The notes below the pieces were generated by a model that worked only from the letters and a program-made list of their open reading frames with translations, was not told the origin of the DNA and searched no databases. Shown one piece after another: positions 1-64,000 of a stretch of 64,000 nucleotides of DNA; position 1 is the stretch's first letter, and every line of letters begins with the position of its first letter. Made by a program: the position numbers and the translations under genes. The stretch spans positions 1 through 64,000 of the forward strand of contig JACPCL010000033.1 in NCBI GenBank assembly GCA_016179765.1, written 5' to 3'. The stretch comes from Chloroflexota bacterium (GTDB taxonomy: Bacteria > Chloroflexota > Dehalococcoidia > Lucifugimonadales > JACPCL1).

Positions 1-155
1 TCATCGGCGGTGGGCGTCTTCTGGCAGAATCTCTCCCAGGCCGTCCCTCATGGGCGGCAGGGGGATTACGCTACTCATCAGTACACCCAACCACCGACGT
101 CTGTAAACATACAAGGGGATATACATCCTTCCCATTAGGGAAGGATGCCAGTGGA

Positions 156-890
156 TTAGGTCAACCTTCGCAGCAGCGCCTCGGCGATGGTCATGTCCTC
201 TGGCGTCGTTACCTTGATGTTAGCATAGGAGCCGAGATAGAGGTGCACCGGATGGCCCGCCCGCTCCATGAGGGAGGCGTCGTCGGTGGCAGGCGTATCT
301 AGGAAGCGCCGATAGGCGCCCAGGAGAGCCTCGCGGGAGAACATCTGGGGCGTCTGCACGGCCCACAGCTTGCTCCTATCGGGCGTCTCCCGCACCGCCC
401 CACCGTCGCCGACAATCTTGATGGTGTCCTTAACCGGCACGGCGGCCACGGCGGAGCCGAAGCGCGCCGCCTCCTCTAGCCCGCGATTGATGACCTCCGG
501 CGTGACGCAGGGACGGGCGCCGTCGTGGACGGCTACCCAGGGCAGTGGAGGCACGCACTGGAGGCCGTTCCACACGGAGTCCTGCCTGCGTGGCCCGCCG
601 GGGCAGACGGCGCAAACCTTGGAGAAGGGGTGCTCTTTGACCAGGGCTCTGCCCCGCTCCAGGCTCTCTCTGCTCAGGACCAGGACGATGGCCTCTATCT
701 GGGGCGCGGCCTCAAAGGCGGCGAGGGTGTGGGCCAAGAGGGGCTTGCCCAGCAGGAGGGCAAAGAGCTTGTCCACACCCTCCATGCGGGCGCTCTGGCC
801 GGCGGCGACGATGACGGCGGCGGCGCAAACACTGGCTGTCCCCCCTTCCCACGTAGGGAAGGGGGGCAGGGGGTTAGGTCTCTCCCTCAT
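156..890 (-). CDS. ispD: 2-C-methyl-D-erythritol 4-phosphate cytidylyltransferase
   Basis: AAVIVAAGQSARMEGVDKLF nucleotide-binding loop, VHDGARPCV, TPQMF motifs; ATGA overlap with upstream gene. Confidence 0.93.
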   Translation of the reverse strand: MRERPNPLPPFPTWEGGTASVCAAAVIVAAGQSARMEGVDKLFALLLGKPLLAHTLAAFEAAPQIEAIVLVLSRESLERGRALVKEHPFSKVCAVCPGGPRRQDSVWNGLQCVPPLPWVAVHDGARPCVTPEVINRGLEEAARFGSAVAAVPVKDTIKIVGDGGAVRETPDRSKLWAVQTPQMFSREALLGAYRRFLDTPATDDASLMERAGHPVHLYLGSYANIKVTTPEDMTIAEALLRRLT

Positions 891-1930
891 CGGCCCTTGA
901 CCTGGGTGAAGATGAGGCGGCCGGCGGCGGTCTGGAGGACGCGAGTGACCGCCACGTCTACGGTGCTGCCCACGTAACGCCGGCCGTTCTCCACCACGAT
1001 CATAGTGCCGTCGTCCAGGAAGGCGACGCCCTGGCCCTGCTCCTTGCCCTCCTGGATGACGCGCACCTGGAGCTCCTCGCCGGGGATGACCAGGGATTTG
1101 ACGGCGTTGGCCAGCTCATTCACGTTCAGGACTGCGACGCCCTGGAGTTCGGCCACGCGGTTCAGGGTGTAGTCTGTGGTAACAATGGGCGCGCCAAGGC
1201 TCTTGGCTAGCATCACCAGCTTGGCGTCCACCTCCATGCCGTTCCACCGGTCCACATCCAGCACATGAACGGGGATGTCCGTCTCCTTCTGGAGCCTATT
1301 AAGGATTTCAAGGCCGCGCCGTCCCCGGTTGCGGCGGGTGGAGTCGCTGGAGTCTGCGATGTGGCGGAGCTCATCCAGCACGAAGCGTGGGACAATGAGG
1401 GCGCCTCCTAGAAAACCGGTCTGGCTGATGTCGGCGATGCGCCCATCTATGATGGCGCTGGTGTCCAGCACCACCTGCCCGCCGCCCCGCACCCGCGCCA
1501 TGGAGTGGCTACCCAATCGGGGCGCCAGGGCTGCCACGTCCTCTTCATGGCTGACCAGGAGGAGGACGCCTGCTGCACCCAGCAGGAGGCTCAATGCCAA
1601 AGGCAGCCACGTGCCGGGCCAGCCAGGGATGTCGCCCAAGGGCACGGAGAGAAGAGCGGCTACCACGAGACCAAGGATGAGTCCGATGATGGCGGCTACG
1701 ATGCGAGAGGGTGGCGCCCCCTGAAGCCCATGAAGGAGAGCCCGGCCTGGGGCGAGGAGCAGGAGCGGGGAGGCCAGGATGCCCAGGAGCGCCCCTACAC
1801 CTGCGCCTGCGAGGCCTCCGAGGGAGGGGGGCGCGGCGTCCCAGAAGGTAGCGGCAAGCGTCCCCACTCCCCAGCCTGCGCCGCCCAGGGCAACAGCGCC
1901 CAGTAACCTCACGTTAGGGTGCGAAACCAT
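887..1930 (-). CDS. PIN/TRAM domain membrane protein (YacL-like)
   Basis: N-terminal TM helices, PIN core VVLDTSAIIDGRIADI, TTDYTLNRVA, C-terminal TRAM-like GEELQVRVIQEGKEQGQGVAFLDDGTMIVVE. Confidence 0.9.
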   Translation of the reverse strand: MVSHPNVRLLGAVALGGAGWGVGTLAATFWDAAPPSLGGLAGAGVGALLGILASPLLLLAPGRALLHGLQGAPPSRIVAAIIGLILGLVVAALLSVPLGDIPGWPGTWLPLALSLLLGAAGVLLLVSHEEDVAALAPRLGSHSMARVRGGGQVVLDTSAIIDGRIADISQTGFLGGALIVPRFVLDELRHIADSSDSTRRNRGRRGLEILNRLQKETDIPVHVLDVDRWNGMEVDAKLVMLAKSLGAPIVTTDYTLNRVAELQGVAVLNVNELANAVKSLVIPGEELQVRVIQEGKEQGQGVAFLDDGTMIVVENGRRYVGSTVDVAVTRVLQTAAGRLIFTQVKGR

Positions 1931-2111
1931 AGGCCCTCCTCCTCCGCACTCCCCCGCGGCGTGTAGGCGAAGTGTTGAGTAGTTCTTCTATTCGGCTGCT
2001 CCTGAGAAGCGATCCCGGCGCTGTTCTCAATGGCAAAGGATTCTCCGTGGGGAACCCCCGGTGCCTCTGTCCCATCGTATCAAAGGGGTATGAATCTGTC
2101 AAAAGCTGGGG

Positions 2112-2714
2112 TTACTTTTCCAGGAAAAAGAGGTCGTAGCCCAGGGAGCAGGCCATAGCCACGCCTATGGAGCGCAGGGTCTTGCCAAGAAGGGTGACGG
2201 CAAAAAACCGCCAGAAGGGCATGTGCAACGCGCCTGCGATCAGGCCCACCACGTCAAAGAAAGGGTTGGGCACCAGGGCAAAGAGCAGGACCACGATCCA
2301 GCCACGGCGCTCTACCCAGGGACGAATGCGCGCGTAGAGGGCGTTCCTCTGGGCCAGGCCCCTGCCACTGAACCCGGCCATGTAGCCGGTGACCTCTCCC
2401 AGGGCCTGCCCCAGGCCGCCAACAACGCCTACAAGGGGGGGATTGAGCAGCGCGCCGCCAGAGCAAACGGCCAGGATGGCGGGCACGGGCAGGATGACCG
2501 AGGCGTTGCCCAGAAGGGATATGAGGAAGATGGCCGGATAGCCCGCCCCTTTGAGATGCTCCAGGTTGCTCTGGTACACCACGGCCAGGGCAGAAACGGC
2601 CACCACGGCCGTCAGGGCTAGAAGTCGCAGGTACAGCGTAGGAACCCGCCAGCGTATCTTCTCTCTTAATCTCAGCACTCTTTGGACAAGGGAGCCCTTG
2701 GGCTGCGGCGTCAT
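2112..2714 (-). CDS. VTT/SNARE-associated (DedA-like) membrane protein
   Basis: Hydrophobic; VPAILAVCSGGALLNPPLVGVVGGLGQALGEVTGYMAG pattern typical of VTT domain. Confidence 0.75.
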   Translation of the reverse strand: MTPQPKGSLVQRVLRLREKIRWRVPTLYLRLLALTAVVAVSALAVVYQSNLEHLKGAGYPAIFLISLLGNASVILPVPAILAVCSGGALLNPPLVGVVGGLGQALGEVTGYMAGFSGRGLAQRNALYARIRPWVERRGWIVVLLFALVPNPFFDVVGLIAGALHMPFWRFFAVTLLGKTLRSIGVAMACSLGYDLFFLEK

Positions 2715-3607
2715 CGGACGGGACGCTCCCGTCCCTCAGAGCTGGCCTGGCGCAGCGAGGCGGAGCTGGAAGAGACCTGCTCTAGAAAATGGGACACCCG
2801 CTGGTTGAACTCCGCAGTCTTCTCTATCTGTGGAAGGTGGCCGCACTCCGGGAGGACGTAGACCAGGGTATCGGGGCGCGCCTCCCTGGCCCGGTAGGCG
2901 TGGGCCACGGGGATGATGCGGTCATCCTCTCCCCACACCAGCAGGACTGGACAGGAGAGGCGCCGGAAGCCTTCCATCTGCACCAGAGAAGGTCTGAGGC
3001 CGCCCAGGGCTACGCCGTGACGAAGGGCGCTGAGGACGACGCCTCGCACGCCGGGGGCGGAGGCCATGCGATGGATCTCGGCGGCTATTTCAGGGTCAAG
3101 CGTCTCCGGGCGATAGACGAGGCTGGGCAGGAGACCTGGGCCGAACCGCATCTCCATCGCCGCCAGGAGAGGGCCAATTACCGGCACGGAGGCCCATCGC
3201 ATGGCTCTGGCAAGCTCCCGGCCCAGGCCGGCAGGGCTGGCCAGGGCCAGAGCAGCCACGCGGTCCGGATGGCGGGCGGCGGTCGCCAGGGCCAGCAGGC
3301 CTCCCAGGGAGTTGCCCACAAGGATGGCCCGGGGCAGTCCCACGCTGTCCATGAAGGCGGTGGTGAACCGTACCCCAAAGTCCAGCGTGTAGGGCACGCG
3401 GGGTCTGGCTGAATCGCCGTGGCCTGGCAGGTCAGGGGCGTAGACGGTGCCCAGGCTAGCCAGGCTGGGCACGTTCAGTCGCCAGATGGCGTGCGATGCG
3501 CCCAGGCCGTGAATCAGGAGCACGGGGGGGCCGCTCCCTGCTACGGTGTAGCTGGTAGTACCGATGCCCGGAAGACGGACCTGATGGAGCTTGAAAGCGG
3601 CCTGCAT
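2711..3607 (-). CDS. alpha/beta hydrolase
   Basis: LLIHGLGASHAIW, GNSLGG nucleophile elbow, WGEDDRIIP, CGHLPQIEK. Confidence 0.9.
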   Translation of the reverse strand: MQAAFKLHQVRLPGIGTTSYTVAGSGPPVLLIHGLGASHAIWRLNVPSLASLGTVYAPDLPGHGDSARPRVPYTLDFGVRFTTAFMDSVGLPRAILVGNSLGGLLALATAARHPDRVAALALASPAGLGRELARAMRWASVPVIGPLLAAMEMRFGPGLLPSLVYRPETLDPEIAAEIHRMASAPGVRGVVLSALRHGVALGGLRPSLVQMEGFRRLSCPVLLVWGEDDRIIPVAHAYRAREARPDTLVYVLPECGHLPQIEKTAEFNQRVSHFLEQVSSSSASLRQASSEGRERPVR

Positions 3608-3747
3608 ACTGGGCTGAGACGTTGGGGCGTCGCCTTAAAAGTCGCCCTCAGCTTTCTCCAGAATACCCGTAGAGTATAGCAGACCCCCTGCCATTGCCTG
3701 CCCACCCTTTTGCCGCTAAGATACAACCTCAGGAGGTGGCCCTGTCT

Positions 3748-4407
3748 ATGTTCATTGACATGCACTGCCACTCCGTGTCCTCGGATGACTCACGGGCCAC
3801 GGTGGAGCAGTACCTGAAATGGGTGCAGGTGCTGCGCAAGCGGGGACACCGGGTGGATGGCATCGTGCTGACGGAGCACCGCAAGTTTGACGCCGGGCAT
3901 GACTACTCCTCCCTGGCCAGCCAGTACGGCGTGGTAGTCCTGAAAGGCTCTGAGTTGGACACCCGTTATGGCCACTTCCTGGTCTACGGCGTCACTGACC
4001 GGCTGCTGAGGGCCGTCAACTTCGCGGACGTGGCGATGGACGCGGTGGAGCTGGTGCGTTATGCCAGGGAATGCGGGGCCATCGCCGTGCCAGCCCATCC
4101 GGGCCGCTTCGGCATTGGCTTTATAGAGTACATTGACGGTGGCCCGGACTTCAGCGGCGTGGAGATTGTGGAGTACCTTAACGGCGGCAGCCGCCGAGGT
4201 GAGAATGAGCGGGGCCAGGAACTGGCCGACCAGCGCAAGCTCCTGGGCATCGGCGGCAGCGATGCCCACTTCGTCAGCGCCATTGCTACGTGCATGACGG
4301 AGTTCCCCAGGGCTATCCACAGCGAAGGGGAGCTGGTAGAGGGCCTCTACGCCGGGCAGTTCCGCCCCGTCCGCCTGGAGGAGACCAACCACCAATCCCC
4401 TGGTTGA
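3748..4407 (+). CDS. PHP domain metal-dependent phosphoesterase
   Basis: MFIDMHCHSVSSDD, VLTEHRKFD, HPGRFG, GGSDAHF; AGGAGG upstream of ATG 3748. Confidence 0.85.
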   Translation: MFIDMHCHSVSSDDSRATVEQYLKWVQVLRKRGHRVDGIVLTEHRKFDAGHDYSSLASQYGVVVLKGSELDTRYGHFLVYGVTDRLLRAVNFADVAMDAVELVRYARECGAIAVPAHPGRFGIGFIEYIDGGPDFSGVEIVEYLNGGSRRGENERGQELADQRKLLGIGGSDAHFVSAIATCMTEFPRAIHSEGELVEGLYAGQFRPVRLEETNHQSPG

Positions 4408-4437
4408 GGCCAGAGGCCCCCAACCCCAGGAGCATTG

Positions 4438-4619
4438 AGAGCTTGTGAAGCAATGGTCTGCCGTGGCAATTGGGACAGCAACTGTCATTCTAGAGCCAAG
4501 TGGTCAAGCGACCTTAGCTTTCTATGGCGCTCCGCTTCGCGAAGAATCTCTCACCGCTGTCGCCTTCCCGAGGGCCGCGGCAGCGGCCCGTCGCTTGCTA
4601 ACGTTTTTTCACAAGCTCT
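4438..4619. mobile_element. Candidate MITE-like element with 12-bp perfect terminal inverted repeats (AGAGCTTGTGAA / TTCACAAGCTCT)
   Basis: Perfect 12-bp inverted repeats ~182 bp apart in an intergenic gap, no conserved ORF inside. Confidence 0.5.
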
Positions 4620-4639
4620 GAGCGTAGCAGGAGGATACC

Positions 4640-5095
4640 GTGGCGACTGAGCAACAGCTAGACTTTGACCGCAGCCAGCTTGGGGTGGAGTACCCCGCCG
4701 GCGCCTTCCAGGTGCGCAAAGAGGATATCCTGCGCTACTGCAAGGCCATCGCCGAGCGGGCGCCGGTACACACGGATGAGGAGGCCGCCAGAGCCGCCGG
4801 CCATCCGAGCCTTCTGGCGCCTCCCACCTTCTGCGCCATGTTCGTGCGGGCCATGGGCCGGCCGGACATACGCCTCACCTTTGGCCGCACCAGCTTCCAC
4901 GCCGGCGAGGCCCTGGAGGCCCACGCCCCCATCTATGCAGGCGATACGCTGAGCGCCGCCACCAGACTGAAAGAGGTGTACGCCAAAACGGGGCGTTCCG
5001 GCACGATGGCCTTCATCGTGTGGGAGACCAGCTTCACCAACCAGCATGGGGAGCTGGTAGCCAGCGTCCAGGAGTCCTTCGTACGAAGGGATTGA
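4640..5095 (+). CDS. MaoC-like dehydratase, FAS1-type N-terminal dehydratase subunit
   Basis: Hot-dog fold pattern; GTG start preceded by AGGAGG; followed by second MaoC gene. Confidence 0.75.
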   Translation: MATEQQLDFDRSQLGVEYPAGAFQVRKEDILRYCKAIAERAPVHTDEEAARAAGHPSLLAPPTFCAMFVRAMGRPDIRLTFGRTSFHAGEALEAHAPIYAGDTLSAATRLKEVYAKTGRSGTMAFIVWETSFTNQHGELVASVQESFVRRD

Positions 5096-5106
5096 GAGGA
5101 GCCGGT

Positions 5107-5532
5107 ATGCCCCGCTACTTTGACGACGTAGAGATGGGAGAGGAGCTCGGTCCCCTTGAGACAACGGCCACGGACGCCTCTGTGCGGGAGTTTTGCGAGG
5201 TGTGGGGCACGGGGAGCGCCAACCGCTTCACCGACCATGAAGCGGCCCGCAAGGAGGGCCTGACGGGGGCCATCGTCCCCGGCATCATGAGTATGGCCTT
5301 GCTGTCGCAACTGCTCACCCAGTGGGCCGATGGTGGCTCTGTCAAGAAGCTGGACGTGGTGTTCCGGCAGCTTGTGCCGCACAACATACCCCTGCGCATC
5401 GTGGGCGTGGTCACCGATAAGAACCAGGTAGCGGGAGAAAACCTGGTGGAGTGTGATGTCTACCTGGAGACCGGCCAGGGTGACCGCATGGTGGGCGGCA
5501 AGGCGACCCTGTCCCTCCCCAGGAAGGAATGA
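5107..5532 (+). CDS. MaoC-like dehydratase domain protein
   Basis: NRFTDHEAARKEGLTGAIVPGIMSMALLSQLLTQWA MaoC-type motif; ATG 5107. Confidence 0.8.
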   Translation: MPRYFDDVEMGEELGPLETTATDASVREFCEVWGTGSANRFTDHEAARKEGLTGAIVPGIMSMALLSQLLTQWADGGSVKKLDVVFRQLVPHNIPLRIVGVVTDKNQVAGENLVECDVYLETGQGDRMVGGKATLSLPRKE

Positions 5533-5579
5533 AGGTAAAGATGGGTGTTGCGGCTAGCCGCAACACCCATCTTTACCTT
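5532..5579. terminator. Perfect 48-bp palindrome between convergent genes (bidirectional terminator-like)
   Basis: AAGGTAAAGATGGGTGTTGCGGCT|AGCCGCAACACCCATCTTTACCTT. Confidence 0.6.
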
Positions 5580-5681
5580 CTCGCTCTCCCCTTTCCCGAT
5601 GCGGGACGCTGCTCCCAGAGTCCATAACCTCTCCCCCTGCGGTCTCCCTCTCCCATAGGGAGAGGGAGACGATGATCTGAA

Positions 5682-5720
5682 GAATCGGTGTGATGCGCCA
5701 ACGGCGCATCACATCGATTC
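5682..5720. terminator. Hairpin with 3-nt loop, core GTGATGCGCC-AAC-GGCGCATCAC
   Basis: ~18-bp inverted repeat; same core recurs at 19486-19524. Confidence 0.5.
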
Positions 5721-5732
5721 AAACCTATCTTC

Positions 5733-5774
5733 TCCCCCTTCCCCCAGGGGAAGGGGGAGCCAGAGGGGGTTAGG
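5733..5774. repeat. R1 dispersed palindromic repeat (CCCTTCCC..GGGAAGGGG..AGGGGGTTAGG)
   Basis: Shares consensus with copies at ~127, 840, 45745, 48363, 57811, 63301. Confidence 0.8.
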
Positions 5775-5930
5775 TTATCTGGTTGAACACCTGCAGGAGA
5801 AGGGAACGTTTGAACCTGGGGGTATCCCCCAGGCCTCCTGTGGAAACCTCGGTCCCCACACCTTCCTCTCTTTTGATTCAAAGCCCAGCATCGGGAGAGG
5901 GAGATAGAGGGGATGAGGTCAGTTCAGGGG

Positions 5931-7274
5931 CTAGGGCGGCAGCGGGGCTGCACAGGTGAGCCAGGCGGAGCGCTCCCGTATGGCCCGCTGGAGTTGGGCG
6001 TGGGCCAAGAGGCGTCCCTGGTTGGCGGCGGACAAGCTACTGTTGGCGGCGGCGGCGCTGCCCTGGGCCAGAAGCTCCATAGCCCGCTGCATGGTCTGCA
6101 CACTAGCGAACAGGGTCTCCTTGATGGGGCCGGCGTCCCCCGGCGCCACAGTGTCTGCCACATCCACCGAAAGCTGCGCCCACCGCTGTCCGAACCGGAG
6201 GAACTCCTGGGTGTCCTGGACCGGGTTCTGGCGATTTGATCGTTCCAGGAACTGGTTCCAGTCCCGTGTCAGGTCCGCCTCCGCCGCCTCCTGAGAGGTC
6301 AGGCGGCAGAGAGCATCGCCAACCTGCTCTGCCGGGCTTACGTTCGCCAAGACGTGCTGCATGAAGGCCTGCCACACCTCCTGGGCTGGCCTGCTCAGGA
6401 CCGTTTCAAAGGTTGCCAAAGACTCATCAGGGGCTTTGGCGTACCCGGCCACCAGTTGGGACAACACCTGGCTGCCGTAGGCTGCGGCTACGTACTCCAC
6501 CATTTGCCATCCCTCCGCATAGGCCAGGTCCAGTGTGGTGTAATCGGGCGGTGAATCCCACGGAAAGGCGTCTAGCTCCTGGGGCATGAGCAGCCTCCCC
6601 TGTTCCGCAGCTTGGCGCACCTTGAGCCTTGCCTGTAACGTCCTGGCATCGGTTTCATCTGTGCCTATCAGGAGGTCCACCCGCACAGCCACGTACTCCG
6701 CCACCCCCTCCCCGAGCCATTGAGGGAGGGCCGGGGCTGCAATGTGGGTCAGCTCGTGGGCGGTGTTGTGGACCAGCCCCTTGGCCTGGGCGTTGATGTA
6801 GACCCGGGCGTCCAGGGCGCGGCCTTCGGCTAGACCGTAGACGGCGAACCCCGCCAGCCAGGAGGGGTGCTGGAACTGGTTTTGGCCGGCAAAGAGATTG
6901 AAGGGGCTTTCCCAGGTGACAAAGAGGTCTATGGGCGGCAACTCAGCGACCCCCAGCTCCTGGCTCTGCACCTGCTGAGTGGCCATGAAGGTGTCCTTGA
7001 CCTGCTGGACCGTGGGGTAGTCTACCCAGGGCTCGTAGAGGAGGGAGGCGCCATTCAGGGCCTCTTTTAGATACAGCCGCCCCTCCTTGATCGCGGCGCT
7101 GACGTGGGGAGCAACGGGTTGCTGGACCTGGGGCGTAGGGGCCGCCGTGGCAAGGGGGGTCGCGCCCCTGCCCACCAGCCAGTCGCTCACGTCCTGACAT
7201 GCGCCGGTGGCCAGGGAAGTCAGCAGCATCAGGGCAAGGGGAAGGAGGCGGTTGGGGAAGGTGTGCAGGAGCAT
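5931..7274 (-). CDS. Putative lipoprotein gluzincin metallopeptidase (peptidase MA-like)
   Basis: Lipobox-like LLPLALMLLTSLATGAC; AHELTHIAAPALPQWLGEGVAEYVA (HExxH + downstream E). Confidence 0.7.
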   Translation of the reverse strand: MLLHTFPNRLLPLALMLLTSLATGACQDVSDWLVGRGATPLATAAPTPQVQQPVAPHVSAAIKEGRLYLKEALNGASLLYEPWVDYPTVQQVKDTFMATQQVQSQELGVAELPPIDLFVTWESPFNLFAGQNQFQHPSWLAGFAVYGLAEGRALDARVYINAQAKGLVHNTAHELTHIAAPALPQWLGEGVAEYVAVRVDLLIGTDETDARTLQARLKVRQAAEQGRLLMPQELDAFPWDSPPDYTTLDLAYAEGWQMVEYVAAAYGSQVLSQLVAGYAKAPDESLATFETVLSRPAQEVWQAFMQHVLANVSPAEQVGDALCRLTSQEAAEADLTRDWNQFLERSNRQNPVQDTQEFLRFGQRWAQLSVDVADTVAPGDAGPIKETLFASVQTMQRAMELLAQGSAAAANSSLSAANQGRLLAHAQLQRAIRERSAWLTCAAPLPP

Positions 7275-7382
7275 ATAGCTAAGGAACTCTCTCAAAAACC
7301 TTGGCAGCACCGTCCCCATTCGGCTCCCCAGTTTGCTTCGTTCAGGGCAAGCTCTGAGGAGGGGCCATGATGCCCCAGCCTT

Positions 7383-7549
7383 ATGGTTATTGGCCAAATA
7401 CTTTTGCTTCCGCAAGCAGGAGTCAACCCCCTATCCCTGCCTTCCCCCGCAAGGGGGGAAGGTGGCTTCCTCCCCCTTGACGGGGGAGGATTGAGGTAGG
7501 GGTGAAACGGTCCGCTACTTGCAAGATAAGTTGTCTTGTTAGTGACCAT
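7383..7549. mobile_element. MITE family A copy 1 (ATGGT...GACCAT)
   Basis: 167 bp, inverted termini, internal CCCCCTATCC..TTCCCCCGCAAGGGGGGAAGG and CCTCCCCCTTGACGGGGGAGGA shared with 46754-46923. Confidence 0.8.
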
Positions 7550-7602
7550 CAGGCTGGGGTAAATGCAGCCATTGTAGACGGTTTCTAAGGAAGTGCAATG
7601 GC

Positions 7603-8514
7603 TTACCCTAGCAGGAACTCAAGGGCCGCCTTCTGGGCGTGCAGGCGGTTCTCCGCCTGGTCAAAGACGACGGATTGGGGGTGCTCCAGCATCCCCACGC
7701 TGATCTCCTCGCCGCCATGGGCGGGCAGGTCGTGCAGGAAGATGGCGTCTGGGTTGGCCAGGCGCATCAGGTCCGGGTTCACCTGGTAGCCCTGGAAGGC
7801 CTTCCGGCGCGCCGCCAGCTCCGCCTCGTCGCCCATGCTCGCCCAGACGTCGGTGTACACCACATCGGCGCCGGCGGCGGCCTCCTGGGGCCGGCGCACC
7901 TGACGGATGGAGCTTTCCGTGGCGGAGGCGATGCGCCAGGCCTCGGCGATGAGGGACTGGGGGAGCTCATACCCCTTGGGCGATGCGATGACGAAGTTTG
8001 CGCCCACGGAGACCGCCCCCAGGGCCAGGCTGGCGGAGACGTTGTTGCCATCGCCGATGAAGGCGATAGTCACGCCTTCCAAGCGGCCCTTGTGTTCCCG
8101 AACGGTGAGGAGGTCGGCCAGGACCTGGCAAGGGTGCTCGGCGTCCGACAGGGCGTTGATGACGGGCACCGTGCCGTGCTTCGCCAGCTCCTCCAGCACC
8201 TGATGGGAGAAGACGCGGGCGACCACGGCGTCCACATAGCGGGAGAGGACGCGGACGACGTCGGCCACCGGCTCGCGGCCCCCCAGCCCCACCTCCTCCC
8301 GGCCCAGGTAGAGGGCGTGGCCGCCAAGCTGCTGGATGCCCACGTCAAAGCTGACTTTGGTCCGCAGAGAGGGCTTCTCAAAGAGCATGGCGACGCTTTT
8401 GCCCGCCAGGGGTTTCCCGTGGCCGTCCTGCTTCATGGCCATGGCCCGCTGGATGACTACCCCCACCTCTTCAGGGGTGAGGTCGGTAATGGATATCAGA
8501 TGCCTTCGCTTCAA
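7603..8514 (-). CDS. argF: Ornithine carbamoyltransferase
   Basis: FEKPSLRTKVSFDVG, HPCQVLADL, FLHDLPAHGGEE motifs; TTG start likely. Confidence 0.93.
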   Translation of the reverse strand: MKRRHLISITDLTPEEVGVVIQRAMAMKQDGHGKPLAGKSVAMLFEKPSLRTKVSFDVGIQQLGGHALYLGREEVGLGGREPVADVVRVLSRYVDAVVARVFSHQVLEELAKHGTVPVINALSDAEHPCQVLADLLTVREHKGRLEGVTIAFIGDGNNVSASLALGAVSVGANFVIASPKGYELPQSLIAEAWRIASATESSIRQVRRPQEAAAGADVVYTDVWASMGDEAELAARRKAFQGYQVNPDLMRLANPDAIFLHDLPAHGGEEISVGMLEHPQSVVFDQAENRLHAQKAALEFLLG

Positions 8515-8622
8515 CCTGCGCCTCCAAAGCCACAGTATAGCATAGCGGGCTTCCCCTCTTGACCTGGGCCTCTGCCCGTGATGTAATCCCCTCGCTAATT
8601 CAAGCGCATAAGGAGGACGACC

Positions 8623-8964
8623 ATGACGGTGCAACGTTGCCTACTAGAGATGGGGTGGGGGGCTGACCTGCACGGTGGTGACTATACCAAGGCGGCCCAG
8701 CGGGCGGTACAGAATGCCCTTCAGCACGTGAGCCTGGGGTTTACCGCACCCCTGGGCAAGAGCGCGACAGACCTGATCCTGGACGTGACCATAGGGGTGT
8801 CCGAGCCGAACAAGGTGAACAAGCAGGCGGTGGCGGACATGTTCCCCTATGGACGCCAGAAGAATATCAAAGTGGTCAAAGGCGGCCTGGATATACCCGG
8901 CGGCCGGGGCGACGACTTCTGCGCCGTCGCCAACGCCGCCATTGTCCTGAGCCTGGACGTGTGA
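8623..8964 (+). CDS. Lin0512-family conserved hypothetical protein
   Basis: MGWGADLHGGDYTKAAQRAVQNAL ... pattern resembles the Lin0512 family. Confidence 0.65.
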   Translation: MTVQRCLLEMGWGADLHGGDYTKAAQRAVQNALQHVSLGFTAPLGKSATDLILDVTIGVSEPNKVNKQAVADMFPYGRQKNIKVVKGGLDIPGGRGDDFCAVANAAIVLSLDV

Positions 8965-9004
8965 GGGACGGGCGTAGGGACATACGGGCATAGGGAGCAA
9001 GCAG

Positions 9005-10297
9005 CTATGCTCGTGGCACTCTGCCCTGGCGGGCCGCCCATGCCTCTGCCCGACGCTCTTCTTCCGGCGTCTTGACCTTTCGGAACATGACCCAAAGGGA
9101 CAGGTCGTAGGCTATCTTCAGGATGCCCGTAGCGATGAAGGGCAGGCTGGCGGAGGCGGCGCTCCACAGCCACGTCGCCACGGAGGGGCCGGCCGGCGCC
9201 ACCAAGCTGCGGGTAAGGACGTTGGTGCTGGCCATGGCCACCCGCTCCTCCGGCGCAACCACCGCCATGGTATACGATTGCCGCGTTGGCACGTCCATCT
9301 GTCCGAGGAAGGAGCGGGCCAGCCACAGACCTACCGCCAGCCAGGCAAAGGGCGCAAGGGGCATGAGGATGAGCAATACGCTGGAGGGGATGTGGCTGAA
9401 CACCATGGTGTTGATGAGGCCAATGCGGTTGGCCAGTTTGGCCGCTACCCACAGTGAGGCGGCGGCCAGGAGGTTGGAGGCGAAGAAGATAAAGGCGATG
9501 GAGCCCAGCTTCACGCCGAACTCGGTGAAGAACCAGTACGACACCAGGCTTTGGGCTAGCAGCCCGCCAGCAAAGTGGTCCACACTGAAGAGGGCCGAAA
9601 GGGTAAAGATTATCTTCCGGGAGGGCAGCTTCAGCGGGTTGGTCCATCTCTGGCCTGATGTCCCTATCTCCACCCGGGCAGAGACGAAGAGGTAGCATAG
9701 GGCTGCCGCCACGTGGAGGGCGGTGTAGCCCAGGAAGATGACCCGCATGGCGGCCAGGTCCGTCATGCCGAAGGTGCCCTGAAGGGCCTGGGGCAACCCG
9801 GCAGCCAGGGCGCCCAGGGCCGTGGCCCCTGTAGCCGCTATGTCGTAGATGGCAAAGACGTCCGTCCGGCGGTGGGAGGGCGCGGTCTCAGGAAGGCTGG
9901 CGAGCTCCAGGGGTTGTGCGGCGCTGCTGCCCCCGCCCGAGGCGCTGAAGCTGGTGATCAGGGCGGCCAGCGCCAGCAGGGGGAAACTGTCCGAAAAGGC
10001 CAGGGTCACGCCCATGACGGCGGAGCCCAGGGTGAAGAGCATCAGCAGCCGGCGCAGGCCGATGCGGCTGGCAAACAGCCCCACGAGCAAGGCGTAGACC
10101 GCCGTCCCCACCAACCCGATGCTGATAAACGCGCCAATCTGCACCAGGCTGAACCCCAGCCGGTCAAGGTAGATGGCCAGGATAACGGAGACCGCACCCT
10201 GGGCAAAGGTGCGGACGGCCCGGGAGAGGATGATGAGCCTGCCATCCCGGTTGATCCAGGCCAGGGGGAGGACGAAGCGGTTTTGCGGTGTTGCCAT
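9005..10297 (-). CDS. MFS transporter
   Basis: ~12 hydrophobic segments, FASRIGLRRLLML, RSFLGQMDVPTRQSY. Confidence 0.85.
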   Translation of the reverse strand: MATPQNRFVLPLAWINRDGRLIILSRAVRTFAQGAVSVILAIYLDRLGFSLVQIGAFISIGLVGTAVYALLVGLFASRIGLRRLLMLFTLGSAVMGVTLAFSDSFPLLALAALITSFSASGGGSSAAQPLELASLPETAPSHRRTDVFAIYDIAATGATALGALAAGLPQALQGTFGMTDLAAMRVIFLGYTALHVAAALCYLFVSARVEIGTSGQRWTNPLKLPSRKIIFTLSALFSVDHFAGGLLAQSLVSYWFFTEFGVKLGSIAFIFFASNLLAAASLWVAAKLANRIGLINTMVFSHIPSSVLLILMPLAPFAWLAVGLWLARSFLGQMDVPTRQSYTMAVVAPEERVAMASTNVLTRSLVAPAGPSVATWLWSAASASLPFIATGILKIAYDLSLWVMFRKVKTPEEERRAEAWAARQGRVPRA

Positions 10298-10481
10298 AGC
10301 TGCTGCTGTAGTATACAGCGCACCGGTGGTGCGCAGCGCACGAAGGCCAGCAGTCCGGCGAGGCAAGGGGGCGCGGCTGCCTGGCCCGCTTGTCCTTCCT
10401 TTAGCGGGGTACAGCTTTGGCTGTTTCGAGAATCGTGTGTGCTAGCAAGGGGGAAGAGCGTGTTTCGTGAGAAAGCCGCAT

Positions 10482-10515
10482 GCCGAGCTTAACCCCCTTG
10501 AGCGGGACTGCAGAG
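10482..10515 (+). repeat. R3 repeat GCCGAGCTTAACCCCCTTGAGCGGGACTGCAGAG
   Basis: Near-identical to 13666-13692 and (minus) 36010-36036. Confidence 0.6.
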
Positions 10516-10614
10516 CATGCCTGAGTATGGATTTGAGTCATGTCTGGGAAGGTGGACCGGGTTAAACCTGGATCGTCCTATCCTCGCTCAATTCCTAACA
10601 CGTATACTTGGTGT

Positions 10615-11778
10615 ATGGCACTCACCTGGCGGAATCTAATCCTGCTTGTAACCGCGTCATTGCTGGCGGCGTGCTCATCACCCGCAGTAACCCCTTCTCC
10701 TGCGTCTGAATTGACCCCCGCTGCGGCCACACCTACACCGACGACTATCCCCGAAAACGAGTGCTCTGGTCTTGACCGGGAGTCGAAGATTGTCAAGCTA
10801 GCCCTGCCTGAGTTCGCCAACCCGCTGAATATAGGGAGGTTCCTCTGTATCAACAACACGGTCTCTGGATCCATGTCGCCTGCCGCGGGTCATTCCAGGT
10901 CAGTAGAGATAACGAGGTATGAGACAGATCAGCAAGCCCAAACCGCGTTGGGGCCTGTCAATGCGAGCTTCCAAGGCTTTCCTGCAGTGCACGAAACACG
11001 GACAGGTTACCCAGGCCCGGAATCCCTTCAGGAAACGTTGGCTTGGCAGATGTCTATGTGGCTCTTCCGCGTTGCCAGCTTTGACGACACCGCTTATCGA
11101 ATAGGGCCGTCTGTGTCATCCCTTGCCGAGCGCCTCCACGAGGCCGCTTCCCAACTAGGTATCGGGGCATCTCCAACGCAGCCGCCTAGACCTGTGCCTG
11201 AGGCAGCTCTGGGCAACATCTTCGTCCTAGGAGACACGGTCGTTGTGACGGTGGCCATACTCGGTCCTGTTGCAGCAGAGCCGAGCGCGACCCTGGACGG
11301 CAGGTCATCGGACGAAGTAAAGCGGAATACCAGGACTCTACTATTCACCCATATCTTCAGAAACGTGAAAAAGGGGGAGCACCAAGTGCATGTTTCAGGA
11401 GGCGGTGTCAGCCGGACCGAACGCGTGGTTGTTGGGCAGACAGAAACCGCCATCGCTGGCTTACGGTCTTGTCAGGTCTTGCCATTACCGCCTCCCACGC
11501 CTGTTCCACCCGGTGTTCCCACTCCAACACCGTCTCCCGTTCTAGAAATTAGAGTAAGATCGGTTGAGGCATTTGATGGCCATATCAAGACAGTGTTTTG
11601 GTTTGGACCAGGCGGCTATGGATCCGTGACTTTAGACGGTAATCCACCCGACGTGGTCATGAGAGAGGCCTCCGGTCCTCCTACTCAGTTCATCTTCCTG
11701 GCCGTGGGAGGGGGTGACCATGTACTTCTGGCTCAGGGCTATCCGCACCGACTCGAAGTCAAAGTGGGATGTCCTTGA
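10615..11778 (+). CDS. Hypothetical lipoprotein
   Basis: Signal LILLVTASLLAAC lipobox; Pro/Thr-rich linkers. Confidence 0.65.
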   Translation: MALTWRNLILLVTASLLAACSSPAVTPSPASELTPAAATPTPTTIPENECSGLDRESKIVKLALPEFANPLNIGRFLCINNTVSGSMSPAAGHSRSVEITRYETDQQAQTALGPVNASFQGFPAVHETRTGYPGPESLQETLAWQMSMWLFRVASFDDTAYRIGPSVSSLAERLHEAASQLGIGASPTQPPRPVPEAALGNIFVLGDTVVVTVAILGPVAAEPSATLDGRSSDEVKRNTRTLLFTHIFRNVKKGEHQVHVSGGGVSRTERVVVGQTETAIAGLRSCQVLPLPPPTPVPPGVPTPTPSPVLEIRVRSVEAFDGHIKTVFWFGPGGYGSVTLDGNPPDVVMREASGPPTQFIFLAVGGGDHVLLAQGYPHRLEVKVGCP

Positions 11779-12076
11779 CCGTAAAGTGTATATTTGCCTG
11801 TCCCAGTTGGGCAACTGCAACTCCGCAAAGGCCTGGATGGCACCAATCAGACGACAAGGCAACTTTTCGGAATGTCCAAAGGATGAGAGGATGAGGGATC
11901 TGCTGCTCGTCGGCTCGGGCAATCGGGAGCCCGATGAGCACTTACCCAAAATCGGAAGGCTAGCCCGGATAGGCCAGAAAAAGATCCCTATAACCGGATG
12001 GGAGAAGTAGAACAGGGTTGTCTACCTAATAGAGGACAGTAGAAAACCCTGACAAGGAGTTCGGCGGAGCACAGAC

Positions 12077-12529
12077 GTGTTTAGGCTTTTAGGACTGCGC
12101 TTCCCTTCCTGTGGTGTCAACCTTGTTCCGCAGGTTCCGTCGGAGTACGCGGGTTTGGGAGCCCTAGGGATGCTGGTCCTTGTTGGCGCAGTGACTTTAG
12201 CATTACTCTTCCTGGTCTTTCTTATATGGGCAACGGGACATCTTCGGAGGATGTGGCAGTGGGGAACGCTTCTCTTCATCTTAGGTTTAGGAGCGTCAGC
12301 GGTGGGGCTTTGTGTGTATGGAGAGGCTGTAGAAGAGATGGAGGAGTTTCTACCTGTTCTTGAGAAGCAACGAGCCCTCCAGCCGCCCCTTGGTGCAGAA
12401 TGGGAGGCCGGCTTAGAAGTACTAGAGTTGTTTCGATATCTTGGGCTCTTTCTCGGTCTGGGCGGTCTCGGCGCCATGCTTTCCAGTCTTGTCCTCTTTG
12501 TCCTCTCGTGGTTAAGGAGACGAGCTTAG
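12077..12529 (+). CDS. Hypothetical small membrane protein
   Basis: Three hydrophobic segments; GTG start; no family recognised. Confidence 0.45.
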   Translation: MFRLLGLRFPSCGVNLVPQVPSEYAGLGALGMLVLVGAVTLALLFLVFLIWATGHLRRMWQWGTLLFILGLGASAVGLCVYGEAVEEMEEFLPVLEKQRALQPPLGAEWEAGLEVLELFRYLGLFLGLGGLGAMLSSLVLFVLSWLRRRA

Positions 12530-13118
12530 CTTGTTAATACCCCTGTTCCACAGGAACAGTGTCTATGACAATCCCAGGGGCAAGCTCCGTGAAACGTTCT
12601 TGCAAGCGGCGGGGAAGGTATCGCGTAAAGATGGACAAGTTAACGTCGTTGTGGAGTATGGAAACCCTGGAGAATTTGCCGGAGTTGTTGAACGAGGGTG
12701 CAGGCATTGCCGAGCTTATCCCATCTCAACCCTGCCAATCCCTGCTGATGCCCCACAGGTATTGCCGACCCCGAGGTTACCTAAGCTCGGTACGCATTTT
12801 TGTATCTTAGAAGCGGCAGGTATTGGAAAGCTTGAGGCACCTTAAGCTACCTGGCCTGCAATTGACTAGATCCATGTCAGCGCGCCGACCTTCACCTGAG
12901 GTTACCCAAGCCGGACGAAACCTGCAACTAGGGCATAATTGTCGGGAATGAGTGATACCCGCTGGCAGAGCCTCGCAGACAGGTCCAACGCGAATTCCGA
13001 ATCGTTCATGCCAGTAACCATGAAGACATAACGGCTTTGAGCTCAGCGGCGCAGCAACGCTACTTCATCCTATTCTCGCGCTGGAGCTGCGTCCGCTGTG
13101 GCGCATTGTTATGCGGCA

Positions 13119-13535
13119 CTAAGTGCGCTGTCCAATTCCGCGATCACTCGGCTCGATCAGGTCCCACAGATTTCCGTACAAATCTTCGAAGACAGCAACC
13201 GTCCCGTACGACTCGCTTTTCGGCTCCCTCACAAACTTGATACCTCTCGCGAGCATCTCTTCATAGTCACGGCGAAAGTCATCCGTCCTAAGAAATAGGA
13301 AGACCCGCCCGCCAGTCTGGCTGCCGACATGTGCCTCTTGCTCCGGTGTTGATGCTCGAGCTAGGAGAAGGTTCGTTCCGGCTGATCGCGGTGGAGCCAC
13401 GACGACCCAACGTTTGTCTTGTTCAGGCTGATAGGTGTCTTCAATCAGCTCGAAATGAAGCTTGTCGCGGAAGAAGTCGATGGCTTCGTCGTATTCACGG
13501 ACAACGAGCGCCACATGGATGATAGATTGCTTCAT
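13119..13535 (-). CDS. VOC/glyoxalase family protein
   Basis: IHVALVVREYDEAIDFFRDKLHFELIEDT; VAVFEDLYGNLWDLIEP. Confidence 0.9.
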   Translation of the reverse strand: MKQSIIHVALVVREYDEAIDFFRDKLHFELIEDTYQPEQDKRWVVVAPPRSAGTNLLLARASTPEQEAHVGSQTGGRVFLFLRTDDFRRDYEEMLARGIKFVREPKSESYGTVAVFEDLYGNLWDLIEPSDRGIGQRT

Positions 13536-13840
13536 AGTGTCGGTGAGGCTTCACGAGTCATTGCCGCATAACTCTTGATTAGGCTGCACTTTTGCAGTAT
13601 ATCATCCCAAAGGTACACTAACCAGTCCATTAACCAACCCCTTACCCAGAAATAATGCCGGTATTGCTGAGCTTAACCCCCTTGAGCGGGACGGTTGGCG
13701 CACTGACTAATGAGTGCGGTAGTCATGAGCGCAGGGGCTATCCTGCTTCACCGGGGCCGCCATGTTGACCCCATTGCTGCCCAGGCGACTCTCAAGGTGG
13801 AGAGCTATGTAGCTGCGTGATTCCACCCGTAGCCTTAGAG

Positions 13841-13879
13841 AAAGCAAAAGAGTCCCGACATAGTCGGGACTCTTTTGCT
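13841..13879. terminator. Intrinsic-terminator-like hairpin downstream of rny
   Basis: AAGCAAAAGAGTCCCGAC-ATA-GTCGGGACTCTTTTGCTT. Confidence 0.7.
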
Positions 13880-13891
13880 TCTACCCCTGGG

Positions 13892-15409
13892 CTATTTGGC
13901 GTACTCTACGTTGCGAGTCTCCCGGATGACGATGACCTTGATCTGGCCTGGGTAGACCAGGGTGTCCTCTATCTTCTTGACGATGTTGCGGGCCAGGTTG
14001 GCGGCGGCGACGTCGTCCACCACCTCCGGTTTGACCATGATGCGGACCTCCCGCCCTGCCTGGATGGCAAAACTCTTTTCAATGCCGGGGAAGGCGTTGG
14101 CGACAGCCTCCAGGGCTTCCAGACGCTTGACATAATGCTCTAGGGTGTCGCGGCGAGCCCCTGGGCGGGCGGCGCTGATGGCGTCGGCGGCGGCCACCAG
14201 GAAGGCCTCTACGGAGCCCATCTGCTCATCATGGTGCTCCATGATGGCGCGCCAGATGGGTTCGGTGATGCCGTACTTGCGGGCCACGTCCGCGCCAATT
14301 TCGGCGTGCGTGCCTTCCACCTCATGGGTGAGGGCCTTGCCGATGTCGTGCAGGAGGCCGCCGGTCTTGGCGATTTCAACGTTGGCGCCCACCTCTGCCG
14401 CTATCATGCCAGAGAGAAGGGAGACCTCAATGCTGTGCTGGAGGATGTTCTCGCCATAGCTGTAGCGGTACTTGAGGCGTCCCAGGAGCTTGACGAGCTC
14501 TGGGTTCATGCCGCGGATGCCGGTCTCAAAGATGGCGCGTTCGCCCTCTTTCCAGATGGTGTCATCCACCTCTTTCTGCGCCTTCTTTACCGTATCCTCA
14601 ATGCGGGCGGGCTGGACCCTGCCGTCCTGGATGAGGTAGGTGAGGGCTCGCCTTGCCACCTCCCTGCGAATGGGGTCAAAACAGGAGATAGTGACCGCCT
14701 CTGGGGTGTCGTCAACAATCAGGTCAACCCCGGTGGCGGCTTCGATAGCTCGGATATTCCGTCCTTCGCGGCCGATGAGACGGCCTTTCATCTCATCATT
14801 GGGAAGGGGGACAACAGCGGTGGTGGTCTCGGAAACGACGTCTGAGGCGAGGCGTTGTATGGAGAGGGTGACGATCCTGCGGGCCTTCTGGTCCGCTTCC
14901 TCCTTGGCCTGCTCCTCCATATCCCGGTAGCGGCGGGCCAACTCGTACTGGATCTCCTCCTCAGCCCTGCGCATGAGCAGCTCTTTGGCATCGTTCACGG
15001 AGAGACCAGAGATCGCCTCAAGCTGCGCCTGTTGCTTGCCTTTGAACTCTTCCAGCTGAGCCTCTTTGACCTCCAGGTCTTGCTCTTTCTGGACCGATGC
15101 CCGCTCCCGCCTTTCCAGGGCTTCGTTGCGACGTAGGAGTTGTTCGTCCCGGTGACTCAGCCGCCGCTCCTGCCGTTGGAGCTCCGTGCGGCGGTCTCTC
15201 AACTCTTGCTCGGCCGCGGTGCGCAGCTTCAGCGCCTCCTCCTGCCCCTCCAGGAGCAGCCTCTTCTTGGCCTCCTCCCCCTGGGCAATGATGGCTGAAG
15301 TTCTGTTTTGGGCGGCCTTTTGGCCTCGCTGGGCGATTATGACGCGAACAAAGAACCCACCTGCTGTCCCCAGTCCCAACGCCACGAGGACGGCCACGAT
15401 GATGTCCAT
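13892..15409 (-). CDS. rny: Ribonuclease Y
   Basis: N-terminal TM, coiled coil, KH ([27 protein letters not shown]), HD ([26 protein letters not shown]). Confidence 0.97.
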
Positions 15410-15571
15410 GGCCTGTGCCGTCCTTTCGTTTTGTGTCGCCAGGGCGGTCCTTAGGTGCTCCTGGCTGGACTGTTGGTAGTTCCAGATTAACCGTCAGGGG
15501 TGGTGGGTGTCAAGGTGGTGGGTTGCTGCGCACCCTTTGCTCCTGGGTGTTCGTAGCCGCTCCTGGCGCTA

Positions 15572-15691
15572 ATGGTCATTAACAAAATAAGCTTTCTTGT
15601 CAACTAGGGAGAGTTTCCCCCCTTGCGGGGGAAGGAGGGATAGGGGGTAAAGTCCTGCCCGCCAAAGCACAAGTATTTGTTTGACGACCAT
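15572..15691. mobile_element. MITE family A copy 3 (shortened)
   Basis: ATGGTCATTAACAAAATAAGC...GCACAAGTATTTGTTTGACGACCAT with one internal TTCCCCC..GGGGGAA module. Confidence 0.75.
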
Positions 15692-15745
15692 ACGCGCTAG
15701 GTTTGGCTTCGGCGTCCCCCGGCTTTCGTTGAGGGGGCGCACGGG

Positions 15746-17374
15746 TCAGGGGAGCACTCGTATCTTCGCCCAGTGGAAATAGTCCGACGCCGCAAAGTTC
15801 GGGGCAAAGCCTCTGACACGCTCTGCCCATACCCACAGGCTGGCGCCCGACGCCGGCATGAAGAGGAACGCCTCCTCTAGCATCCGACGCTGCACCCCTC
15901 GCACCAGCTCTTCCCGGCCATCGTCTGCGCCGGACTGCTCAAGGATACGCCTGTCCATGTCCAGGTCGGCGTAGCCCGTAATGGCGTACCGCCCCTGGCT
16001 GTGGGCCATGCTCAGGAGGAAGTCGTTGGGAGAATAGACTGGCGGCATGGGGCCAAGGAACGCCTGGAAATCCCTCCCGCTCCACACCTGCTGGGCGTAC
16101 TGGCGCGGGTTCAGGGGCTCCAGCCGGGGTGAAAAGCCGGCCCCGCGCATCATGGCTGCGTAGGCATCCCCCAGGGCCAGGTACTTGTCGCCGAAGTCCG
16201 CCAACGACAGCGTGAACTCCACCGGCGTCTGAGCCTGGGCCAGGGCCAGCAGGTCAATGGCCTTGGGCGTGTCGTTGAAATAGCGCCCCATCTCTTCTGG
16301 GGCGAGGCGCCATGGAGGAGCGGCGAGCGGCATTCCCACTTCCACTCCTCCTCTCCCCTCCCAGCCTGGGGTCAGGAGGGCCTTCCAGGGGTCAAGGCTC
16401 AGAAAGAGCGCCTGGCGCACCTCCCGCCGGTCAAAGGGAGGCCTGTCCGTCTTCAGTCCCAGGAGCATCCCCGTGCCTGGCTGGGGGAAAGAGGCGCGGC
16501 GCACCTGCGCCCCGGAGGCCCCAAGGAGGTTGGTCCACGCGTTGTCGTCCAGGACGGTGATGTCCGCGCGGCCGGTGAGCACCAGGGCAAGACGCGTTGA
16601 AGCATCTGACGCGGCGGTGATGCGCAGGGTCTCCAGCCCTGGGAGGCCAGGCTCAAAATAGGCCGGGTTGGCGCGGTAGCGGGAGCCTTCTGCCCCCGAC
16701 ACTTCCACGACCCATGGCCCTGTGCCGATGGTGGGGCCACTCTTCAGGTCGCCGCGCTGGGCCACCGCTTCTGGCGCCACAATCTTGCTCTGACCGTGGG
16801 CCAGGCCAAGCAGCATATCGGCGTCAGGGTAGCGGAGGGTCACTTCAACGGTGCGTGTATCCGTCGCCTGGACTGACGCTACCGCTTGCAGCAGCGTTGC
16901 GCCGGGCCAGCCCGGGGTGCGCAGGCGCTCCAGGCTGTAGACAACGTCCTGCGCCGTCAGCTCACGTCCGTTGAGCGGCGGCGCATCATGCCAGCGGACG
17001 CCAGGCCGCAGGTGAAAGAGGTAGGTGGTGGGTGCGGGATGCTCCCAGCGTTCACACAGGTCGCACTCTACCTCCAGGCTGGGCGGCTCCACCTCTGGGC
17101 CGCTCTTCAGGCGCAGCAGGCGGCTGTAGGCGATGCCCGGCCCAAAGGAGAGGAGCATCTCTGAGGCTGATTGATGCACGTCCAGGTGTTCTGGCGCGCC
17201 AGGCGCCACCAGAGTGGCGCTGCCCTTTGCCGGCTGCGGTGAGACAGAGGGAGACGGCCCGGCGGCAGGCGTGGGCGTCGCCGTAGGGGTGGGCGTCAGC
17301 ATCGGGGTAGGTGTCGGCGTTGGGGAGGTGCAGGCCGCCAGCAGGGTCACGAGCAGGAGAGCGAGGAAAGGCAT
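15746..17374 (-). CDS. ABC transporter substrate-binding lipoprotein (SBP_bac_5 type)
   Basis: Lipobox LLVTLLAAC; YLFHLRPGVRWHDAPPLNGRELTAQDVVYSLERL. Confidence 0.9.
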   Translation of the reverse strand: MPFLALLLVTLLAACTSPTPTPTPMLTPTPTATPTPAAGPSPSVSPQPAKGSATLVAPGAPEHLDVHQSASEMLLSFGPGIAYSRLLRLKSGPEVEPPSLEVECDLCERWEHPAPTTYLFHLRPGVRWHDAPPLNGRELTAQDVVYSLERLRTPGWPGATLLQAVASVQATDTRTVEVTLRYPDADMLLGLAHGQSKIVAPEAVAQRGDLKSGPTIGTGPWVVEVSGAEGSRYRANPAYFEPGLPGLETLRITAASDASTRLALVLTGRADITVLDDNAWTNLLGASGAQVRRASFPQPGTGMLLGLKTDRPPFDRREVRQALFLSLDPWKALLTPGWEGRGGVEVGMPLAAPPWRLAPEEMGRYFNDTPKAIDLLALAQAQTPVEFTLSLADFGDKYLALGDAYAAMMRGAGFSPRLEPLNPRQYAQQVWSGRDFQAFLGPMPPVYSPNDFLLSMAHSQGRYAITGYADLDMDRRILEQSGADDGREELVRGVQRRMLEEAFLFMPASGASLWVWAERVRGFAPNFAASDYFHWAKIRVLP

Positions 17375-17492
17375 TGCTTGGGGGCCCTGGGCCTTGTGCG
17401 GCCCCGACCACCCTCCACCTGAGAGGGCATGAAGCCGCATCCTACAGACGCATGATGCATCGTTTATCGTTTTGCGCCCATCTTCACCATCA

Positions 17493-18560
17493 TTAGACCA
17501 CCTCTTTCCCGCTCCTGTCCTCAATGATGGTGGGATCTCGCCTGCCGAACATCTTGATGCCTTCCCCTGGCAGCACCAGAAGGGCTATGACGGTGGAGGG
17601 GGCGAACATGATAATGTGCATGATGATGGCGAAGGCGAGGGCAGGCTCGCCGGTGACGCCAAAGAGCCTGAGGGTATAGACCACGGTAGCCTCAAAGGTG
17701 ACGGCGCCCCCGGGGGGAGAGGGCACCGCCGACACGATGAAGACGCTGCCCAGAAAAAGAACCACCACTGCGGCCACGCCGACGTCAATATCCAGGGCGT
17801 TCGCGGTGATCCAGCCGCTCAGTCCAATGAGGGCCCAGTAACCCAAGGTGCCCAGGAAGGAGAGGGCAAGGCGCAGCGGTGACTTGCCCATGCTCCTGGC
17901 AGCGGCTATAGCCGTTCGCACAAAGGGGAAGCGTTTCACGCCAGGCACGAAGTCCATGCCCCGGGCTATCAGTAGGAAGATGATGACGCTGGCGAAGGCA
18001 AAGGCCACCGCGCCGAAGAGCTGGATGGTGAAGCCGCGGAACTGGGGCAGGAGGATGACGCCAATGCCCATGAGCGCCGCAGTTACAAAGACGTCCATGA
18101 TTCTTGCCATCGCCAGGGTGGCCAGGCCCGTGGCGGCGCTGACGCCGCCGCGCCGGGTGACAAGTGCAAGCTGAAGCGGATCGCTGACCACCCGGATGGG
18201 AGAAAGGTTGTTTAAGCCAATGCCGGCGTTCTGAATCAGAAAGAGACGGAAGAAGCTGAGGCGCTCCTTGGTGAAAAGGATGTACCATCGCCAGGTGCGC
18301 AAGAGGGTCGCCGCCATGAAGGCCGCCAGGGCGGCGATGAAGGTATCAACGGGAAAGTGGCGGAAGTAGCGCAGGAACTCGCCCCATTGCAGCCCCTTGA
18401 CCAACAGCCATCCCAGCAAGAGGGCAAGGACCACCCCTCCTGCTATCTGTAGGGTGACCCAGGTCTTGCCGGATTTCCGCAGGAACCTTATCCGGGAGGG
18501 CCGCCGGTACACCGGGGGAGAGGGCTTGTCTTGAGGGGCTTGCGTAGGATACCTTTGCAC
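17493..18560 (-). CDS. Lysylphosphatidylglycerol synthase TM region / UPF0104 family membrane protein
   Basis: Multi-TM; LRTWRWYILF, NLSPIRVVSDPLQ, SAVPSPPGGAVTFEATVVYTL; GTG start inferred. Confidence 0.75.
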   Translation of the reverse strand: MQRYPTQAPQDKPSPPVYRRPSRIRFLRKSGKTWVTLQIAGGVVLALLLGWLLVKGLQWGEFLRYFRHFPVDTFIAALAAFMAATLLRTWRWYILFTKERLSFFRLFLIQNAGIGLNNLSPIRVVSDPLQLALVTRRGGVSAATGLATLAMARIMDVFVTAALMGIGVILLPQFRGFTIQLFGAVAFAFASVIIFLLIARGMDFVPGVKRFPFVRTAIAAARSMGKSPLRLALSFLGTLGYWALIGLSGWITANALDIDVGVAAVVVLFLGSVFIVSAVPSPPGGAVTFEATVVYTLRLFGVTGEPALAFAIIMHIIMFAPSTVIALLVLPGEGIKMFGRRDPTIIEDRSGKEVV

Positions 18561-18598
18561 GAGCAGACCTACAACGGGGAAAAGGAGGTCTTGGAAAC

Positions 18599-19393
18599 AT
18601 GCCGATGGTGCTTTGCGACTGTCATGTGCATCTCGCCTCCTATGAGGCCCAGGAGTCCTACGACGTGATTCGGCGCGCCGAAGGGGCAAACGTAAAGACT
18701 ATTATAACAGCAGGGACAACTTTGGAAACCTCCCGGCGGTGCATTGAGCTTGCCAGCAGCTTCACCTCCGTCTATGCCGGCGTGGGCATCCACCCCAACC
18801 GCGTTCGGGGGTTCCTCAAAGACAGCGAGCTGGAGGCCCTGGAGCGGCTGGCCCGCAGCCCCAGGGTTGTCGTCTGGAGCGAGACGGGTATGGACTATCT
18901 GCCCAACGCCCCGAACCGGCAGTGGCAGGAGCAGGCCTTCCGAGAGCAGATACGCCTGGCCCGCCGTCTCCGGCTGCCCCTGGTGTGGCATTCCCAGGTA
19001 ACGGAACCCAACACGGCGGGCCAGCACCCAGAGACCCTCCGCATCCTCCGGGAGGAGCACGCCGAAGAGGTGGGCGGCGTGATGCACTACTTCCAGGCCG
19101 ACGAGGCTACGGCGCGCAGGGCCATTGACGCCGGCTCCTTTATCTCCTTCGCCAAGCCGCTGCTGCGCCAACCTCACCAGTGGGCAATCGCCCAGAAGCT
19201 CCCCCTGGCGAACATCGTCCTGGAGACCGACGCCTCCCCCCAGCCCTACAAACCCAGCCGCGCCGACTGGACGGAGCCAAAGGACGTGGCGCTGGTGGCC
19301 CAGAAGCTGGCTGAGCTGAAAGGCGTTTCGGTAGAGGAGGTGGCGGAGGCTACCAGCCGCAACCTTCTACGTTTGGTGGGCCTGCACAGCTAG
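18599..19393 (+). CDS. TatD family metal-dependent hydrolase
   Basis: CDCHVHLASYE, VGIHPNRV, MDYLPNAPNRQWQEQAFREQIRLARRLRLPLVWHSQ, LETDASPQPY. Confidence 0.88.
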   Translation: MPMVLCDCHVHLASYEAQESYDVIRRAEGANVKTIITAGTTLETSRRCIELASSFTSVYAGVGIHPNRVRGFLKDSELEALERLARSPRVVVWSETGMDYLPNAPNRQWQEQAFREQIRLARRLRLPLVWHSQVTEPNTAGQHPETLRILREEHAEEVGGVMHYFQADEATARRAIDAGSFISFAKPLLRQPHQWAIAQKLPLANIVLETDASPQPYKPSRADWTEPKDVALVAQKLAELKGVSVEEVAEATSRNLLRLVGLHS

Positions 19394-19485
19394 CAGTTGC
19401 TTATGGCGTTGCGGCCACCACAATCGGGGATGAAAACAGGCCTTGGGTGCACCCTACCCTGGTGGAAGGGGGAGAAGATGAATTT

Positions 19486-19524
19486 GAATCGTTGTGATGC
19501 GCCAACGGCGCATCACAACGATTT
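19486..19524. terminator. Hairpin between convergent genes, same core as 5682-5720
   Basis: GAATCGTTGTGATGCGCC-AAC-GGCGCATCACAACGATT. Confidence 0.55.
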
Positions 19525-19609
19525 TTCATAACTCTGCCAGTACGCCGCAGGGCAGGCTGCCACCGCACCTTGGCCTCTGGCTCCACCAGTATGTTGCGCA
19601 GGCTGGGCA

Positions 19610-20128
19610 TCACGTCCCCAGAAGGATTCGGGAGTACATGTCTCTGACCAACACGCCAAGGAACATGCCCATGACCGCCAGAGGGAACATCGCCAGTATG
19701 GAGACACGCATGGTCTGGGAGTAGGCTATGATGACACACGCCAGAATCCAAAGCAGCACGATGGTGTTCGCCAGCAAGGCCCAGAACTCTCCCAAGGATA
19801 GCAACATGTTGAAGACGCCTGGCGCCTGGGCAAAGCCAACCGAGCGCAAGTATACGAGAAAGCCCTCCTCCCTCCGCACCAGGTAATGCATAGGGAGATA
19901 GGCTAGCAAGGCAAAGAGCATCCATCCCGTGAAATTGAACAGCAGGCTCCACAGGAACACCAGGACCGGGTTGCGGTCGCTCAGGTAGGTAGAAACGCCC
20001 GGCAAAGCCAAGGCAATGCTCACCAAAAGGAGGATCGCCCCGGCCTGCACCGTCGCCGCCGGATCGTCCTTAACCTCCGCATACAGCATCGGGTCAAGCC
20101 GCGCAGCCCGTAGCATTCGCCTGAACAA
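19610..20128 (-). CDS. Yip1-like membrane protein
   Basis: Five hydrophobic segments; VGFAQAPGVFNML pattern. Confidence 0.6.
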   Translation of the reverse strand: MFRRMLRAARLDPMLYAEVKDDPAATVQAGAILLLVSIALALPGVSTYLSDRNPVLVFLWSLLFNFTGWMLFALLAYLPMHYLVRREEGFLVYLRSVGFAQAPGVFNMLLSLGEFWALLANTIVLLWILACVIIAYSQTMRVSILAMFPLAVMGMFLGVLVRDMYSRILLGT

Positions 20129-20360
20129 GGGAGCCGCCTTCTCTTGCTTTCAAGGAGGCCCCAGCGGGGCCTCCCTCTTCTTCATGCTCGGTGTATCTTG
20201 CTGGCTGCGCAGGCTGCTGTCAATGCCCAGGAGACGCCGCCGCGCCCGTATGCCCGTATGCCCGTATGCCCGTACCCCTGTATAATGCTTGGTGCACCCT
20301 CACCACTCCCGGAGAGGAAGGCCCCTCTGGGGCCTTCTTGAAAGACAGAGAGGCAGCCCC

Positions 20361-21398
20361 TTGAAGTACCGCAAGCTTGGCCCCACGGAACTCAACGTCT
20401 CAGAGGTGGCCTTTGGCGTTTGGACCGTGAGCACCGGCTGGTGGGGGAAAATGACCGAGGCGGAGGGCGCGGAGCTGCTCCAGAAGGCGCTAGGGGAGGG
20501 CGTCACCTTCTATGACACCGCCGACACCTATAGCGAGGGCCTGGGCGAGACCATCCTGGCGAGGGCCTTCCCCAAGAAGCGGGGCGAGATCATCATCGCC
20601 ACCAAGTTCGGCTACGACTTCTACTCCTTCCAGGCCCGTGAAGGCCACCGGGAGCGGCCCCAGAACTTCACCCCCCAGTTCATCCGCTACGCCTGCGAGC
20701 AGAGCCTGCGCCGCCTAAAAACCGACTACATTGACCTGTACCAGCTCCACAACCCGCGCATGGAGCATGTCCGCAGCGACGACATCTTCACTACCCTGGA
20801 GGACATGGTGCGGGAAGGGAAAATACGTTACTACGGCGTGGCCCTGGGGCCGGACCTCGGCTGGCTAGAGGAGGGCATCGCCGCCATGCAAGAGCGGCGC
20901 GTCCCCTCGGTCCAGCTTATCTACAGCCTGCTGGAGCCCGACCCGGGCCGCGCCTTTTTCCCCGTGGCCCAACAGGAAGGCAGCGGCCTCCTGGCCCGCG
21001 TCCCCCATGCCTCGGAGATCCTGACCGACAAGTACCTGGAGCCACCCACCTTTGAGCCGGGCGACCACCGCGCCCTGCGCCGCGCCCAGTGGCTGCGCCA
21101 GGCCATGGAGAAGCGCAAGCACCTGCTGTTCCTGGCCCAGGGGACCGGCCGGACTCTGGCCCAGGCCGCCATCAAGTTCTGCATGGCCCAGCCGGCCGTA
21201 TCCGCCGTGCTGCCCAACATCACCAGCCAGGCGGACCTGAAGGAGTACACCGCCGCTTGCGACGCCCCAGACCTGACGCCCGGTGAGATGGCACGCATTC
21301 AGCAGCTGCTGGAGCATAACTATTACGTGGAGGAAGGCCCTCGCGAGGAGCTTCGCTCCTCCCGGACAGCGCCGTCCCCTGCGAGAAGCCAGGGGTAG
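20361..21398 (+). CDS. Aldo/keto reductase
   Basis: KYRKLGPTELNVSEVAFG, FYDTADTYSEGLGETILARAF, YIDLYQLHNP; TTG start. Confidence 0.93.
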   Translation: MKYRKLGPTELNVSEVAFGVWTVSTGWWGKMTEAEGAELLQKALGEGVTFYDTADTYSEGLGETILARAFPKKRGEIIIATKFGYDFYSFQAREGHRERPQNFTPQFIRYACEQSLRRLKTDYIDLYQLHNPRMEHVRSDDIFTTLEDMVREGKIRYYGVALGPDLGWLEEGIAAMQERRVPSVQLIYSLLEPDPGRAFFPVAQQEGSGLLARVPHASEILTDKYLEPPTFEPGDHRALRRAQWLRQAMEKRKHLLFLAQGTGRTLAQAAIKFCMAQPAVSAVLPNITSQADLKEYTAACDAPDLTPGEMARIQQLLEHNYYVEEGPREELRSSRTAPSPARSQG

Positions 21399-21441
21399 GG
21401 CGACGCATGCGTCACCCTACCAACTGAAGTTCATAGAGAAT

Positions 21442-21545
21442 GTCATTGCGAGTCCGCCCCAGGCGGACGTGGCAATCTGGCGGCGGGGTCACCTCTCCTC
21501 CAGATTGCTTCGTCGTCCTTCCAGGGAAGGACTCCTCGCAATGAC
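21442..21545. repeat. Inverted-repeat element GTCATTGCGAG...CTCGCAATGAC
   Basis: 11-bp perfect inverted termini, internal GTGGCAATCTGG / CCAGATTGC; resembles a repeat type seen in many bacterial genomes. Confidence 0.7.
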
Positions 21546-21589
21546 CATTCGTAAAGGTAGTTCAGTTACAGGACACTAGAGGAGCCTTC

Positions 21590-22132
21590 ATGGACATCCG
21601 AGACTTCGTCATCGCTTCCGTTATCAGGACGCGCAACGCCACGCTGAACACCGTCAAAGACCTGACCCAGCATGACCTGGCGTGGAAGCCCGCCAGCTTC
21701 GCCAACACCGTCGGCTTTTTGCTCTTTCACTCTATCCGCACCCAGGACCGGTACATTCACGCCTGGCTTGGAAACGGAGCAGAGGACGTCTGGAAAGCGG
21801 AGGGATGGAACAGGCGGTGGAACATGCCCCAACCTCATCCCGGCGCGCCTGAGCCGTGGTTCAGCGAGACGGGCAACTCCTGGACGCCCCAGCAGGTCGC
21901 CGCGTGGCCCGTCCCGCCCAAGGACGAGCTGCTGGCCTACGGCGCGCGGGCGCAAGAGAAAGCCATTGAGGTCATCAAAGCCTTTGACCTGGCCAGGATC
22001 AACACCCCCTTGCCCGACCGTCCCAACGCGACCTACGCCAACTACCTCTACATCGCCTCCCACCACGAGGCCCAGCATCAGGCCCAGATGGACTACATCC
22101 TCGGCCTCAAGCGCGGCGTCATGGGCGTGTGA
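21590..22132 (+). CDS. DinB family protein
   Basis: DLAWKPASFANTVGFLLFHSIRTQDRYIHAWL; ASHHEAQHQAQMDYILGL. Confidence 0.8.
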   Translation: MDIRDFVIASVIRTRNATLNTVKDLTQHDLAWKPASFANTVGFLLFHSIRTQDRYIHAWLGNGAEDVWKAEGWNRRWNMPQPHPGAPEPWFSETGNSWTPQQVAAWPVPPKDELLAYGARAQEKAIEVIKAFDLARINTPLPDRPNATYANYLYIASHHEAQHQAQMDYILGLKRGVMGV

Positions 22133-22793
22133 TAGGGCCTCCCTCTTCCACGGCTGTCGTCGGCTTCTTGACTCTGCGCAACATGCGTTCAGGGAAGCCT
22201 GGACTGACCTCCCAGAGCGCAGCCAGCAACAACACAAGGAAGCTGGCCGTCCACACCCAGTAGCCCAGTAGAAGATGGCTCTCGCCTGGTGCAATCCAGA
22301 CACCCGCACCGATGGCACCGAGAAGCGCCATGCCGCCGCAAATTGCTGCGGCTCTGTACCAGGAAAAGAACGCCGCTGCGCTGCCTTCCAGGATCAGAAT
22401 ATTCGGCAAGCTGCCAGTGAAAAAGAATAAGTACACCCCAACGAGGGCAGAAAAGAAACTCCCATCTCGCGGCATGAAATAGACACTGACGGCGGCGGCC
22501 AGCAGCCCCAGAGCGCCGAGGAGTGCGGCGGCCCAATAGCGGCGGCGGAAGGCAAATGCGATTCCGGCCAACACCAGGACCGTTAGCCCAAGAAACGCAG
22601 TACGGACGTACGGAGCGTATGCCTCGAACTCAGTACCTTGTGAGACGACGAACACTTCTACAGAGAAAAAGGCCGCCTCGTGGCCTTGTACTGTGCTCCC
22701 GCCGCAGGAATCGGATATGAACAGCGCTGGAAGGGCCATGGAGACAAGCCACAGGGCCGGTGCCGGTAACGCCAGTCCAAGCCTTTTGAGCAT
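22119..22793 (-). CDS. Hypothetical multi-pass membrane protein
   Basis: Several hydrophobic segments. Confidence 0.5.
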   Translation of the reverse strand: MLKRLGLALPAPALWLVSMALPALFISDSCGGSTVQGHEAAFFSVEVFVVSQGTEFEAYAPYVRTAFLGLTVLVLAGIAFAFRRRYWAAALLGALGLLAAAVSVYFMPRDGSFFSALVGVYLFFFTGSLPNILILEGSAAAFFSWYRAAAICGGMALLGAIGAGVWIAPGESHLLLGYWVWTASFLVLLLAALWEVSPGFPERMLRRVKKPTTAVEEGGPITRP

Positions 22794-22874
22794 AGTGCTT
22801 GGATGCTACTCCGAGCCTTTGAAGGCTGCAAGCGACAAACGCACCATAGACCAACAGTACGTACCAAGTGAAGA

Positions 22875-22913
22875 AGTGAACTCTGGGCCGCCGAAGGCGG
22901 CCCAGAGTTCACT
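22875..22913. terminator. Perfect 18-bp stem hairpin, loop GAA
   Basis: AGTGAACTCTGGGCCGCC-GAA-GGCGGCCCAGAGTTCACT. Confidence 0.6.
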
Positions 22914-22993
22914 CCAATTCCTGGGGTGGGGTACATCAGCCGAGAGAGCGCCGCTTCCCTCTCAGCCAGTCGCCAGCTTCGCTTCCCAAACAC

Positions 22994-23470
22994 CTACACC
23001 GCCGCGAGGCCACGGCGGTAACGGCCAACAATCTTGTTCAGCTCGTCTTCAATGAGGGAGAAGTCCTTGCGGGGGATCAGGTGCAGCTCGCCGAAGAAGG
23101 CCAGGGGCCACTGCTCGGGGATCCACCTCTTCACGTACTCCATGCTTGGCGCAATGTCCCGCGCGTCTATGTAATCGGCCTCCTCTTCTATCACCGCCTC
23201 TGCCTTGATGCGCACGCGGTGGGCGAAGGCCTCTTCCGGGCGGTGTGACCTCCACAGGGGCGTCTGGTCCACAAAGAAGGTGGAGGTGATGGTGGCCGAG
23301 GCGGGAAAGCGCTGTACGCCGGAGACGTAGTAGAGCAGGCGGTCGCCTATCTCCATGCGCTCCACCTTCTTGCGGTTGACCGTGGAGAAGCCCTGGACCG
23401 TGTAGCCCTGCTGTCGGGTGACGGCGAAGTTAGGCGGTGTGATGACCAGCATCCAGTAGTTGCGTGGCAT
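22994..23470 (-). CDS. EVE domain protein
   Basis: NYWMLVITPPNF..., VERMEIGDRLLYYVSGVQRFPASATITS. Confidence 0.8.
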   Translation of the reverse strand: MPRNYWMLVITPPNFAVTRQQGYTVQGFSTVNRKKVERMEIGDRLLYYVSGVQRFPASATITSTFFVDQTPLWRSHRPEEAFAHRVRIKAEAVIEEEADYIDARDIAPSMEYVKRWIPEQWPLAFFGELHLIPRKDFSLIEDELNKIVGRYRRGLAAV

Positions 23471-23699
23471 GAGAACGTCCCTACGAAAAGGATGTTAGGT
23501 ACTATCATATTACATGAACTGGCCCTCACACGCTGCTCTTGGCCAACACCCCCATCACCGCCAGCGACATTGCCACCACATTCAGGTTGTCGTCCCACAC
23601 GCTTGCCACCCTGGGCCGGTGGCGCCCGGCGGCGGTAGCTGCGACAGCGCCAACGGAGCCCACCCAGTAGGGCTGAAAGAGCGACGCCTCGCCTGACCC

Positions 23700-24890
23700 T
23701 CATGCCTCCAGGGATTTCCCTTCCGGTAGCTCCCGCATGCCCTCAAAACGCTGCTCCAACTCCCCCGCAAGTTGACTCAGCCTGACGATATTTTCCCGGG
23801 CTGACACTAGGCCCTCCTGCTTGAGCCGGTCGGCCATGTCCATGGCTTCCATCAGGGCGTTGTGGGCCTGGGTGATCTTCTCCAGGGCGACGACCGGTTC
23901 TTTATAGACGTCGCCAATCTCCTGAGTATGCCGTTTGACGGCCTCAGCGTTCGCCACGATCATCTCGCCCAGAAACTCCCGCGTGCGCTGCGTGGCTTCC
24001 AGGACCCTCCTCTGCCGGGCAAGGGCTACCTGAATGGCCAGTCCCACCATTACCACGTTGGTAGCCACGGTGAGGGTGCGCTCCACTGCCTGCCCCAGGC
24101 GAGTGTTGTTTTGCCTTGTCATCTCAATGCTGACAAAGAATTGGGTGTGCACCTCCTCCATGGTGCGAAGGTCCTGGACCCGCATGGAGACATCGTAGAG
24201 AGCGCTCTGGACCCTCTCCTTCTTGTGAGGGTCTTCGGTTCGCTCCATCAGCTCATCAAGTTCCTGCATCAGCAGTTCGCCCAGGTATGCGTTCTTCTGG
24301 ATAGGTAGCTGCTGAGACTCCACCTGCTCGTACATCTTCCGCAGCTCTACGTTGTCCCGGGTGAGCATCATCCGCCCTTCTCGGAGCCTGGTTTCTATGA
24401 TCACAACCTGCTGGGACACCGGTTCATAGTGGACAGCGATCTTCTCCAGGATTCTCAGCAGTCTGTCACGGAAGGGGAGGATGTCCAACAACCGCTGGAG
24501 CAGGCCTGTCTGGCTCAACTCGTGGGGGTTGATCTGTTTCAGGGCCAGGCGCAACTCCACCAGGTCACTGGTCAGACGGTCCGAGGCGCCTTCCTTGGTC
24601 AGCGTGTCCCCTACCCGGGCCCTAAGCAGCACCAGCTCCGAGGCCGCATGCCTCTGGGCTTGCATCCCCACGCTGGTGATGGTGTCTATGACCTCCATTC
24701 CCTTGCTGCCGCTGGCCTCTTCTAGTTGGCGCGCCACCTCCTGGGCCCGGGCCTTCAGCTCCTTTACCTCCTCATCCGATACGCCTTTAGGAGCCGGTGG
24801 TTCCTTCCTTGCCACCGTCAACCCTTTGGGCTCAGTGCCAGGAACGGCCGGTGTATCCTCAATTGGTCCCCGGATTTCTTCTGCTGCCAT
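23700..24890 (-). CDS. TelA-like toxic anion resistance protein
   Basis: Length and pattern of TelA/KlaA family: GDTLTKEGASDRLTSDLVELRLALKQINPHEL, LRILEKIAVHYEPVSQQVVIIETRLREGRMMLTRDNVELRKMYE. Confidence 0.85.
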   Translation of the reverse strand: MAAEEIRGPIEDTPAVPGTEPKGLTVARKEPPAPKGVSDEEVKELKARAQEVARQLEEASGSKGMEVIDTITSVGMQAQRHAASELVLLRARVGDTLTKEGASDRLTSDLVELRLALKQINPHELSQTGLLQRLLDILPFRDRLLRILEKIAVHYEPVSQQVVIIETRLREGRMMLTRDNVELRKMYEQVESQQLPIQKNAYLGELLMQELDELMERTEDPHKKERVQSALYDVSMRVQDLRTMEEVHTQFFVSIEMTRQNNTRLGQAVERTLTVATNVVMVGLAIQVALARQRRVLEATQRTREFLGEMIVANAEAVKRHTQEIGDVYKEPVVALEKITQAHNALMEAMDMADRLKQEGLVSARENIVRLSQLAGELEQRFEGMRELPEGKSLEA

Positions 24891-24927
24891 GACGTTCCTC
24901 CTTTCCTATATCCAAACTGGTTCGCCT

Positions 24928-26016
24928 CTAGAAACCTAGTCGCGTTAGCTCATCTTGGACCTCCTTCGCCCGCCGGATGGTCTCCTTCAAGGCCGCGATC
25001 ACCGAGTCCACGCTCGTCTTGGAGGCGCCAGCCCTGAGCAAGGCGAGCTCTATACGAGCGCTATGGAGGGAGGCCTCGCACCGGTGCGCCTGGTTCAGGA
25101 GTTGGTCTACGTGCACCTGAAGCTGGTCCAGCATGGCCAGGCGCTGCTTGTGAGAGGCCAGCCTCTCTTCCAGAACCTCCATCCTCGCCCTTTGACTTTC
25201 GTCCGCCCTCGAGGACTTAACCTCCCTGTCGAGCTTCGCTATTTCGGCCTGAAGCCGATTCCTGTTCGGTCCGAGGCCTGCGCTCATGAGGTCCAGGGCG
25301 TAGGCCAGGACGCTCAGGCCGCGACGGTAGGTCTCTGTGGCCAAGGCGGGAACTTGCACGATGGCGAGAGGATCGGTATCCATCCGGCGCTCGAAGACCG
25401 CTTGCAGCTTGTGGAACTCCTCCTCTAGCCCTCTCAAGGCTTCTTGCCCATGGGCTGACTCCATGTCGGCGAGGCCCGCCTTGAGCCTCTCTCGCAGTCC
25501 CTCCACCTCTGCTTGCGCCAAGCTCGCCTGCTCCCTCTCTAGCGCGGCCATCACCTTCTGGACCCTTCTTGCGTACTGCTCCGCGTACCGGAAGGCATAG
25601 CGCCAGAGAAACGAACCTGCAGCAGCTACACCCGATAGGCCGAACACCATCGCAGCCCAGAGGCTGCCGCCGCTCGGCGCGATCAGCAAGAGGTAGCTGG
25701 CCGAGGTCACGGCCACGCCCAGGGGCAACAGGGTAGCGGGGTGCTGGACGGCCTCCAAACGCAGCCGCTTCTTGATGGCCGCTTCGGACAGGTTTGCCTC
25801 CGCCGACTGGCCGGTGGAGGACAACTCCTCTAGTCCTGCGCCGGACCAGAGGAGGGCGACTATGGAGGCGGTGTAAGCCAGGAGACCCCAGAACAGGATC
25901 CAAAGCGCTTGCGATACCCAGCGGTCGAGCCACGGAAGGAACCGCATCGCCCCTGCCAGCAGAAGACTGGCGCTCAGCAGCGTGAGTCCGAGTGGATGAA
26001 AGAGTACCGCACGCAT
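24928..26016 (-). CDS. Coiled-coil membrane protein (possible XpaC-like role next to TelA)
   Basis: Four N-terminal hydrophobic segments then long coiled coil; 38 bp upstream of telA-like gene. Confidence 0.6.
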   Translation of the reverse strand: MRAVLFHPLGLTLLSASLLLAGAMRFLPWLDRWVSQALWILFWGLLAYTASIVALLWSGAGLEELSSTGQSAEANLSEAAIKKRLRLEAVQHPATLLPLGVAVTSASYLLLIAPSGGSLWAAMVFGLSGVAAAGSFLWRYAFRYAEQYARRVQKVMAALEREQASLAQAEVEGLRERLKAGLADMESAHGQEALRGLEEEFHKLQAVFERRMDTDPLAIVQVPALATETYRRGLSVLAYALDLMSAGLGPNRNRLQAEIAKLDREVKSSRADESQRARMEVLEERLASHKQRLAMLDQLQVHVDQLLNQAHRCEASLHSARIELALLRAGASKTSVDSVIAALKETIRRAKEVQDELTRLGF

Positions 26017-26043
26017 CGTCTCACTCCCTTCGCAGGGCTGTGC

Positions 26044-29000
26044 CTAGAAGTACTTGCTGAACTCCTCCAGGACATTGGCCAGGTCATCTTCCGTTGCGCC
26101 CTGGAACTCCGCTCCGGTGGCCTGGGAAAGGATCCTGCCGATGTCAAGGTCTGCGTCGCCGATTCCGATGAAGAAGACCTGGATGGGATGTGTGGTCTTG
26201 ACGGCCAATTCGTCGCCTACAATGCTTGCCTTATCAATGGGCCTGCCGTCTACTGCCACCGCCGACGTTTCGTTTTCCAACCCCCCGAATACCGGAATCG
26301 GGACCTCATCACGAGAGCTCATCTGGATAAGGTCATGCAGCTTCGTCTGGCCCCGGTTGGCGCGACCGTCGGTTAGGACTACCACAGCACGAATGGCGTC
26401 TGCCTCACCTTCCGCCCCATCCGTCATCTCAATACCCGCACTGATAGCGTCGTAAAGCGCGGTCCCGCCGTCCGCACCCATCTTGTGGACGACGTCGGCG
26501 ATGGCGAAACGGCTCTCCACCAACGGGGCAACGGCGATGCGTGTGTTCACGGTGTTGCTGAACGTAAGGAGCCCCACCTGGTTGTTCTTTGCCATGTTAT
26601 CCAGGGCCCGAACCAGTCCATCCCTGGCCTGCTCAATCTTGGTACCCAACATGGAGCCTGAGGTGTCCACAACAAAGGTCACGATGCCCGGCCTCTTCAC
26701 CAACTCCCAGGAGTCGTCAATGGCAGCGGCGACGGCAGGCTGAATTAGCGAAGGATAGAGCCACACTGTCGGTTTCGTCGGGTCCAACCCGAACTCGCCG
26801 TTGATCTTGCTGGAGGGGTCTTTGAGGGAGATGTCTGTTCCTGGCCGGAATCCCGCTGCCATGAAGGCTCGTTGCTGCTGGTCTTCTCGGATGAAGGCGA
26901 TCCACTTCTGTGCTGCCTCTACCTGCTCCTGGGTCACCCAGTCGGCCTGCACGATGCAAGCGCAGTTGCCGCGGGGCATGGAGCCTTCCTTGGGGTAGAT
27001 CATGACCATAGACCCCTGCGCGATGGGTGGTGGAGTGACCCTCTTCCCGTTCACGAAGGCGCGCTCGGTCCCATCATACAGGTGAATCAGGTTGTCCTCG
27101 GGCATGATGAAGAAGTGGCCATACCGGGGGCCTTGGTGCACCTTCGTGTTCAAGACGGTGGTGCCGATTAGGTAGTGGTCCACTAGGCCCTGGAACTGCT
27201 TCACATAGGCAACCACCGCCGGATCGCTCACGTCGTCGGGGGTGAGTTCCTCCGGCGGTTTGCCTGCGGCGATGGAGTAGAGGCCAAAGAGAAGGCTGCG
27301 GCCAGTGCTGGAGGTCGTGGGGTCGGTGAAGGCCACCAGGGGCTGCTGCCCCCACTCGGCCCTGGCACAATCGGGGTGGCTGGCCCAGCCCCGCGGGTCA
27401 TTCCGCAGGGCGATGACGTCGGCATAGCCGATCTCTTTGTCCGGCCAGCCGAGGCATCTCGCCATCGCCTCGTAGGTGACGATGCCAACGACCGGACGGA
27501 CGATACCGAGAGCACCCTTGAGGTCCACGACGTCGTGGCCGACTTCGTGGTTGACAGTGACCATCCAATGGGCATCGGAGGGCGTAACGATGGTAGGGTC
27601 CGGGACGTTCGGAGCGACGTATCCCCCGCTTAGCTGGGAGAGATCGATCCTCGTTCCGCTTTTCACCCGGGGAACCAGGTACTCTGCCTGGAGCTCCGAG
27701 GGAACGTCATGGACTGCGACCACAATCCTCTTGCCGGACTGGGTCCTGTGGCCAGCCTGGTTAAACTGGGTAGACATCTCGGGCAGCAGACCCGTCCTCA
27801 TCAGGTGGCCGTTGGTCCAGTGCACTACTTCAACGGTAGGCTCCGGCGGAGGCGGCCAGACGGCTCTGGCGGCGAAGAAACCAGCGATGCCCAGGACCCA
27901 CAGCACCGCGATGAGGGAGAGTACTCGTTGACGATTCAGCTTGGAGTTAGACATCTCAGACACCCCCTTTCTATGCCGTGCTACCCACACGACCGTTCGT
28001 CCAACGTCTGGCATTGCGCCAAAGCCAGTCCATGCAGTCCGCATTACGAAGAGCCCGCCTCGTTTCACTCCTCGGAGGGCGCCGGTCATGCCCTGCCAGA
28101 GGAGACTCCACATCCAGGCAAGAAGAAGGGCAAGCGTTGAGAGGCTCAGCCAGAGGTAGCCGATGACCATGGACACCGGACGGTAGAGATGGCGGAGCAC
28201 CAGGCCAACGGCCAGGGCAATGGCGGAGGCTACCACCTGCAGATAGTGCAGGATGGTGGAGACGCCCAGACCCAGATAATGTAGCGCCAGGCCCAGGGCC
28301 AAACCGATAGTCGAGACTCCGGCCCACAGGTAGTGGAGGATGCTGGCCACGCCCAGCCAGAAGGGGCGGAGGATAGTGGCGCCTCTCAGGCCCAGATAGC
28401 GCAGGGCCCTGGCGAAGCCCACTCCCATGAAGCGCAGCACCAAGCTGATCGCTTGAGCAATGGTGGTCACGCCTTCCCACAGGAAGTGGACGGTGACAGC
28501 GACGGCCGTCCACAAGTAGCGAAGGGCGGCGACGCCGCGCCCCACGTACCGCAGCACGGCCCCCAACCCCCTCAAGGCGTACCCCAAGGGGGTTACGGTC
28601 ACCATCCAGGCGAAGCGCAGAGCCGTTCCCAGCGCCCTTCCCAGGTACACCACGACTATGGCGGCGACGTGCCCCACGTATCGGAGGACGGCCCCCAACC
28701 CCCTCAAGGCGTACCCCAAGGGGGTTACGGTCACCATCCATGCGAAGCGCAGGGCCGTTCCCAGCGCCCTTCCGAGGTACACCACGACTGTGGCGGCGAC
28801 GTGCCCCACGTACCGGAGGACGGCCCCCAACCCCCTCAAGGCGTACGCCAAGGGGGTCACGGTCACCATCCATGCGAAGCGCAGGGCCGTTCCCAGCGCC
28901 CTTCCGAGGTACACCATGACTGTGGCGGCGCCGTGCCCCACGTACCGCAGCAGGGACCCCAACCCCCTCAGGGCGTACCCCAAGGGGGTCACGGTCACCT

Positions 29001-29424
29001 TCCATGCGGAGCGCAGGGCCGTTCCCAGCGCCCTTCCCAGGTACACCACGACTATGGCGGCGCCGTGCCCCACGTACCGCAGCAGCCTGACCACTGGCGT
29101 GAGGCGTCTCCATCCATAGGTGATGACGACCTGGGCGGGCGCCCAAGTGTAGACACCCCATGCAGGCCATGCGAAGATGCGCCAAGCACCTACCAGGGCC
29201 AGCGCACCTGCTCCCACGCATGCATATCTGACAGCGTTCAGTAGCGTGCCTGTCGCAGCCTCCTCAACTAACCCCTCAGCCAGAGCCCAGGTAACAATTG
29301 CCTCGTTGTTAACCCAGGCCATGGCACAGGCCCCAATGAACAGGAGGGCTAGCCAGCTCCCCAGCCCGGGTGCTCCAGCATGTGATGCTGCGATCTTCGT
29401 CGTTACGGACAACCTACTTTGCAT
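26044..29424 (-). CDS. Giant membrane protein: 44-aa amphipathic tandem repeats + SBP-like domain + vWA domain
   Basis: FVVDTSGSMLGTKIEQARDGLVRALD MIDAS, GGTALYDAIS, LTDGRANRG; start ATG 29424 has AAGGAGGTGAGGAC. Confidence 0.85.
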   Translation of the reverse strand: MQSRLSVTTKIAASHAGAPGLGSWLALLFIGACAMAWVNNEAIVTWALAEGLVEEAATGTLLNAVRYACVGAGALALVGAWRIFAWPAWGVYTWAPAQVVITYGWRRLTPVVRLLRYVGHGAAIVVVYLGRALGTALRSAWKVTVTPLGYALRGLGSLLRYVGHGAATVMVYLGRALGTALRFAWMVTVTPLAYALRGLGAVLRYVGHVAATVVVYLGRALGTALRFAWMVTVTPLGYALRGLGAVLRYVGHVAAIVVVYLGRALGTALRFAWMVTVTPLGYALRGLGAVLRYVGRGVAALRYLWTAVAVTVHFLWEGVTTIAQAISLVLRFMGVGFARALRYLGLRGATILRPFWLGVASILHYLWAGVSTIGLALGLALHYLGLGVSTILHYLQVVASAIALAVGLVLRHLYRPVSMVIGYLWLSLSTLALLLAWMWSLLWQGMTGALRGVKRGGLFVMRTAWTGFGAMPDVGRTVVWVARHRKGVSEMSNSKLNRQRVLSLIAVLWVLGIAGFFAARAVWPPPPEPTVEVVHWTNGHLMRTGLLPEMSTQFNQAGHRTQSGKRIVVAVHDVPSELQAEYLVPRVKSGTRIDLSQLSGGYVAPNVPDPTIVTPSDAHWMVTVNHEVGHDVVDLKGALGIVRPVVGIVTYEAMARCLGWPDKEIGYADVIALRNDPRGWASHPDCARAEWGQQPLVAFTDPTTSSTGRSLLFGLYSIAAGKPPEELTPDDVSDPAVVAYVKQFQGLVDHYLIGTTVLNTKVHQGPRYGHFFIMPEDNLIHLYDGTERAFVNGKRVTPPPIAQGSMVMIYPKEGSMPRGNCACIVQADWVTQEQVEAAQKWIAFIREDQQQRAFMAAGFRPGTDISLKDPSSKINGEFGLDPTKPTVWLYPSLIQPAVAAAIDDSWELVKRPGIVTFVVDTSGSMLGTKIEQARDGLVRALDNMAKNNQVGLLTFSNTVNTRIAVAPLVESRFAIADVVHKMGADGGTALYDAISAGIEMTDGAEGEADAIRAVVVLTDGRANRGQTKLHDLIQMSSRDEVPIPVFGGLENETSAVAVDGRPIDKASIVGDELAVKTTHPIQVFFIGIGDADLDIGRILSQATGAEFQGATEDDLANVLEEFSKYF
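28561..29088 (-). repeat. 132-bp (44-codon) in-frame tandem repeats, ~4 copies
   Basis: CCCCAACCCC anchors at 28561, 28693, 28825, 28957 (exact 132-bp spacing). Confidence 0.95.
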
Positions 29425-29486
29425 GTCCTCACCTCCTTCCTTCCGTGTCCTCCTAACGGGCGGGCGACGCTGCACAGGCGTCGCCC
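29425..29486 (-). promoter_or_regulatory. Leader element A: hairpin + AAGGAGGTG upstream of vWA gene
   Basis: GGGCGACGC..GCGTCGCCC hairpin and GGACACGGAAGGAAGGAGGTG. Confidence 0.5.
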
Positions 29487-30049
29487 TATGACCCTGCTGC
29501 GGGTGGCTGGCGAACCGCCTCACTGGGCTTGGGCTTCTGCACATCGGCGTACTTCCCGAACTTGCGGACCTCTTGTACCCCCCAATAAATCTGGGCGGCT
29601 CCGTAAACCGTCCAGCCTCCAAAGCCGCCGACGAAGATGTTGAGGAGGCCGACAACTACCAGGGTCGCGCCGATAGCTATGAACAAGCCTCGGTGGGCGA
29701 GAAAGAGGCTCAGTGCGCCCAGGGGCGCTACGACGAAGGCCCACAGGGGGTCCAGGAAGGGTAGGAAGTATTGGGCGACACCGATGGCGATAAGCCCGAT
29801 GCCCCAGCCACGCAGCTCACTTCGCATCTCCTCCCGCGTTGGCTGGCCTCCCTGGGCGTCCGCCAGCTTATCGTGGGCATTCTGGTCAACCGGGCGCACC
29901 TCCTCCTCAGGAGGCAGACCTTGTTTCCTGGCCTCCAGCGTAGTTTCACGCACGTCATGACCGGCCCCATGCACCGACCCTTGGTGCCAGGAAAGGGCGG
30001 GCTGGCTGCCGAAGGGTTTTCCGCAATCAGGGCAATTCAACTCGTTCAT
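29486..30049 (-). CDS. C2H2 zinc-finger-like plus membrane protein
   Basis: CPDCGKPFGSQPALSWHQGSVH then 2-3 TM helices. Confidence 0.7.
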   Translation of the reverse strand: MNELNCPDCGKPFGSQPALSWHQGSVHGAGHDVRETTLEARKQGLPPEEEVRPVDQNAHDKLADAQGGQPTREEMRSELRGWGIGLIAIGVAQYFLPFLDPLWAFVVAPLGALSLFLAHRGLFIAIGATLVVVGLLNIFVGGFGGWTVYGAAQIYWGVQEVRKFGKYADVQKPKPSEAVRQPPAAGS

Positions 30050-30118
30050 CTTTTGGCCTCCTCTCTTGGCTGCTGAGTTCCGTGGTCGCCAGTCCCCTAG
30101 ACCCCGATCTCATCGCTC

Positions 30119-30212
30119 TCACCTCCTTTCTCCTGTGTTCTTTGTGCAGAAAGGCGACGGTACACACCGTCGCCTTTCTCTCCTAACCCTGTTGTGGCCG
30201 GGTCGCCGCCGT
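30119..30212 (-). promoter_or_regulatory. Leader element B
   Basis: AGAAAGGCGACGGT-ACAC-ACCGTCGCCTTTCT hairpin, AGGAGGTG; 32-bp segment identical to element C. Confidence 0.5.
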
Positions 30213-30221
30213 CTAGTCGCA

Positions 30222-30461
30222 TTAGCCAGCCGCAGCTCGGCGTCCCTTGATTGTCATCACTGCCAGGGCGATGACCAGCAGGGCATCCGCAATATATCCT
30301 ACCGGGAAGGAATCCAGTGCATGCTCGACAGTAGCCCTCATGACCAACCTAGTCACGAAAATTGCGATGAATTGGATGCCCAAAGGCGTAAGAGCCCACC
30401 ATCTCCACCCACGTTTCCAAGCAGCGATAACAAGTCCAGCTTCCAGTAGAAGTAACCACAT
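30222..30461 (-). CDS. Small membrane protein
   Basis: MWLLLLEAGLVIAAWKRGWRWW...; ATG 30461 preceded by AGGAGG. Confidence 0.55.
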   Translation of the reverse strand: MWLLLLEAGLVIAAWKRGWRWWALTPLGIQFIAIFVTRLVMRATVEHALDSFPVGYIADALLVIALAVMTIKGRRAAAG

Positions 30462-30531
30462 TTGAGGTACCTCCTCCTTCATTTTCGGGACTCGTTAGCG
30501 GTATTGCGGTGTCTTTATCTTTGCTCTTAGC

Positions 30532-30627
30532 ACCACCTCCTTCCTTCGGTGTTCTCTGGGCAGAAGGCCGACGGTTCCGTACCGTCGCCTTTCCTTCCTA
30601 ACCCTGTTGTGGCCGGGTCGCCGCCGT
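30532..30627 (-). promoter_or_regulatory. Leader element C
   Basis: GGCGACGGTACGGAACCGTCG hairpin, GAACACCGAAGGAAGGAGGTG. Confidence 0.5.
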
Positions 30628-31025
30628 TATCCGTCTGTATTCGCTGTCGTCGGTTCTGCTACCATCCTTCGCCATTCGCTGTGGGTCATGGGCTTTTCCA
30701 GGATGCCCAGGCCCGGGACCTTCACCACGTAGGTGGGGCCCGACCTCTCCCATCCCTGGCCGGGCGGTGGGGCGTGGCCGTTGGCCCGGCCACCCTGGTG
30801 CCAGGTCCTGCCCTTGCCCCGTATCCTCAGGGCGCCGCTCTCTCCGCTCACCCTGTAGTCCAGGGGCCTCAGCCACCAGGGCAGGGGCGATTCGCCATCC
30901 CAGGGTCTGATGGCGCCGCTCTCATCCGAGGCCTGGCAGTCCGGGGAGGCTGGGGGCGTACTCCTTTTCATCAGGTACTGCCGCTGTCGTTCGGCTCGCC
31001 GCTCCCGCCTGGTCATGGGCTTCAT
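30627..31025 (-). CDS. Hypothetical protein with internal repeats
   Basis: DESGAIRPWDGESPLPWWLRPL / SGESGALRIRGKGRTWH; ATG 31025 with GGAG upstream. Confidence 0.4.
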   Translation of the reverse strand: MKPMTRRERRAERQRQYLMKRSTPPASPDCQASDESGAIRPWDGESPLPWWLRPLDYRVSGESGALRIRGKGRTWHQGGRANGHAPPPGQGWERSGPTYVVKVPGLGILEKPMTHSEWRRMVAEPTTANTDG

Positions 31026-31209
31026 TCGTCCGCTCCTCGTGACCTCTGGTTTTTGACTGCCCTTGACTTTGGCCACATCATGGACTACTGTTACTGCGAC
31101 GCACAAGTGGGTATGGCGTAAATAGTGCTCCATATCTCGCAAGATGTAGCAGCGACGGTGAAAATATCCGTCGTTTCTGCTACGCAAGTTGCAGGAGGGA
31201 TGGCGGCAG

Positions 31210-33927
31210 ATGCAAAAGCGAAACTCGCTGCTCTTCAGCCCGGAAATCCCACCAGACCTGGAGCATGCAGCCCAGGTCCGTGAGGAGGCCCTGGACTGGC
31301 TTGAGACCCATTACCCAGGGGCTCTCTCCTTCACCACCGGCGAGGTGCTCCGCATGGCGGGGGAGTCAGGTCACCGCTGGCTGATTACCCGGCTGCGGGC
31401 GCGGGACATCGGAAACGATGAGGAGTTCAGCCTGCCCGCCGCTGCCGATGCCCTGACGGTCCTCTTCCTGCGGTCCAGAGGGGTGAAGTTCCGCGAGGCC
31501 GTTGACGCCGTCGTTGGGGGCAAACAAGCCCCAAGGAGCCTGGAGCCCAGGTACGGAGGAGTGTGGAACCGGTTGATAGTCATTGGCCTCAAACGCCTGC
31601 GTCGGCGTGTTACGACACGCCTCCTGGGCAGCGCCGTGGCCGCCCTCCTCCGCGACCCGAAAGATCACCCCAACTGCCTCATCATCGTCAAGCGTCTTGG
31701 AAAGGGTGCGGATGTCGGTGCGTCCAGCAAGGCTAACGCCGCCAGTCATGAACACGTGTACCGGACGGTCCTAGAACGCCCGGCTCCATCGTGTTGGGTG
31801 ATCTCTCCCTTCCGCGAGGTCTTATATCTGGACGAAGACCAGCTTCCCACGCGCTCGGAGGTGACCTCCCGCCAATTTGTCGGGCTCCAGGTCAAGACTG
31901 CGCGTGAAGTCTACGAGCTGCTTCTGGGGGCCATGAGGCCGCTGTCGGTTGTCTTGGACAACGCGGCCCTGGAGTTCGTTGGCAAGATCCTTGATGCCGT
32001 ATTCCTGGATTTCGAGGAGTTTTACCGAAGGCAGTCGGTTTCCAAGTTCGAGGCCGCCACTGAACCGGAACCCAGCTCCGCGGATGACCTGCAACTATGG
32101 TTGATGTCCCAACTCCTCGCCGGTATCTATCCTGGGTCGCTGTGTGAATTGAGCGAGTCGTCCCAGTTCTCCCCACTGACCCGGGTGCTTGCCAATTCGG
32201 CGGCCAGGCCCTGGGAGCCTTCGCCATGGGAGCCTGCCAAGAGCCTGGAGATGCTCTCTGGGTATGCGAGCCGGGTTGGCGTTCCCCTGGTGGTGGAGAA
32301 GGTTGAGCCGCCCTGGATGTCGGTCGTTGAGTTCGTTGAGTCCGAGTTGCGCTATCTCAGAACCACAGCCACGGAGGATAGAGGCGCCGCAGAGTTCTCT
32401 GCTTTGGCTTTGCCCATCGCTTCCAGCTCCGGCAACCCCATAGGCTCGCTCTACATGCTCCTGCCTCGCCTTCAAGGGCCTCGCATGGACGTGGAGGTGC
32501 GCATTCTGACAGTGTTCAGTAGAATCATAGGAGAGATCATGGAACGGCAGAGGGCTGCCATTCACTCCGCCATCGTATCCGCGACGGCGGTTTCACATGC
32601 CATTCTCAAGCCAGAGCAATTCAAGACCGCACTGCTGGAACTGCTGCGTCAAAGCACCGGCGAGCTACAGGAGAATGGACATGCACAGCCAGACGTGAGA
32701 CTCCCCTTCATCCTCTTGTCCGCGTACTGTCCCGAGCCGGATGAGCTGGACCCTGCTACTTCAGGCCGCCTCAAAGACTGGCTCATAGATACGCTCCATC
32801 ATCTGGAGTGGCGCTCCTTTGTCCGGTCCCACCTGCCAGGCGCTCCAGAGGAGTACGGAGCGCAGGGCTTCATCGGCGAGGTGCCAGGTGTGGGGATGAT
32901 GGTCGCCCTGGGAAGGCTGGTCTCCAAAGACGAGTTGGACCGTATTCGGAACGCCTTCCCGACAAATTTCAACCGGATTACTCCAACCAACTCCCCCGTC
33001 AAGCTGGTGGCCTGGGTGCTGGATGTACCCGCACAGCAGATTCTGGATGCAGCCGACCACCACGACCTGCCAGGCTTGGCCGACCGTGTAGAGAGATGGG
33101 CTTTCGATGTAGCGTCCCTGGTGGACGATATCGCCCAGAGCTCTTCTCTAGCCCACGAGCAGGGGGAATGGGACGCAGCCCTTCGGAGGATCCGGAAGGC
33201 TTTCCAGAAGGAGGGCGCACGCAGTAACTCATATTTGCGCAGACTTGCCGCCGATTGTTCCTTTGCCTTGGGCGACTGGCCCAGCGCCCTCAAGTACGCT
33301 CAGGAGGCAGCCACGCTGAGCAAATACGAGCTGGGGAGCGGTCTTGTTCGGTCGTTGTGCCAGGAGGGAGATGCCCACCTGTGCCTGTGTCAGCCAGTGC
33401 GTGCGTGGGACCTGTATTCCGACGCCGCCTCACAAGCACCGACCCACCCGTTGCCCCGCTACTATCGGGGACAAGCCCTGCTGCTCATGGCGCGGCTTCT
33501 TGATGTATATGAAGGCGAGCGGCGGCGGTCAGCACAACTGGACGCGGGCGAGGTAGACCAGATCAGGGCGGTGCTGAACACGCTGGTGAGTGGGGCCATG
33601 GAGGACCTCACAGCGGCGGCAGACCTGCTGGACCGGTGGGGGCTCATACCCGAGTCGTACCAATACAGGAACTTCAACCTGGTTCCAACCTTATTGGGTC
33701 AGGGGTTCGCTTATCTCCTCGCTCGCTCGCCAGGCCCCGCCGCCAGCCGTCTCCAGAGCGCCCGCCGGTCCTTCCCCAAGGACGACCTGTTCTTCCGCGA
33801 GTTCCTCTTCGCCAAGTGTTGGGAGCAGGGGCTCCACCGGCGATATGGGGAGCTCTTGCTGGGAGATGAATGGGGGCCGCTGCGAGACCGACTAAACGGG
33901 ACGTTCGGCCAGCTTCATATCTCCTGA
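31210..33927 (+). CDS. Large putative sensory/regulatory protein (GAF-like middle, TPR-like C-terminus)
   Basis: ALALPIASSSGNPIGSLYMLLPRLQGPRMDVEVRILTVFSRIIGEIMERQ; alpha-helical repeats near C-terminus; GGAGGG upstream of ATG 31210. Confidence 0.55.
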   Translation: MQKRNSLLFSPEIPPDLEHAAQVREEALDWLETHYPGALSFTTGEVLRMAGESGHRWLITRLRARDIGNDEEFSLPAAADALTVLFLRSRGVKFREAVDAVVGGKQAPRSLEPRYGGVWNRLIVIGLKRLRRRVTTRLLGSAVAALLRDPKDHPNCLIIVKRLGKGADVGASSKANAASHEHVYRTVLERPAPSCWVISPFREVLYLDEDQLPTRSEVTSRQFVGLQVKTAREVYELLLGAMRPLSVVLDNAALEFVGKILDAVFLDFEEFYRRQSVSKFEAATEPEPSSADDLQLWLMSQLLAGIYPGSLCELSESSQFSPLTRVLANSAARPWEPSPWEPAKSLEMLSGYASRVGVPLVVEKVEPPWMSVVEFVESELRYLRTTATEDRGAAEFSALALPIASSSGNPIGSLYMLLPRLQGPRMDVEVRILTVFSRIIGEIMERQRAAIHSAIVSATAVSHAILKPEQFKTALLELLRQSTGELQENGHAQPDVRLPFILLSAYCPEPDELDPATSGRLKDWLIDTLHHLEWRSFVRSHLPGAPEEYGAQGFIGEVPGVGMMVALGRLVSKDELDRIRNAFPTNFNRITPTNSPVKLVAWVLDVPAQQILDAADHHDLPGLADRVERWAFDVASLVDDIAQSSSLAHEQGEWDAALRRIRKAFQKEGARSNSYLRRLAADCSFALGDWPSALKYAQEAATLSKYELGSGLVRSLCQEGDAHLCLCQPVRAWDLYSDAASQAPTHPLPRYYRGQALLLMARLLDVYEGERRRSAQLDAGEVDQIRAVLNTLVSGAMEDLTAAADLLDRWGLIPESYQYRNFNLVPTLLGQGFAYLLARSPGPAASRLQSARRSFPKDDLFFREFLFAKCWEQGLHRRYGELLLGDEWGPLRDRLNGTFGQLHIS

Positions 33928-33947
33928 ACCTGACCAAGAGGCGGGGG

Positions 33948-33972
33948 TCTGTCCCGATGGAATCGGGACAGA
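33948..33972 (+). terminator. Intrinsic terminator
   Basis: TCTGTCCCGAT-GGA-ATCGGGACAGA followed by TACAATTTT. Confidence 0.7.
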
Positions 33973-34238
33973 TACAATTTTCACTCCCTCCCTGGCCAGA
34001 GCCTGTCCTTGAGCGCAGCGAAGGAAAGGGAACAAGGGGGATGGCCGAAGGAGTTTTTCATCATCCTGCTGGGGATTCCTGCTGCCTCTGATGCCGCCTG
34101 GTAGCCGGGCGTTCTTACCCGTAGCTTTCGGCTGCAAAGTGGCAGGCTCTCCTCACCACCTGTCCATTGCGAAGCCCCCCTGTGCTAGAATGGCCCATGT
34201 CACGCTGGAGACGGCATCTACTCTAGTCACTTCCAGGG

Positions 34239-35963
34239 TTGGCTCTTTCCCTAATAGGCCTAGGGATCCAGATAAGCCCAATCCCAAGCAAGATTCCGTG
34301 GTTAGGCTATGCTGTCGGGGCCATAGGCGGTGTTTTTCTCCTTACCGCGCTGGCGTGGCCTACCGTATGGCGCCCTCGGATTGCCAGACGTAGTGCGCAG
34401 GCCTTGCCCAATGATTCATTGGAATCGCTCACCGTTTCTCTGACCCCTCGCCAGGTGCGGGTTGGCCAACGCGTCATTGAAGAGCATCTTGGCGACCGCG
34501 CTTTTCGCCTCTTGCATTTCTTGTCGGAAAACAAGGGCAACTGGTACACGGTAGCTCATCTTGTAAGCTTGTTGTATCCCGATCCCGAGAGGTCCCCGGA
34601 ACAAGCCGATCAGGCCTTGTCTCGATACAAGAGGACCATCAACGATCTCCTCAAGCCCTATCTACAAGGTGAAGACGCCATAGAATCCTGGCCCTATATG
34701 GGCTACCGTATCAAGCCCATAGTTCAGCCAAAATCCGGACCTTCATCTCCAGCTGGGAGGCATACGCGGGTCATTTGGGTGTCGTCTGGAGCCATTCTGC
34801 TTGTGGCCATCGCGGTGTCCTTGATAATCGTCGCTGGTCCACTGGTTTCCCCCCCTCGAACGTCCATTACTATCACCATCGCCAGCTCAAGCACAAAAAA
34901 GGAATGGATAAATCAAGCCGTCGCCGCTTTCATTGAGGAATCCAAGGCCAACGAGCAGTTCCAGATAGAACATAGGGCTATCGTCGTCACGGTGCTGTTG
35001 GAAGAGATAGAGCCTGGACGGTGGGATCATTATCGGTCTGGCTCCATGATCAGAGACATTCTCTCACGGAAGATTGAGCCAACCATTGCGTCGCCGGCGG
35101 AACAGAGCTGGATACTTGATCTCAAGGAGAGTTGGCCTGACCGTAAGCCCATAGTTAGCGACGATGGACCCGGGTTGGTGCGAACCCCGTTGGTGATTGC
35201 GATGTGGCGGTCTAGAGCCATGGCTCTGGGTTGCTGGCCAACCGCTGGTCCGGATTGTACTTGGGAGCGTCTCCGTGCTCTGGCATCCAGCACCGAGGGG
35301 TGGGGGATACTGGGCCACCCTGAGTGGGGCAAACTGAAATACGGATACGGCTTCGTTGGTAAATCAAACTCGGCCACGTTCACTATGGTTTTGAATTGCA
35401 TGAGCGGCCTCCAAAAGACCAGCGGCCTCACACTGGAAGACGTACGTCGTGAGTCAGGTTGTGGCCACGCGATGCTAGCGCTGAGGAAGCCACCAGGGGA
35501 TACAGCGGTGATACGCATTTATGAGAAGAGTGAATGGGCGCTCCGGGATATGTGGCAAATCGGGCCCTCATATTTAGATGCTGTCACCACGTACGAACAG
35601 GAAGTAACAGAAGTTGCTGCGGAACAGGCCCCAAGACTCCCTGAGCCGATTGTGGCTGCATATCCACAAGACGGGGTTATCATGGCCACTCACCCATTCA
35701 CCATCCTTGATGGAGCACCTTGGGTAACGCTTGATCAGGCGAAGGCAGCCAGAATCTTCCGACAGTTCCTACTTTCCAGGCAACAGCAATCACTTCTTCT
35801 GGGGTATGGATTCCGTCCGGCCGATGCGGCTGCTACCCTGGGGCCACGGATCGACCCTGCATATGGCGTAAACCCACAAGCTAATCTAGCATTGATAGAC
35901 GTCCCTCATAGCCTGGTCATAGATGCTATCGTCAAACTCTGGGAAGCGTTCGCGGCCCTATAA
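34239..35963 (+). CDS. Membrane-anchored winged-helix regulator with extracytoplasmic SBP-like domain
   Basis: N-terminal TMs; wHTH RQVRVGQRVIEEHLGDRAFRLLHFLSENKGNWYTVAHLVSLLYPDPERSPEQADQALSRYKRTINDLL; TM; SBP-like domain; TTG start. Confidence 0.65.
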   Translation: MALSLIGLGIQISPIPSKIPWLGYAVGAIGGVFLLTALAWPTVWRPRIARRSAQALPNDSLESLTVSLTPRQVRVGQRVIEEHLGDRAFRLLHFLSENKGNWYTVAHLVSLLYPDPERSPEQADQALSRYKRTINDLLKPYLQGEDAIESWPYMGYRIKPIVQPKSGPSSPAGRHTRVIWVSSGAILLVAIAVSLIIVAGPLVSPPRTSITITIASSSTKKEWINQAVAAFIEESKANEQFQIEHRAIVVTVLLEEIEPGRWDHYRSGSMIRDILSRKIEPTIASPAEQSWILDLKESWPDRKPIVSDDGPGLVRTPLVIAMWRSRAMALGCWPTAGPDCTWERLRALASSTEGWGILGHPEWGKLKYGYGFVGKSNSATFTMVLNCMSGLQKTSGLTLEDVRRESGCGHAMLALRKPPGDTAVIRIYEKSEWALRDMWQIGPSYLDAVTTYEQEVTEVAAEQAPRLPEPIVAAYPQDGVIMATHPFTILDGAPWVTLDQAKAARIFRQFLLSRQQQSLLLGYGFRPADAAATLGPRIDPAYGVNPQANLALIDVPHSLVIDAIVKLWEAFAAL

Positions 35964-36009
35964 CTGTCATACGTGTTGAACAAAGTAATACTCTCTGGCT
36001 CTTTTCGCA

Positions 36010-36036
36010 GTGCCGCTCAAGGGGGTCAAGCCCGGC
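36010..36036 (-). repeat. R3 repeat, third copy
   Basis: GTGCCGCTCAAGGGGGTCAAGCCCGGC. Confidence 0.5.
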
Positions 36037-36273
36037 TTGCGGATTGTCACGGCGCCAGGCAACGCTGCGTGTGCACCTTACGAATGCCGGAATCTCCAAA
36101 GTCATGCCGCGCTTGTCCAAGGACGAAGGAGTGATACAGGGGGGCCTTGCCCGAAAAATCAGAGCCTCCCTAGCATACTGGCTGTAGCCTGGAGGAACGC
36201 AGTCAAGCCTCTTTGACAGCCCGCCCTCCTGACGCTACAGTCTTGCTATCTTCGCAAAGGCAGATGAAGAGCC

Positions 36274-37464
36274 ATGGCAGTTTCCAAGAAGATTCGCCAG
36301 TTCATGGAGCAGGGCTCCTGGATCCGCCGCATGTTTGAGGAGGCCAATACCTTGCGCGCCAAGATCGGCCCAGACAAGGTCTTTGACCTCTCCCTGGGCA
36401 ACCCTATCATGGAACCGCCCCAGGAGTTCTACCAGGAGCTGCGTCGCTTAGCCGAGCATCCCTTGCCGGGGATGCATCGCTACATGCCCAACGCCGGCTA
36501 CGCCGAGACCCGCGCCGCCGTAGCCGGCCAGCTTCGGGAGGAGACGGGCCTGGACTTCACCGCCAACGAGGTCATCATGACCTGCGGCGCGGGTGGCGCC
36601 ATCAACGTGGTCATGAAGACCCTCCTGGACCCCGGCGACCAGGTGGTCATCTTCGCCCCCTACTTTGTGGAGTACCATTTCTACGCCGATAACCACAGCG
36701 GCTCCTGCAAGGTCGTCCCGCCCGATAAGGACTTCCTGCCGGACATGAAGGCCTTTGAGGCGGCTCTCAACCCCCGCACGCGCATCGTCCTCATCAACTC
36801 CCCCAACAACCCCACCGGCGCGCTGTACCCCTGGCGGGTTATCGCGGAGCTGGCCGAGATTATCCGGCGCAAGGAGCAGGAGTTCGGCACGGAGATATTC
36901 CTGGTGAGCGACGAGCCGTACCGCAAGCTCATCTTTGACGGCCTGGAGTACCCCCACATCTTCCCCCACCACATACGCAGCATCGTGGCCACGTCTCACT
37001 CCAAGGACCTGGCCCTGCCCGGCGAGCGCATCGGCTATGCGGCGGTGCACCCGCAGTACCCCGACCGCGCGGAGCTGATGGACGGCCTCACCTTCTGCAA
37101 CCGCACCCTGGGCTTTGTGAACGCGCCGGCCCTGATGCAGCACATCGTGAAGTCGCTCCAGGGGGTGACGGTGAACGTGGCGGAGTACCAGGCCAAGCGG
37201 GATTTCCTGTACAAAGAGCTGACGAGCATGGGGTATTCTATGGTGAAACCCCAGGGGGCCTTCTATATGTTCCCAAAGTCGCCCCTGGAGGACGAGGTTG
37301 CCTTCGTGAACATCCTGCGGGAGTCCAACGTGCTGGTGGTGCCTGGCCGCGGCTTCGGCATGCCTGGCTACTTCCGTCTCTCCTACTGCGTGGCCGACCG
37401 CGAGATCCAGGGCGCGCTGCCAGGCTTCAGGGCGGCCATGGACAGGGTGCGAAAAGGCGCCTAG
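36274..37464 (+). CDS. Pyridoxal-phosphate aminotransferase (class I/II)
   Basis: NSPNNPTGALYPW, VSDEPYRKLIFDG, SHSKDLALPGERIGYAAVHP. Confidence 0.93.
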   Translation: MAVSKKIRQFMEQGSWIRRMFEEANTLRAKIGPDKVFDLSLGNPIMEPPQEFYQELRRLAEHPLPGMHRYMPNAGYAETRAAVAGQLREETGLDFTANEVIMTCGAGGAINVVMKTLLDPGDQVVIFAPYFVEYHFYADNHSGSCKVVPPDKDFLPDMKAFEAALNPRTRIVLINSPNNPTGALYPWRVIAELAEIIRRKEQEFGTEIFLVSDEPYRKLIFDGLEYPHIFPHHIRSIVATSHSKDLALPGERIGYAAVHPQYPDRAELMDGLTFCNRTLGFVNAPALMQHIVKSLQGVTVNVAEYQAKRDFLYKELTSMGYSMVKPQGAFYMFPKSPLEDEVAFVNILRESNVLVVPGRGFGMPGYFRLSYCVADREIQGALPGFRAAMDRVRKGA

Positions 37465-37847
37465 ACACGCCCCTCTGCCAATCGCCGATGAGACTGCATC
37501 TGGGTCGTCTCGGCGCTTTTCTCACAACCAGAGCCCTCCCAGGGCACATTTATCCGATGCACCTTCCATCCCCTTCCTGGACACAGTAGTACGAGTGTAC
37601 CCAGAGCAATTGGTGCGTATGCACCTATGCACTTACTCTCCCCTTTGCTATCCTCACGCCCATACCAGAAGGGGTGCAGCACGGACAAGCCCTTTACCGT
37701 CCTCACCGCGCTGCCCCGGGCGGTCCAGAAGGATGCTGAAAAACACCCCCAAACCGCCGCCATCCCGACTTGTCGGGACGCCCCTCTGGACTCCCCTTGA
37801 AGAAGAGGACAAGTCGTCTGCCACCATTGTCAGCAAGGAGGCTCCAC

Positions 37848-39959
37848 ATGGCCAAGGCTCCGGTTCGCGTCGGCGTTCCGCACATGGGTCCCTACTCCTA
37901 CCTGGCCAAAAAGGTCGTGGGAGGGATGATGAAGGAGGCTGGTGCCGGACATGTCTCTATTGAGCCCGCACCGTTGACCACCAAGAAGACGGTGCTGCGG
38001 GGCTGGCAGCTTATGGACGAGAACATGTGCCTGCCTGCCAAGATTACCCTGGGCAACATCCTGGAGTCGGCGGACACCGGCGTGGACGCCATTCTGGAGT
38101 GGGACTCTTGCGGCGATTGCCGCCTGAAGACCTACCACATCCTCCACAAGCGCGTCGTGGAGCGCCTGGGCTACAAGACCAAGATCATCGCCATGCGCCC
38201 TGACGGGCTGAAGAAGGGCCTGGGTGAGCTGGGAGTGGACAAACGGCAGCTCAAAGTGGTGGTGCGTGGCACACTTCGGAAGCTGTGGGAGTTTGACCAC
38301 CGCATGATGCTGCGCCAGGCGAAGCCCAAGCCCGGCGCTCCCCGAGTGGGCATCTGTGGCGAGATCTACACGGTCCTTGAACCCGCAGCCAACCTTGACC
38401 TCTTCAAGCGCCTGGAAGAGCAAGGCGCATACGTCCATAACGCCTTACCCCTCTCCCAGTTCATCTTCAAGTTCCTGCTGAACGGCCAGAAGCGAGGGGA
38501 GTGGGCCTCCATCCTGGCCTACCTGGGCATGTGGCCCGAGGTGTGGCGGTGGGCCATCCGGGGACTGAAGCGGCCAGACGTGGACTACAAGCTGTGGAAG
38601 CAGGCCGAGGAGGAAACTGAGAAATACCTGCCGGAGCACTCCATTGGGGGCCATGGCAAAGAGAGCATCACCTGGGCCATCTACTACGCCCTGGCGGGCT
38701 TTGACGGGGTCATCCACATCCTGCCCTTCCCATGCATGCCCGAGGCGACGGTCTCGGCCCTGCTGGACGATGTCTCCAAGGACTATGGTATTCCCGTCAA
38801 CCACCTGGTCTTTGACCAGCAGTTTGGCGAGCAGAACCTCATCACTCGCGCCGAGGCCATGGTCAACATGCTGCGCTTTCGCAAGGAGGGCCTGGACTCC
38901 ATCCTCAAGGCGCGCTCCCCAGGCGTATGGCTGGGCGTGGACGTGGGCAGCACCTCCACCAAGGCGGCCCTGTTGGACGGCGATACCCTGGAGGTCATTG
39001 ACAGCGAGTACCAGTTCACCGCCCGCGCTCCTATGGAGGCGCTGAAGCGGGTGATGGCGGCCCTGCGCGCGCGCCATCCGGACCTGAAGGTGGAGGGCTT
39101 TGCCACCACCGGCTCAGGTCGCCGCCTGGCCCAGGCCCTGCTGAGCGCCCCCCTGGCGGTGGACGAGATCACCTGCCAGACCGTCGCCTCCCGCCTCATG
39201 GTCCCTGGGGCGCGCTCCATCCTAGAGATTGGCGGCCAGGACAGCAAGTTCATCAGCCTTGACGAGTCGGGCATCCCCACGTGGTTCAACATGAACTCCA
39301 TCTGCTCCGCCGGCACGGGGGCCTTCCTCTCCTCGGCAGCGCGCGAGTTCAAGATTCCCGTGGAGGAGTTCGGCAGCCGGTGCCGCTCCTGCTCCAGCTT
39401 CGTCACCATCACCGGACGGTGTGGCGTCTTCGCCGAGTCGGACATCGTCTCCAAGCAGCAGCTGGGCTACCCCGTAGACGCCATCATCAAGGGGATGTGT
39501 CGCGCCCTGGCCCAGAACTTCATCAACAACGTATGCCGGGCGCGGGAACCGCAATCGCCGGTGCTCTTCACCGGCGGCGTCGCCCTCAACGGCGGCGTCG
39601 CCGACGCCTTCGCCGAGATTGTCAAGAGCCAGGTGGTCGTCCACCCCCACGCCAAGGTCTCGGGCGCCATTGGGGCGGCCCTGGTGGCCATGGCACGTCG
39701 CGCGACGGGCGCTCTGGACGTTAACCTGGCGGAATCTGACCTGGCTACCAGCAGCCTCTCCTGCAAGGACTGCGCCAACGAATGCGAGGTCTCCCTCATC
39801 CACCGCAAGGGCAGCATCGTCGCGGCCATGGGCACCAAGTGCGGCAAGTGGGAGGTCCTCATCGGCCGGCCCAGCGCCGGCGCACCCACCACCTCCGAGG
39901 AGGCCCACGCCCACATGGACGTTACCCGAGACAGCCTCCTGGTGCAGCAGGAGGTGTGA
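37848..39959 (+). CDS. CoA-substrate-specific enzyme activase (BcrA/BadF/HgdC type) fused to N-terminal dehydratase-like domain
   Basis: N-term MDENMCLPAKITLGN..ILEWDSCGDCRLKTYH; C-term GVDVGSTSTKAALLD, CSAGTGAFLSSAAREF, FTGGVALNGG; AAGGAGG upstream of ATG. Confidence 0.88.
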   Translation: MAKAPVRVGVPHMGPYSYLAKKVVGGMMKEAGAGHVSIEPAPLTTKKTVLRGWQLMDENMCLPAKITLGNILESADTGVDAILEWDSCGDCRLKTYHILHKRVVERLGYKTKIIAMRPDGLKKGLGELGVDKRQLKVVVRGTLRKLWEFDHRMMLRQAKPKPGAPRVGICGEIYTVLEPAANLDLFKRLEEQGAYVHNALPLSQFIFKFLLNGQKRGEWASILAYLGMWPEVWRWAIRGLKRPDVDYKLWKQAEEETEKYLPEHSIGGHGKESITWAIYYALAGFDGVIHILPFPCMPEATVSALLDDVSKDYGIPVNHLVFDQQFGEQNLITRAEAMVNMLRFRKEGLDSILKARSPGVWLGVDVGSTSTKAALLDGDTLEVIDSEYQFTARAPMEALKRVMAALRARHPDLKVEGFATTGSGRRLAQALLSAPLAVDEITCQTVASRLMVPGARSILEIGGQDSKFISLDESGIPTWFNMNSICSAGTGAFLSSAAREFKIPVEEFGSRCRSCSSFVTITGRCGVFAESDIVSKQQLGYPVDAIIKGMCRALAQNFINNVCRAREPQSPVLFTGGVALNGGVADAFAEIVKSQVVVHPHAKVSGAIGAALVAMARRATGALDVNLAESDLATSSLSCKDCANECEVSLIHRKGSIVAAMGTKCGKWEVLIGRPSAGAPTTSEEAHAHMDVTRDSLLVQQEV

Positions 39960-40095
39960 GGGAGACGGTAGGGGCGACGCACCGCGTCGCCCCAGCGCCA
40001 CGGACTGGTTGCATCAGCCGCTGGGGCAAGGTCACAGGTGCCCTCGGGCCGCAAAACTACATCGCGGTCCGTAGCGCAGAGAAGGAGGCACGGAC

Positions 40096-40911
40096 ATGAC
40101 AACCCAAAGACAGAGGACGACCTATCCGCCCATTGCCGGAACGCCCGGCGATGTCTATGAGCAACACATCGTGCCGGCCATCTTCTCCCGGTGGGCGCCG
40201 GACCTCGTCGATGCGGCAGGGGTGCGTCAAGGGGCCCGAGTGTTGGACGTGGCCTGCGGAACGGGGGCGGTGACCAGAATCGTGGCGCAGCGCGTCGGCC
40301 CCTCAGGGAAAGTGGTGGGCTTGGACGTCAACGCGGGCGTGCTTGCCGTCGCCCGCACCGCCGCACCGGCGTCGAATATACAGTGGCTGGAGGGCAACGC
40401 CGCCAGCATAGCCCTGCCCGATGCCTCTTTCGACGCCGTGGTCTGCCAGCAGGGATTGCAATTCTTCCCAGACCGGCCCGCCGGCCTCGCGGAGATGCGC
40501 CGCGTGCTCAAACCCGGCGGGAGGCTGGCGCTCTCCTGCTGGCTCTCGGTGAAGCACCAACCCTGGATTGCCATAGAGCAGGCCCTGGCCAAACGAATCG
40601 GTGCAGAGCAGGCTGCCCTGCCTCCCTTTGGCCTGGGCGATGCCCCAAGCATCCGTAGCTTGCTGGCGAACGCCGGTTTCCGTGACATCCGCCTCCGCAC
40701 CGATGCAAAGCCCGCCCGGTTCCACTCTTCGGAGCACTTGATGCGCGCGACCGTCGCGGGCTCGGTGACCATGATGGGGCAACTGACGTCGCAGGGGCCA
40801 GGGGTGCTGGATGCCATCGTAGCCGAAGTGAGCGAAGCGCTCCGAGACTTTGAAGACGACGATGGCGTGGCCCTCCCCATCGTCAGCCACATCTTCACAG
40901 CCAGCGCGTGA
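40096..40911 (+). CDS. Class I SAM-dependent methyltransferase
   Basis: VLDVACGTGAVTRIVAQRVGPSGKVVGLDVN. Confidence 0.93.
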   Translation: MTTQRQRTTYPPIAGTPGDVYEQHIVPAIFSRWAPDLVDAAGVRQGARVLDVACGTGAVTRIVAQRVGPSGKVVGLDVNAGVLAVARTAAPASNIQWLEGNAASIALPDASFDAVVCQQGLQFFPDRPAGLAEMRRVLKPGGRLALSCWLSVKHQPWIAIEQALAKRIGAEQAALPPFGLGDAPSIRSLLANAGFRDIRLRTDAKPARFHSSEHLMRATVAGSVTMMGQLTSQGPGVLDAIVAEVSEALRDFEDDDGVALPIVSHIFTASA

Positions 40912-41094
40912 AAGGTGAGCCTCCCCATCGAATCGAATGCCCCTTCAATATCCTGTACGAGGTCAGGCCGTAGCCGAGTCTGTCCCCTCTCCCTTTAGGA
41001 GAGGAGATCCAGGGGTGAGGGCGGCCCTCGACGTAGGGGCGACGCGGCGGGTCGCCCCTACACCACGGGCCCAGCATAGCAATGGAGGTCTCCC

Positions 41095-42066
41095 ATGCGT
41101 ATCGCAGTCTACGGCGCAGGCGGCATGGCAGGTTCCATGGGCGCCCGGCTTTGGCAAGCTGGCCATGACCTGGCGATCATCGCCCGTGGAGAGCACTTGA
41201 AGGCCATTCAACAAGGCGGCTTGCGGATAGAGTTCCGCGAAGGAGGGGGGTTCACCGCCACGCCGCGCGTGGCAACCGACGACCCCTCAAAGGTTGGGTT
41301 AGTGGACCTGGTCATCCTGGGCGTGAAGGCCTGGCAGGTGCCGGAGGCGGCGCGGGCGCTGCTGCCTATGGTGGGGCCCGAGACGCGGGTCATGACCATC
41401 CAGAACGGCGTGGAGGCCCCCTACCAGGTGGCGGAGGTTGTGCCAGCAGAGCGCGTGATCACAGGGGCCATGATTGGTGGAGGGGAGGTAGTGCGACCGG
41501 GCTGCATCAGAGCACGCAATCTTCACATCCCGGATCCGAATCTTCCGGAGAGTCCACTAGGCCAGATCGCGCCTGAGCGGGCTGGGCGGACTGATAGCGT
41601 CGCCCGGGTTCAAGACGCGCTCCAGGATGCCGGCTGGCGCATAGTGCTGCCGGAGGACATACGGGTAGCTCTCTGGAACAAGTTTGCGCCGTACGCGGCT
41701 TTCGCCGGTGTGGCAGCAGTGTGCAGGGCGCCAAACGGAGTTTTGAGGCAGGTCCAGGAGAGCCGAGCACTCATGCGAAGGGCTGCCGAGGAGATTGTCG
41801 CTGTGGCTCACGCCCAAGGCATCGCAGTGGGCAAAGAGTCGCTGGAGCTGTTGGAACTGGTCGTCAACACGTGGGCGCTGACCTTCATTAACTCAGCGGC
41901 GCGAGACTTCCTCGCCGGGCGGCCATCGGAAGTCGTGGACTTCTCCGGTTCGGTCCTGCGCCTTGGCCGCGCGGCGGGAGTGCCCACGCCGGTCAACGAG
42001 TTCATCTACGCCGCGCTGCTGCCCCAGGAGCTGAAGGCCCTCGGGCAGATTGCGTGGCCGGAGTAG
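41095..42066 (+). CDS. 2-dehydropantoate 2-reductase family protein
   Basis: MRIAVYGAGGMAGSMGARLWQAGHDL; VMTIQNGVEAPYQV. Confidence 0.85.
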   Translation: MRIAVYGAGGMAGSMGARLWQAGHDLAIIARGEHLKAIQQGGLRIEFREGGGFTATPRVATDDPSKVGLVDLVILGVKAWQVPEAARALLPMVGPETRVMTIQNGVEAPYQVAEVVPAERVITGAMIGGGEVVRPGCIRARNLHIPDPNLPESPLGQIAPERAGRTDSVARVQDALQDAGWRIVLPEDIRVALWNKFAPYAAFAGVAAVCRAPNGVLRQVQESRALMRRAAEEIVAVAHAQGIAVGKESLELLELVVNTWALTFINSAARDFLAGRPSEVVDFSGSVLRLGRAAGVPTPVNEFIYAALLPQELKALGQIAWPE

Positions 42067-42083
42067 GCGATAGGAGGATGGCC

Positions 42084-43343
42084 ATGACAACCACAACCAC
42101 AGCAGCCCCCACTAGACGCGCCGCCTTCGGCTGGGCGATGTACGACTTCGCCAACAGCATCTGGCCCATGAACGTCACGACCCTCTACTTCGCGCTGTGG
42201 GTTACGGTAGACCACGGCGCCAAGGACATTGTGTACGGCCTGGCTCTTTCGGCTTCTATGCTGTGCGTGGCGGTGCTCTCCCCCGTGCTGGGGGCGGTGT
42301 CGGACCGGATGCAGCGGCGCATCCCATTTCTGGTCACCTTCACCCTCATCGCGGTGGCTGCGACTACCCTCATCGGCCGCGTCGGCGGTTTGCAGGGCGG
42401 CGTGCTGCTGTTTGTCGTAGCCAACCTGGCGTTCCAATCAGGGCTGATTTACTATGACGCCCTGCTGGGCTCCGTGAGCACTCAGGCCAACCGGGGTCGC
42501 ATCTCCGGCATGGGAGTGGCCCTGGGGTACGCAGGGACCATCGCCGGCATCTTCATGGTGAAGCCTTTTGTGGACTGGGGTGGCCGCCAGCAGGCGTTCC
42601 TGCCCACGGCGGTCTTGTTCTTGCTCTTTTCCATACCGTGCTTCATGCTCGTCAAGGAGGTGGCCCCGAAGCTGGCCTGGCGATGGTCACACGTGCGGGA
42701 CGGCTACCGGCAGGTTGGGGCTACCCTCCGGCAGGTGCGACAGTACCGGGACCTGTTCCGCTTTATTGTCGCCCGCTTCCTATATGTGGACGCCATCAGC
42801 ACAGTCACCTCCTTCATGGCGGTCTACACGGTGAAGGTGCTTGGCTTCACCGACTCCATGAACCAGGTCCTCTTCGTCGTTGGCGCCGCCTTTGCCGTCC
42901 TGGGCGCTTTCCTGGCAGGAAGAGTCGTGGACCGCATCGGGCCCAAGAAAACGTTGACCATCGTGCTTCTCCTGTGGGTCGTGGTGCTGGTGGGCGCCGC
43001 CAGCACCTTCTATAGGCCCGCCTTTTGGGCCATTGGGGCGCTGGTTGGCTTCAGCCTGGCCTCTCTGTGGACGACTGACCGGGTTTTCCTGCTGCGGCTT
43101 GCGCCACCGGACCGGCTGGGCGAGTTCTTCGGGCTGTTCGGCGTCATCGGGAAGCTCAGCGCGGTGCTGGGGCCGCTCTTGTGGGGCGGCACACTCCTGG
43201 CGCTGGAGGGCCTGGGCCAGGCGTCTTACCGCGTGGCGATCCTGGTACTGCTGTCACTCCTTCTTGCTGGGCTGTGGGTGCTGCGGGGTGTGAAGGAGCC
43301 GGCCGCCGCCACAAGCAAAGGCGCTGGCGCCTCCGGCCCATGA
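42084..43343 (+). CDS. MFS transporter (UMF1/Atg22-like)
   Basis: FGWAMYDFANSIW; TTDRVFLLRLAPPDRLGEFFGLFGVIGKLSAVLGPLLWG. Confidence 0.85.
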   Translation: MTTTTTAAPTRRAAFGWAMYDFANSIWPMNVTTLYFALWVTVDHGAKDIVYGLALSASMLCVAVLSPVLGAVSDRMQRRIPFLVTFTLIAVAATTLIGRVGGLQGGVLLFVVANLAFQSGLIYYDALLGSVSTQANRGRISGMGVALGYAGTIAGIFMVKPFVDWGGRQQAFLPTAVLFLLFSIPCFMLVKEVAPKLAWRWSHVRDGYRQVGATLRQVRQYRDLFRFIVARFLYVDAISTVTSFMAVYTVKVLGFTDSMNQVLFVVGAAFAVLGAFLAGRVVDRIGPKKTLTIVLLLWVVVLVGAASTFYRPAFWAIGALVGFSLASLWTTDRVFLLRLAPPDRLGEFFGLFGVIGKLSAVLGPLLWGGTLLALEGLGQASYRVAILVLLSLLLAGLWVLRGVKEPAAATSKGAGASGP

Positions 43344-43466
43344 AAAGCCCGCAGCGAGGTCTGACCACGGGAGCAGCCCTGGAATGAAGGGAGCCAGCCC
43401 GCGGGCAGATCGCGTGGCCGGAGTAGCAATGAATCGGGCCCTCTATTGAGGTCGTGCGGCCAGCGG

Positions 43467-43727
43467 CTACGTCTTGCGAGACGAAAGGCTTCTGACAAAG
43501 CGGTGCAGCACCCAGCGCATGAAGGTTCCGGGGGCCAGGCCTTCCTGTGCAGCAACACGTTTCAACGCCTCCAGGTCGCGCTTGGGGAGGCGCAGGCTTA
43601 CACTAACCATATCCCGCTCAGGAACTTCGGGGACCTCTTTCAGTCCGTCAAGGTCTGTGGTGTCTATTTGACCAAAGAAATCGGCCAGCCTTTCCATATC
43701 CTCTGTCTGTGGCAGATACCGCTGCAT
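43467..43727 (-). CDS. Antitoxin-like protein (BrnA/RHH-like)
   Basis: VSVSLRLPKRDLEALKRVAAQEGLAPGTFMRWVLHRFV; follows toxin-like ORF with GAGGAGG RBS. Confidence 0.65.
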   Translation of the reverse strand: MQRYLPQTEDMERLADFFGQIDTTDLDGLKEVPEVPERDMVSVSLRLPKRDLEALKRVAAQEGLAPGTFMRWVLHRFVRSLSSRKT

Positions 43728-43729
43728 GT

Positions 43730-44047
43730 TTACCTCCTCTCGTACCACTCTCGCTCTTTGTGTGTCATGTTTCTCGCCGTGATTGGAAGGCCTAGTCCTT
43801 TGCCGAGGTCCAGGAGAACCACCAAGAGATAGCGTCTCGCTAGGGTCCGCCCGTACACATAGTAGACAAATCGGGTTTGGTCTCGCTCGGAACGAGGCCC
43901 CCGAAACATCCTGCGCTTCTGGTCGTCAAAGACGGCCTCCTCTACCTCTGCACAGGTAAGGTCGTGCCTGGAAACGTGGGAAATCCGGTCCGCTCGCCAG
44001 AGTAGTCGCTGGAACACAGGCGCGCCTTTCGCGTGCAATTGTAGCAC
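43730..44047 (-). CDS. Toxin-like protein (BrnT/DUF4258-like)
   Basis: [22 protein letters not shown]...[35 protein letters not shown]. Confidence 0.6.
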
Positions 44048-44168
44048 AATCGCCTACAAATACTTACACAACTCGGTTTCTCCCAACGTTTCTGTATGCA
44101 CGAACTCCAACGACATCAGCAGCAGATGGCTGTAGAAAAGACGAAGGTCAGCACTGCGCGCCTGACCT

Positions 44169-45740
44169 TCAGTGTCCCCAGCCGCCGCCGCCTGGCGTGC
44201 TGATGCGCAGCACGTCGCCCGGCTCGGCGTCCACCGTGGCCTTGGCGTTCAGGCGCACCTCCTCCACCCCCTGGCGCAGCAAGGTGTTCTCGCCCGACTG
44301 TCCAGGGCCGCCGCCTTGCAGGCCATAGGGCTGGAAGCGCCGCCGCTCGGAGATGACCGTCACGCGAGCCGGGGCCAGGAACTCCATCTCCCGCACCACG
44401 CCGTTGCCGCCTCGGTGCAGCCCTATCCCACCGGAGCCACGCCGTATGGCGTAGCGGCGCACCCGCAGGGGGAACTGGAACTCCAGGGCCTCCACCGGCG
44501 TGTTCAGGGTGTTGGTCATGTGGGTCTGGACGGCGTCCAGGCCGTTCCGGGTAGGTCGCGCGCCCATGCCGCCGGCGATGGTCTCGTAGTAGACGTAGGG
44601 TGTATGGCGCTCCGGGTGCTCGCCGCCCACCAGCAGGTTGTTCATGGTTCCCTGGCTGGCGGCGGGCACGCGGTCCGGCAGGGCCTTTGCCAGCGCCCCG
44701 AAGAGCACGTCTACAATGCGCTGGCTGGTCTCCACGTTGCCGCCCGAGACGGCGTGGCCCGGCGTGGCGTTCAGCAGGCAGCCCTCCGGAGCGACGAGCT
44801 TCAGGGGGCGAGAGCAGCCGTGGTTGGAGGGGATGGGGGTCTGGGCCAGACACAGGAAGACATACACCAGGGCAGACCGGGCCACGGCGATGGGGGTGTT
44901 GATGCACCCCCGGCGCTGGGGCGAGGTGCCGGTGAAGTCGGCGGTAGCCTCGTCGCCCTTGATGGTAACGGTCACGGCGATGGGCACAGGCTCCTCGGAG
45001 ATGCCATCGCCGTCCATGAGGTCCCGAAACGTGTAGGAGCCGTCGGGGATGGCGTCAATGGCGGCCCGCATCAGGCGCTCGGAGTAGTCCATGAGGGCGT
45101 CCATGTGCTCCTGTGCGACGGCCATGCCGTAGCGGGCGACAATCTCCTGGAAGCGGCGCTCGCCCGTGCGGATGGCGGCAATCTGGGCGGAGAGGTCGCC
45201 CCGGCGCTCCACGGGTGTGCGGGAGTTGCGACACAGCAGCTCCACCACCTCCTCGTTCAGTTGGCCGGCTTTGGCCAGCTTGATGGGCGGGATGATAAAC
45301 CCCTCCTGGTGCAGCTCCGTGGACAGCGGCAGTGAGCCTGGGGTCATGCCGCCGATGTCGGCGTGGTGCCCCCGGTCCGCCACAAAGCCGCCCAGGACCC
45401 GCTGGCCGCCCTCCTCCACGAACACCGGGGCCACCAGGGTGATGTCGGGCAGGTGCGTGCCGCCCAGGTACGGGTCGTTGAGGATGACGATGTCCCCCGG
45501 GGCAAAGTCGTAGCGGCCCAAGGCGGCCTCCACCGAGGCGGGCATGGAGCCGAGATGCACGGGGATGTGAGCGGCCTGGGCCGCCATGCGGCCCGTGGGG
45601 TCAAAGAGGGCGCAGGAGTAGTCCCGCCGCTCCTTGATATTGGGGGAGTAGGCGGTGCGGCCCAGGGTAACGCCCATCTCTTCGGCCACGGAGACGAAGA
45701 GGTTCTTGAACACCTCCAGGCTGATGGCGTCTACAGTCAT
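44169..45740 (-). CDS. Hydantoinase B/oxoprolinase family protein
   Basis: [66 protein letters not shown]. Confidence 0.94.
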
Positions 45741-45744
45741 TCTT

Positions 45745-45784
45745 ACCTAACCCCCTCGCCCCCTTCCCGTAGCGGGAAGGGGGA
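45745..45784. repeat. R1 repeat immediately upstream of hydantoinase B start
   Basis: ACCTAACCCCCTCGCCCCCTTCCCGTAGCGGGAAGGGGG. Confidence 0.8.
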
Positions 45785-45794
45785 AAGAGTACAA

Positions 45795-45837
45795 GTAAGT
45801 ATCTGGGGAACGGCTTTGCCGTTCCCCAGATACTTAC
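45795..45837. terminator. 20-bp perfect stem hairpin, loop TTT
   Basis: GTAAGTATCTGGGGAACGGC-TTT-GCCGTTCCCCAGATACTTAC. Confidence 0.65.
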
Positions 45838-45895
45838 GACCAATATTCTCCCCTTGTATCTTGAGGAAGGGGAGGGGGATCAAAGAGGAAGAGGT

Positions 45896-46309
45896 CTATC
45901 CCTCCAAATAGTTGCGTTGCACATACGTCGTCGGGAAGATGGCGATGATGGTCGCCGGCCGGCGGCTGGTGTTCTTCAGGCCGTGAACCACATCAGAGGG
46001 GGCGATGATGCTGTCCCCCGCGGAGACGGTGGTCTCCTTACCATCCATGGTGGCTTGGAGCGTGCCGCTGAGGATGAGCATGCACTCCTCATGGCCCGGG
46101 TGGGTGTGCAGACGGACCTCGCCGCCGGGGTCCAGGGTGATCTCGGTGACGGTGAGGGCCTTTGCTCCCAGGTTGGCCCTGGCCAGGGGCCGCGAGCTAT
46201 TGCCCCTCAGGTCTTCCGATGGCACGCTGCCGCGCTTGATGATAGGCATCGGTAGAGGTCCTCCCTGGGTTGATTGAGAGCGGGTACAGCAGAGCGGAAG
46301 GGGGCACAT
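45896..46309 (-). CDS. Cupin domain protein
   Basis: LDPGGEVRLHTHPGHEECMLILSGTLQATMDGKETTVSAGDSIIAPSDVVHGLKN. Confidence 0.9.
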   Translation of the reverse strand: MCPLPLCCTRSQSTQGGPLPMPIIKRGSVPSEDLRGNSSRPLARANLGAKALTVTEITLDPGGEVRLHTHPGHEECMLILSGTLQATMDGKETTVSAGDSIIAPSDVVHGLKNTSRRPATIIAIFPTTYVQRNYLEG

Positions 46310-46318
46310 GACAACTGG

Positions 46319-46588
46319 TCACCCCGCCCCATACTCCTCGTGGGCGTCCCAGGCGGCCATGGCCGCCGCGGCGAACAGCAAGGCCACAAACTCTTTGCGC
46401 GCCTCGTCCAGGTCCTCATACCCCACCGACGATCGCCGGAAACGCTCCACCATCTCACCAAACTGGGGGTCCTCCAGGTGGAGCCAACCCTGGGCGGAGC
46501 GCACCATCTCCAGCCGGTTCCCGAGGCAATCCAGGAATGCCGCAAAGAACCGCTGGTCCAGCGTCCTGGGAAAAAGCCGCTTTTCCAT
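46319..46588 (-). CDS. Hypothetical protein
   Basis: Compact ORF in operon position. Confidence 0.5.
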   Translation of the reverse strand: MEKRLFPRTLDQRFFAAFLDCLGNRLEMVRSAQGWLHLEDPQFGEMVERFRRSSVGYEDLDEARKEFVALLFAAAAMAAWDAHEEYGAG

Positions 46589-46753
46589 ACGACATCAACT
46601 CTACCCTCCCCGTTTGCCCCCGTCAACGAATGCAGGAGGAAAAGTTGTGCCATTTCACCGTGATTGGTAGAATGCGTGGTGGTGGGCTATCCCCCTTGCC
46701 CTGTGGGATAGCCCCTTTCGGCGTTGTGGATTGTCAGGAGAGACCACACCCTT

Positions 46754-46923
46754 ATGGTCATGAACAAGATAGCTTGTCTTGTTGTCTGGGCAGGCTCCCC
46801 CTATCCTAACCTTCCCCCGCAAGGGGGGAAGGAACTTTCTTTCCTCCCCCTTGACGGGGGAGGACTAAGGTAAGGGTGAGCCTGCTGCCCTCCGCTCAGG
46901 TAACTTATTTCGTTAACGACCAT
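46754..46923. mobile_element. MITE family A copy 2
   Basis: CCCTTATGGTCATGAACAAGATA...TTATTTCGTTAACGACCATAAGGGG inverted termini; 170 bp. Confidence 0.8.
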
Positions 46924-46936
46924 AAGGGGGCGGCGT

Positions 46937-46969
46937 GATGCCCCAGCCTTTAGGCTGGGGTGAAGAGCC
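46937..46969. repeat. GATGCCCCAGCCTTTAGGCTGGGGTGAAGAGCC hairpin (IS200/IS605-end-like)
   Basis: Intact hairpin; a second copy at 7369-7570 is split by MITE copy 1. Confidence 0.6.
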
Positions 46970-46999
46970 ATTTTGAGATAGTCTCGTGGGGAGGACATC

Positions 47000-49900
47000 T
47001 TGCTTAAAGGCTTGGCGGGACTCCTGCGGGAGCTGCCCCAGTACCAGGCCCTGGCCGCCAACCTGAGGGCAGGCCAGGGGGAAAGCGTATCCATCCTCCA
47101 TGCGGCGCGCGCGCTGCTCATCGGCGCGCTGTGGGGCGAGTTGCGCGCGCCCGTCCTGGTGGTGACGCCCCACCCGGAGGACGCGCGGCACCTATACGAC
47201 CAATTGAGCGCCTACTTTGGCGATGCGCTGCCCATCCACCACTTCGCCGAGCTGGAGGCGTTGCCCTTTGAGCGCCTGACCCCCGACTCCGCCACCGTCC
47301 ACCAGCGCATCCACACCCTGGCGGCCCTGGCGGGTCTCTACCCGGGCCAGCCACCGCCGCTGGTCGTCACCTCCGCCTCCGGCGTCGCCCTCAAGACCCT
47401 GCCGCCAGCCCTGTTCCGGGAGCAGGGGCAGCGCCACGTCATCCGCCGTGGAGACAGGGCCTCCATGGGGGCTATCCTGACTCGCTGGGCCGCCCTGGGC
47501 TACCGCCTGGGGCGCATCGCCGAAGTCCCCGGCGCGGCCAGCCGCAGGGGCGGCGTCGTGGACGTCTTCCCTCCGGGGGAGGCCTTCCCCTACCGCCTGG
47601 ACTTCTGGGGTGACTTCCTGGAGAGCATCATGACCTACGATCCCGGCTCCCAGCGCTCCCTGGTCCCCGTCCCCCAGGCCACCATCACCCCTGCCCAGGA
47701 GCTGCTGCCCGCCCTGGCCGATAGAGAAGGGGTGGAGCGGGCCATCGCCGCCATGGACATGGCCGAATGCTCCCCCAAGGTGGGCAGCCGCATCGGCGAG
47801 GAGCTCTCCCTGCTGATGGCCGGGCAGGAGGTGGAGGACGTGAGCTTCTACCTGGGCTTCTTCAACCACACCTCCCTCCTGGACTACCTGCCGGATCACG
47901 GCCTGCTGGTGGTGGACCAGCCCCAGGAGGTGGAACAGGCCCTTTTGGAGATGGACCAGCGCACCGGGGAGATGCGCTCCGCCAAGCGGGGGCGGGGTGA
48001 GCTTCCTGGTGGCTTCCCATCACCCTACTTCACCTGGGAGGAGCTGAAGCCTGCTCTCCGGGGGAAAGGCCCCTTGCAGCTTACCCGCTGGCAAGATGAC
48101 CAGCTCACCCCTTTCCCCTTTCACCAAGCGCCCTCCTATAGCAGCCAGCTTGGACAGTTCCTGGACGACGCCCAGGCGCGACGCCTGCGTGGCCAGCGCC
48201 TCGTCGTCGTCACCAGCCACGGAGGGCGACTGAAGGAGCTGATGGCTGACCACTCCATCGGCGCCACACTATCCGAGGCGCTGGAGGAGATGCCAGCGCC
48301 CGGCTCCGTCACCATCGTCCGCGGCTTCCTGAGCGAAGGGTGGGAGATGGGGGTGGGGGAGGCTCCCCTTCCCTTTAGGGAAGGGGAAACAGGGGTTAGG
48401 TGCCTCCTGCTGACCGACGCCGAGATTTTCGGCGCCGCCAAGATCGCCCGGCCCAAACGCCTGCACGCCTACCATGTGCCCTCCCTGCCGGCAGAGATAG
48501 CGCCAGGCTCCTACGTCGTGCATATTGACCACGGCGTCGCCAAATTCACCGGCACCGTCACCATGGCCGACTCCGGCCAGGAGGTGGAGTACCTGGTCCT
48601 GGAGTACGCCGAGGGCGATAGGCTGTACGTGCCCATGGAGCAGTCCCATCGCGTGGGGCTATACGTCGCCCCCAGCGACCAGCCCCCCGGCCTGAACCGC
48701 CTGGGAACCCAGGAGTGGGCGCACACCAAGTCCAGGGTAAAGCACGCCGCGCGTGAGATGGCGGCGGAGCTGATGACGCTGTACGCCAACCGCCAGGCCG
48801 CCACGGGCATCCCCTTTGGCCAGGATACCCCCTGGCAGAAGGAGATTGAAGACGCCTTCCCCTACGTGGAGACGCCAGACCAGGCAAAGGCCATAGACCA
48901 GGTGAAAGAGGACATGGAGAGCGGACGGCCCATGGACCGCCTGGTGTGCGGTGACGTGGGCTACGGCAAGACGGAGGTGGCTCTGCGCGCCGCCTTCAAG
49001 GCGGTGGCCTACGGATACCAGGTGGCGGTGCTGGTGCCCACCACCATCCTGGCCCAGCAGCACTACGTCACCTTCACCGAGCGCCTGAAGCCATACCCAT
49101 TGCAAATTGAAGTGCTCAGCCGCTTCCGCAGCCCCAAGGAGCAGGACCAGGTGGTGGGCGGCCTGACCAGCGGCAAGGTGGACATCTGCGTGGGGACCCA
49201 CCGGATGCTGCAAAAGGACGTGAGGTTCAAGAACCTGGGACTGGTCATCGTGGACGAGGAGCATCGCTTCGGCGTGGCGCACAAAGAGCGCCTCAAGCAG
49301 ATGCGCACGGAGGTGGACGTCCTCACCCTTTCGGCCACGCCTATCCCGCGCACCTTGAACATGGCCCTCTCCGGCGTGCGAGACATGAGCACCATGGAGA
49401 CGCCGCCGGAGGAGCGTCTGCCCATCAAGACCTACGTCTCCGAAGACAGCGACGACCTGATTCGCGAGGCCATCCTGCGGGAGCTGGACCGCGGCGGCCA
49501 GGTGTTCTTTGTCCACAACCGCATCTACAACATCTACGCCGTGGCCGACCGCATCGCCAGACTTGTCCCAGAGGCGCGCATCGCCGTTGGGCATGGCCGC
49601 ATGAACGAGGAGGACCTGGCCGGCGTCATGGCCGACTTCGCCAAGGGGGAGCACGACGTGCTGGTGTGCACCACCATCATTGAATCGGGGTTGGACCTAC
49701 CCAACGTCAACACCCTCATCATTGACCGCGCCGACACCTTTGGCCTAGCCCAGCTTTACCAGCTCCGGGGCCGCATCGGACGGGGCCGCAACCGCGCCTA
49801 CGCCTACCTGCTGGTCCCCAGGGGCCGCCGCATCACCGAGACGGCCCACAAACGCCTGGAGACCATCCTGGCCGCCTCGGAGCTTGGCGCAGGCTTCCGC

Positions 49901-50521
49901 ATCGCCATGAAGGACCTGGAGATCCGCGGCGCCGGCCAGATCCTGGGCGCACAGCAGAGCGGCCACATTGAATCGGTGGGCTTTGACCTGTACAACAGTC
50001 TGCTGGCCCAAGCGGTGGAGGAGTTGAAGGCCGGCAGAGAGATGCAGGAGGAGCCGCAAGAGGCGCCGGAGGAGGTCGTCCTGAACCTGAAGCTGCCGGC
50101 CCGCATCCCGCCCGGATACATAGAAGACCTGCCCACCCGCCTCTCCTTCTACCAGCGCCTCAACCATGCCCGGACCCTTGACCAGGTGAAAGAGGCCCAG
50201 GAGGAGATGGGGGACCGCTTCGGCCCTCTCCCACGGGAGCTTCACCACCTGCTGTACACCGTGCGCGTGCGGGTGCTGGCCATGCAGGCGGGGGCAGAGG
50301 CCGTCACCAAGGAGGCCGAGTCCATCACCGTGCGCCTGAGGGAGGACGTCGGTGGCGCCCGGGAGCCTCTGCAACGGCAGCTTGGGGCCAGAGTGCGCGT
50401 GGGCAACCGCCTGCTGCACCTGGACACGCGCCGCCTGGACCGGCCCTGGGGCCAGGCGCTGCTGGAGCTGCTGGAAGGGGTGATTGCGTTTAAGGAGAGG
50501 ATGGCGGGGGTAGTGGGGTAA
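47000..50521 (+). CDS. mfd: Transcription-repair coupling factor
   Basis: CarD-like GSYVVHIDHGVAKFTG, VCGDVGYGKTEVALRAAFKA, DEEHRFGV, TRAILPIPRTLNMALSG-type motifs; start codon TTG. Confidence 0.97.
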   Translation: MLKGLAGLLRELPQYQALAANLRAGQGESVSILHAARALLIGALWGELRAPVLVVTPHPEDARHLYDQLSAYFGDALPIHHFAELEALPFERLTPDSATVHQRIHTLAALAGLYPGQPPPLVVTSASGVALKTLPPALFREQGQRHVIRRGDRASMGAILTRWAALGYRLGRIAEVPGAASRRGGVVDVFPPGEAFPYRLDFWGDFLESIMTYDPGSQRSLVPVPQATITPAQELLPALADREGVERAIAAMDMAECSPKVGSRIGEELSLLMAGQEVEDVSFYLGFFNHTSLLDYLPDHGLLVVDQPQEVEQALLEMDQRTGEMRSAKRGRGELPGGFPSPYFTWEELKPALRGKGPLQLTRWQDDQLTPFPFHQAPSYSSQLGQFLDDAQARRLRGQRLVVVTSHGGRLKELMADHSIGATLSEALEEMPAPGSVTIVRGFLSEGWEMGVGEAPLPFREGETGVRCLLLTDAEIFGAAKIARPKRLHAYHVPSLPAEIAPGSYVVHIDHGVAKFTGTVTMADSGQEVEYLVLEYAEGDRLYVPMEQSHRVGLYVAPSDQPPGLNRLGTQEWAHTKSRVKHAAREMAAELMTLYANRQAATGIPFGQDTPWQKEIEDAFPYVETPDQAKAIDQVKEDMESGRPMDRLVCGDVGYGKTEVALRAAFKAVAYGYQVAVLVPTTILAQQHYVTFTERLKPYPLQIEVLSRFRSPKEQDQVVGGLTSGKVDICVGTHRMLQKDVRFKNLGLVIVDEEHRFGVAHKERLKQMRTEVDVLTLSATPIPRTLNMALSGVRDMSTMETPPEERLPIKTYVSEDSDDLIREAILRELDRGGQVFFVHNRIYNIYAVADRIARLVPEARIAVGHGRMNEEDLAGVMADFAKGEHDVLVCTTIIESGLDLPNVNTLIIDRADTFGLAQLYQLRGRIGRGRNRAYAYLLVPRGRRITETAHKRLETILAASELGAGFRIAMKDLEIRGAGQILGAQQSGHIESVGFDLYNSLLAQAVEELKAGREMQEEPQEAPEEVVLNLKLPARIPPGYIEDLPTRLSFYQRLNHARTLDQVKEAQEEMGDRFGPLPRELHHLLYTVRVRVLAMQAGAEAVTKEAESITVRLREDVGGAREPLQRQLGARVRVGNRLLHLDTRRLDRPWGQALLELLEGVIAFKERMAGVVG
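48363..48401 (+). repeat. R1 repeat embedded in-frame in mfd
   Basis: CTCCCCTTCCCTTTAGGGAAGGGGAAACAGGGGTTAGGT. Confidence 0.9.
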
Positions 50522-50530
50522 GGGGAAGCC

Positions 50531-50830
50531 ATGCCCTATCGCATTAAATACTCGCCAGATTTCGTCAACCACCTACGTGGCTTGACTGTACGACAGCAAG
50601 CCACCGTACTTGACCAGGTTGGAATTCAGTTGACCCATCACCCAATAGAGCCGACTCGGAATCGCAAGCCCATGCGCCCCAATTCCGTTGCCCCACGGGA
50701 GCTAAGAATTGGCGACTTGCGTGTATACTACGACGTGAAGGATGAGCCTGGTCCCGTGGTTTTGATCCGGGCTGTGGGCCGGAAAGTGGGCAATGTGGTC
50801 TTCGTTGGCGGAGAGGAGGTAGAACTATGA
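50531..50830 (+). CDS. RelE/ParE-type toxin-like protein
   Basis: YRIKYSPDFVNHLRGL...RELRIGDLRVYYDVKDEPGPVVLIRAVGRKVGN. Confidence 0.8.
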   Translation: MPYRIKYSPDFVNHLRGLTVRQQATVLDQVGIQLTHHPIEPTRNRKPMRPNSVAPRELRIGDLRVYYDVKDEPGPVVLIRAVGRKVGNVVFVGGEEVEL

Positions 50831-51099
50831 GCATGCGAAAGATTGAGCAGGGAAAGGCTCAAGCGACCCTTGACGAGTACACGCGGCAGCTTGGAGATGA
50901 ACCATTGGTCATCACCAAGAAGGGTAAACCTGTGGCGGTGCTTGTTCCCGTAAAGGATATGGACATGGAGACGCTGTCTCTTTCCACTAACTCAGACTTT
51001 TTGGCCATTATTGAGCGTTCACGCGCCAGGCATGAGAAGGAAGGCGGCATCTCCAGTGAGGAGGTAGCGCGAAGACTGGGGATACCTCAAAAGGGATAG
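50827..51099 (+). CDS. Phd/YefM-type antitoxin-like protein
   Basis: LGDEPLVITKKGKPVAVLVPVKDMD; overlaps toxin stop. Confidence 0.8.
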   Translation: MSMRKIEQGKAQATLDEYTRQLGDEPLVITKKGKPVAVLVPVKDMDMETLSLSTNSDFLAIIERSRARHEKEGGISSEEVARRLGIPQKG

Positions 51100-51109
51100 G
51101 CCGCCTCCC

Positions 51110-51349
51110 TCAAGAGCCAGCAGGCTGCTTGCCCGTGTGCTCCGCCAGGACGCGCTGGGCCTCCTCCAGGCGGTCTTCCCGAACCAGGAGGCGGCAGGGA
51201 AAGAACGCAACGCCCAAATAAGAGGCGGGCGGGCGGTCCTCTCGGAGGAGGCAGGGGATTCCTTCACGGCGCAGGAGTTCAGCCCAAGATTCGGCGATGG
51301 TCTGGTTGGGGGCGGTGACGAGGTAGACGGTGCGAGGAGTGGAGGACAT
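51110..51349 (-). CDS. DUF2007-like signal transducing protein
   Basis: VYLVTAPNQTIAESWAELLRREGIPCLL...LLVREDRLEEAQRVL. Confidence 0.7.
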   Translation of the reverse strand: MSSTPRTVYLVTAPNQTIAESWAELLRREGIPCLLREDRPPASYLGVAFFPCRLLVREDRLEEAQRVLAEHTGKQPAGS

Positions 51350-51572
51350 GGCTTTTCCAGGCTATTGCTTTTGTAGCACCAGGATTCGCTCGTTGATGGT
51401 GGTGCGGGTACGACGGCGGCTTCACGCCGTTCCGGCGCAAAGTGCACCAAACACACAAGGCATTGGGACGCTGTAAACCTGTTTTGCGCCGGGCCTCCGC
51501 GTATACATCGTCGCGAGCGAGTACACGATTGCGGGCCTGGTGGAGACGATCAAAAATACTCGTCAGTAATCC

Positions 51573-52700
51573 TTATCCTCCAAGGTCTCCAAAAGCTAAC
51601 TGGGTCTCCGAAATTGACTGATCAGTGGATGTTTTCCGAGTCTCGGACATCCCGCCGTTTCGTGCTGCCGCACATACCTCGCCCCAACTTGCAAAATACG
51701 AATTATAGTATTCAATTGGGTATCTAGCTAATCGCCGTACTTCTTCCCTGGTGGGAAGCCTGCCCAAGAGCTCCGCAACTCGTTTTACTTCCAACTGAAG
51801 CGTCTTCTTCAGAATCACATAGTCCTGCTTAGGCATCCGAGGCACTCGGCTGTTCTTGGCCGACAGCGCGCGCTCTTGCTTGCGGAACGGGTCCATTCCC
51901 AGGCTAAGCTCTGCATGCCGTAGTTGAGCTAGCGTATGATAGCGCTCTGAAACTTCAATTCCTATGAACTTTCGTCCAAGCTGTGCGGCAGACAAAGTCG
52001 TAGTTCCAGCACCGTTGAAACAATCAAGCACTACCTCATTTCTCTCTGTGAACAGTGATATGAGCCTGTGCATGAGCTGAGGTGGCAAAAGACAGGGATG
52101 GTCAACCCGACGGCTGTTATGCTTCACGCGATGTATATCATTCCAGAGGTCTGTCAAAGGTTCCTTATCTTGTACCCCTGCAGACCTCCTGGACTTGAGG
52201 CATGACGATCTGAGGCAGAACCCCGGGGCCAAGGCCTCCAATGCTTCTGCTTCTAGAGCATCCCTTTCGGATACAACCTCCTTATGCACACGGACAAGGC
52301 CCGGCAGCGGCCTTGATTGGCCCTTCGCAAAGCATAGGATTGTGTAATGCGCGGGCATGATGAGGCGGACGGGGAACCCCAAAGCATCCCAGACGATCCA
52401 GTTCTGGAATTCTAGCATTGTGTGCATGAAGAGAAAATGCTGAACAGCATAAAGAGGGATGTTCAAGAGTGCAAATGTCCCACCAGGCTTTATGACGCGG
52501 GCGACTTCGGCTATCCAGGCATCACACCACTTGAAGTAACTTTGAATCTCCAGGTCGTCGGTGTAGCCGAGGTACTTCTTGCCCAAGTTGTAAGGAGGGT
52601 CAGCAAAATGTAAAATCAATTGAAATACTCGTTGGATAGGAACCACCAGATAGAGAGATAACAAACATGAGTTACCCTGACATGAAGTGGATACGCTCAA
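51573..52700 (-). CDS. DNA (adenine-N6/cytosine-N4) methyltransferase with C-terminal HNR-like repeat
   Basis: ADPPYNLGKKY, VVLDCFNGAGTTTLSAAQLGRKFIGIE; C-term LGRLPTREEVRRLARYPIEYYNSYFASWGEVCAAAR. Confidence 0.88.
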   Translation of the reverse strand: MSVSTSCQGNSCLLSLYLVVPIQRVFQLILHFADPPYNLGKKYLGYTDDLEIQSYFKWCDAWIAEVARVIKPGGTFALLNIPLYAVQHFLFMHTMLEFQNWIVWDALGFPVRLIMPAHYTILCFAKGQSRPLPGLVRVHKEVVSERDALEAEALEALAPGFCLRSSCLKSRRSAGVQDKEPLTDLWNDIHRVKHNSRRVDHPCLLPPQLMHRLISLFTERNEVVLDCFNGAGTTTLSAAQLGRKFIGIEVSERYHTLAQLRHAELSLGMDPFRKQERALSAKNSRVPRMPKQDYVILKKTLQLEVKRVAELLGRLPTREEVRRLARYPIEYYNSYFASWGEVCAAARNGGMSETRKTSTDQSISETQLAFGDLGG

Positions 52701-52975
52701 CGCTTAGATGGTCCGGGCCGCGAGTGCGAAAATCGGTTTTGGCTGCCTATATCGTCGGAAGCGAAGCACGCGGCACCGCCCGACCTAATAGCGATTTGGA
52801 TATTGCGGTAGTCATTACGCCAGTACGGGGCAAGACCCCACTGCAGTTTTCGGACTACTATCACCAGCGCCAAGCACACCTGCCGGAGTGGAATGGCCGC
52901 AACGTGGATTTCCAATTCTTCTATCCGGATGACATGGAATTAGTGACCTACTCAAAAATACCCATTGAGTCGTAG
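52667..52975 (+). CDS. Nucleotidyltransferase-fold protein
   Basis: AAYIVGSEARGTARPNSDLDIAVVI (GS-x9-DxD). Confidence 0.8.
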   Translation: MSYPDMKWIRSTLRWSGPRVRKSVLAAYIVGSEARGTARPNSDLDIAVVITPVRGKTPLQFSDYYHQRQAHLPEWNGRNVDFQFFYPDDMELVTYSKIPIES

Positions 52976-52979
52976 TCCG

Positions 52980-53543
52980 CTACTCCTTTTCCGGTGCAAC
53001 ATAAAGGCAATTCCACGAACCTTTGTTATCCCAAATCTCAATGACAGAGTCATGCCAAGTATTATCATCTGGATATTCTATCAGATGCTCTACAAGTTTG
53101 TCTATCGAAACAGGAAACTTCACTTGCAGTTTAGGGAGAAACTTCAATCCAGAGCCTCTGGTCAGTCTCCGCGTCATTTTCATCCAGTCCTGGATGCTAG
53201 CTACAAAATCGGGGTTTTCCGAAAACGAGAGTTGCCGTTTGATGAAGGGCAAACCTTTTGTCATCACGACGTAGTTGTGCGGAAGCAAAACGAAATATAT
53301 CCAGTAGTCTCTCTCAAAAAAGAGTTTATCAATAGCAATCAATCCGCTTATCGCAATCCAGTTGAAAGACTTCTCCATTGATTTGACCTCGATTTTTCGC
53401 ACTTCCCCATCTTTGTTGGTCGAAAGCCCGTTAAAGCCTGATTGCCTTTTGACCAACTCTATATTGCAACCTCGATATGTCTCGACAGAGCAGACAAGGC
53501 CAACACCAACTTTTTCTAGGCTATTGGGGTGTTGTTCTCGCAT
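52980..53543 (-). CDS. DUF3883/PD-(D/E)XK nuclease-like protein (possible restriction endonuclease C-terminal part)
   Basis: IELVKRQSGFNGLSTNKDGEVRKIEVKSMEKSFNWIAIS. Confidence 0.6.
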   Translation of the reverse strand: MREQHPNSLEKVGVGLVCSVETYRGCNIELVKRQSGFNGLSTNKDGEVRKIEVKSMEKSFNWIAISGLIAIDKLFFERDYWIYFVLLPHNYVVMTKGLPFIKRQLSFSENPDFVASIQDWMKMTRRLTRGSGLKFLPKLQVKFPVSIDKLVEHLIEYPDDNTWHDSVIEIWDNKGSWNCLYVAPEKE

Positions 53544-53893
53544 AAGCTAAATGTAGCCTTCTTTTCAGCACTGACTCTCTGGAGCATTTCGCCACCGTAG
53601 TCGGCGAGGATGACAAGGTGCTTCAGGAAGAGATTCGGGGACATTGTAGAGGCTTCAATGACGGAGAACAAGTGCTCTGGTCCGCGCGTTTCGACGCTAA
53701 GCATGTTGATAAACTGGTCTTGAGTCTTTAGCAGCAAGGGGACAATATTGAGCGCTGAGCGCTGTTTCCTTCTCCGCCAATTCTGAGGGCCAAAACATTG
53801 ACGCCACTGTTCGCAGTTCTTCAGGCGTTCTTTGATAGCCAGGCATTTAGGCACACCCCTCAGGCATAGGCATCTCACAATCAACAAAGGCAT
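53516..53893 (-). CDS. Putative restriction-associated protein / N-terminal part of the nuclease
   Basis: Overlaps next gene by 28 bp in another frame; FLKHLVILADYGGEMLQRV. Confidence 0.45.
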   Translation of the reverse strand: MPLLIVRCLCLRGVPKCLAIKERLKNCEQWRQCFGPQNWRRRKQRSALNIVPLLLKTQDQFINMLSVETRGPEHLFSVIEASTMSPNLFLKHLVILADYGGEMLQRVSAEKKATFSLCENNTPIA

Positions 53894-54047
53894 CTTAGCA
53901 CAGACACCACATATTTCTCCTAGTTGGCTGTAATATTCTTTCGTCTTATACAGGGTTTCTACATCGCCGTCTTCAGACGTTTCTCCTCTCCTCCGCCCCG
54001 CGCTTCACCATCGCCGCATGAGGAGGTCACGTCCTTCGTGGCAGCCT

Positions 54048-57000
54048 TCACCCCATCACTCTGGCGCACCCCTGCCCTATCAGAGCGGCAAGCCGCTGCT
54101 CCAGCTCAGGACAGTAGCCTGTGGTGACCAGGGGCATCTCCACGCGGGTCCGGTGGCCGCCGGCGGCAATGTCCAGGCGCACCCTGTCCCGGCCGGGGTA
54201 CTCCAGCAGAAGCTGCATGGCGGACTTCAGCAGGTACGTATCGTCACCGGCGTTGCCGGTATCGCGCAGCCTCAGCACGAGGGTCTGCGTCCTGGCGGGC
54301 GAGCCTGCGGCGGCTTCATGGATCTGGCTCCCATTGCCCGCCGGCTTGCTGGAGGAGGCGCTTGCCTTGGCCTCTATCTGGCCGTTGATGCGCTGGGCCA
54401 CAGCGGCAAGGGCCGCGCCGTAGCCTGAGGCGGGTGTTGGCTGAGGGAGAGCAGTCGCCTCCCCTTCCTCCTGGGGAGAGTTCATCGCGCCGCTGCCGTT
54501 GGCGGCGACGACGGTTGCGACGTTTGGCGCGGCCATCATTGGCTGGCCTTCCTGGGGAATCAGGGTGTCCAAAGGCGGTTCCTCCTCCGGTGCGGGAATG
54601 TCCATTTCCGACGGGTCTAGCTCAAAGGGCGCAACCTCGTTGACGTACACCGAGATCTGGTCGTCCCGCGCCGTGACTTTGCCGGTAACTTTCAGGAGGG
54701 CTCCCTCCTGCCATAGCTCCTGGGTATGTCCGTACACCGCGGGCCAGGCCACAACCTCTACGACGCCTCCCAGGAGCTCCAGGCTGGCGGTGACGAAGGC
54801 CTTCCCCTCTCTGGTGAGCTTCTCCTGGATGCCTGACAGCTCCCCCACGACGAGGACCTTCTGGTTCAGGTAGTCCTCCAGGTCATCCCGGAAGGTGACG
54901 GCATTGGGGATGGCGCTGGCCAGGGCCAGGCGACGGGCGGCGGAGCCGCCGCTGATGGCCTTGCCCAGCAACTCCTTCTCCCACTCCTTCCGCTCCTTCT
55001 CCCCAACAGGCTCGCCCTTGACCAGCTCAAGGCTGGCGGCAGGCTCCGGGGCCGCCTGGCCGAAGATGTCAAAGAGGGTGGTCTGGCCGGAGCCTTTTCG
55101 CCTGCTCTCCTGCTGGGCGAGGGACATAAGGCGGTCTAGGGAGACCAGCAGGTCGCCCCGCGTTCCGAACGACTCCAGGGCGCCGGCCTTGATGAGGCTC
55201 TCCATGCTCTTCTTGTTCAGGGAGGCCAGGTCGGCGGTGCGGCACAGGTCGTCCAGAGAGCTGAAGAGGCCGTGTTTCTTGCGGGACGCCACCAGCGCCC
55301 CCACGGCCCCGGCGCCTACGTGCTTGATGGAGCCGAGGCCGAAGCGGATGGATGGCTCGCCCCTTTCATCCAGGTCTATGGTGAACAGCACGTCGCTACG
55401 GTTGATGTCCGGCGGCAGCACCCGGAGTTTCAGGCGGGCGCACTCGTCCATGGCCACAGCCACCCGTTCCTGGCTACCCAGGTGGCAGTTGAGGAGGGCC
55501 GTCAGGTACTCCACAGGGTAGTTGGCCTTGAAGTAGGCGGTCCAGTAGGCGATGAGTGCGTAGCTGACGCTGTGCGCCTTGTTGAAGGCGTAGCCGGCGA
55601 AAGGCTCAATGAGGGCGAAGACCATCTCCGCAAGCTGAGGGGCGTAGCCTAGCTTATGAGCGCCGCGGATGAACTTCTCCCGCTCCTGCTGCATGATGGC
55701 GGGCACCTTCTTGCCCATGGCCTTGCGGACGGTGTCCGCCTCGCCCAAGGTGTAGCCCGCCAGGGCGCGCACAATCAGGAGCACCTGGTCCTGGTAGACA
55801 ATGACGCCGTAGGTTTCCTCCAGGATATCCTTGAGGACTGGGTGCAAGTAGGTAACCTTCACCTCGCCGTGCTTGGCCTTGATGAAGGCATCTATGTGCT
55901 CCATAGGCCCTGGGCGGTAGAGGGCGATCATAGAGGCGACGTCCTGCAAGGAGGAGGGCTTCAGTTCCTTGATGTGGCGGCGCATGCCCCCGCCTTCCAG
56001 TTGGAAGATGCCGGTGGTCTCTCCCGAGGAGAGGAGGTTGAAGGTTTTGGCGTCGTCCAGGGGGACGTGCTGCAGGTCCAGTCCCGACAGGTCGGGATGG
56101 TGCTGATGGATAACCTGGATGGCCCGGTCCAGGATGGTGAGGTTGTTGAGGCCCAGGAAGTCCATCTTCAGGAGGCCAAGCTTCTGTACCGGGTCCATGG
56201 GGAACTGAGTGACGGTCACGCTCTGGTCGTCACCCTTGACGGGGCGCTGGAGAGGGACGTACTCGGTCAAGGGGTCTTCGGAGATGACGACGCCGGCGGC
56301 GTGGGTGCCCACGTTGCGCACCACGCCTTCCAGTCGCCTGGCGTTGTCCCAGAGTTGGCGCAAGGTGTCGTCACCCTCGTACTTCTCCTTGAGCTCTGGC
56401 GCCTGTTCCATGGCCTCCGCCAGGGTTCTGGCGCGGAAGGGGATGAGGCGGGCAACGCTGTCCACGTCGCCGTAAGGGATGGCCATGGCGCGGCCCGTGT
56501 CACGGATGGCGGCCTTGGGGCCAAGGGTGCCGAAGGTGACGATCTGGGCCACGTGGTCGGCGCCGTACTTGCCAACGACGTAGCGCAGCACCTCGTCCCG
56601 CCGGTCGTCCTGGAAGTCAAGGTCAATATCGGGCCGCTCCTTGCGCTCCACGTTGAGGAAGCGCTCAAAGACCAGGCGGTACGCCAGGGGGTCAACGTCG
56701 GTGACGCCCAGGGAGTAGAGGGCGAGGCTGGCGGCGGCACTCCCCCGGACGCCGAAGAGGATACCGTTCTTGCGGGTGAAGCAGGCAATGTCCCAGACGA
56801 CGAGGAAGTAGTCCGGGAAGCGGGTCTGCTCTATGACCTCCAACTCGGACTGGAGGCGCTGGCGGTAGCTTTCCGGAGCGTCGGGGACGACGCGGGCTAG
56901 CCCCTCCCAGCAGAGGCGGGCGAGGTACTCCATGGAGGTGGAGTCATCGGGCGCCCTGTACTTGGGCAGGTGGAGCTGGCTGAAGTCAATGGAGACGTTG

Positions 57001-57809
57001 CACGCCTCGGCGATGCGCTGGGTGTTGGCGTAGGCTTCCGGCAGTTCCGGGAAAAGGGCGGCCATCTCCTCCGAGGACTTCAGGTAGTAGGAGTCGTCCT
57101 CCATGCGCAGGCGCTTGCCGTCCAGGACATTGGTGTTGGTCTGGATGCAGATAAGCAGGTCCTGGATGGGAGCGTCCTCTTTGTGGACGTAGTGGAGGTC
57201 GTTGGTAAGTACCAGGGGCAAACCGGTCCCCCGGTGCAACTCCACCAAGCCCTTGTTCAGCGTCTCCAGCTCCGGCACGTGGAGGTGGTGCTGGAGCTCA
57301 AGATAGAAGTCGCCGAAGAGGTCCTTATAGGCGAGGGCGCGTTTCTTGGCCTCCTCCATGCGCCCCTCAAGAACCAAGCGGGGAATCTCGGCGTTGGGGC
57401 AGCCGGAGAAGCCAAGGAGGCCCGCGCCGTGCCGCTCGAGGAGCTCCCTATCTATCCGAGGCTTGTAGTAGAAGCCCTCCATGTGGGACTTGGTGACAAG
57501 CTGCAGGAGGTTGCGGTACCCGGCGTTGTCCCGGGCCAGCAGGGTCATGTGGTAGGGGCTTTTGTCGGCAGGGGTCCTGGAGAGGCGGCTCCCCTGCGCT
57601 ACGTAGGCCTCCAGGCCGATAATGGGCTTGATGCCGGCGGCCTGGCACTCCTCGTGGAACTCAATGGCGCCGTAGAGGGAGCCGTGGTCGGTGAGGCCCA
57701 GGGCGTCCATGCCCAGCTCGCGGGCGCGCGCCACCAGTGGCCCGATGCGGCTGAGGCCGTCCAGCAGGCTGTACTCCGTATGGACGTGGAGGTGCGTGAA
57801 GGGTTGCAT
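54048..57809 (-). CDS. dnaE: DNA polymerase III alpha subunit
   Basis: PHP [73 protein letters not shown]. Confidence 0.98.
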   Translation of the reverse strand: [1253 protein letters not shown]

Positions 57810-57810
57810 G

Positions 57811-57846
57811 ACCTAACCCCTGGCCCCTTCCCTAAAGGGAAGGGGA
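57811..57846. repeat. R1 repeat abutting dnaE start codon
   Basis: ACCTAACCCCTGGCCCCTTCCCTAAAGGGAAGGGGA. Confidence 0.85.
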
Positions 57847-58011
57847 AGGAGACGAGGAGCCATGGGTTGACGTATGCCTATTCTACAGGTGGGTAGGCTT
57901 GGGTTGGCAAGAGGTGAGGGAGGTAATTTTCGGCAGGGGTTGGGGTGAGAGAGGGAGAAAGCGGAAGGCTTTGTGGATATTCAAGGGCGCCCGTAACGGC
58001 GGGCATCCGTT

Positions 58012-58080
58012 CCGTAGGGGCAGACCTGGGTGTCTGCCCTGTCCTCGGCCCTGGGCGGACACGTTGGTCCGCCCCTACGG
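58012..58080. repeat. CCGTAGGGGCAGACC...GGTCCGCCCCTACGG inverted-repeat element
   Basis: Inverted ends; related GTAGGGGCGACG..CGTCGCCCC hairpins at 39968-39993 and 41033-41061. Confidence 0.6.
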
Positions 58081-58308
58081 AGGTTAGGTCGAGGCGTCCT
58101 GTTTTGAGGAGCAGGGATTCGTTTTGTTTTTTGGAGGAAACGAATCCGATTTTCGTCACGCCGGGCGAGGGCAGAGGGTGTGCGAATTTGCAGGCATGGC
58201 ACAAGGATAGCAGGCGAGCGTGGGCATGGGGAAGGGGTGGGTGGCAGAGGACGGCCATCGGATATGCCGGGTGGTAGAATAGTGCAAAAGCAGAAGAGAG
58301 GGTCAGCT

Positions 58309-58778
58309 ATGAAGCTTTACAGGCTGCCGTTTGTGCTGCACAGCCCCAGCGAGGAGACGGAGGACAAGTACCTGGCGGAGATACCCGCTTTGCCGGGCTG
58401 CCGCGCCTGGGGAGATACGCCTGGCCAGGCGCTAGAGTATCTGCAAAGCGTGGCGACCGCGTTCATTGAGTCGTACCGCGAGCGTGGCGATTCGCTGCCT
58501 GAGAAGGTGCGCCTGGCCGCCCAAGAGGTGGAAACAGGCGAGGCGCTGGGTGAAGTGATGGTGGGCTGGTTGAACTATAGGGAACTTACGAGGAAGCTGC
58601 GTAGGCTGGGGTGTGCCTTTGAACGACAGGCCAAAGGCGACCACGAGGTCTGGATCAACACAACCAATAACCAGCGGACGACGATCCCCAACTGGGCGGC
58701 AAGGACCTGAAGGCTGGGACAGTTAGCGGAATGCTTAGGGACTTGGGAATCTCCAAGGAAGACTTTGAGAGGGCATGA
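58309..58778 (+). pseudogene. HicB-HicA fusion interrupted by a 1-nt frameshift
   Basis: HicB YLAEIPALPGCRAWGDTPGQALEYLQ; HicA NYRELTRKLRRLGCAFERQAKGDHEVWINTTNNQRTTIPN then KDLKAGTVSGMLRDLGISKEDFERA in the adjacent frame. Confidence 0.8.
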
Positions 58779-58929
58779 GGCTGCGCTAAACCATTCGCCC
58801 ATGCGTGGATTGCGTGAGGGGGCGATGGTGCGGGTGGGTGTGGGAATGGCGGGAAGTACGCTTGAGGGATGTGGTATGATGCGCCCGTTTGTGAAGCAGG
58901 TCTAACTGCTTGGCCCAAGAGGCGAGCTT

Positions 58930-60048
58930 ATGCGTGAACGGTGGAATTGGAGTGAAGGACATCCACCCATATGCACTTGTGCTGAGTGTTTGGCTCAGAG
59001 AACTGGCAAGCCAAGCCTCAGACGGTCCGCGGAGCGAAGAGGTAGGCCTCATCCACCTGACTGCGCCTGCGACCTCTGCAAATTGTTGAGAACAGCGGAG
59101 AACTCGCAAGAAGTTAACTCCTCCCTCACCCTTGGTTCCAGTGCGCAGGAGACTACACCCCACCTAACCTACCCAGAGGGAGAGGCAGTCGCCGAAGAAC
59201 AGGCTGCGAGCGACACTGCACCTGAAGAGCCAACTGAAATGAAGACCGGAGGGTTGCCTGCGGTGCAGCAAGCCGCCGAAGAGGTGCAGCCAGGGGTAAG
59301 CCCAGACGTCGTCGCGCCTTATGCTGCGGTCATTCGGCGAGAAGGACGAGAGGAGAACGCTGGAATGCGTAATGGGGCACTGGTGGTTTTTGGTCTTGTG
59401 GGTATGCTGGCGATTCTTGCCGTGACCGGATTCCTGTATTGGAACAAGCAGAAGTACTTGGAGGCAACAAAGGCTCAGGTGGCGTCGCTTCAACTGCAGG
59501 TCGCAAACCTGGAAGGGCAGTTGACCGCGTCTCAAAGTGGCGCACAAGCCCTGCAAACCAGACTGGAAAAGGCTGTCCAAGACCTAGCTCTGACCCAGCA
59601 GCAACTGGTGCAGAGTGGCATGGAGGTGACGGCCCTGCAAGGCCAGATAAGTGCTGCCAACAAACGGACGGAGGCTGTAACGACACAACTAACCATGGTC
59701 AAAGCAGAACTGGAGGCGTTGCAAGCGCCACCCTTGACTACAGGAGACCCAGTTGTTACCAAAGGTTCGTTGTCGGCACTTCAACGCATATCAGTTCCTA
59801 TTGAGTTGAAGGCGTTTGAACAGGTCCAGGGCGAGTTGTTTGCAGCAAGTTGGGACTTGACCTTTTACATCCAAGACCCAACAGGGGCAATGGTACGGAA
59901 CTTCGGGAAAGTCGTTCAGACGAACTTCCAGTTCACCGCGCAGGCGCCGGGCAGATACACCTTATTCATCGCCGACCCTTATGGCAGGGTAGACATTGGA
60001 GATGGTGCAATTGCCTATACCCTGCGGTATGTGATCCTGCGAAAGTAA
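58930..60048 (+). CDS. Membrane coiled-coil protein with two N-terminal HPPxCxCxxC motifs
   Basis: GHPPICTCAECLAQ and PHPPDCACDLCKLL; TM LVVFGLVGMLAILAVTGFLYW; coiled coil; beta-rich C-terminus. Confidence 0.65.
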   Translation: MRERWNWSEGHPPICTCAECLAQRTGKPSLRRSAERRGRPHPPDCACDLCKLLRTAENSQEVNSSLTLGSSAQETTPHLTYPEGEAVAEEQAASDTAPEEPTEMKTGGLPAVQQAAEEVQPGVSPDVVAPYAAVIRREGREENAGMRNGALVVFGLVGMLAILAVTGFLYWNKQKYLEATKAQVASLQLQVANLEGQLTASQSGAQALQTRLEKAVQDLALTQQQLVQSGMEVTALQGQISAANKRTEAVTTQLTMVKAELEALQAPPLTTGDPVVTKGSLSALQRISVPIELKAFEQVQGELFAASWDLTFYIQDPTGAMVRNFGKVVQTNFQFTAQAPGRYTLFIADPYGRVDIGDGAIAYTLRYVILRK

Positions 60049-60107
60049 TCCTCAATATTTCTGAGGGAAACGCAGGGTGAGCGGCAAACCAGCAGGAACC
60101 CCTGGGC

Positions 60108-60566
60108 TTACGTCCAGGGTCCCTTTTTGCTTACGACCGCTCCTAAGAGCTCTCCTGGCGTAGCCACCATAAAGGGCAGGCCGGCGGCAAGGACGGCTGT
60201 GGTAAGCAGATGGCGGCGGTCCAGGGTAAGGAGGTAGCCGGCGTTGCAGGCCCAGGCAGCGGCTAAGACGTGAGCATCCTTTTCTGCAACGATATGGGCG
60301 CAGCGGGCTAGCAACTCCTGGGAGGGTGGGCCTCCGATCTCTGGGCTTGCCGCCGCCAACTGCGCATAAAACCGTGCGAGCTCTTTTGCGGTGAACTTCT
60401 GCGCGATGTTGACGCGGGCCTCCAGGAGAATAAGCTCGGTGACAAAGGCGCGATAGGGCTGCCGCTGGCACACTTGGAGAGCCATGGCGGAGCCGCCGGT
60501 GGGGGAGCGGGATGCCGCCACCAGAACGCTGACGTCCAGAAAGACGTGGACGGACTGCTGGGCCAC
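60108..60566 (-). CDS. PIN domain toxin-like protein
   Basis: VFLDVSVLVAAS; AEKDAHVLAAAWACNAGYLLTLDRRHL. Confidence 0.85.
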   Translation of the reverse strand: MAQQSVHVFLDVSVLVAASRSPTGGSAMALQVCQRQPYRAFVTELILLEARVNIAQKFTAKELARFYAQLAAASPEIGGPPSQELLARCAHIVAEKDAHVLAAAWACNAGYLLTLDRRHLLTTAVLAAGLPFMVATPGELLGAVVSKKGPWT

Positions 60567-60845
60567 CTATGCGCCGGAGGAGCCGAGGAGTGCTCGTACT
60601 TTGGCGGCGGTGGCTTCATCCAGCACGTCCTCTTCCAAGAAACGCTGAAGGTCCTCCTCGGCATAGCGGCGCAGGGATGCTGTGCCCTGGACCAGGGGAA
60701 CGATCTCCAGGTGGCCGCCGGTGAGAGACACCGATAGCAACGTCTCGGGGCGGATGCCCAGGGCCTCGCGGAAATCGGCGGGAATGGTGATCTGGCCCTT
60801 GGGCAGAGCCTTGATGACTTTTGTAGGTACTGTAGTGATAGCCAT
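60567..60845 (-). CDS. AbrB/SpoVT-type antitoxin-like protein
   Basis: TKVIKALPKGQITIPADFREALGIRPETLLSVSL. Confidence 0.9.
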   Translation of the reverse strand: MAITTVPTKVIKALPKGQITIPADFREALGIRPETLLSVSLTGGHLEIVPLVQGTASLRRYAEEDLQRFLEEDVLDEATAAKVRALLGSSGA

Positions 60846-60995
60846 GATGGGGAAAGGGATTTTCGGAAATTCGGATTTACGCCATTATACAAGGTTCACT
60901 GTCGTACGTCAATAGCGACTCATGCGTGGCCCTTCCAAGGAGCAGCGCTACCAGTGGGTCCGCCCCTACAAAAGGCAAGGATGGGACTGAAAGCC

Positions 60996-61799
60996 TCACC
61001 GCCTCCGCGCCCGGCCCCGCAGCGCCGCCAGGGCGAGCGTGATGCTGACGACGCCGACGCCGGCTATGGCCAGGACGCCTTTGAGCAGGATGTCCGGCTC
61101 CCAGCCGACGCTCACCAGGGAGCGCATGGCGGCCAGGAGGTAGGTGACTGGGTTGTAGCCGGCCACAGTGGCCAGCCAACCAGTCAGAGCCTCTTGCGGC
61201 AGGAACAGGGTGGTCATGAAGAGAAAGGGGAAAAAGAGAAGGAAGCTGATGTTCACGGCGGCGGGATTGCCGGTTTTCAAGGCAATGGCGTAGGGGAAGC
61301 CGGTGAAGACCAGGCCCCAGACGCCCCCCAGAAGGATGAAGGCCAACATCCCCAGAGGGCCGCTCTCAAAGCCTACGCCAACCACAAAGCCCATAACGAT
61401 GACTGGCAGCGTCAGTCCCACCACCACGGCAAAATCGGCCATCATGAGGCCCAGGAGCAGGGCCAGGCGGTTGACGGGCGTCACGGAGAGGCGGTCAAAG
61501 TAGCCGGACTGGATGTCGGTCACCACCGTGATGGCGCGAGAGTTGCCCGTGACGGCGAAGAGGATGGCGACGGGGAGCTGGAAGGCCTTGTAGTCCAGGT
61601 CGGGGATGCGCTCGGCGAAGTCCTGCAAAGCACCCACGTTCATGACGAAGAAGAAGATGGGGATGACCAGGGCCGGGATGACGGCTTCGGGGTCTCGCCG
61701 CAGGGAGCGCAGGGCGCGTCCGGCGACGGTGAGCAGGTCGGCGAAGAAGCCGGCCTTCCGGGCATGGACGGCCTGGGTGGTTGCTGTGATGGTGGTCAT
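60996..61799 (-). CDS. ABC-2 type transporter permease (DrrB-like)
   Basis: Six TM helices; ERIPDLDYKAFQLPVAILFAVTGNSRAITVVTDIQSGYFDRLSVTPVNR. Confidence 0.88.
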   Translation of the reverse strand: MTTITATTQAVHARKAGFFADLLTVAGRALRSLRRDPEAVIPALVIPIFFFVMNVGALQDFAERIPDLDYKAFQLPVAILFAVTGNSRAITVVTDIQSGYFDRLSVTPVNRLALLLGLMMADFAVVVGLTLPVIVMGFVVGVGFESGPLGMLAFILLGGVWGLVFTGFPYAIALKTGNPAAVNISFLLFFPFLFMTTLFLPQEALTGWLATVAGYNPVTYLLAAMRSLVSVGWEPDILLKGVLAIAGVGVVSITLALAALRGRARRR

Positions 61800-61844
61800 G
61801 GGTGTCCTCGCAAGGGAATAAGGTCAGGGTGAAGTGTTACCCCC

Positions 61845-61883
61845 CACCTCAGTCCTCCCCCGCAAGGGGGGAGGAAGAAGCTT
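61845..61883. repeat. Solo internal module of MITE family A
   Basis: CCCCACCTCAGTCCTCCCCCGCAAGGGGGGAGGAAGAAGC. Confidence 0.6.
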
Positions 61884-61899
61884 TCGTAGCAAAGGTAGG

Positions 61900-62889
61900 C
61901 TATCCAACGCGGCTTGTGGCCGATGGCTGGGCCCCGTCGCCGCTCTGGAGGCGGGCGCCGGTGGCCTGAAGGAAAACGTCGTCCAGCGTAGGGGTACGCA
62001 GAGTCAGCTCCAGGACCCGGACGCCCCCCTGGTTGAGGGCGAGGGCCACGTTACTGATAAAGCCCGCTCCGTTGGTGACGCTGATGGTGACCTCGGCGCC
62101 ATGGGCCTCCACCTGCCGAACGGCGAGCAGGTCGCGGACCACCGCCACGGCGACGGCAGGGTCGCCGTCAACCCGGGCGATGATCAGGTCGGAGCCGAGG
62201 GCCCGTTTGAGCTCGGCAGGCGCGCCCTGGGCCACCAGCTTGCCCCTGTGGATGATGCCCACACGGTCCGCCACGGCGTCGGCCTCCTCCAGGTACTGGG
62301 TGGTGAGGAAGATGGTGACGCCCAGCTCGCGATTGATGCGGCGCACCTCCTCCCAGACGCGAGCGCGGGAGATGGGGTCCAGGCCGGTGGTGGGCTCGTC
62401 CAGAAAGAGCACCTCCGGGTTATGCACCAGGGCGGCAGCCAGGTCCAGGCGTCGTTTCATGCCGGAGGAGTAGGTTCCGATGAGCCGGTCCATGGCCTCG
62501 CCAATGTCCACCAGGGAGAGGAGAGCGGCGATGCGCTGGTCGGCCTGCCTGCGGGGAAGGCCGTAGAGGCGCGCCTGGAGGCGCAGCATCTCCCGGCCGG
62601 TCTGCTTGGCGTCCAGGGCGGCCTCCTGAAGGGCGGCGCCGATGCGCAGGCGCACCTCCTGAGGCTGGCGGACGACGTCGTAGCCGGCAACGGCGATGCT
62701 ACCGGCCGTGGGCAACAGCAGCGTGATGAGCACGCGCACGGCCGTGGTCTTGCCGGCGCCGTTGGGGCCCAGGAAGCCGTAGATTTCACCGCGCCGGACC
62801 GCCAGGTCAATGCCGTCCACGGCCCTCACCGCCCCAAAGTGGCGCACGAGGCCTTCCGCGATGATGGCGTGCTGGGTGGTACTGGCCAT
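61900..62889 (-). CDS. ABC transporter ATP-binding protein (DrrA-like)
   Basis: GFLGPNGAGKTTAVRVL, SGMKRRLDLAAALVHNPEVLFLDEPTTGLDP. Confidence 0.97.
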   Translation of the reverse strand: MASTTQHAIIAEGLVRHFGAVRAVDGIDLAVRRGEIYGFLGPNGAGKTTAVRVLITLLLPTAGSIAVAGYDVVRQPQEVRLRIGAALQEAALDAKQTGREMLRLQARLYGLPRRQADQRIAALLSLVDIGEAMDRLIGTYSSGMKRRLDLAAALVHNPEVLFLDEPTTGLDPISRARVWEEVRRINRELGVTIFLTTQYLEEADAVADRVGIIHRGKLVAQGAPAELKRALGSDLIIARVDGDPAVAVAVVRDLLAVRQVEAHGAEVTISVTNGAGFISNVALALNQGGVRVLELTLRTPTLDDVFLQATGARLQSGDGAQPSATSRVG

Positions 62890-62946
62890 TGTTCCCTACA
62901 GGGGGTTCCCTACAGGGGTTGAGGAGAGGGGTGGCATGGCGTGCCC

Positions 62947-63162
62947 CTACTCCCGTATCGGCAACGTGCCCCAGGTCACGCCGGAGGGGTCGCCAAGAAG
63001 CCTCTTCTCTTTGATCACCTCTCGCACGTGCAGAAGGGTGGCGTTTGGCTCGCTCGTCACCATCACCCAGTCCGGCGCCTCAGGCAACCAGTAGGGTGAG
63101 GTGATGCGTACCACCTTCTTCTCCTTGGCGCTGAAGTAGATGCCTATCTTCTTTGGGTCCAT
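62947..63162 (-). CDS. Hypothetical small protein
   Basis: 71-aa ORF, MDPKKIGIYFSAKEKKVVRITSPYWLPEAPDWVMVT. Confidence 0.55.
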   Translation of the reverse strand: MDPKKIGIYFSAKEKKVVRITSPYWLPEAPDWVMVTSEPNATLLHVREVIKEKRLLGDPSGVTWGTLPIRE

Positions 63163-63249
63163 GCGCTAGCCCTCCACGTGATGTCCTCGGTACTCTAGCC
63201 CGTTACTTTAGCAGATTTCGCCCTCTCGCCCAAGGGGGAGCAATTTATG

Positions 63250-63290
63250 GTGAAGAACTTGGCGCTGCTTCGCAGCGCCAAGTTCTTCAC
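63250..63290. terminator. 19-bp perfect stem hairpin, loop TTC
   Basis: GTGAAGAACTTGGCGCTGC-TTC-GCAGCGCCAAGTTCTTCAC. Confidence 0.65.
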
Positions 63291-63300
63291 GTGGATCTTT

Positions 63301-63340
63301 CCCCCTTCCCTGAGAGGGAAGGGGAACTAAGGGGGTTAGG
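63301..63340. repeat. R1 repeat downstream of glmS
   Basis: CCCCCTTCCCTGAGAGGGAAGGGGAACTAAGGGGGTTAGG. Confidence 0.8.
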
Positions 63341-63346
63341 TTTTCC

Positions 63347-64000
63347 TTATTCCACCGTCACCGTCTTGGCCAGGTTGCGGGGCTGGTCAACGTCACAGCC
63401 ACGGCGCACGGCGATGTGATACGCCAGCAGTTGCATGGGCACCACGTTGACCATGGGCGACACCAGATAAGGGGAAGGGGGAACCTCTATCAGGTCATCC
63501 GCCACGCCCCGCAGGTCGTGCTGCCCCTGGGTTGCCAGGGCAATCACCTTGCCGCCCCGGGCCTTCACCTCCTGTATGTTGCTGCGCATCTTGTCATACA
63601 GCCCGTCCCTGGGGGCCAGAGCCACCACGGGCATGGTCCCGTCAATGAGGGCGATGGGGCCGTGCTTCATTTCGCCGGCGGGATAGCCCTCGGCGTGGAT
63701 GTAGCTAATCTCCTTCATCTTCAGGGCGCCCTCCATGGCCACGGGCATGTTGATGCCCCGTCCGAGGTACAGGAAGTGGAGGTAGTCGGCGTACTGGTGC
63801 GCCAGACGCTGATAGAGACCCTGGTGCTCCAACACCTGGCCGATGAGCCGCGGGACGGTGGCCAGGTCGTTGAGGAGCGATTCCATCCGGCCTGGGCCCA
63901 GGTGGCCGCGCACCTTGCCCAGGTAGACAGCCAGCAAGTAGAGGGCGGCCAGAGAGCCGATGAGGCACTTGGTGCTGGCCACGCCGATCTCCGGCCCCAC
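63347..64000 (-). CDS. glmS: Glutamine-fructose-6-phosphate aminotransferase, C-terminal part (runs off window)
   Basis: SIS domain EGALKMKEISYIHAEGYPAGEMKHGPIALID; terminal DQPRNLAKTVTVE. Confidence 0.96.
   Translation of the reverse strand: MGPEIGVASTKCLIGSLAALYLLAVYLGKVRGHLGPGRMESLLNDLATVPRLIGQVLEHQGLYQRLAHQYADYLHFLYLGRGINMPVAMEGALKMKEISYIHAEGYPAGEMKHGPIALIDGTMPVVALAPRDGLYDKMRSNIQEVKARGGKVIALATQGQHDLRGVADDLIEVPPSPYLVSPMVNVVPMQLLAYHIAVRRGCDVDQPRNLAKTVTVE

Follow-up and report, generated by a model that had tools for sequence, protein, structure and literature searches.

The genes for a TelA-family protein, a membrane/coiled-coil protein (B) and a giant SBP-vWA protein are kept together in a rare cluster of the Chloroflexota, and two further genes (F and G) show linkage to this core. 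This cluster is almost certainly a conserved functional module, and we consider it somewhat probable that it is a membrane-spanning one that keeps watch over the cell envelope. We describe it from the window, that is, the whole 64,000-nucleotide stretch of DNA that was analysed. The original prediction placed eight ORFs in this locus, and an ORF check of the window found all of them at the positions given:

23700..24890, minus strand: TelA (PF05816), 396 aa, predicted to be cytosolic or sub-membrane
24928..26016, minus strand: B, membrane protein with TM hairpins whose C-terminus is a long helical coiled coil, outside any named family
26044..29424, minus strand: giant, with an Arg-rich hydrophobic/repeat region, TM anchor, SBP and vWA (domain profiles and hydropathy)
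28528..29084, minus strand: 132-bp tandem repeat inside the giant, 4.2 copies, 93%, 44-aa units
29486..30049, minus strand: small protein with a possible C2H2 finger (sub-threshold) and two TM segments
30222..30482, minus strand: small two-TM protein (ORF list and hydropathy)
30627..31025, minus strand: F, small basic conserved protein of 132 aa, a module accessory by its recurrence beside G or B
31210..33927, plus strand: G, about 905 aa, C-terminal TPR, no assignment for the N-terminal part, divergent from the module
34239..35963, plus strand: H, TM - putative winged helix - TM - predicted extracytoplasmic SBP, predicted membrane-bound one-component regulator

The tight spacing of the giant, B and TelA was also borne out, with the exact gaps being 27 bp between the giant stop (26044) and the B start (26016) and 37 bp between the B stop (24928) and the TelA start (24890), rather than 28 and 38 bp. 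A common operator motif was sought in the divergent regions and none was found, and an Rfam search of the locus gave no match. An EVE-domain gene neighbours the module in the window.

TelA proteins are widespread and protective against cell-wall-active antibiotics. In B. subtilis, xpaC and yaaN, the latter a TelA homologue, make up a core sigma-W operon (PMC3498285), and disruption of Listeria TelA raises nisin sensitivity 4-fold (PMC12791056). The literature examined gave no agreed mechanism for TelA, and no solved structure is detectable for it by sequence. The TelA-like gene of the window was identified correctly, as it matches PF05816 with an E-value of 6.4e-43 and 147 bits (cut-off 30), and five Chloroflexota orthologues are 46-56% identical to it (alignment A1). 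TelA exceeds the cut-off in 6 of the 250 genomes of the order and 5 of the 393 of the class, and its subfamily is rare, with seven loci among 85,462 species genomes. Annotated phages contain one TelA, from a huge phage, with 21% identity and without an adjoining SBP-vWA gene.

For B, no Pfam family was found over cut-off. Hydropathy indicates TM segments, and the structural model is all-helical (pLDDT 75); a PDB fold search with it gave nothing below E 0.1, the coiled-coil and BAR-domain matches being uninformative. XpaC was ruled out as an identity for B, which has no PF10112 match, and no XpaC was found over cut-off in the 10 genomes examined. B is present in 5 of 247 genomes of the order, four of which also carry TelA (P 5e-7), and in one related locus (L029) it is fused to a Ser/Thr kinase (STK).

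The giant was read from the outset as repeats followed by SBP and vWA, and this reading stands: VWA (PF00092) is matched at 1e-13 and SBP_bac_8 at 1e-5, just short of cut-off. Its 132-bp unit, encoding 44 aa, is repeated 4.2 times at 93% identity and is embedded in about 500 hydrophobic, Arg-rich residues with about 2% D+E. A TM anchor (residues 501-519) comes next and is followed by the SBP and then the vWA domain, whose MIDAS motif is complete (DxSGS...T...D). Both domains are predicted, by hydropathy and charge only, to lie outside the cell. Relatives of the giant occur in four loci (L021, L030, L044 and L077).

If the locus were a chance neighbourhood of unrelated genes, its linkage would be expected to disappear in related genomes. 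This was looked for, and the linkage of the TelA/coiled-coil/SBP-vWA core survived. In all seven loci with both flanks, window included, B directly adjoins TelA, and in six of them an SBP or SBP-vWA gene is also beside TelA, with gene orders that differ. The probability of finding the seven adjacencies by chance is about 1e-19 or less. As the adjacency is kept despite the change of gene order in distant genera, chance is refuted for B, TelA and SBP-vWA, and these genes are supported as a unit conserved among genera of the Chloroflexota and in one Anaerolineaceae genome that was sampled. What speaks for chance is that most relatives do not show H or the small TM-protein genes (29486-30049 and 30222-30482) in adjacent positions; as an account of the whole locus it is exceedingly improbable. 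The composition of related loci varies. In L043, PP2C and STK genes adjoin TelA-B and no vWA gene is nearby, and RtcB occurs in one locus. PspA takes the B/TelA position beside a giant in L077, a pairing seen once, in genome G167; the other PspA found (in G058) has an ordinary PspA neighbourhood. A literature search outside the main Ter paper (PMC4104200) found no description of SBP-vWA with TelA.

The genes around this core are linked to it to different degrees. F is 66% identical in G003 (L079), where it adjoins G, and 54% identical in G058 (L021), where it is upstream of B, and its differences fall 27/29/50 by codon position, as in a coding gene. The gene at 29486-30049 was called C2H2-TM; its two TM segments are present, and the C2H2 finger appears only below threshold (0.0013). 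Neither this gene nor that at 30222-30482 has a counterpart in the related loci sampled, and these two may be chance neighbours.

G was originally taken to be a GAF/TPR-like sensor-regulator of the module. Its linkage to the module is upheld: it is present in all four genomes of the order with both TelA and B (P about 2e-7), in L030, a second genome, it likewise faces away from the module, and in L077 it is divergent from PspA and a giant. Nothing shows a sensor-regulator role, and the domain search assigned no signalling domain. The TPR matches are weak, as are those of the model in the PDB, which are TPR proteins with E above 1e-3. The model has low confidence overall (pLDDT 54), the exception being the surroundings of the TPR stretch; with no GAF match in Pfam and a model too poor outside the TPR, G was rejected as a GAF protein. 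The helix/strand order suggests, without establishing, GAF-like and degenerate cyclase-like parts. Decayed copies or fragments of G occur among the genomes surveyed.

The second divergent gene, H, was called TM-wHTH-TM-SBP. SBP_bac_11 is confirmed (2e-7) and follows a TM segment at residues 185-203, making it a predicted extracytoplasmic sensor, while Trans_reg_C is sub-threshold (0.0016; 18.9 bits, cut-off 26.2), as is the wHTH half of a homologue in which it is joined to FHA. In L044 the two parts are separate proteins, an FHA-wHTH 53% identical to H over the wHTH and an STK-SBP 64% identical over the SBP, and the pair recurs in L096. By its sequence, then, H unites putative DNA-binding and ligand-binding domains that elsewhere reside in two proteins, one of the FHA-winged-helix type and the other a Ser/Thr kinase with an SBP. 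The split pair, from two other genomes, independently backs the architecture first proposed, with an external SBP sensor, a membrane-tethered wHTH and vWA, TelA and coiled-coil effectors. The linkage of the wHTH-SBP gene itself to the module is more weakly supported: among relatives, only L044 has the split form within the locus, and in L096 it is found on a separate contig. In most relatives H does not adjoin the module, which counts against the envelope reading.

The giant and H each carry an SBP domain, and nutrient or solute sensing must be considered, where these domains bind substrate, H or STK-SBP switches uptake genes, and TelA and B are structural. In L031, a low-GC contig, vWA, B-like and TelA genes do adjoin an ABC importer. 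However, no permease or ATPase of such an importer was seen among the ORFs on either side of the module in the window, and the SBP is fused to a vWA domain and does not serve a transporter. Having TelA and PspA as partners also suggests the membrane itself. We regard solute sensing as distinctly unlikely.

The envelope-surveillance reading can be put as follows. The giant would be held by its Arg-rich membrane region and display the SBP and a metal-dependent vWA outside, in a topology taken from hydropathy only. B would join membrane to cytosol via its coiled coil, with TelA assembling below the membrane. H (in relatives, its kinase counterpart) would sense an external ligand or damage signal and adjust expression of the module, and as a result the envelope would be stabilised by vWA, B and TelA. 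We infer the sensing of envelope or chemical stress because of the role of TelA in Bacillus and Listeria; that envelope stress is the task itself may be taken as an even call, if not slightly better. The pairing of G and a giant with PspA, a membrane-stress protein, in L077 was counted for the envelope reading, and the finding that B is not XpaC by profile was counted against it, along with the single sighting of that pairing, the absence of a signalling assignment for G, and the patchy distribution and decayed G copies, which would suit a conflict system too. A bolder and less likely version is a new transmembrane mechanochemical system. Here an extracellular SBP-vWA adhesive sensor, fixed by the giant's Arg-rich membrane region, would act via B and TelA, or PspA in its place, and be wired to control by kinase/FHA or by a winged helix tethered to the membrane. 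Were it true, it would be a third kind of membrane-integrity machinery besides Psp and Ter.

The same proteins could be read as a conflict or anti-phage system in which the giant, together with kinase/FHA/PP2C signalling, would sense an invader at the envelope, with TelA/B preventing its entry or causing membrane disruption. This would suit the rare, patchy distribution and the decayed G fragments, the kinase, FHA and PP2C partners, RtcB in one locus and the EVE-domain neighbour in the window, and TelA and Ter vWA proteins have been proposed as sub-membrane barriers to phage (PMC7824862). Yet the module is without nuclease, toxin or mobile-element signature, its outer domains resemble solute-binding proteins, and the PADLOC matches are weak and coiled-coil-driven. 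A known defence system was rejected, PADLOC having given coiled-coil noise only, and an anti-phage function in general seems unlikely.

The locus ties TelA to a defined membrane partner, a ligand-binding/vWA protein predicted to be extracellular and a signalling arm. With TelA tied to defined partners, its role and the sensed signal therefore become testable, the predictions being a physical complex, a topology and SBP-domain ligands. In one family of loci from the poorly studied Chloroflexota, TelA, PspA and signalling by Ser/Thr kinases are moreover brought together.

Several known systems share parts of this arrangement. The Actinomycetota 'Substrate-binding and VWA domain-containing' proteins (for example in Streptomyces NBC_00564 and Miltoncostaea) are likewise SBP-vWA fusions followed directly by a TM-hairpin coiled-coil protein, which is only weakly alignable with B (hhalign probability 76%), but these loci have no adjacent TelA and no Arg-rich giant region. 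H resembles ToxR/CadC-like regulators in joining a putative cytosolic winged helix via TM to a predicted external sensor; it differs in that the sensor is a solute-binding domain, there is an extra N-terminal TM and homologues are split (FHA-wHTH, STK-SBP). With Psp (PspA/IM30) there is a common membrane theme, and PspA takes part in the L077 arrangement, although it is absent from the window genome, and a survey of Psp partners mentions neither vWA nor TelA (PMC11237479).

The Ter systems (TerB/C/D, TerF/TerY vWA, TelA) also have TelA and vWA in one locus. A Ter-type locus for resistance to toxic anions (tellurite) would agree with the naming of the TelA family as toxic anion resistance and with the vWA proteins of Ter loci (PMC7824862). 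The proposed kinship to these loci did not hold up: TerD was found in none of the seven module genomes, with control genomes positive, and SBP domains are not among the Ter components listed in PMC7824862. Unlike the cytosolic Ter vWA proteins, that of the window is predicted to be extracellular, SBP-fused and anchored by a membrane repeat. We therefore hold Ter-type resistance to be very unlikely. In some relatives the module has kinase and PP2C partners that may resemble the TerY-P triad, in which both adjoin a vWA protein; in the window, the module's proteins include neither. Finally, the XpaC-YaaN operon of Bacillus and Listeria (sigma-W/LiaSR regulons) likewise sets a TelA-family gene tightly with a small membrane/coiled-coil partner. 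The window module has B and not XpaC (PF10112) by profile in that place, and beyond this operon it has the SBP-vWA giant, which is predicted to be extracellular, the F and G proteins, and regulators or kinases built on SBP domains.

The core of the module, in which TelA stands with B (a membrane/coiled-coil protein without a named family) and a giant SBP-vWA protein, is conserved and genuine, apparently uncharacterised, and a putative variation on the envelope-stress theme. All open reading frames of the original prediction were found where it had placed them:

24890-23700, minus strand, TelA (Pfam, 6e-43)
26016-24928, minus strand, B, membrane/coiled coil
29424-26044, minus strand, the giant (Pfam vWA, 1e-13, and SBP)
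29486-30049 and 30222-30482, minus strand, two small membrane ORFs between F and the giant
31025-30627, minus strand, F, a small basic protein
31210-33927, plus strand, facing away from the minus-strand genes, G, with weak Pfam TPR
34239-35963, plus strand, likewise facing away, H, with SBP_bac_11 and a sub-threshold winged helix

The giant/B and B/TelA gaps are 27 and 37 bp. The gene that immediately follows TelA, on its strand, encodes an EVE-domain protein (22994-23470; PF01878, 9e-8); a search of related loci recovered no counterpart. Two stretches of the minus strand (30116-30216 and 30534-30627) are copies (86%) of a ~95-bp leader; each includes a perfect 14-nt hairpin and a strong ribosome-binding site, and they precede ORFs 29486-30049 and 30222-30482. 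A partial version precedes the giant, and no further copy was found elsewhere in the genome; the pair is possibly an attenuator or a duplicated leader.

TelA is rare in the order, exceeding the cut-off in 6 of 250 genomes, and with one genome per species of GTDB this TelA subfamily was found at only seven loci besides the window, all in Chloroflexota. Gene neighbourhoods were inspected at each of these. The linkage in relatives on which the original prediction had depended is present for the core: at the loci with both flanks, window counted, TelA is adjoined by B in 7/7 and by an SBP or SBP-vWA gene in 6/7 (at L032/L057 the contig ends inside TelA). Gene order is F-B-TelA-giant in relative G058 and B-TelA-giant with G divergent in G128, while G167 has a Ser/Thr kinase-B fusion followed by TelA and SBP-vWA. 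G292 carries FHA-wHTH, STK-SBP, a vWA protein, B, TelA and SBP-vWA; G271 has PP2C and STK facing TelA-B; and an Anaerolineaceae genome shows B-TelA plus the beginning of an SBP gene, broken by a run of N. Since the order is SBP-vWA-B-TelA in the window and B-TelA-SBP-vWA elsewhere, adjacency has been retained through rearrangement. G001, a genome of the same genus that lacks TelA, carries SBP-vWA, B and RtcB together with a protein starting with a giant-like membrane region; at its locus L020 (G001:C301) the RtcB RNA ligase gene lies between B and the giant-type membrane protein. A 31% GC contig of bin G019, probably a contaminant, bears a distant form of the module joined to a transporter (L031, consecutive genes: SBP-OmpA, ABC ATPase, permease, SBP, TelA, B-like, vWA, OmpA-like).

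Residues ~1-500 of the giant are hydrophobic and Arg-rich, with acidic residues nearly absent, and include 4.2 copies of a 44-aa repeat unit (132 bp, 93%). From the charge bias round the last TM segment, its SBP and vWA domains are predicted to lie outside the cell. The vWA MIDAS residues are complete and invariant across relatives.

G (~905 aa) was originally labelled GAF/TPR-like; HMMs give no support for GAF and only weak TPR matches. G and F are part of the module. G has a long match in 7/247 order genomes and is found in 4/4 of those carrying TelA+B (hypergeometric 2e-7). It is divergent from a module-type operon at two loci, L030 and L077 (G167:C312), the latter operon being PspA and then a second SBP-vWA giant, with a kinase-AAA-TPR gene behind G on the side away from it. 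Other genomes hold degraded fragments, and with fragmented or truncated copies in several order members (L082, L083, L084, L085), G is undergoing repeated loss. F (132 aa) has relatives beside G in G003 (66%) and upstream of B in G058 (54%); this conservation, with codon-position differences of 27/29/50, indicates a real gene.

The proposed regulatory arm is less tightly linked. An FHA-wHTH protein matches the winged helix of H in its C-terminal half (53% identity), and the external domain of an STK-SBP protein matches the SBP of H (64%); the genes for these two proteins are adjacent in G292 and paired again in G167. H would therefore be a fusion of a regulator and a sensor borne elsewhere by a kinase, the strongest support for a putative ligand-sensing regulatory arm. 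H itself seldom adjoins the core in relatives.

Beyond the observed co-conservation, domain content and intact MIDAS, the SBP-vWA component, predicted to be external, may bind or report at the envelope, B would connect the membrane with a coiled coil on the cytosolic side, TelA would make a layer beneath the membrane, and expression could be set by H, or by STK/FHA in relatives. An envelope-stress function is plausible because TelA homologues belong to the sigma-W core regulon (PMC3498285), a Listeria TelA mutant is nisin sensitive (PMC12791056), and PspA occupies the B/TelA place in a single relative (L077). The neighbours of PspA in G058 are the ordinary ones for this protein.

No description of the SBP-vWA/TelA combination was found in the literature; the main Ter survey lay outside that search, leaving priority uncertain. 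A Ter system was rejected, TerD being absent from 7/7 module genomes, as was a Psp system, with no PspA in the window genome. TelA also lies beside coiled-coil and TM genes in a 636-kb uncultured phage (L093, LR756504.1), and on a Streptomyces sp. CdTB01 plasmid (L091) a vWA gene, an SBP-vWA-family relative, overlaps a trypsin-like peptidase gene. SBP-vWA followed by a TM/coiled-coil protein is also found in Actinomycetota, there without TelA; the resemblance of this protein to B only hints at homology. The module would work like a TelA/XpaC-type envelope-stress operon, although B is not XpaC, with an external sensor in addition.

Follow-up and report, generated by a model that had tools for sequence, protein, structure and literature searches.

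A putative membrane-borne one-component regulator in a Chloroflexota genome, apparently related to a split kinase and FHA-transcription factor system

An open reading frame in the window, the 64,000-nucleotide stretch of Chloroflexota DNA analysed here, probably encodes a membrane one-component regulator that was made by fusion of an FHA-wHTH protein with a Ser/Thr kinase-TM-SBP protein, and that would control an adjoining operon for an SBP-vWA protein, a coiled-coil (CC) protein and TelA. We more tentatively suggest that this amounts to a bypass of the kinase: a relay of kinase and FHA-transcription factor would have collapsed into a one-component receptor that kept the sensor, itself paralogous to the receptor portion of the vWA protein under its control.

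Architecture of the regulator

The regulator ORF (34239..35963, + strand) encodes 574 amino acids when read from the listed TTG, its true start being uncertain. It begins with a hydrophobic segment (residues 19-37, 34293..34349, +) whose hydropathy of 1.63 is barely above the threshold applied. There follow a Trans_reg_C-like winged helix (wHTH; residues 83-157, 34485..34709, +), a transmembrane helix of hydropathy 2.86 (TM; residues 185-203, 34791..34847, +) and an SBP_bac_11-like solute-binding domain (SBP; residues 207-574, 34857..35960, +). The wHTH matches PF00486 over 72/77 positions (E=1.6e-3), its 18.9 bits not reaching the curated Pfam cut-off of 26.2; the SBP domain matches PF13531 (SBP_bac_11) at E=1.7e-7 and its 31.7 bits exceed the Pfam cut-off of 25, in agreement with the class assigned to it in an earlier note on this DNA. 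That note had also proposed a CadC/ToxR-like topology. The order of wHTH, TM helix and extracytoplasmic domain fits this proposal, and basic residues on the N-terminal side of helix 185-203 are consistent with the wHTH lying inside and the SBP domain outside; the second hydrophobic segment, ahead of the wHTH, may depart from it.

Upstream of the TTG there is an in-frame ATG at 34197, followed nine codons on by a TAG at 34224 (window 34197-34241, +). The codons on either side of this TAG resemble the beginning of a membrane protein or membrane helix; the TAG may be a nonsense change or a sequencing error, or translation may start downstream of it. The GC3 of the regulator gene is 0.57, and that of the neighbouring genes is mostly 0.75-0.9. 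A consensus promoter scan upstream of the regulator gave no match, and no operator-like repeats common to the intergenic regions were found above shuffled controls.

The SBP-vWA protein

The vWA gene is listed as 26044-29655 (-), encoding 1203 aa from a TTG at 29655. An ATG at 29424, which has a strong Shine-Dalgarno sequence (AGGAGGTGA), is the more probable start on sequence grounds and gives a gene at 26044..29424 (-) that encodes a hydrophobic repeat part, a TM segment, an SBP domain and a vWA domain. The part conserved among relatives begins at an internal ATG at 27954 with GGGGGTG upstream (26044..27954, -), and the orthologue in genome G240 is 615 aa long. Within this part are a membrane anchor (27868..27924, -; hydropathy 2.48), the SBP-like domain (26704..27846, -), which is homologous to that of the regulator, and the vWA domain (26047..26682, -; PF00092 E=1.2e-13) with the MIDAS-type motifs DTSGS, GGTAL and LTDG. 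The SBP-like domain matches SBP_bac_8 at E=1.5e-5, slightly under the Pfam cut-off; the G240 orthologue is over the cut-offs for both PF13416 (42.6) and PF13531 (40.1).

In its anchor, SBP domain, vWA domain and adjoining CC and TelA genes the window protein is an ordinary member of the SBP-vWA proteins of Chloroflexota. Its giant size is not typical of them: relatives have 550-650 aa, and the additional N-terminal ~490 residues with hydrophobic repeats are a feature of the window member itself. Within this addition a 132-bp unit is repeated 4.2 times in tandem with 93% matches (window 28528-29084, -); it encodes a 44-residue hydrophobic repeat that is missing from the vWA orthologues.

Homology of the two SBP domains

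The earlier note had aligned the C-terminal halves of the regulator and the vWA protein by eye and proposed common ancestry. Both of the sequence stretches it cited are present at the positions given, and the homology proves to be wider than was claimed. Two-sequence BLASTP of the proteins gives E=3e-11, with 24% identity over 286 residues, and their Smith-Waterman score is 135, compared to 36 on average for shuffled sequences (sd 5; z 19), with 0/2000 shuffles equalling it. The HMM-HMM alignment that the note had recommended is significant: hhalign of the two families gives a probability of 99.9 and E=2.4e-35 over 333 columns, which is the entire SBP domain. Control profiles, built for each family without the window's own member, each detect the other family's window protein (E=2.3e-14 and 2.2e-27, Z=1e6); neither matches the genome's only other SBP_bac_11 protein (L001) at E<=10. 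Since the control profiles link the two and skip this third protein, the likeness goes beyond that of SBPs in general and is, by these comparisons, real and family-specific. AlphaFold2 models of both proteins, made from small alignments, have a mean pLDDT of 43 and 41, too low to be relied on.

A closest-kin relationship between the two window domains was rejected; they are 24% identical to one another as against 44-64% to domains in other architectures, and they fall in separate clades. In a tree of 75 SBP domains, that of the regulator forms one clade with two kinase-linked SBPs, from G240 and G109 (100/99), nested within a 100/100 clade that also holds three SBP-vWA proteins; the SBP domain of the window's vWA protein is distant, in a separate vWA-only clade (100/100). 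On this tree the two are remote paralogues from different subclades. Kinase-SBP fusions occur at two places, the regulator clade and family f140, in which the kinase-SBP gene adjoins an SBP-vWA gene; in many other Chloroflexota a plain SBP gene takes that position. Read from these arrangements, the recurring unit is a pair of SBPs, one on a vWA protein and the other standing by itself, joined to a kinase or, in the window's case, joined to a wHTH.

A split form in related genomes

Within the order, 197 genomes were searched at the protein level, and the regulator's SBP domain turned up in two others, G075 and G109. Across the class, ten of 393 genomes have SBP relatives by profile search, that of G240 being by far the nearest to the regulator. 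More distant SBP relatives are carried by 64/400 genomes of the phylum. G075 belongs to the window's genus, G109 to another family of the same order and G240 to another family, outside the order, of the Dehalococcoidia, the class in which kinship to SAR202 places the window. The SBP domain of the regulator is 64% identical to the kinase-fused SBP of G240 and 50% to that of G109; its wHTH is 59-62% and 49% identical, respectively, to the wHTH of FHA-wHTH proteins in these genomes.

In G240 (L034) six genes lie in one single-strand run: FHA-wHTH (5714-6436, +; FHA E=1.7e-15), Ser/Thr kinase-TM-SBP (6533-8731, +; kinase E=8.8e-23), a PH-like/vWA protein (9564-10988, +; weak bPH_2 match), a coiled-coil membrane protein (11599-12519, +), TelA (12535-13779, +) and SBP-vWA (13815-15662, +). 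The SBP domain of the last is 60% identical to that of the window's vWA protein; no counterpart of the PH-like/vWA gene, which lies between the kinase-SBP and coiled-coil genes, was seen in the window cluster. In G109 the FHA-wHTH gene (L014, 173-907) is directly upstream of the kinase-TM-SBP gene (935-3175), and a second contig (L015) carries kinase-coiled-coil, TelA and SBP-vWA genes. The first of these (L015 3632-5509, +), a TelA-linked coiled-coil membrane protein fused to a Ser/Thr kinase, is a second link of the gene set to kinases.

In both genomes, therefore, the FHA-wHTH gene is immediately 5' of the kinase-TM-SBP gene and in the same direction, so that the parts of the window regulator correspond to two adjacent genes in the same order. 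As its halves match these neighbours, the regulator looks like a fusion of them from which the FHA and kinase domains have gone. The catalytic Lys, Asp and Asn are present in each of the two SBP-fused kinases, as is the DFG motif, and HLD replaces HRD. Among the 393 genomes of the class the regulator-type wHTH gives strong matches (E=1e-60) in the window and G240 only, and it is also strong in G109; elsewhere in the 400 genomes of the phylum it was not found, besides two weak matches. In the window, G240 and G109 each such wHTH is fused to, or adjoins, a regulator-type SBP.

A search of the window for an FHA or kinase match or remnant found none. The genome's sole Ser/Thr kinase is encoded elsewhere, and SBP searches across the whole genome turned up no member of this family linked to a kinase. 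Two congeners are without the SBP family and a third has the SBP-vWA form only; TelA, present in G240 and G109, is missing from the congeners without the SBP. The wHTH-TM-SBP fusion is known from one MAG only. SBP-family proteins at L080 7267-9402 (-) and L086 2538-4580 (+) have a long part of no Pfam match outside the SBP, at the N-terminal ~340 residues in the former and at both ends in the latter.

Proposed origin and mode of action

The split form is found both within the window's order, in a different family (G109), and in a family of the class beyond that order (G240), so a split ancestor and one fusion in the window's lineage is the shorter account, and we infer the direction of the change from this. 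The co-directional FHA-wHTH and Ser/Thr kinase-TM-SBP neighbours would have fused, and their FHA and kinase parts would have been lost. Horizontal transfer of the regulator is possible, given its GC3 and the few genomes covered from the family (four, of which two are without the SBP family). Identity between the regulator and G240 by codon position is 0.77/0.79/0.46; the third position is the most divergent, a pattern which, averaged as it is over the window and G240 lineages, fits that of a gene under protein-level constraint.

In the regulator the extracytoplasmic, presumably type II solute-binding domain would sense a small solute or an envelope component, and one membrane helix would relay its state to the cytoplasmic winged helix. 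With the FHA and kinase parts lost, sensing would act directly on DNA binding and not via phosphorylation. The gene neighbourhood suggests that the winged helix most likely controls the adjoining SBP-vWA, coiled-coil and TelA operon, whose vWA protein would display a remote paralogue of the regulator's SBP domain outside the membrane. In the split form the sensor may set the activity of the kinase, and the FHA domain of the FHA-wHTH protein may read phosphothreonine, by analogy with the GlnH-GlnX-PknG-GarA/OdhI system discussed below.

For most bacterial Ser/Thr kinases the stimulus is, to our knowledge, not known. Here the same sensor domain is found on a kinase, a transcription factor and an extracytoplasmic vWA protein in equivalent clusters, and a ligand found for any one of these can therefore be tested on the others. 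The fusion further points to the FHA-wHTH protein as the natural output of the kinase-SBP sensor.

The suggestion in the earlier note that the regulator and the vWA protein recognise the same ligand remains tentative. The two SBP domains have the S/T-P, Y-P-[QK]-[DE]-G and Q-x6-G[FL]RP motifs in common, but they belong to separate clades and differ in two pocket-like loops (SSSTKKEW in one against WTNGHLMR in the other, and SNSAT against SSTGR). We take these loops to be part of the ligand cleft, as such loops usually line the cleft in SBP families. Across the phylum, most kinase- and vWA-linked SBPs have the K-x2-W loop and the S-P, T-P-x2-S-N-S-G, Y-P and Q-x6-G-F-R-P columns in common, and the paired paralogues of other Chloroflexota are almost identical at the columns of these loops; the window's vWA clade deviates, the Trp being missing from the first loop and S-S-T-G-R standing in the fourth. 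From these near-identical loops it is plausible that the family has one ligand class across the phylum, the case being weakest for the window pair.

Alternative explanations

The regulator's SBP domain might instead bind the SBP-vWA protein, or a partner shared by the two, and so report the assembly or occupancy of a vWA complex and not a solute. The pairing of an SBP or kinase-SBP gene with an adjoining SBP-vWA gene in many Chloroflexota speaks for such contact, as do the intact MIDAS motifs of the window's vWA domain, since vWA domains with these motifs usually bind protein ligands. However, the cleft-type signature residues are conserved across the partner proteins beyond what a pure protein contact would need, and we consider this explanation rather unlikely. 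It is very improbable that the resemblance between the regulator and the vWA protein is simply a generic SBP likeness with no functional link: G[FL]RP with its preceding Q is general in SBP_bac_11 proteins, and the Pfam match ends there, but the family-specific profiles are selective as described above, profile searches with both SBP families matched no PDB chain at E<=0.01, and both forms occur in one G240 cluster.

Recent acquisition or decay of the regulator gene, leaving it with no present function, is a live alternative because the fusion has been seen once, the GC3 departs from that of the surrounding genes and an in-frame TAG follows a plausible ATG, the codons after it still being membrane-helix-like. 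Set against this are 574 codons open without a stop, intact domains and a codon-position pattern typical of a constrained protein, albeit averaged over both lineages; we regard loss of function as improbable, and favour a working regulator formed by fusion.

Relation to known systems

Compared with ToxR/CadC-like regulators, as defined in PMC5936718, the window protein has the same order of a cytoplasmic, putatively OmpR/PhoB-type wHTH, a membrane helix and an extracytoplasmic sensor, and likewise no phosphoacceptor. It differs in that its sensor is an SBP_bac_11 domain, in its extra hydrophobic segment and in that the nearest relatives found for its wHTH are FHA-wHTH proteins, not ToxR members. 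The split form of G240 and G109 resembles the GlnH-GlnX-PknG-GarA/OdhI system of Actinobacteria, in which an extracytoplasmic SBP controls a Ser/Thr kinase acting on an FHA protein (PMC6069109, PMC8546545). There, however, three separate proteins serve as sensor, membrane component and kinase, and the FHA protein regulates metabolism, whereas the split form has the SBP on the kinase and a wHTH on the FHA protein; the window cluster is without kinase and FHA. Judged from its sequence, the regulator is apparently a new variant of membrane one-component regulator, derived from a kinase-FHA relay. A literature search found no paper on a system combining SBP, vWA, TelA and kinase, and an account of vWA conflict systems (PMC7159879) does not mention TelA or solute-binding domains.

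In SgrR of E. coli and in LysR-type regulators a DNA-binding domain is also fused to an SBP-like domain. These are cytoplasmic, without a membrane helix, and their SBP is of another family, whereas the window regulator is predicted to be membrane-borne. No ABC permease or ATPase genes were recognised in the G240 cluster or in the ORFs of the 20-42 kb region, part of which were profile-searched.

Neighbouring genes

The gene following SBP-vWA encodes the membrane coiled-coil protein (24928..26016, -), 32% identical to the C-part of the kinase-coiled-coil protein of G109, and beyond it is the TelA homologue (23700..24890, -; PF05816 E=6.4e-43). Just upstream of the vWA gene, 29486-30049 (-) encodes a membrane protein whose N-terminus carries a C2H2-type zinc finger (PF00096 E=1.3e-3, below the cut-off), a type that is unusual in bacteria. 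Between the vWA and regulator genes, 31189-33927 (+) encodes a 912-residue protein with a TPR-like C-terminal part (weak Pfam matches) and, by eye, a GAF-like middle; no counterpart of it was found in the related clusters. Shortly 3' of this gene, at 33948-33972, there is an inverted repeat whose 11-bp arms match perfectly around a 3-base loop (TCTGTCCCGAT-GGA-ATCGGGACAGA), which is probably a terminator.
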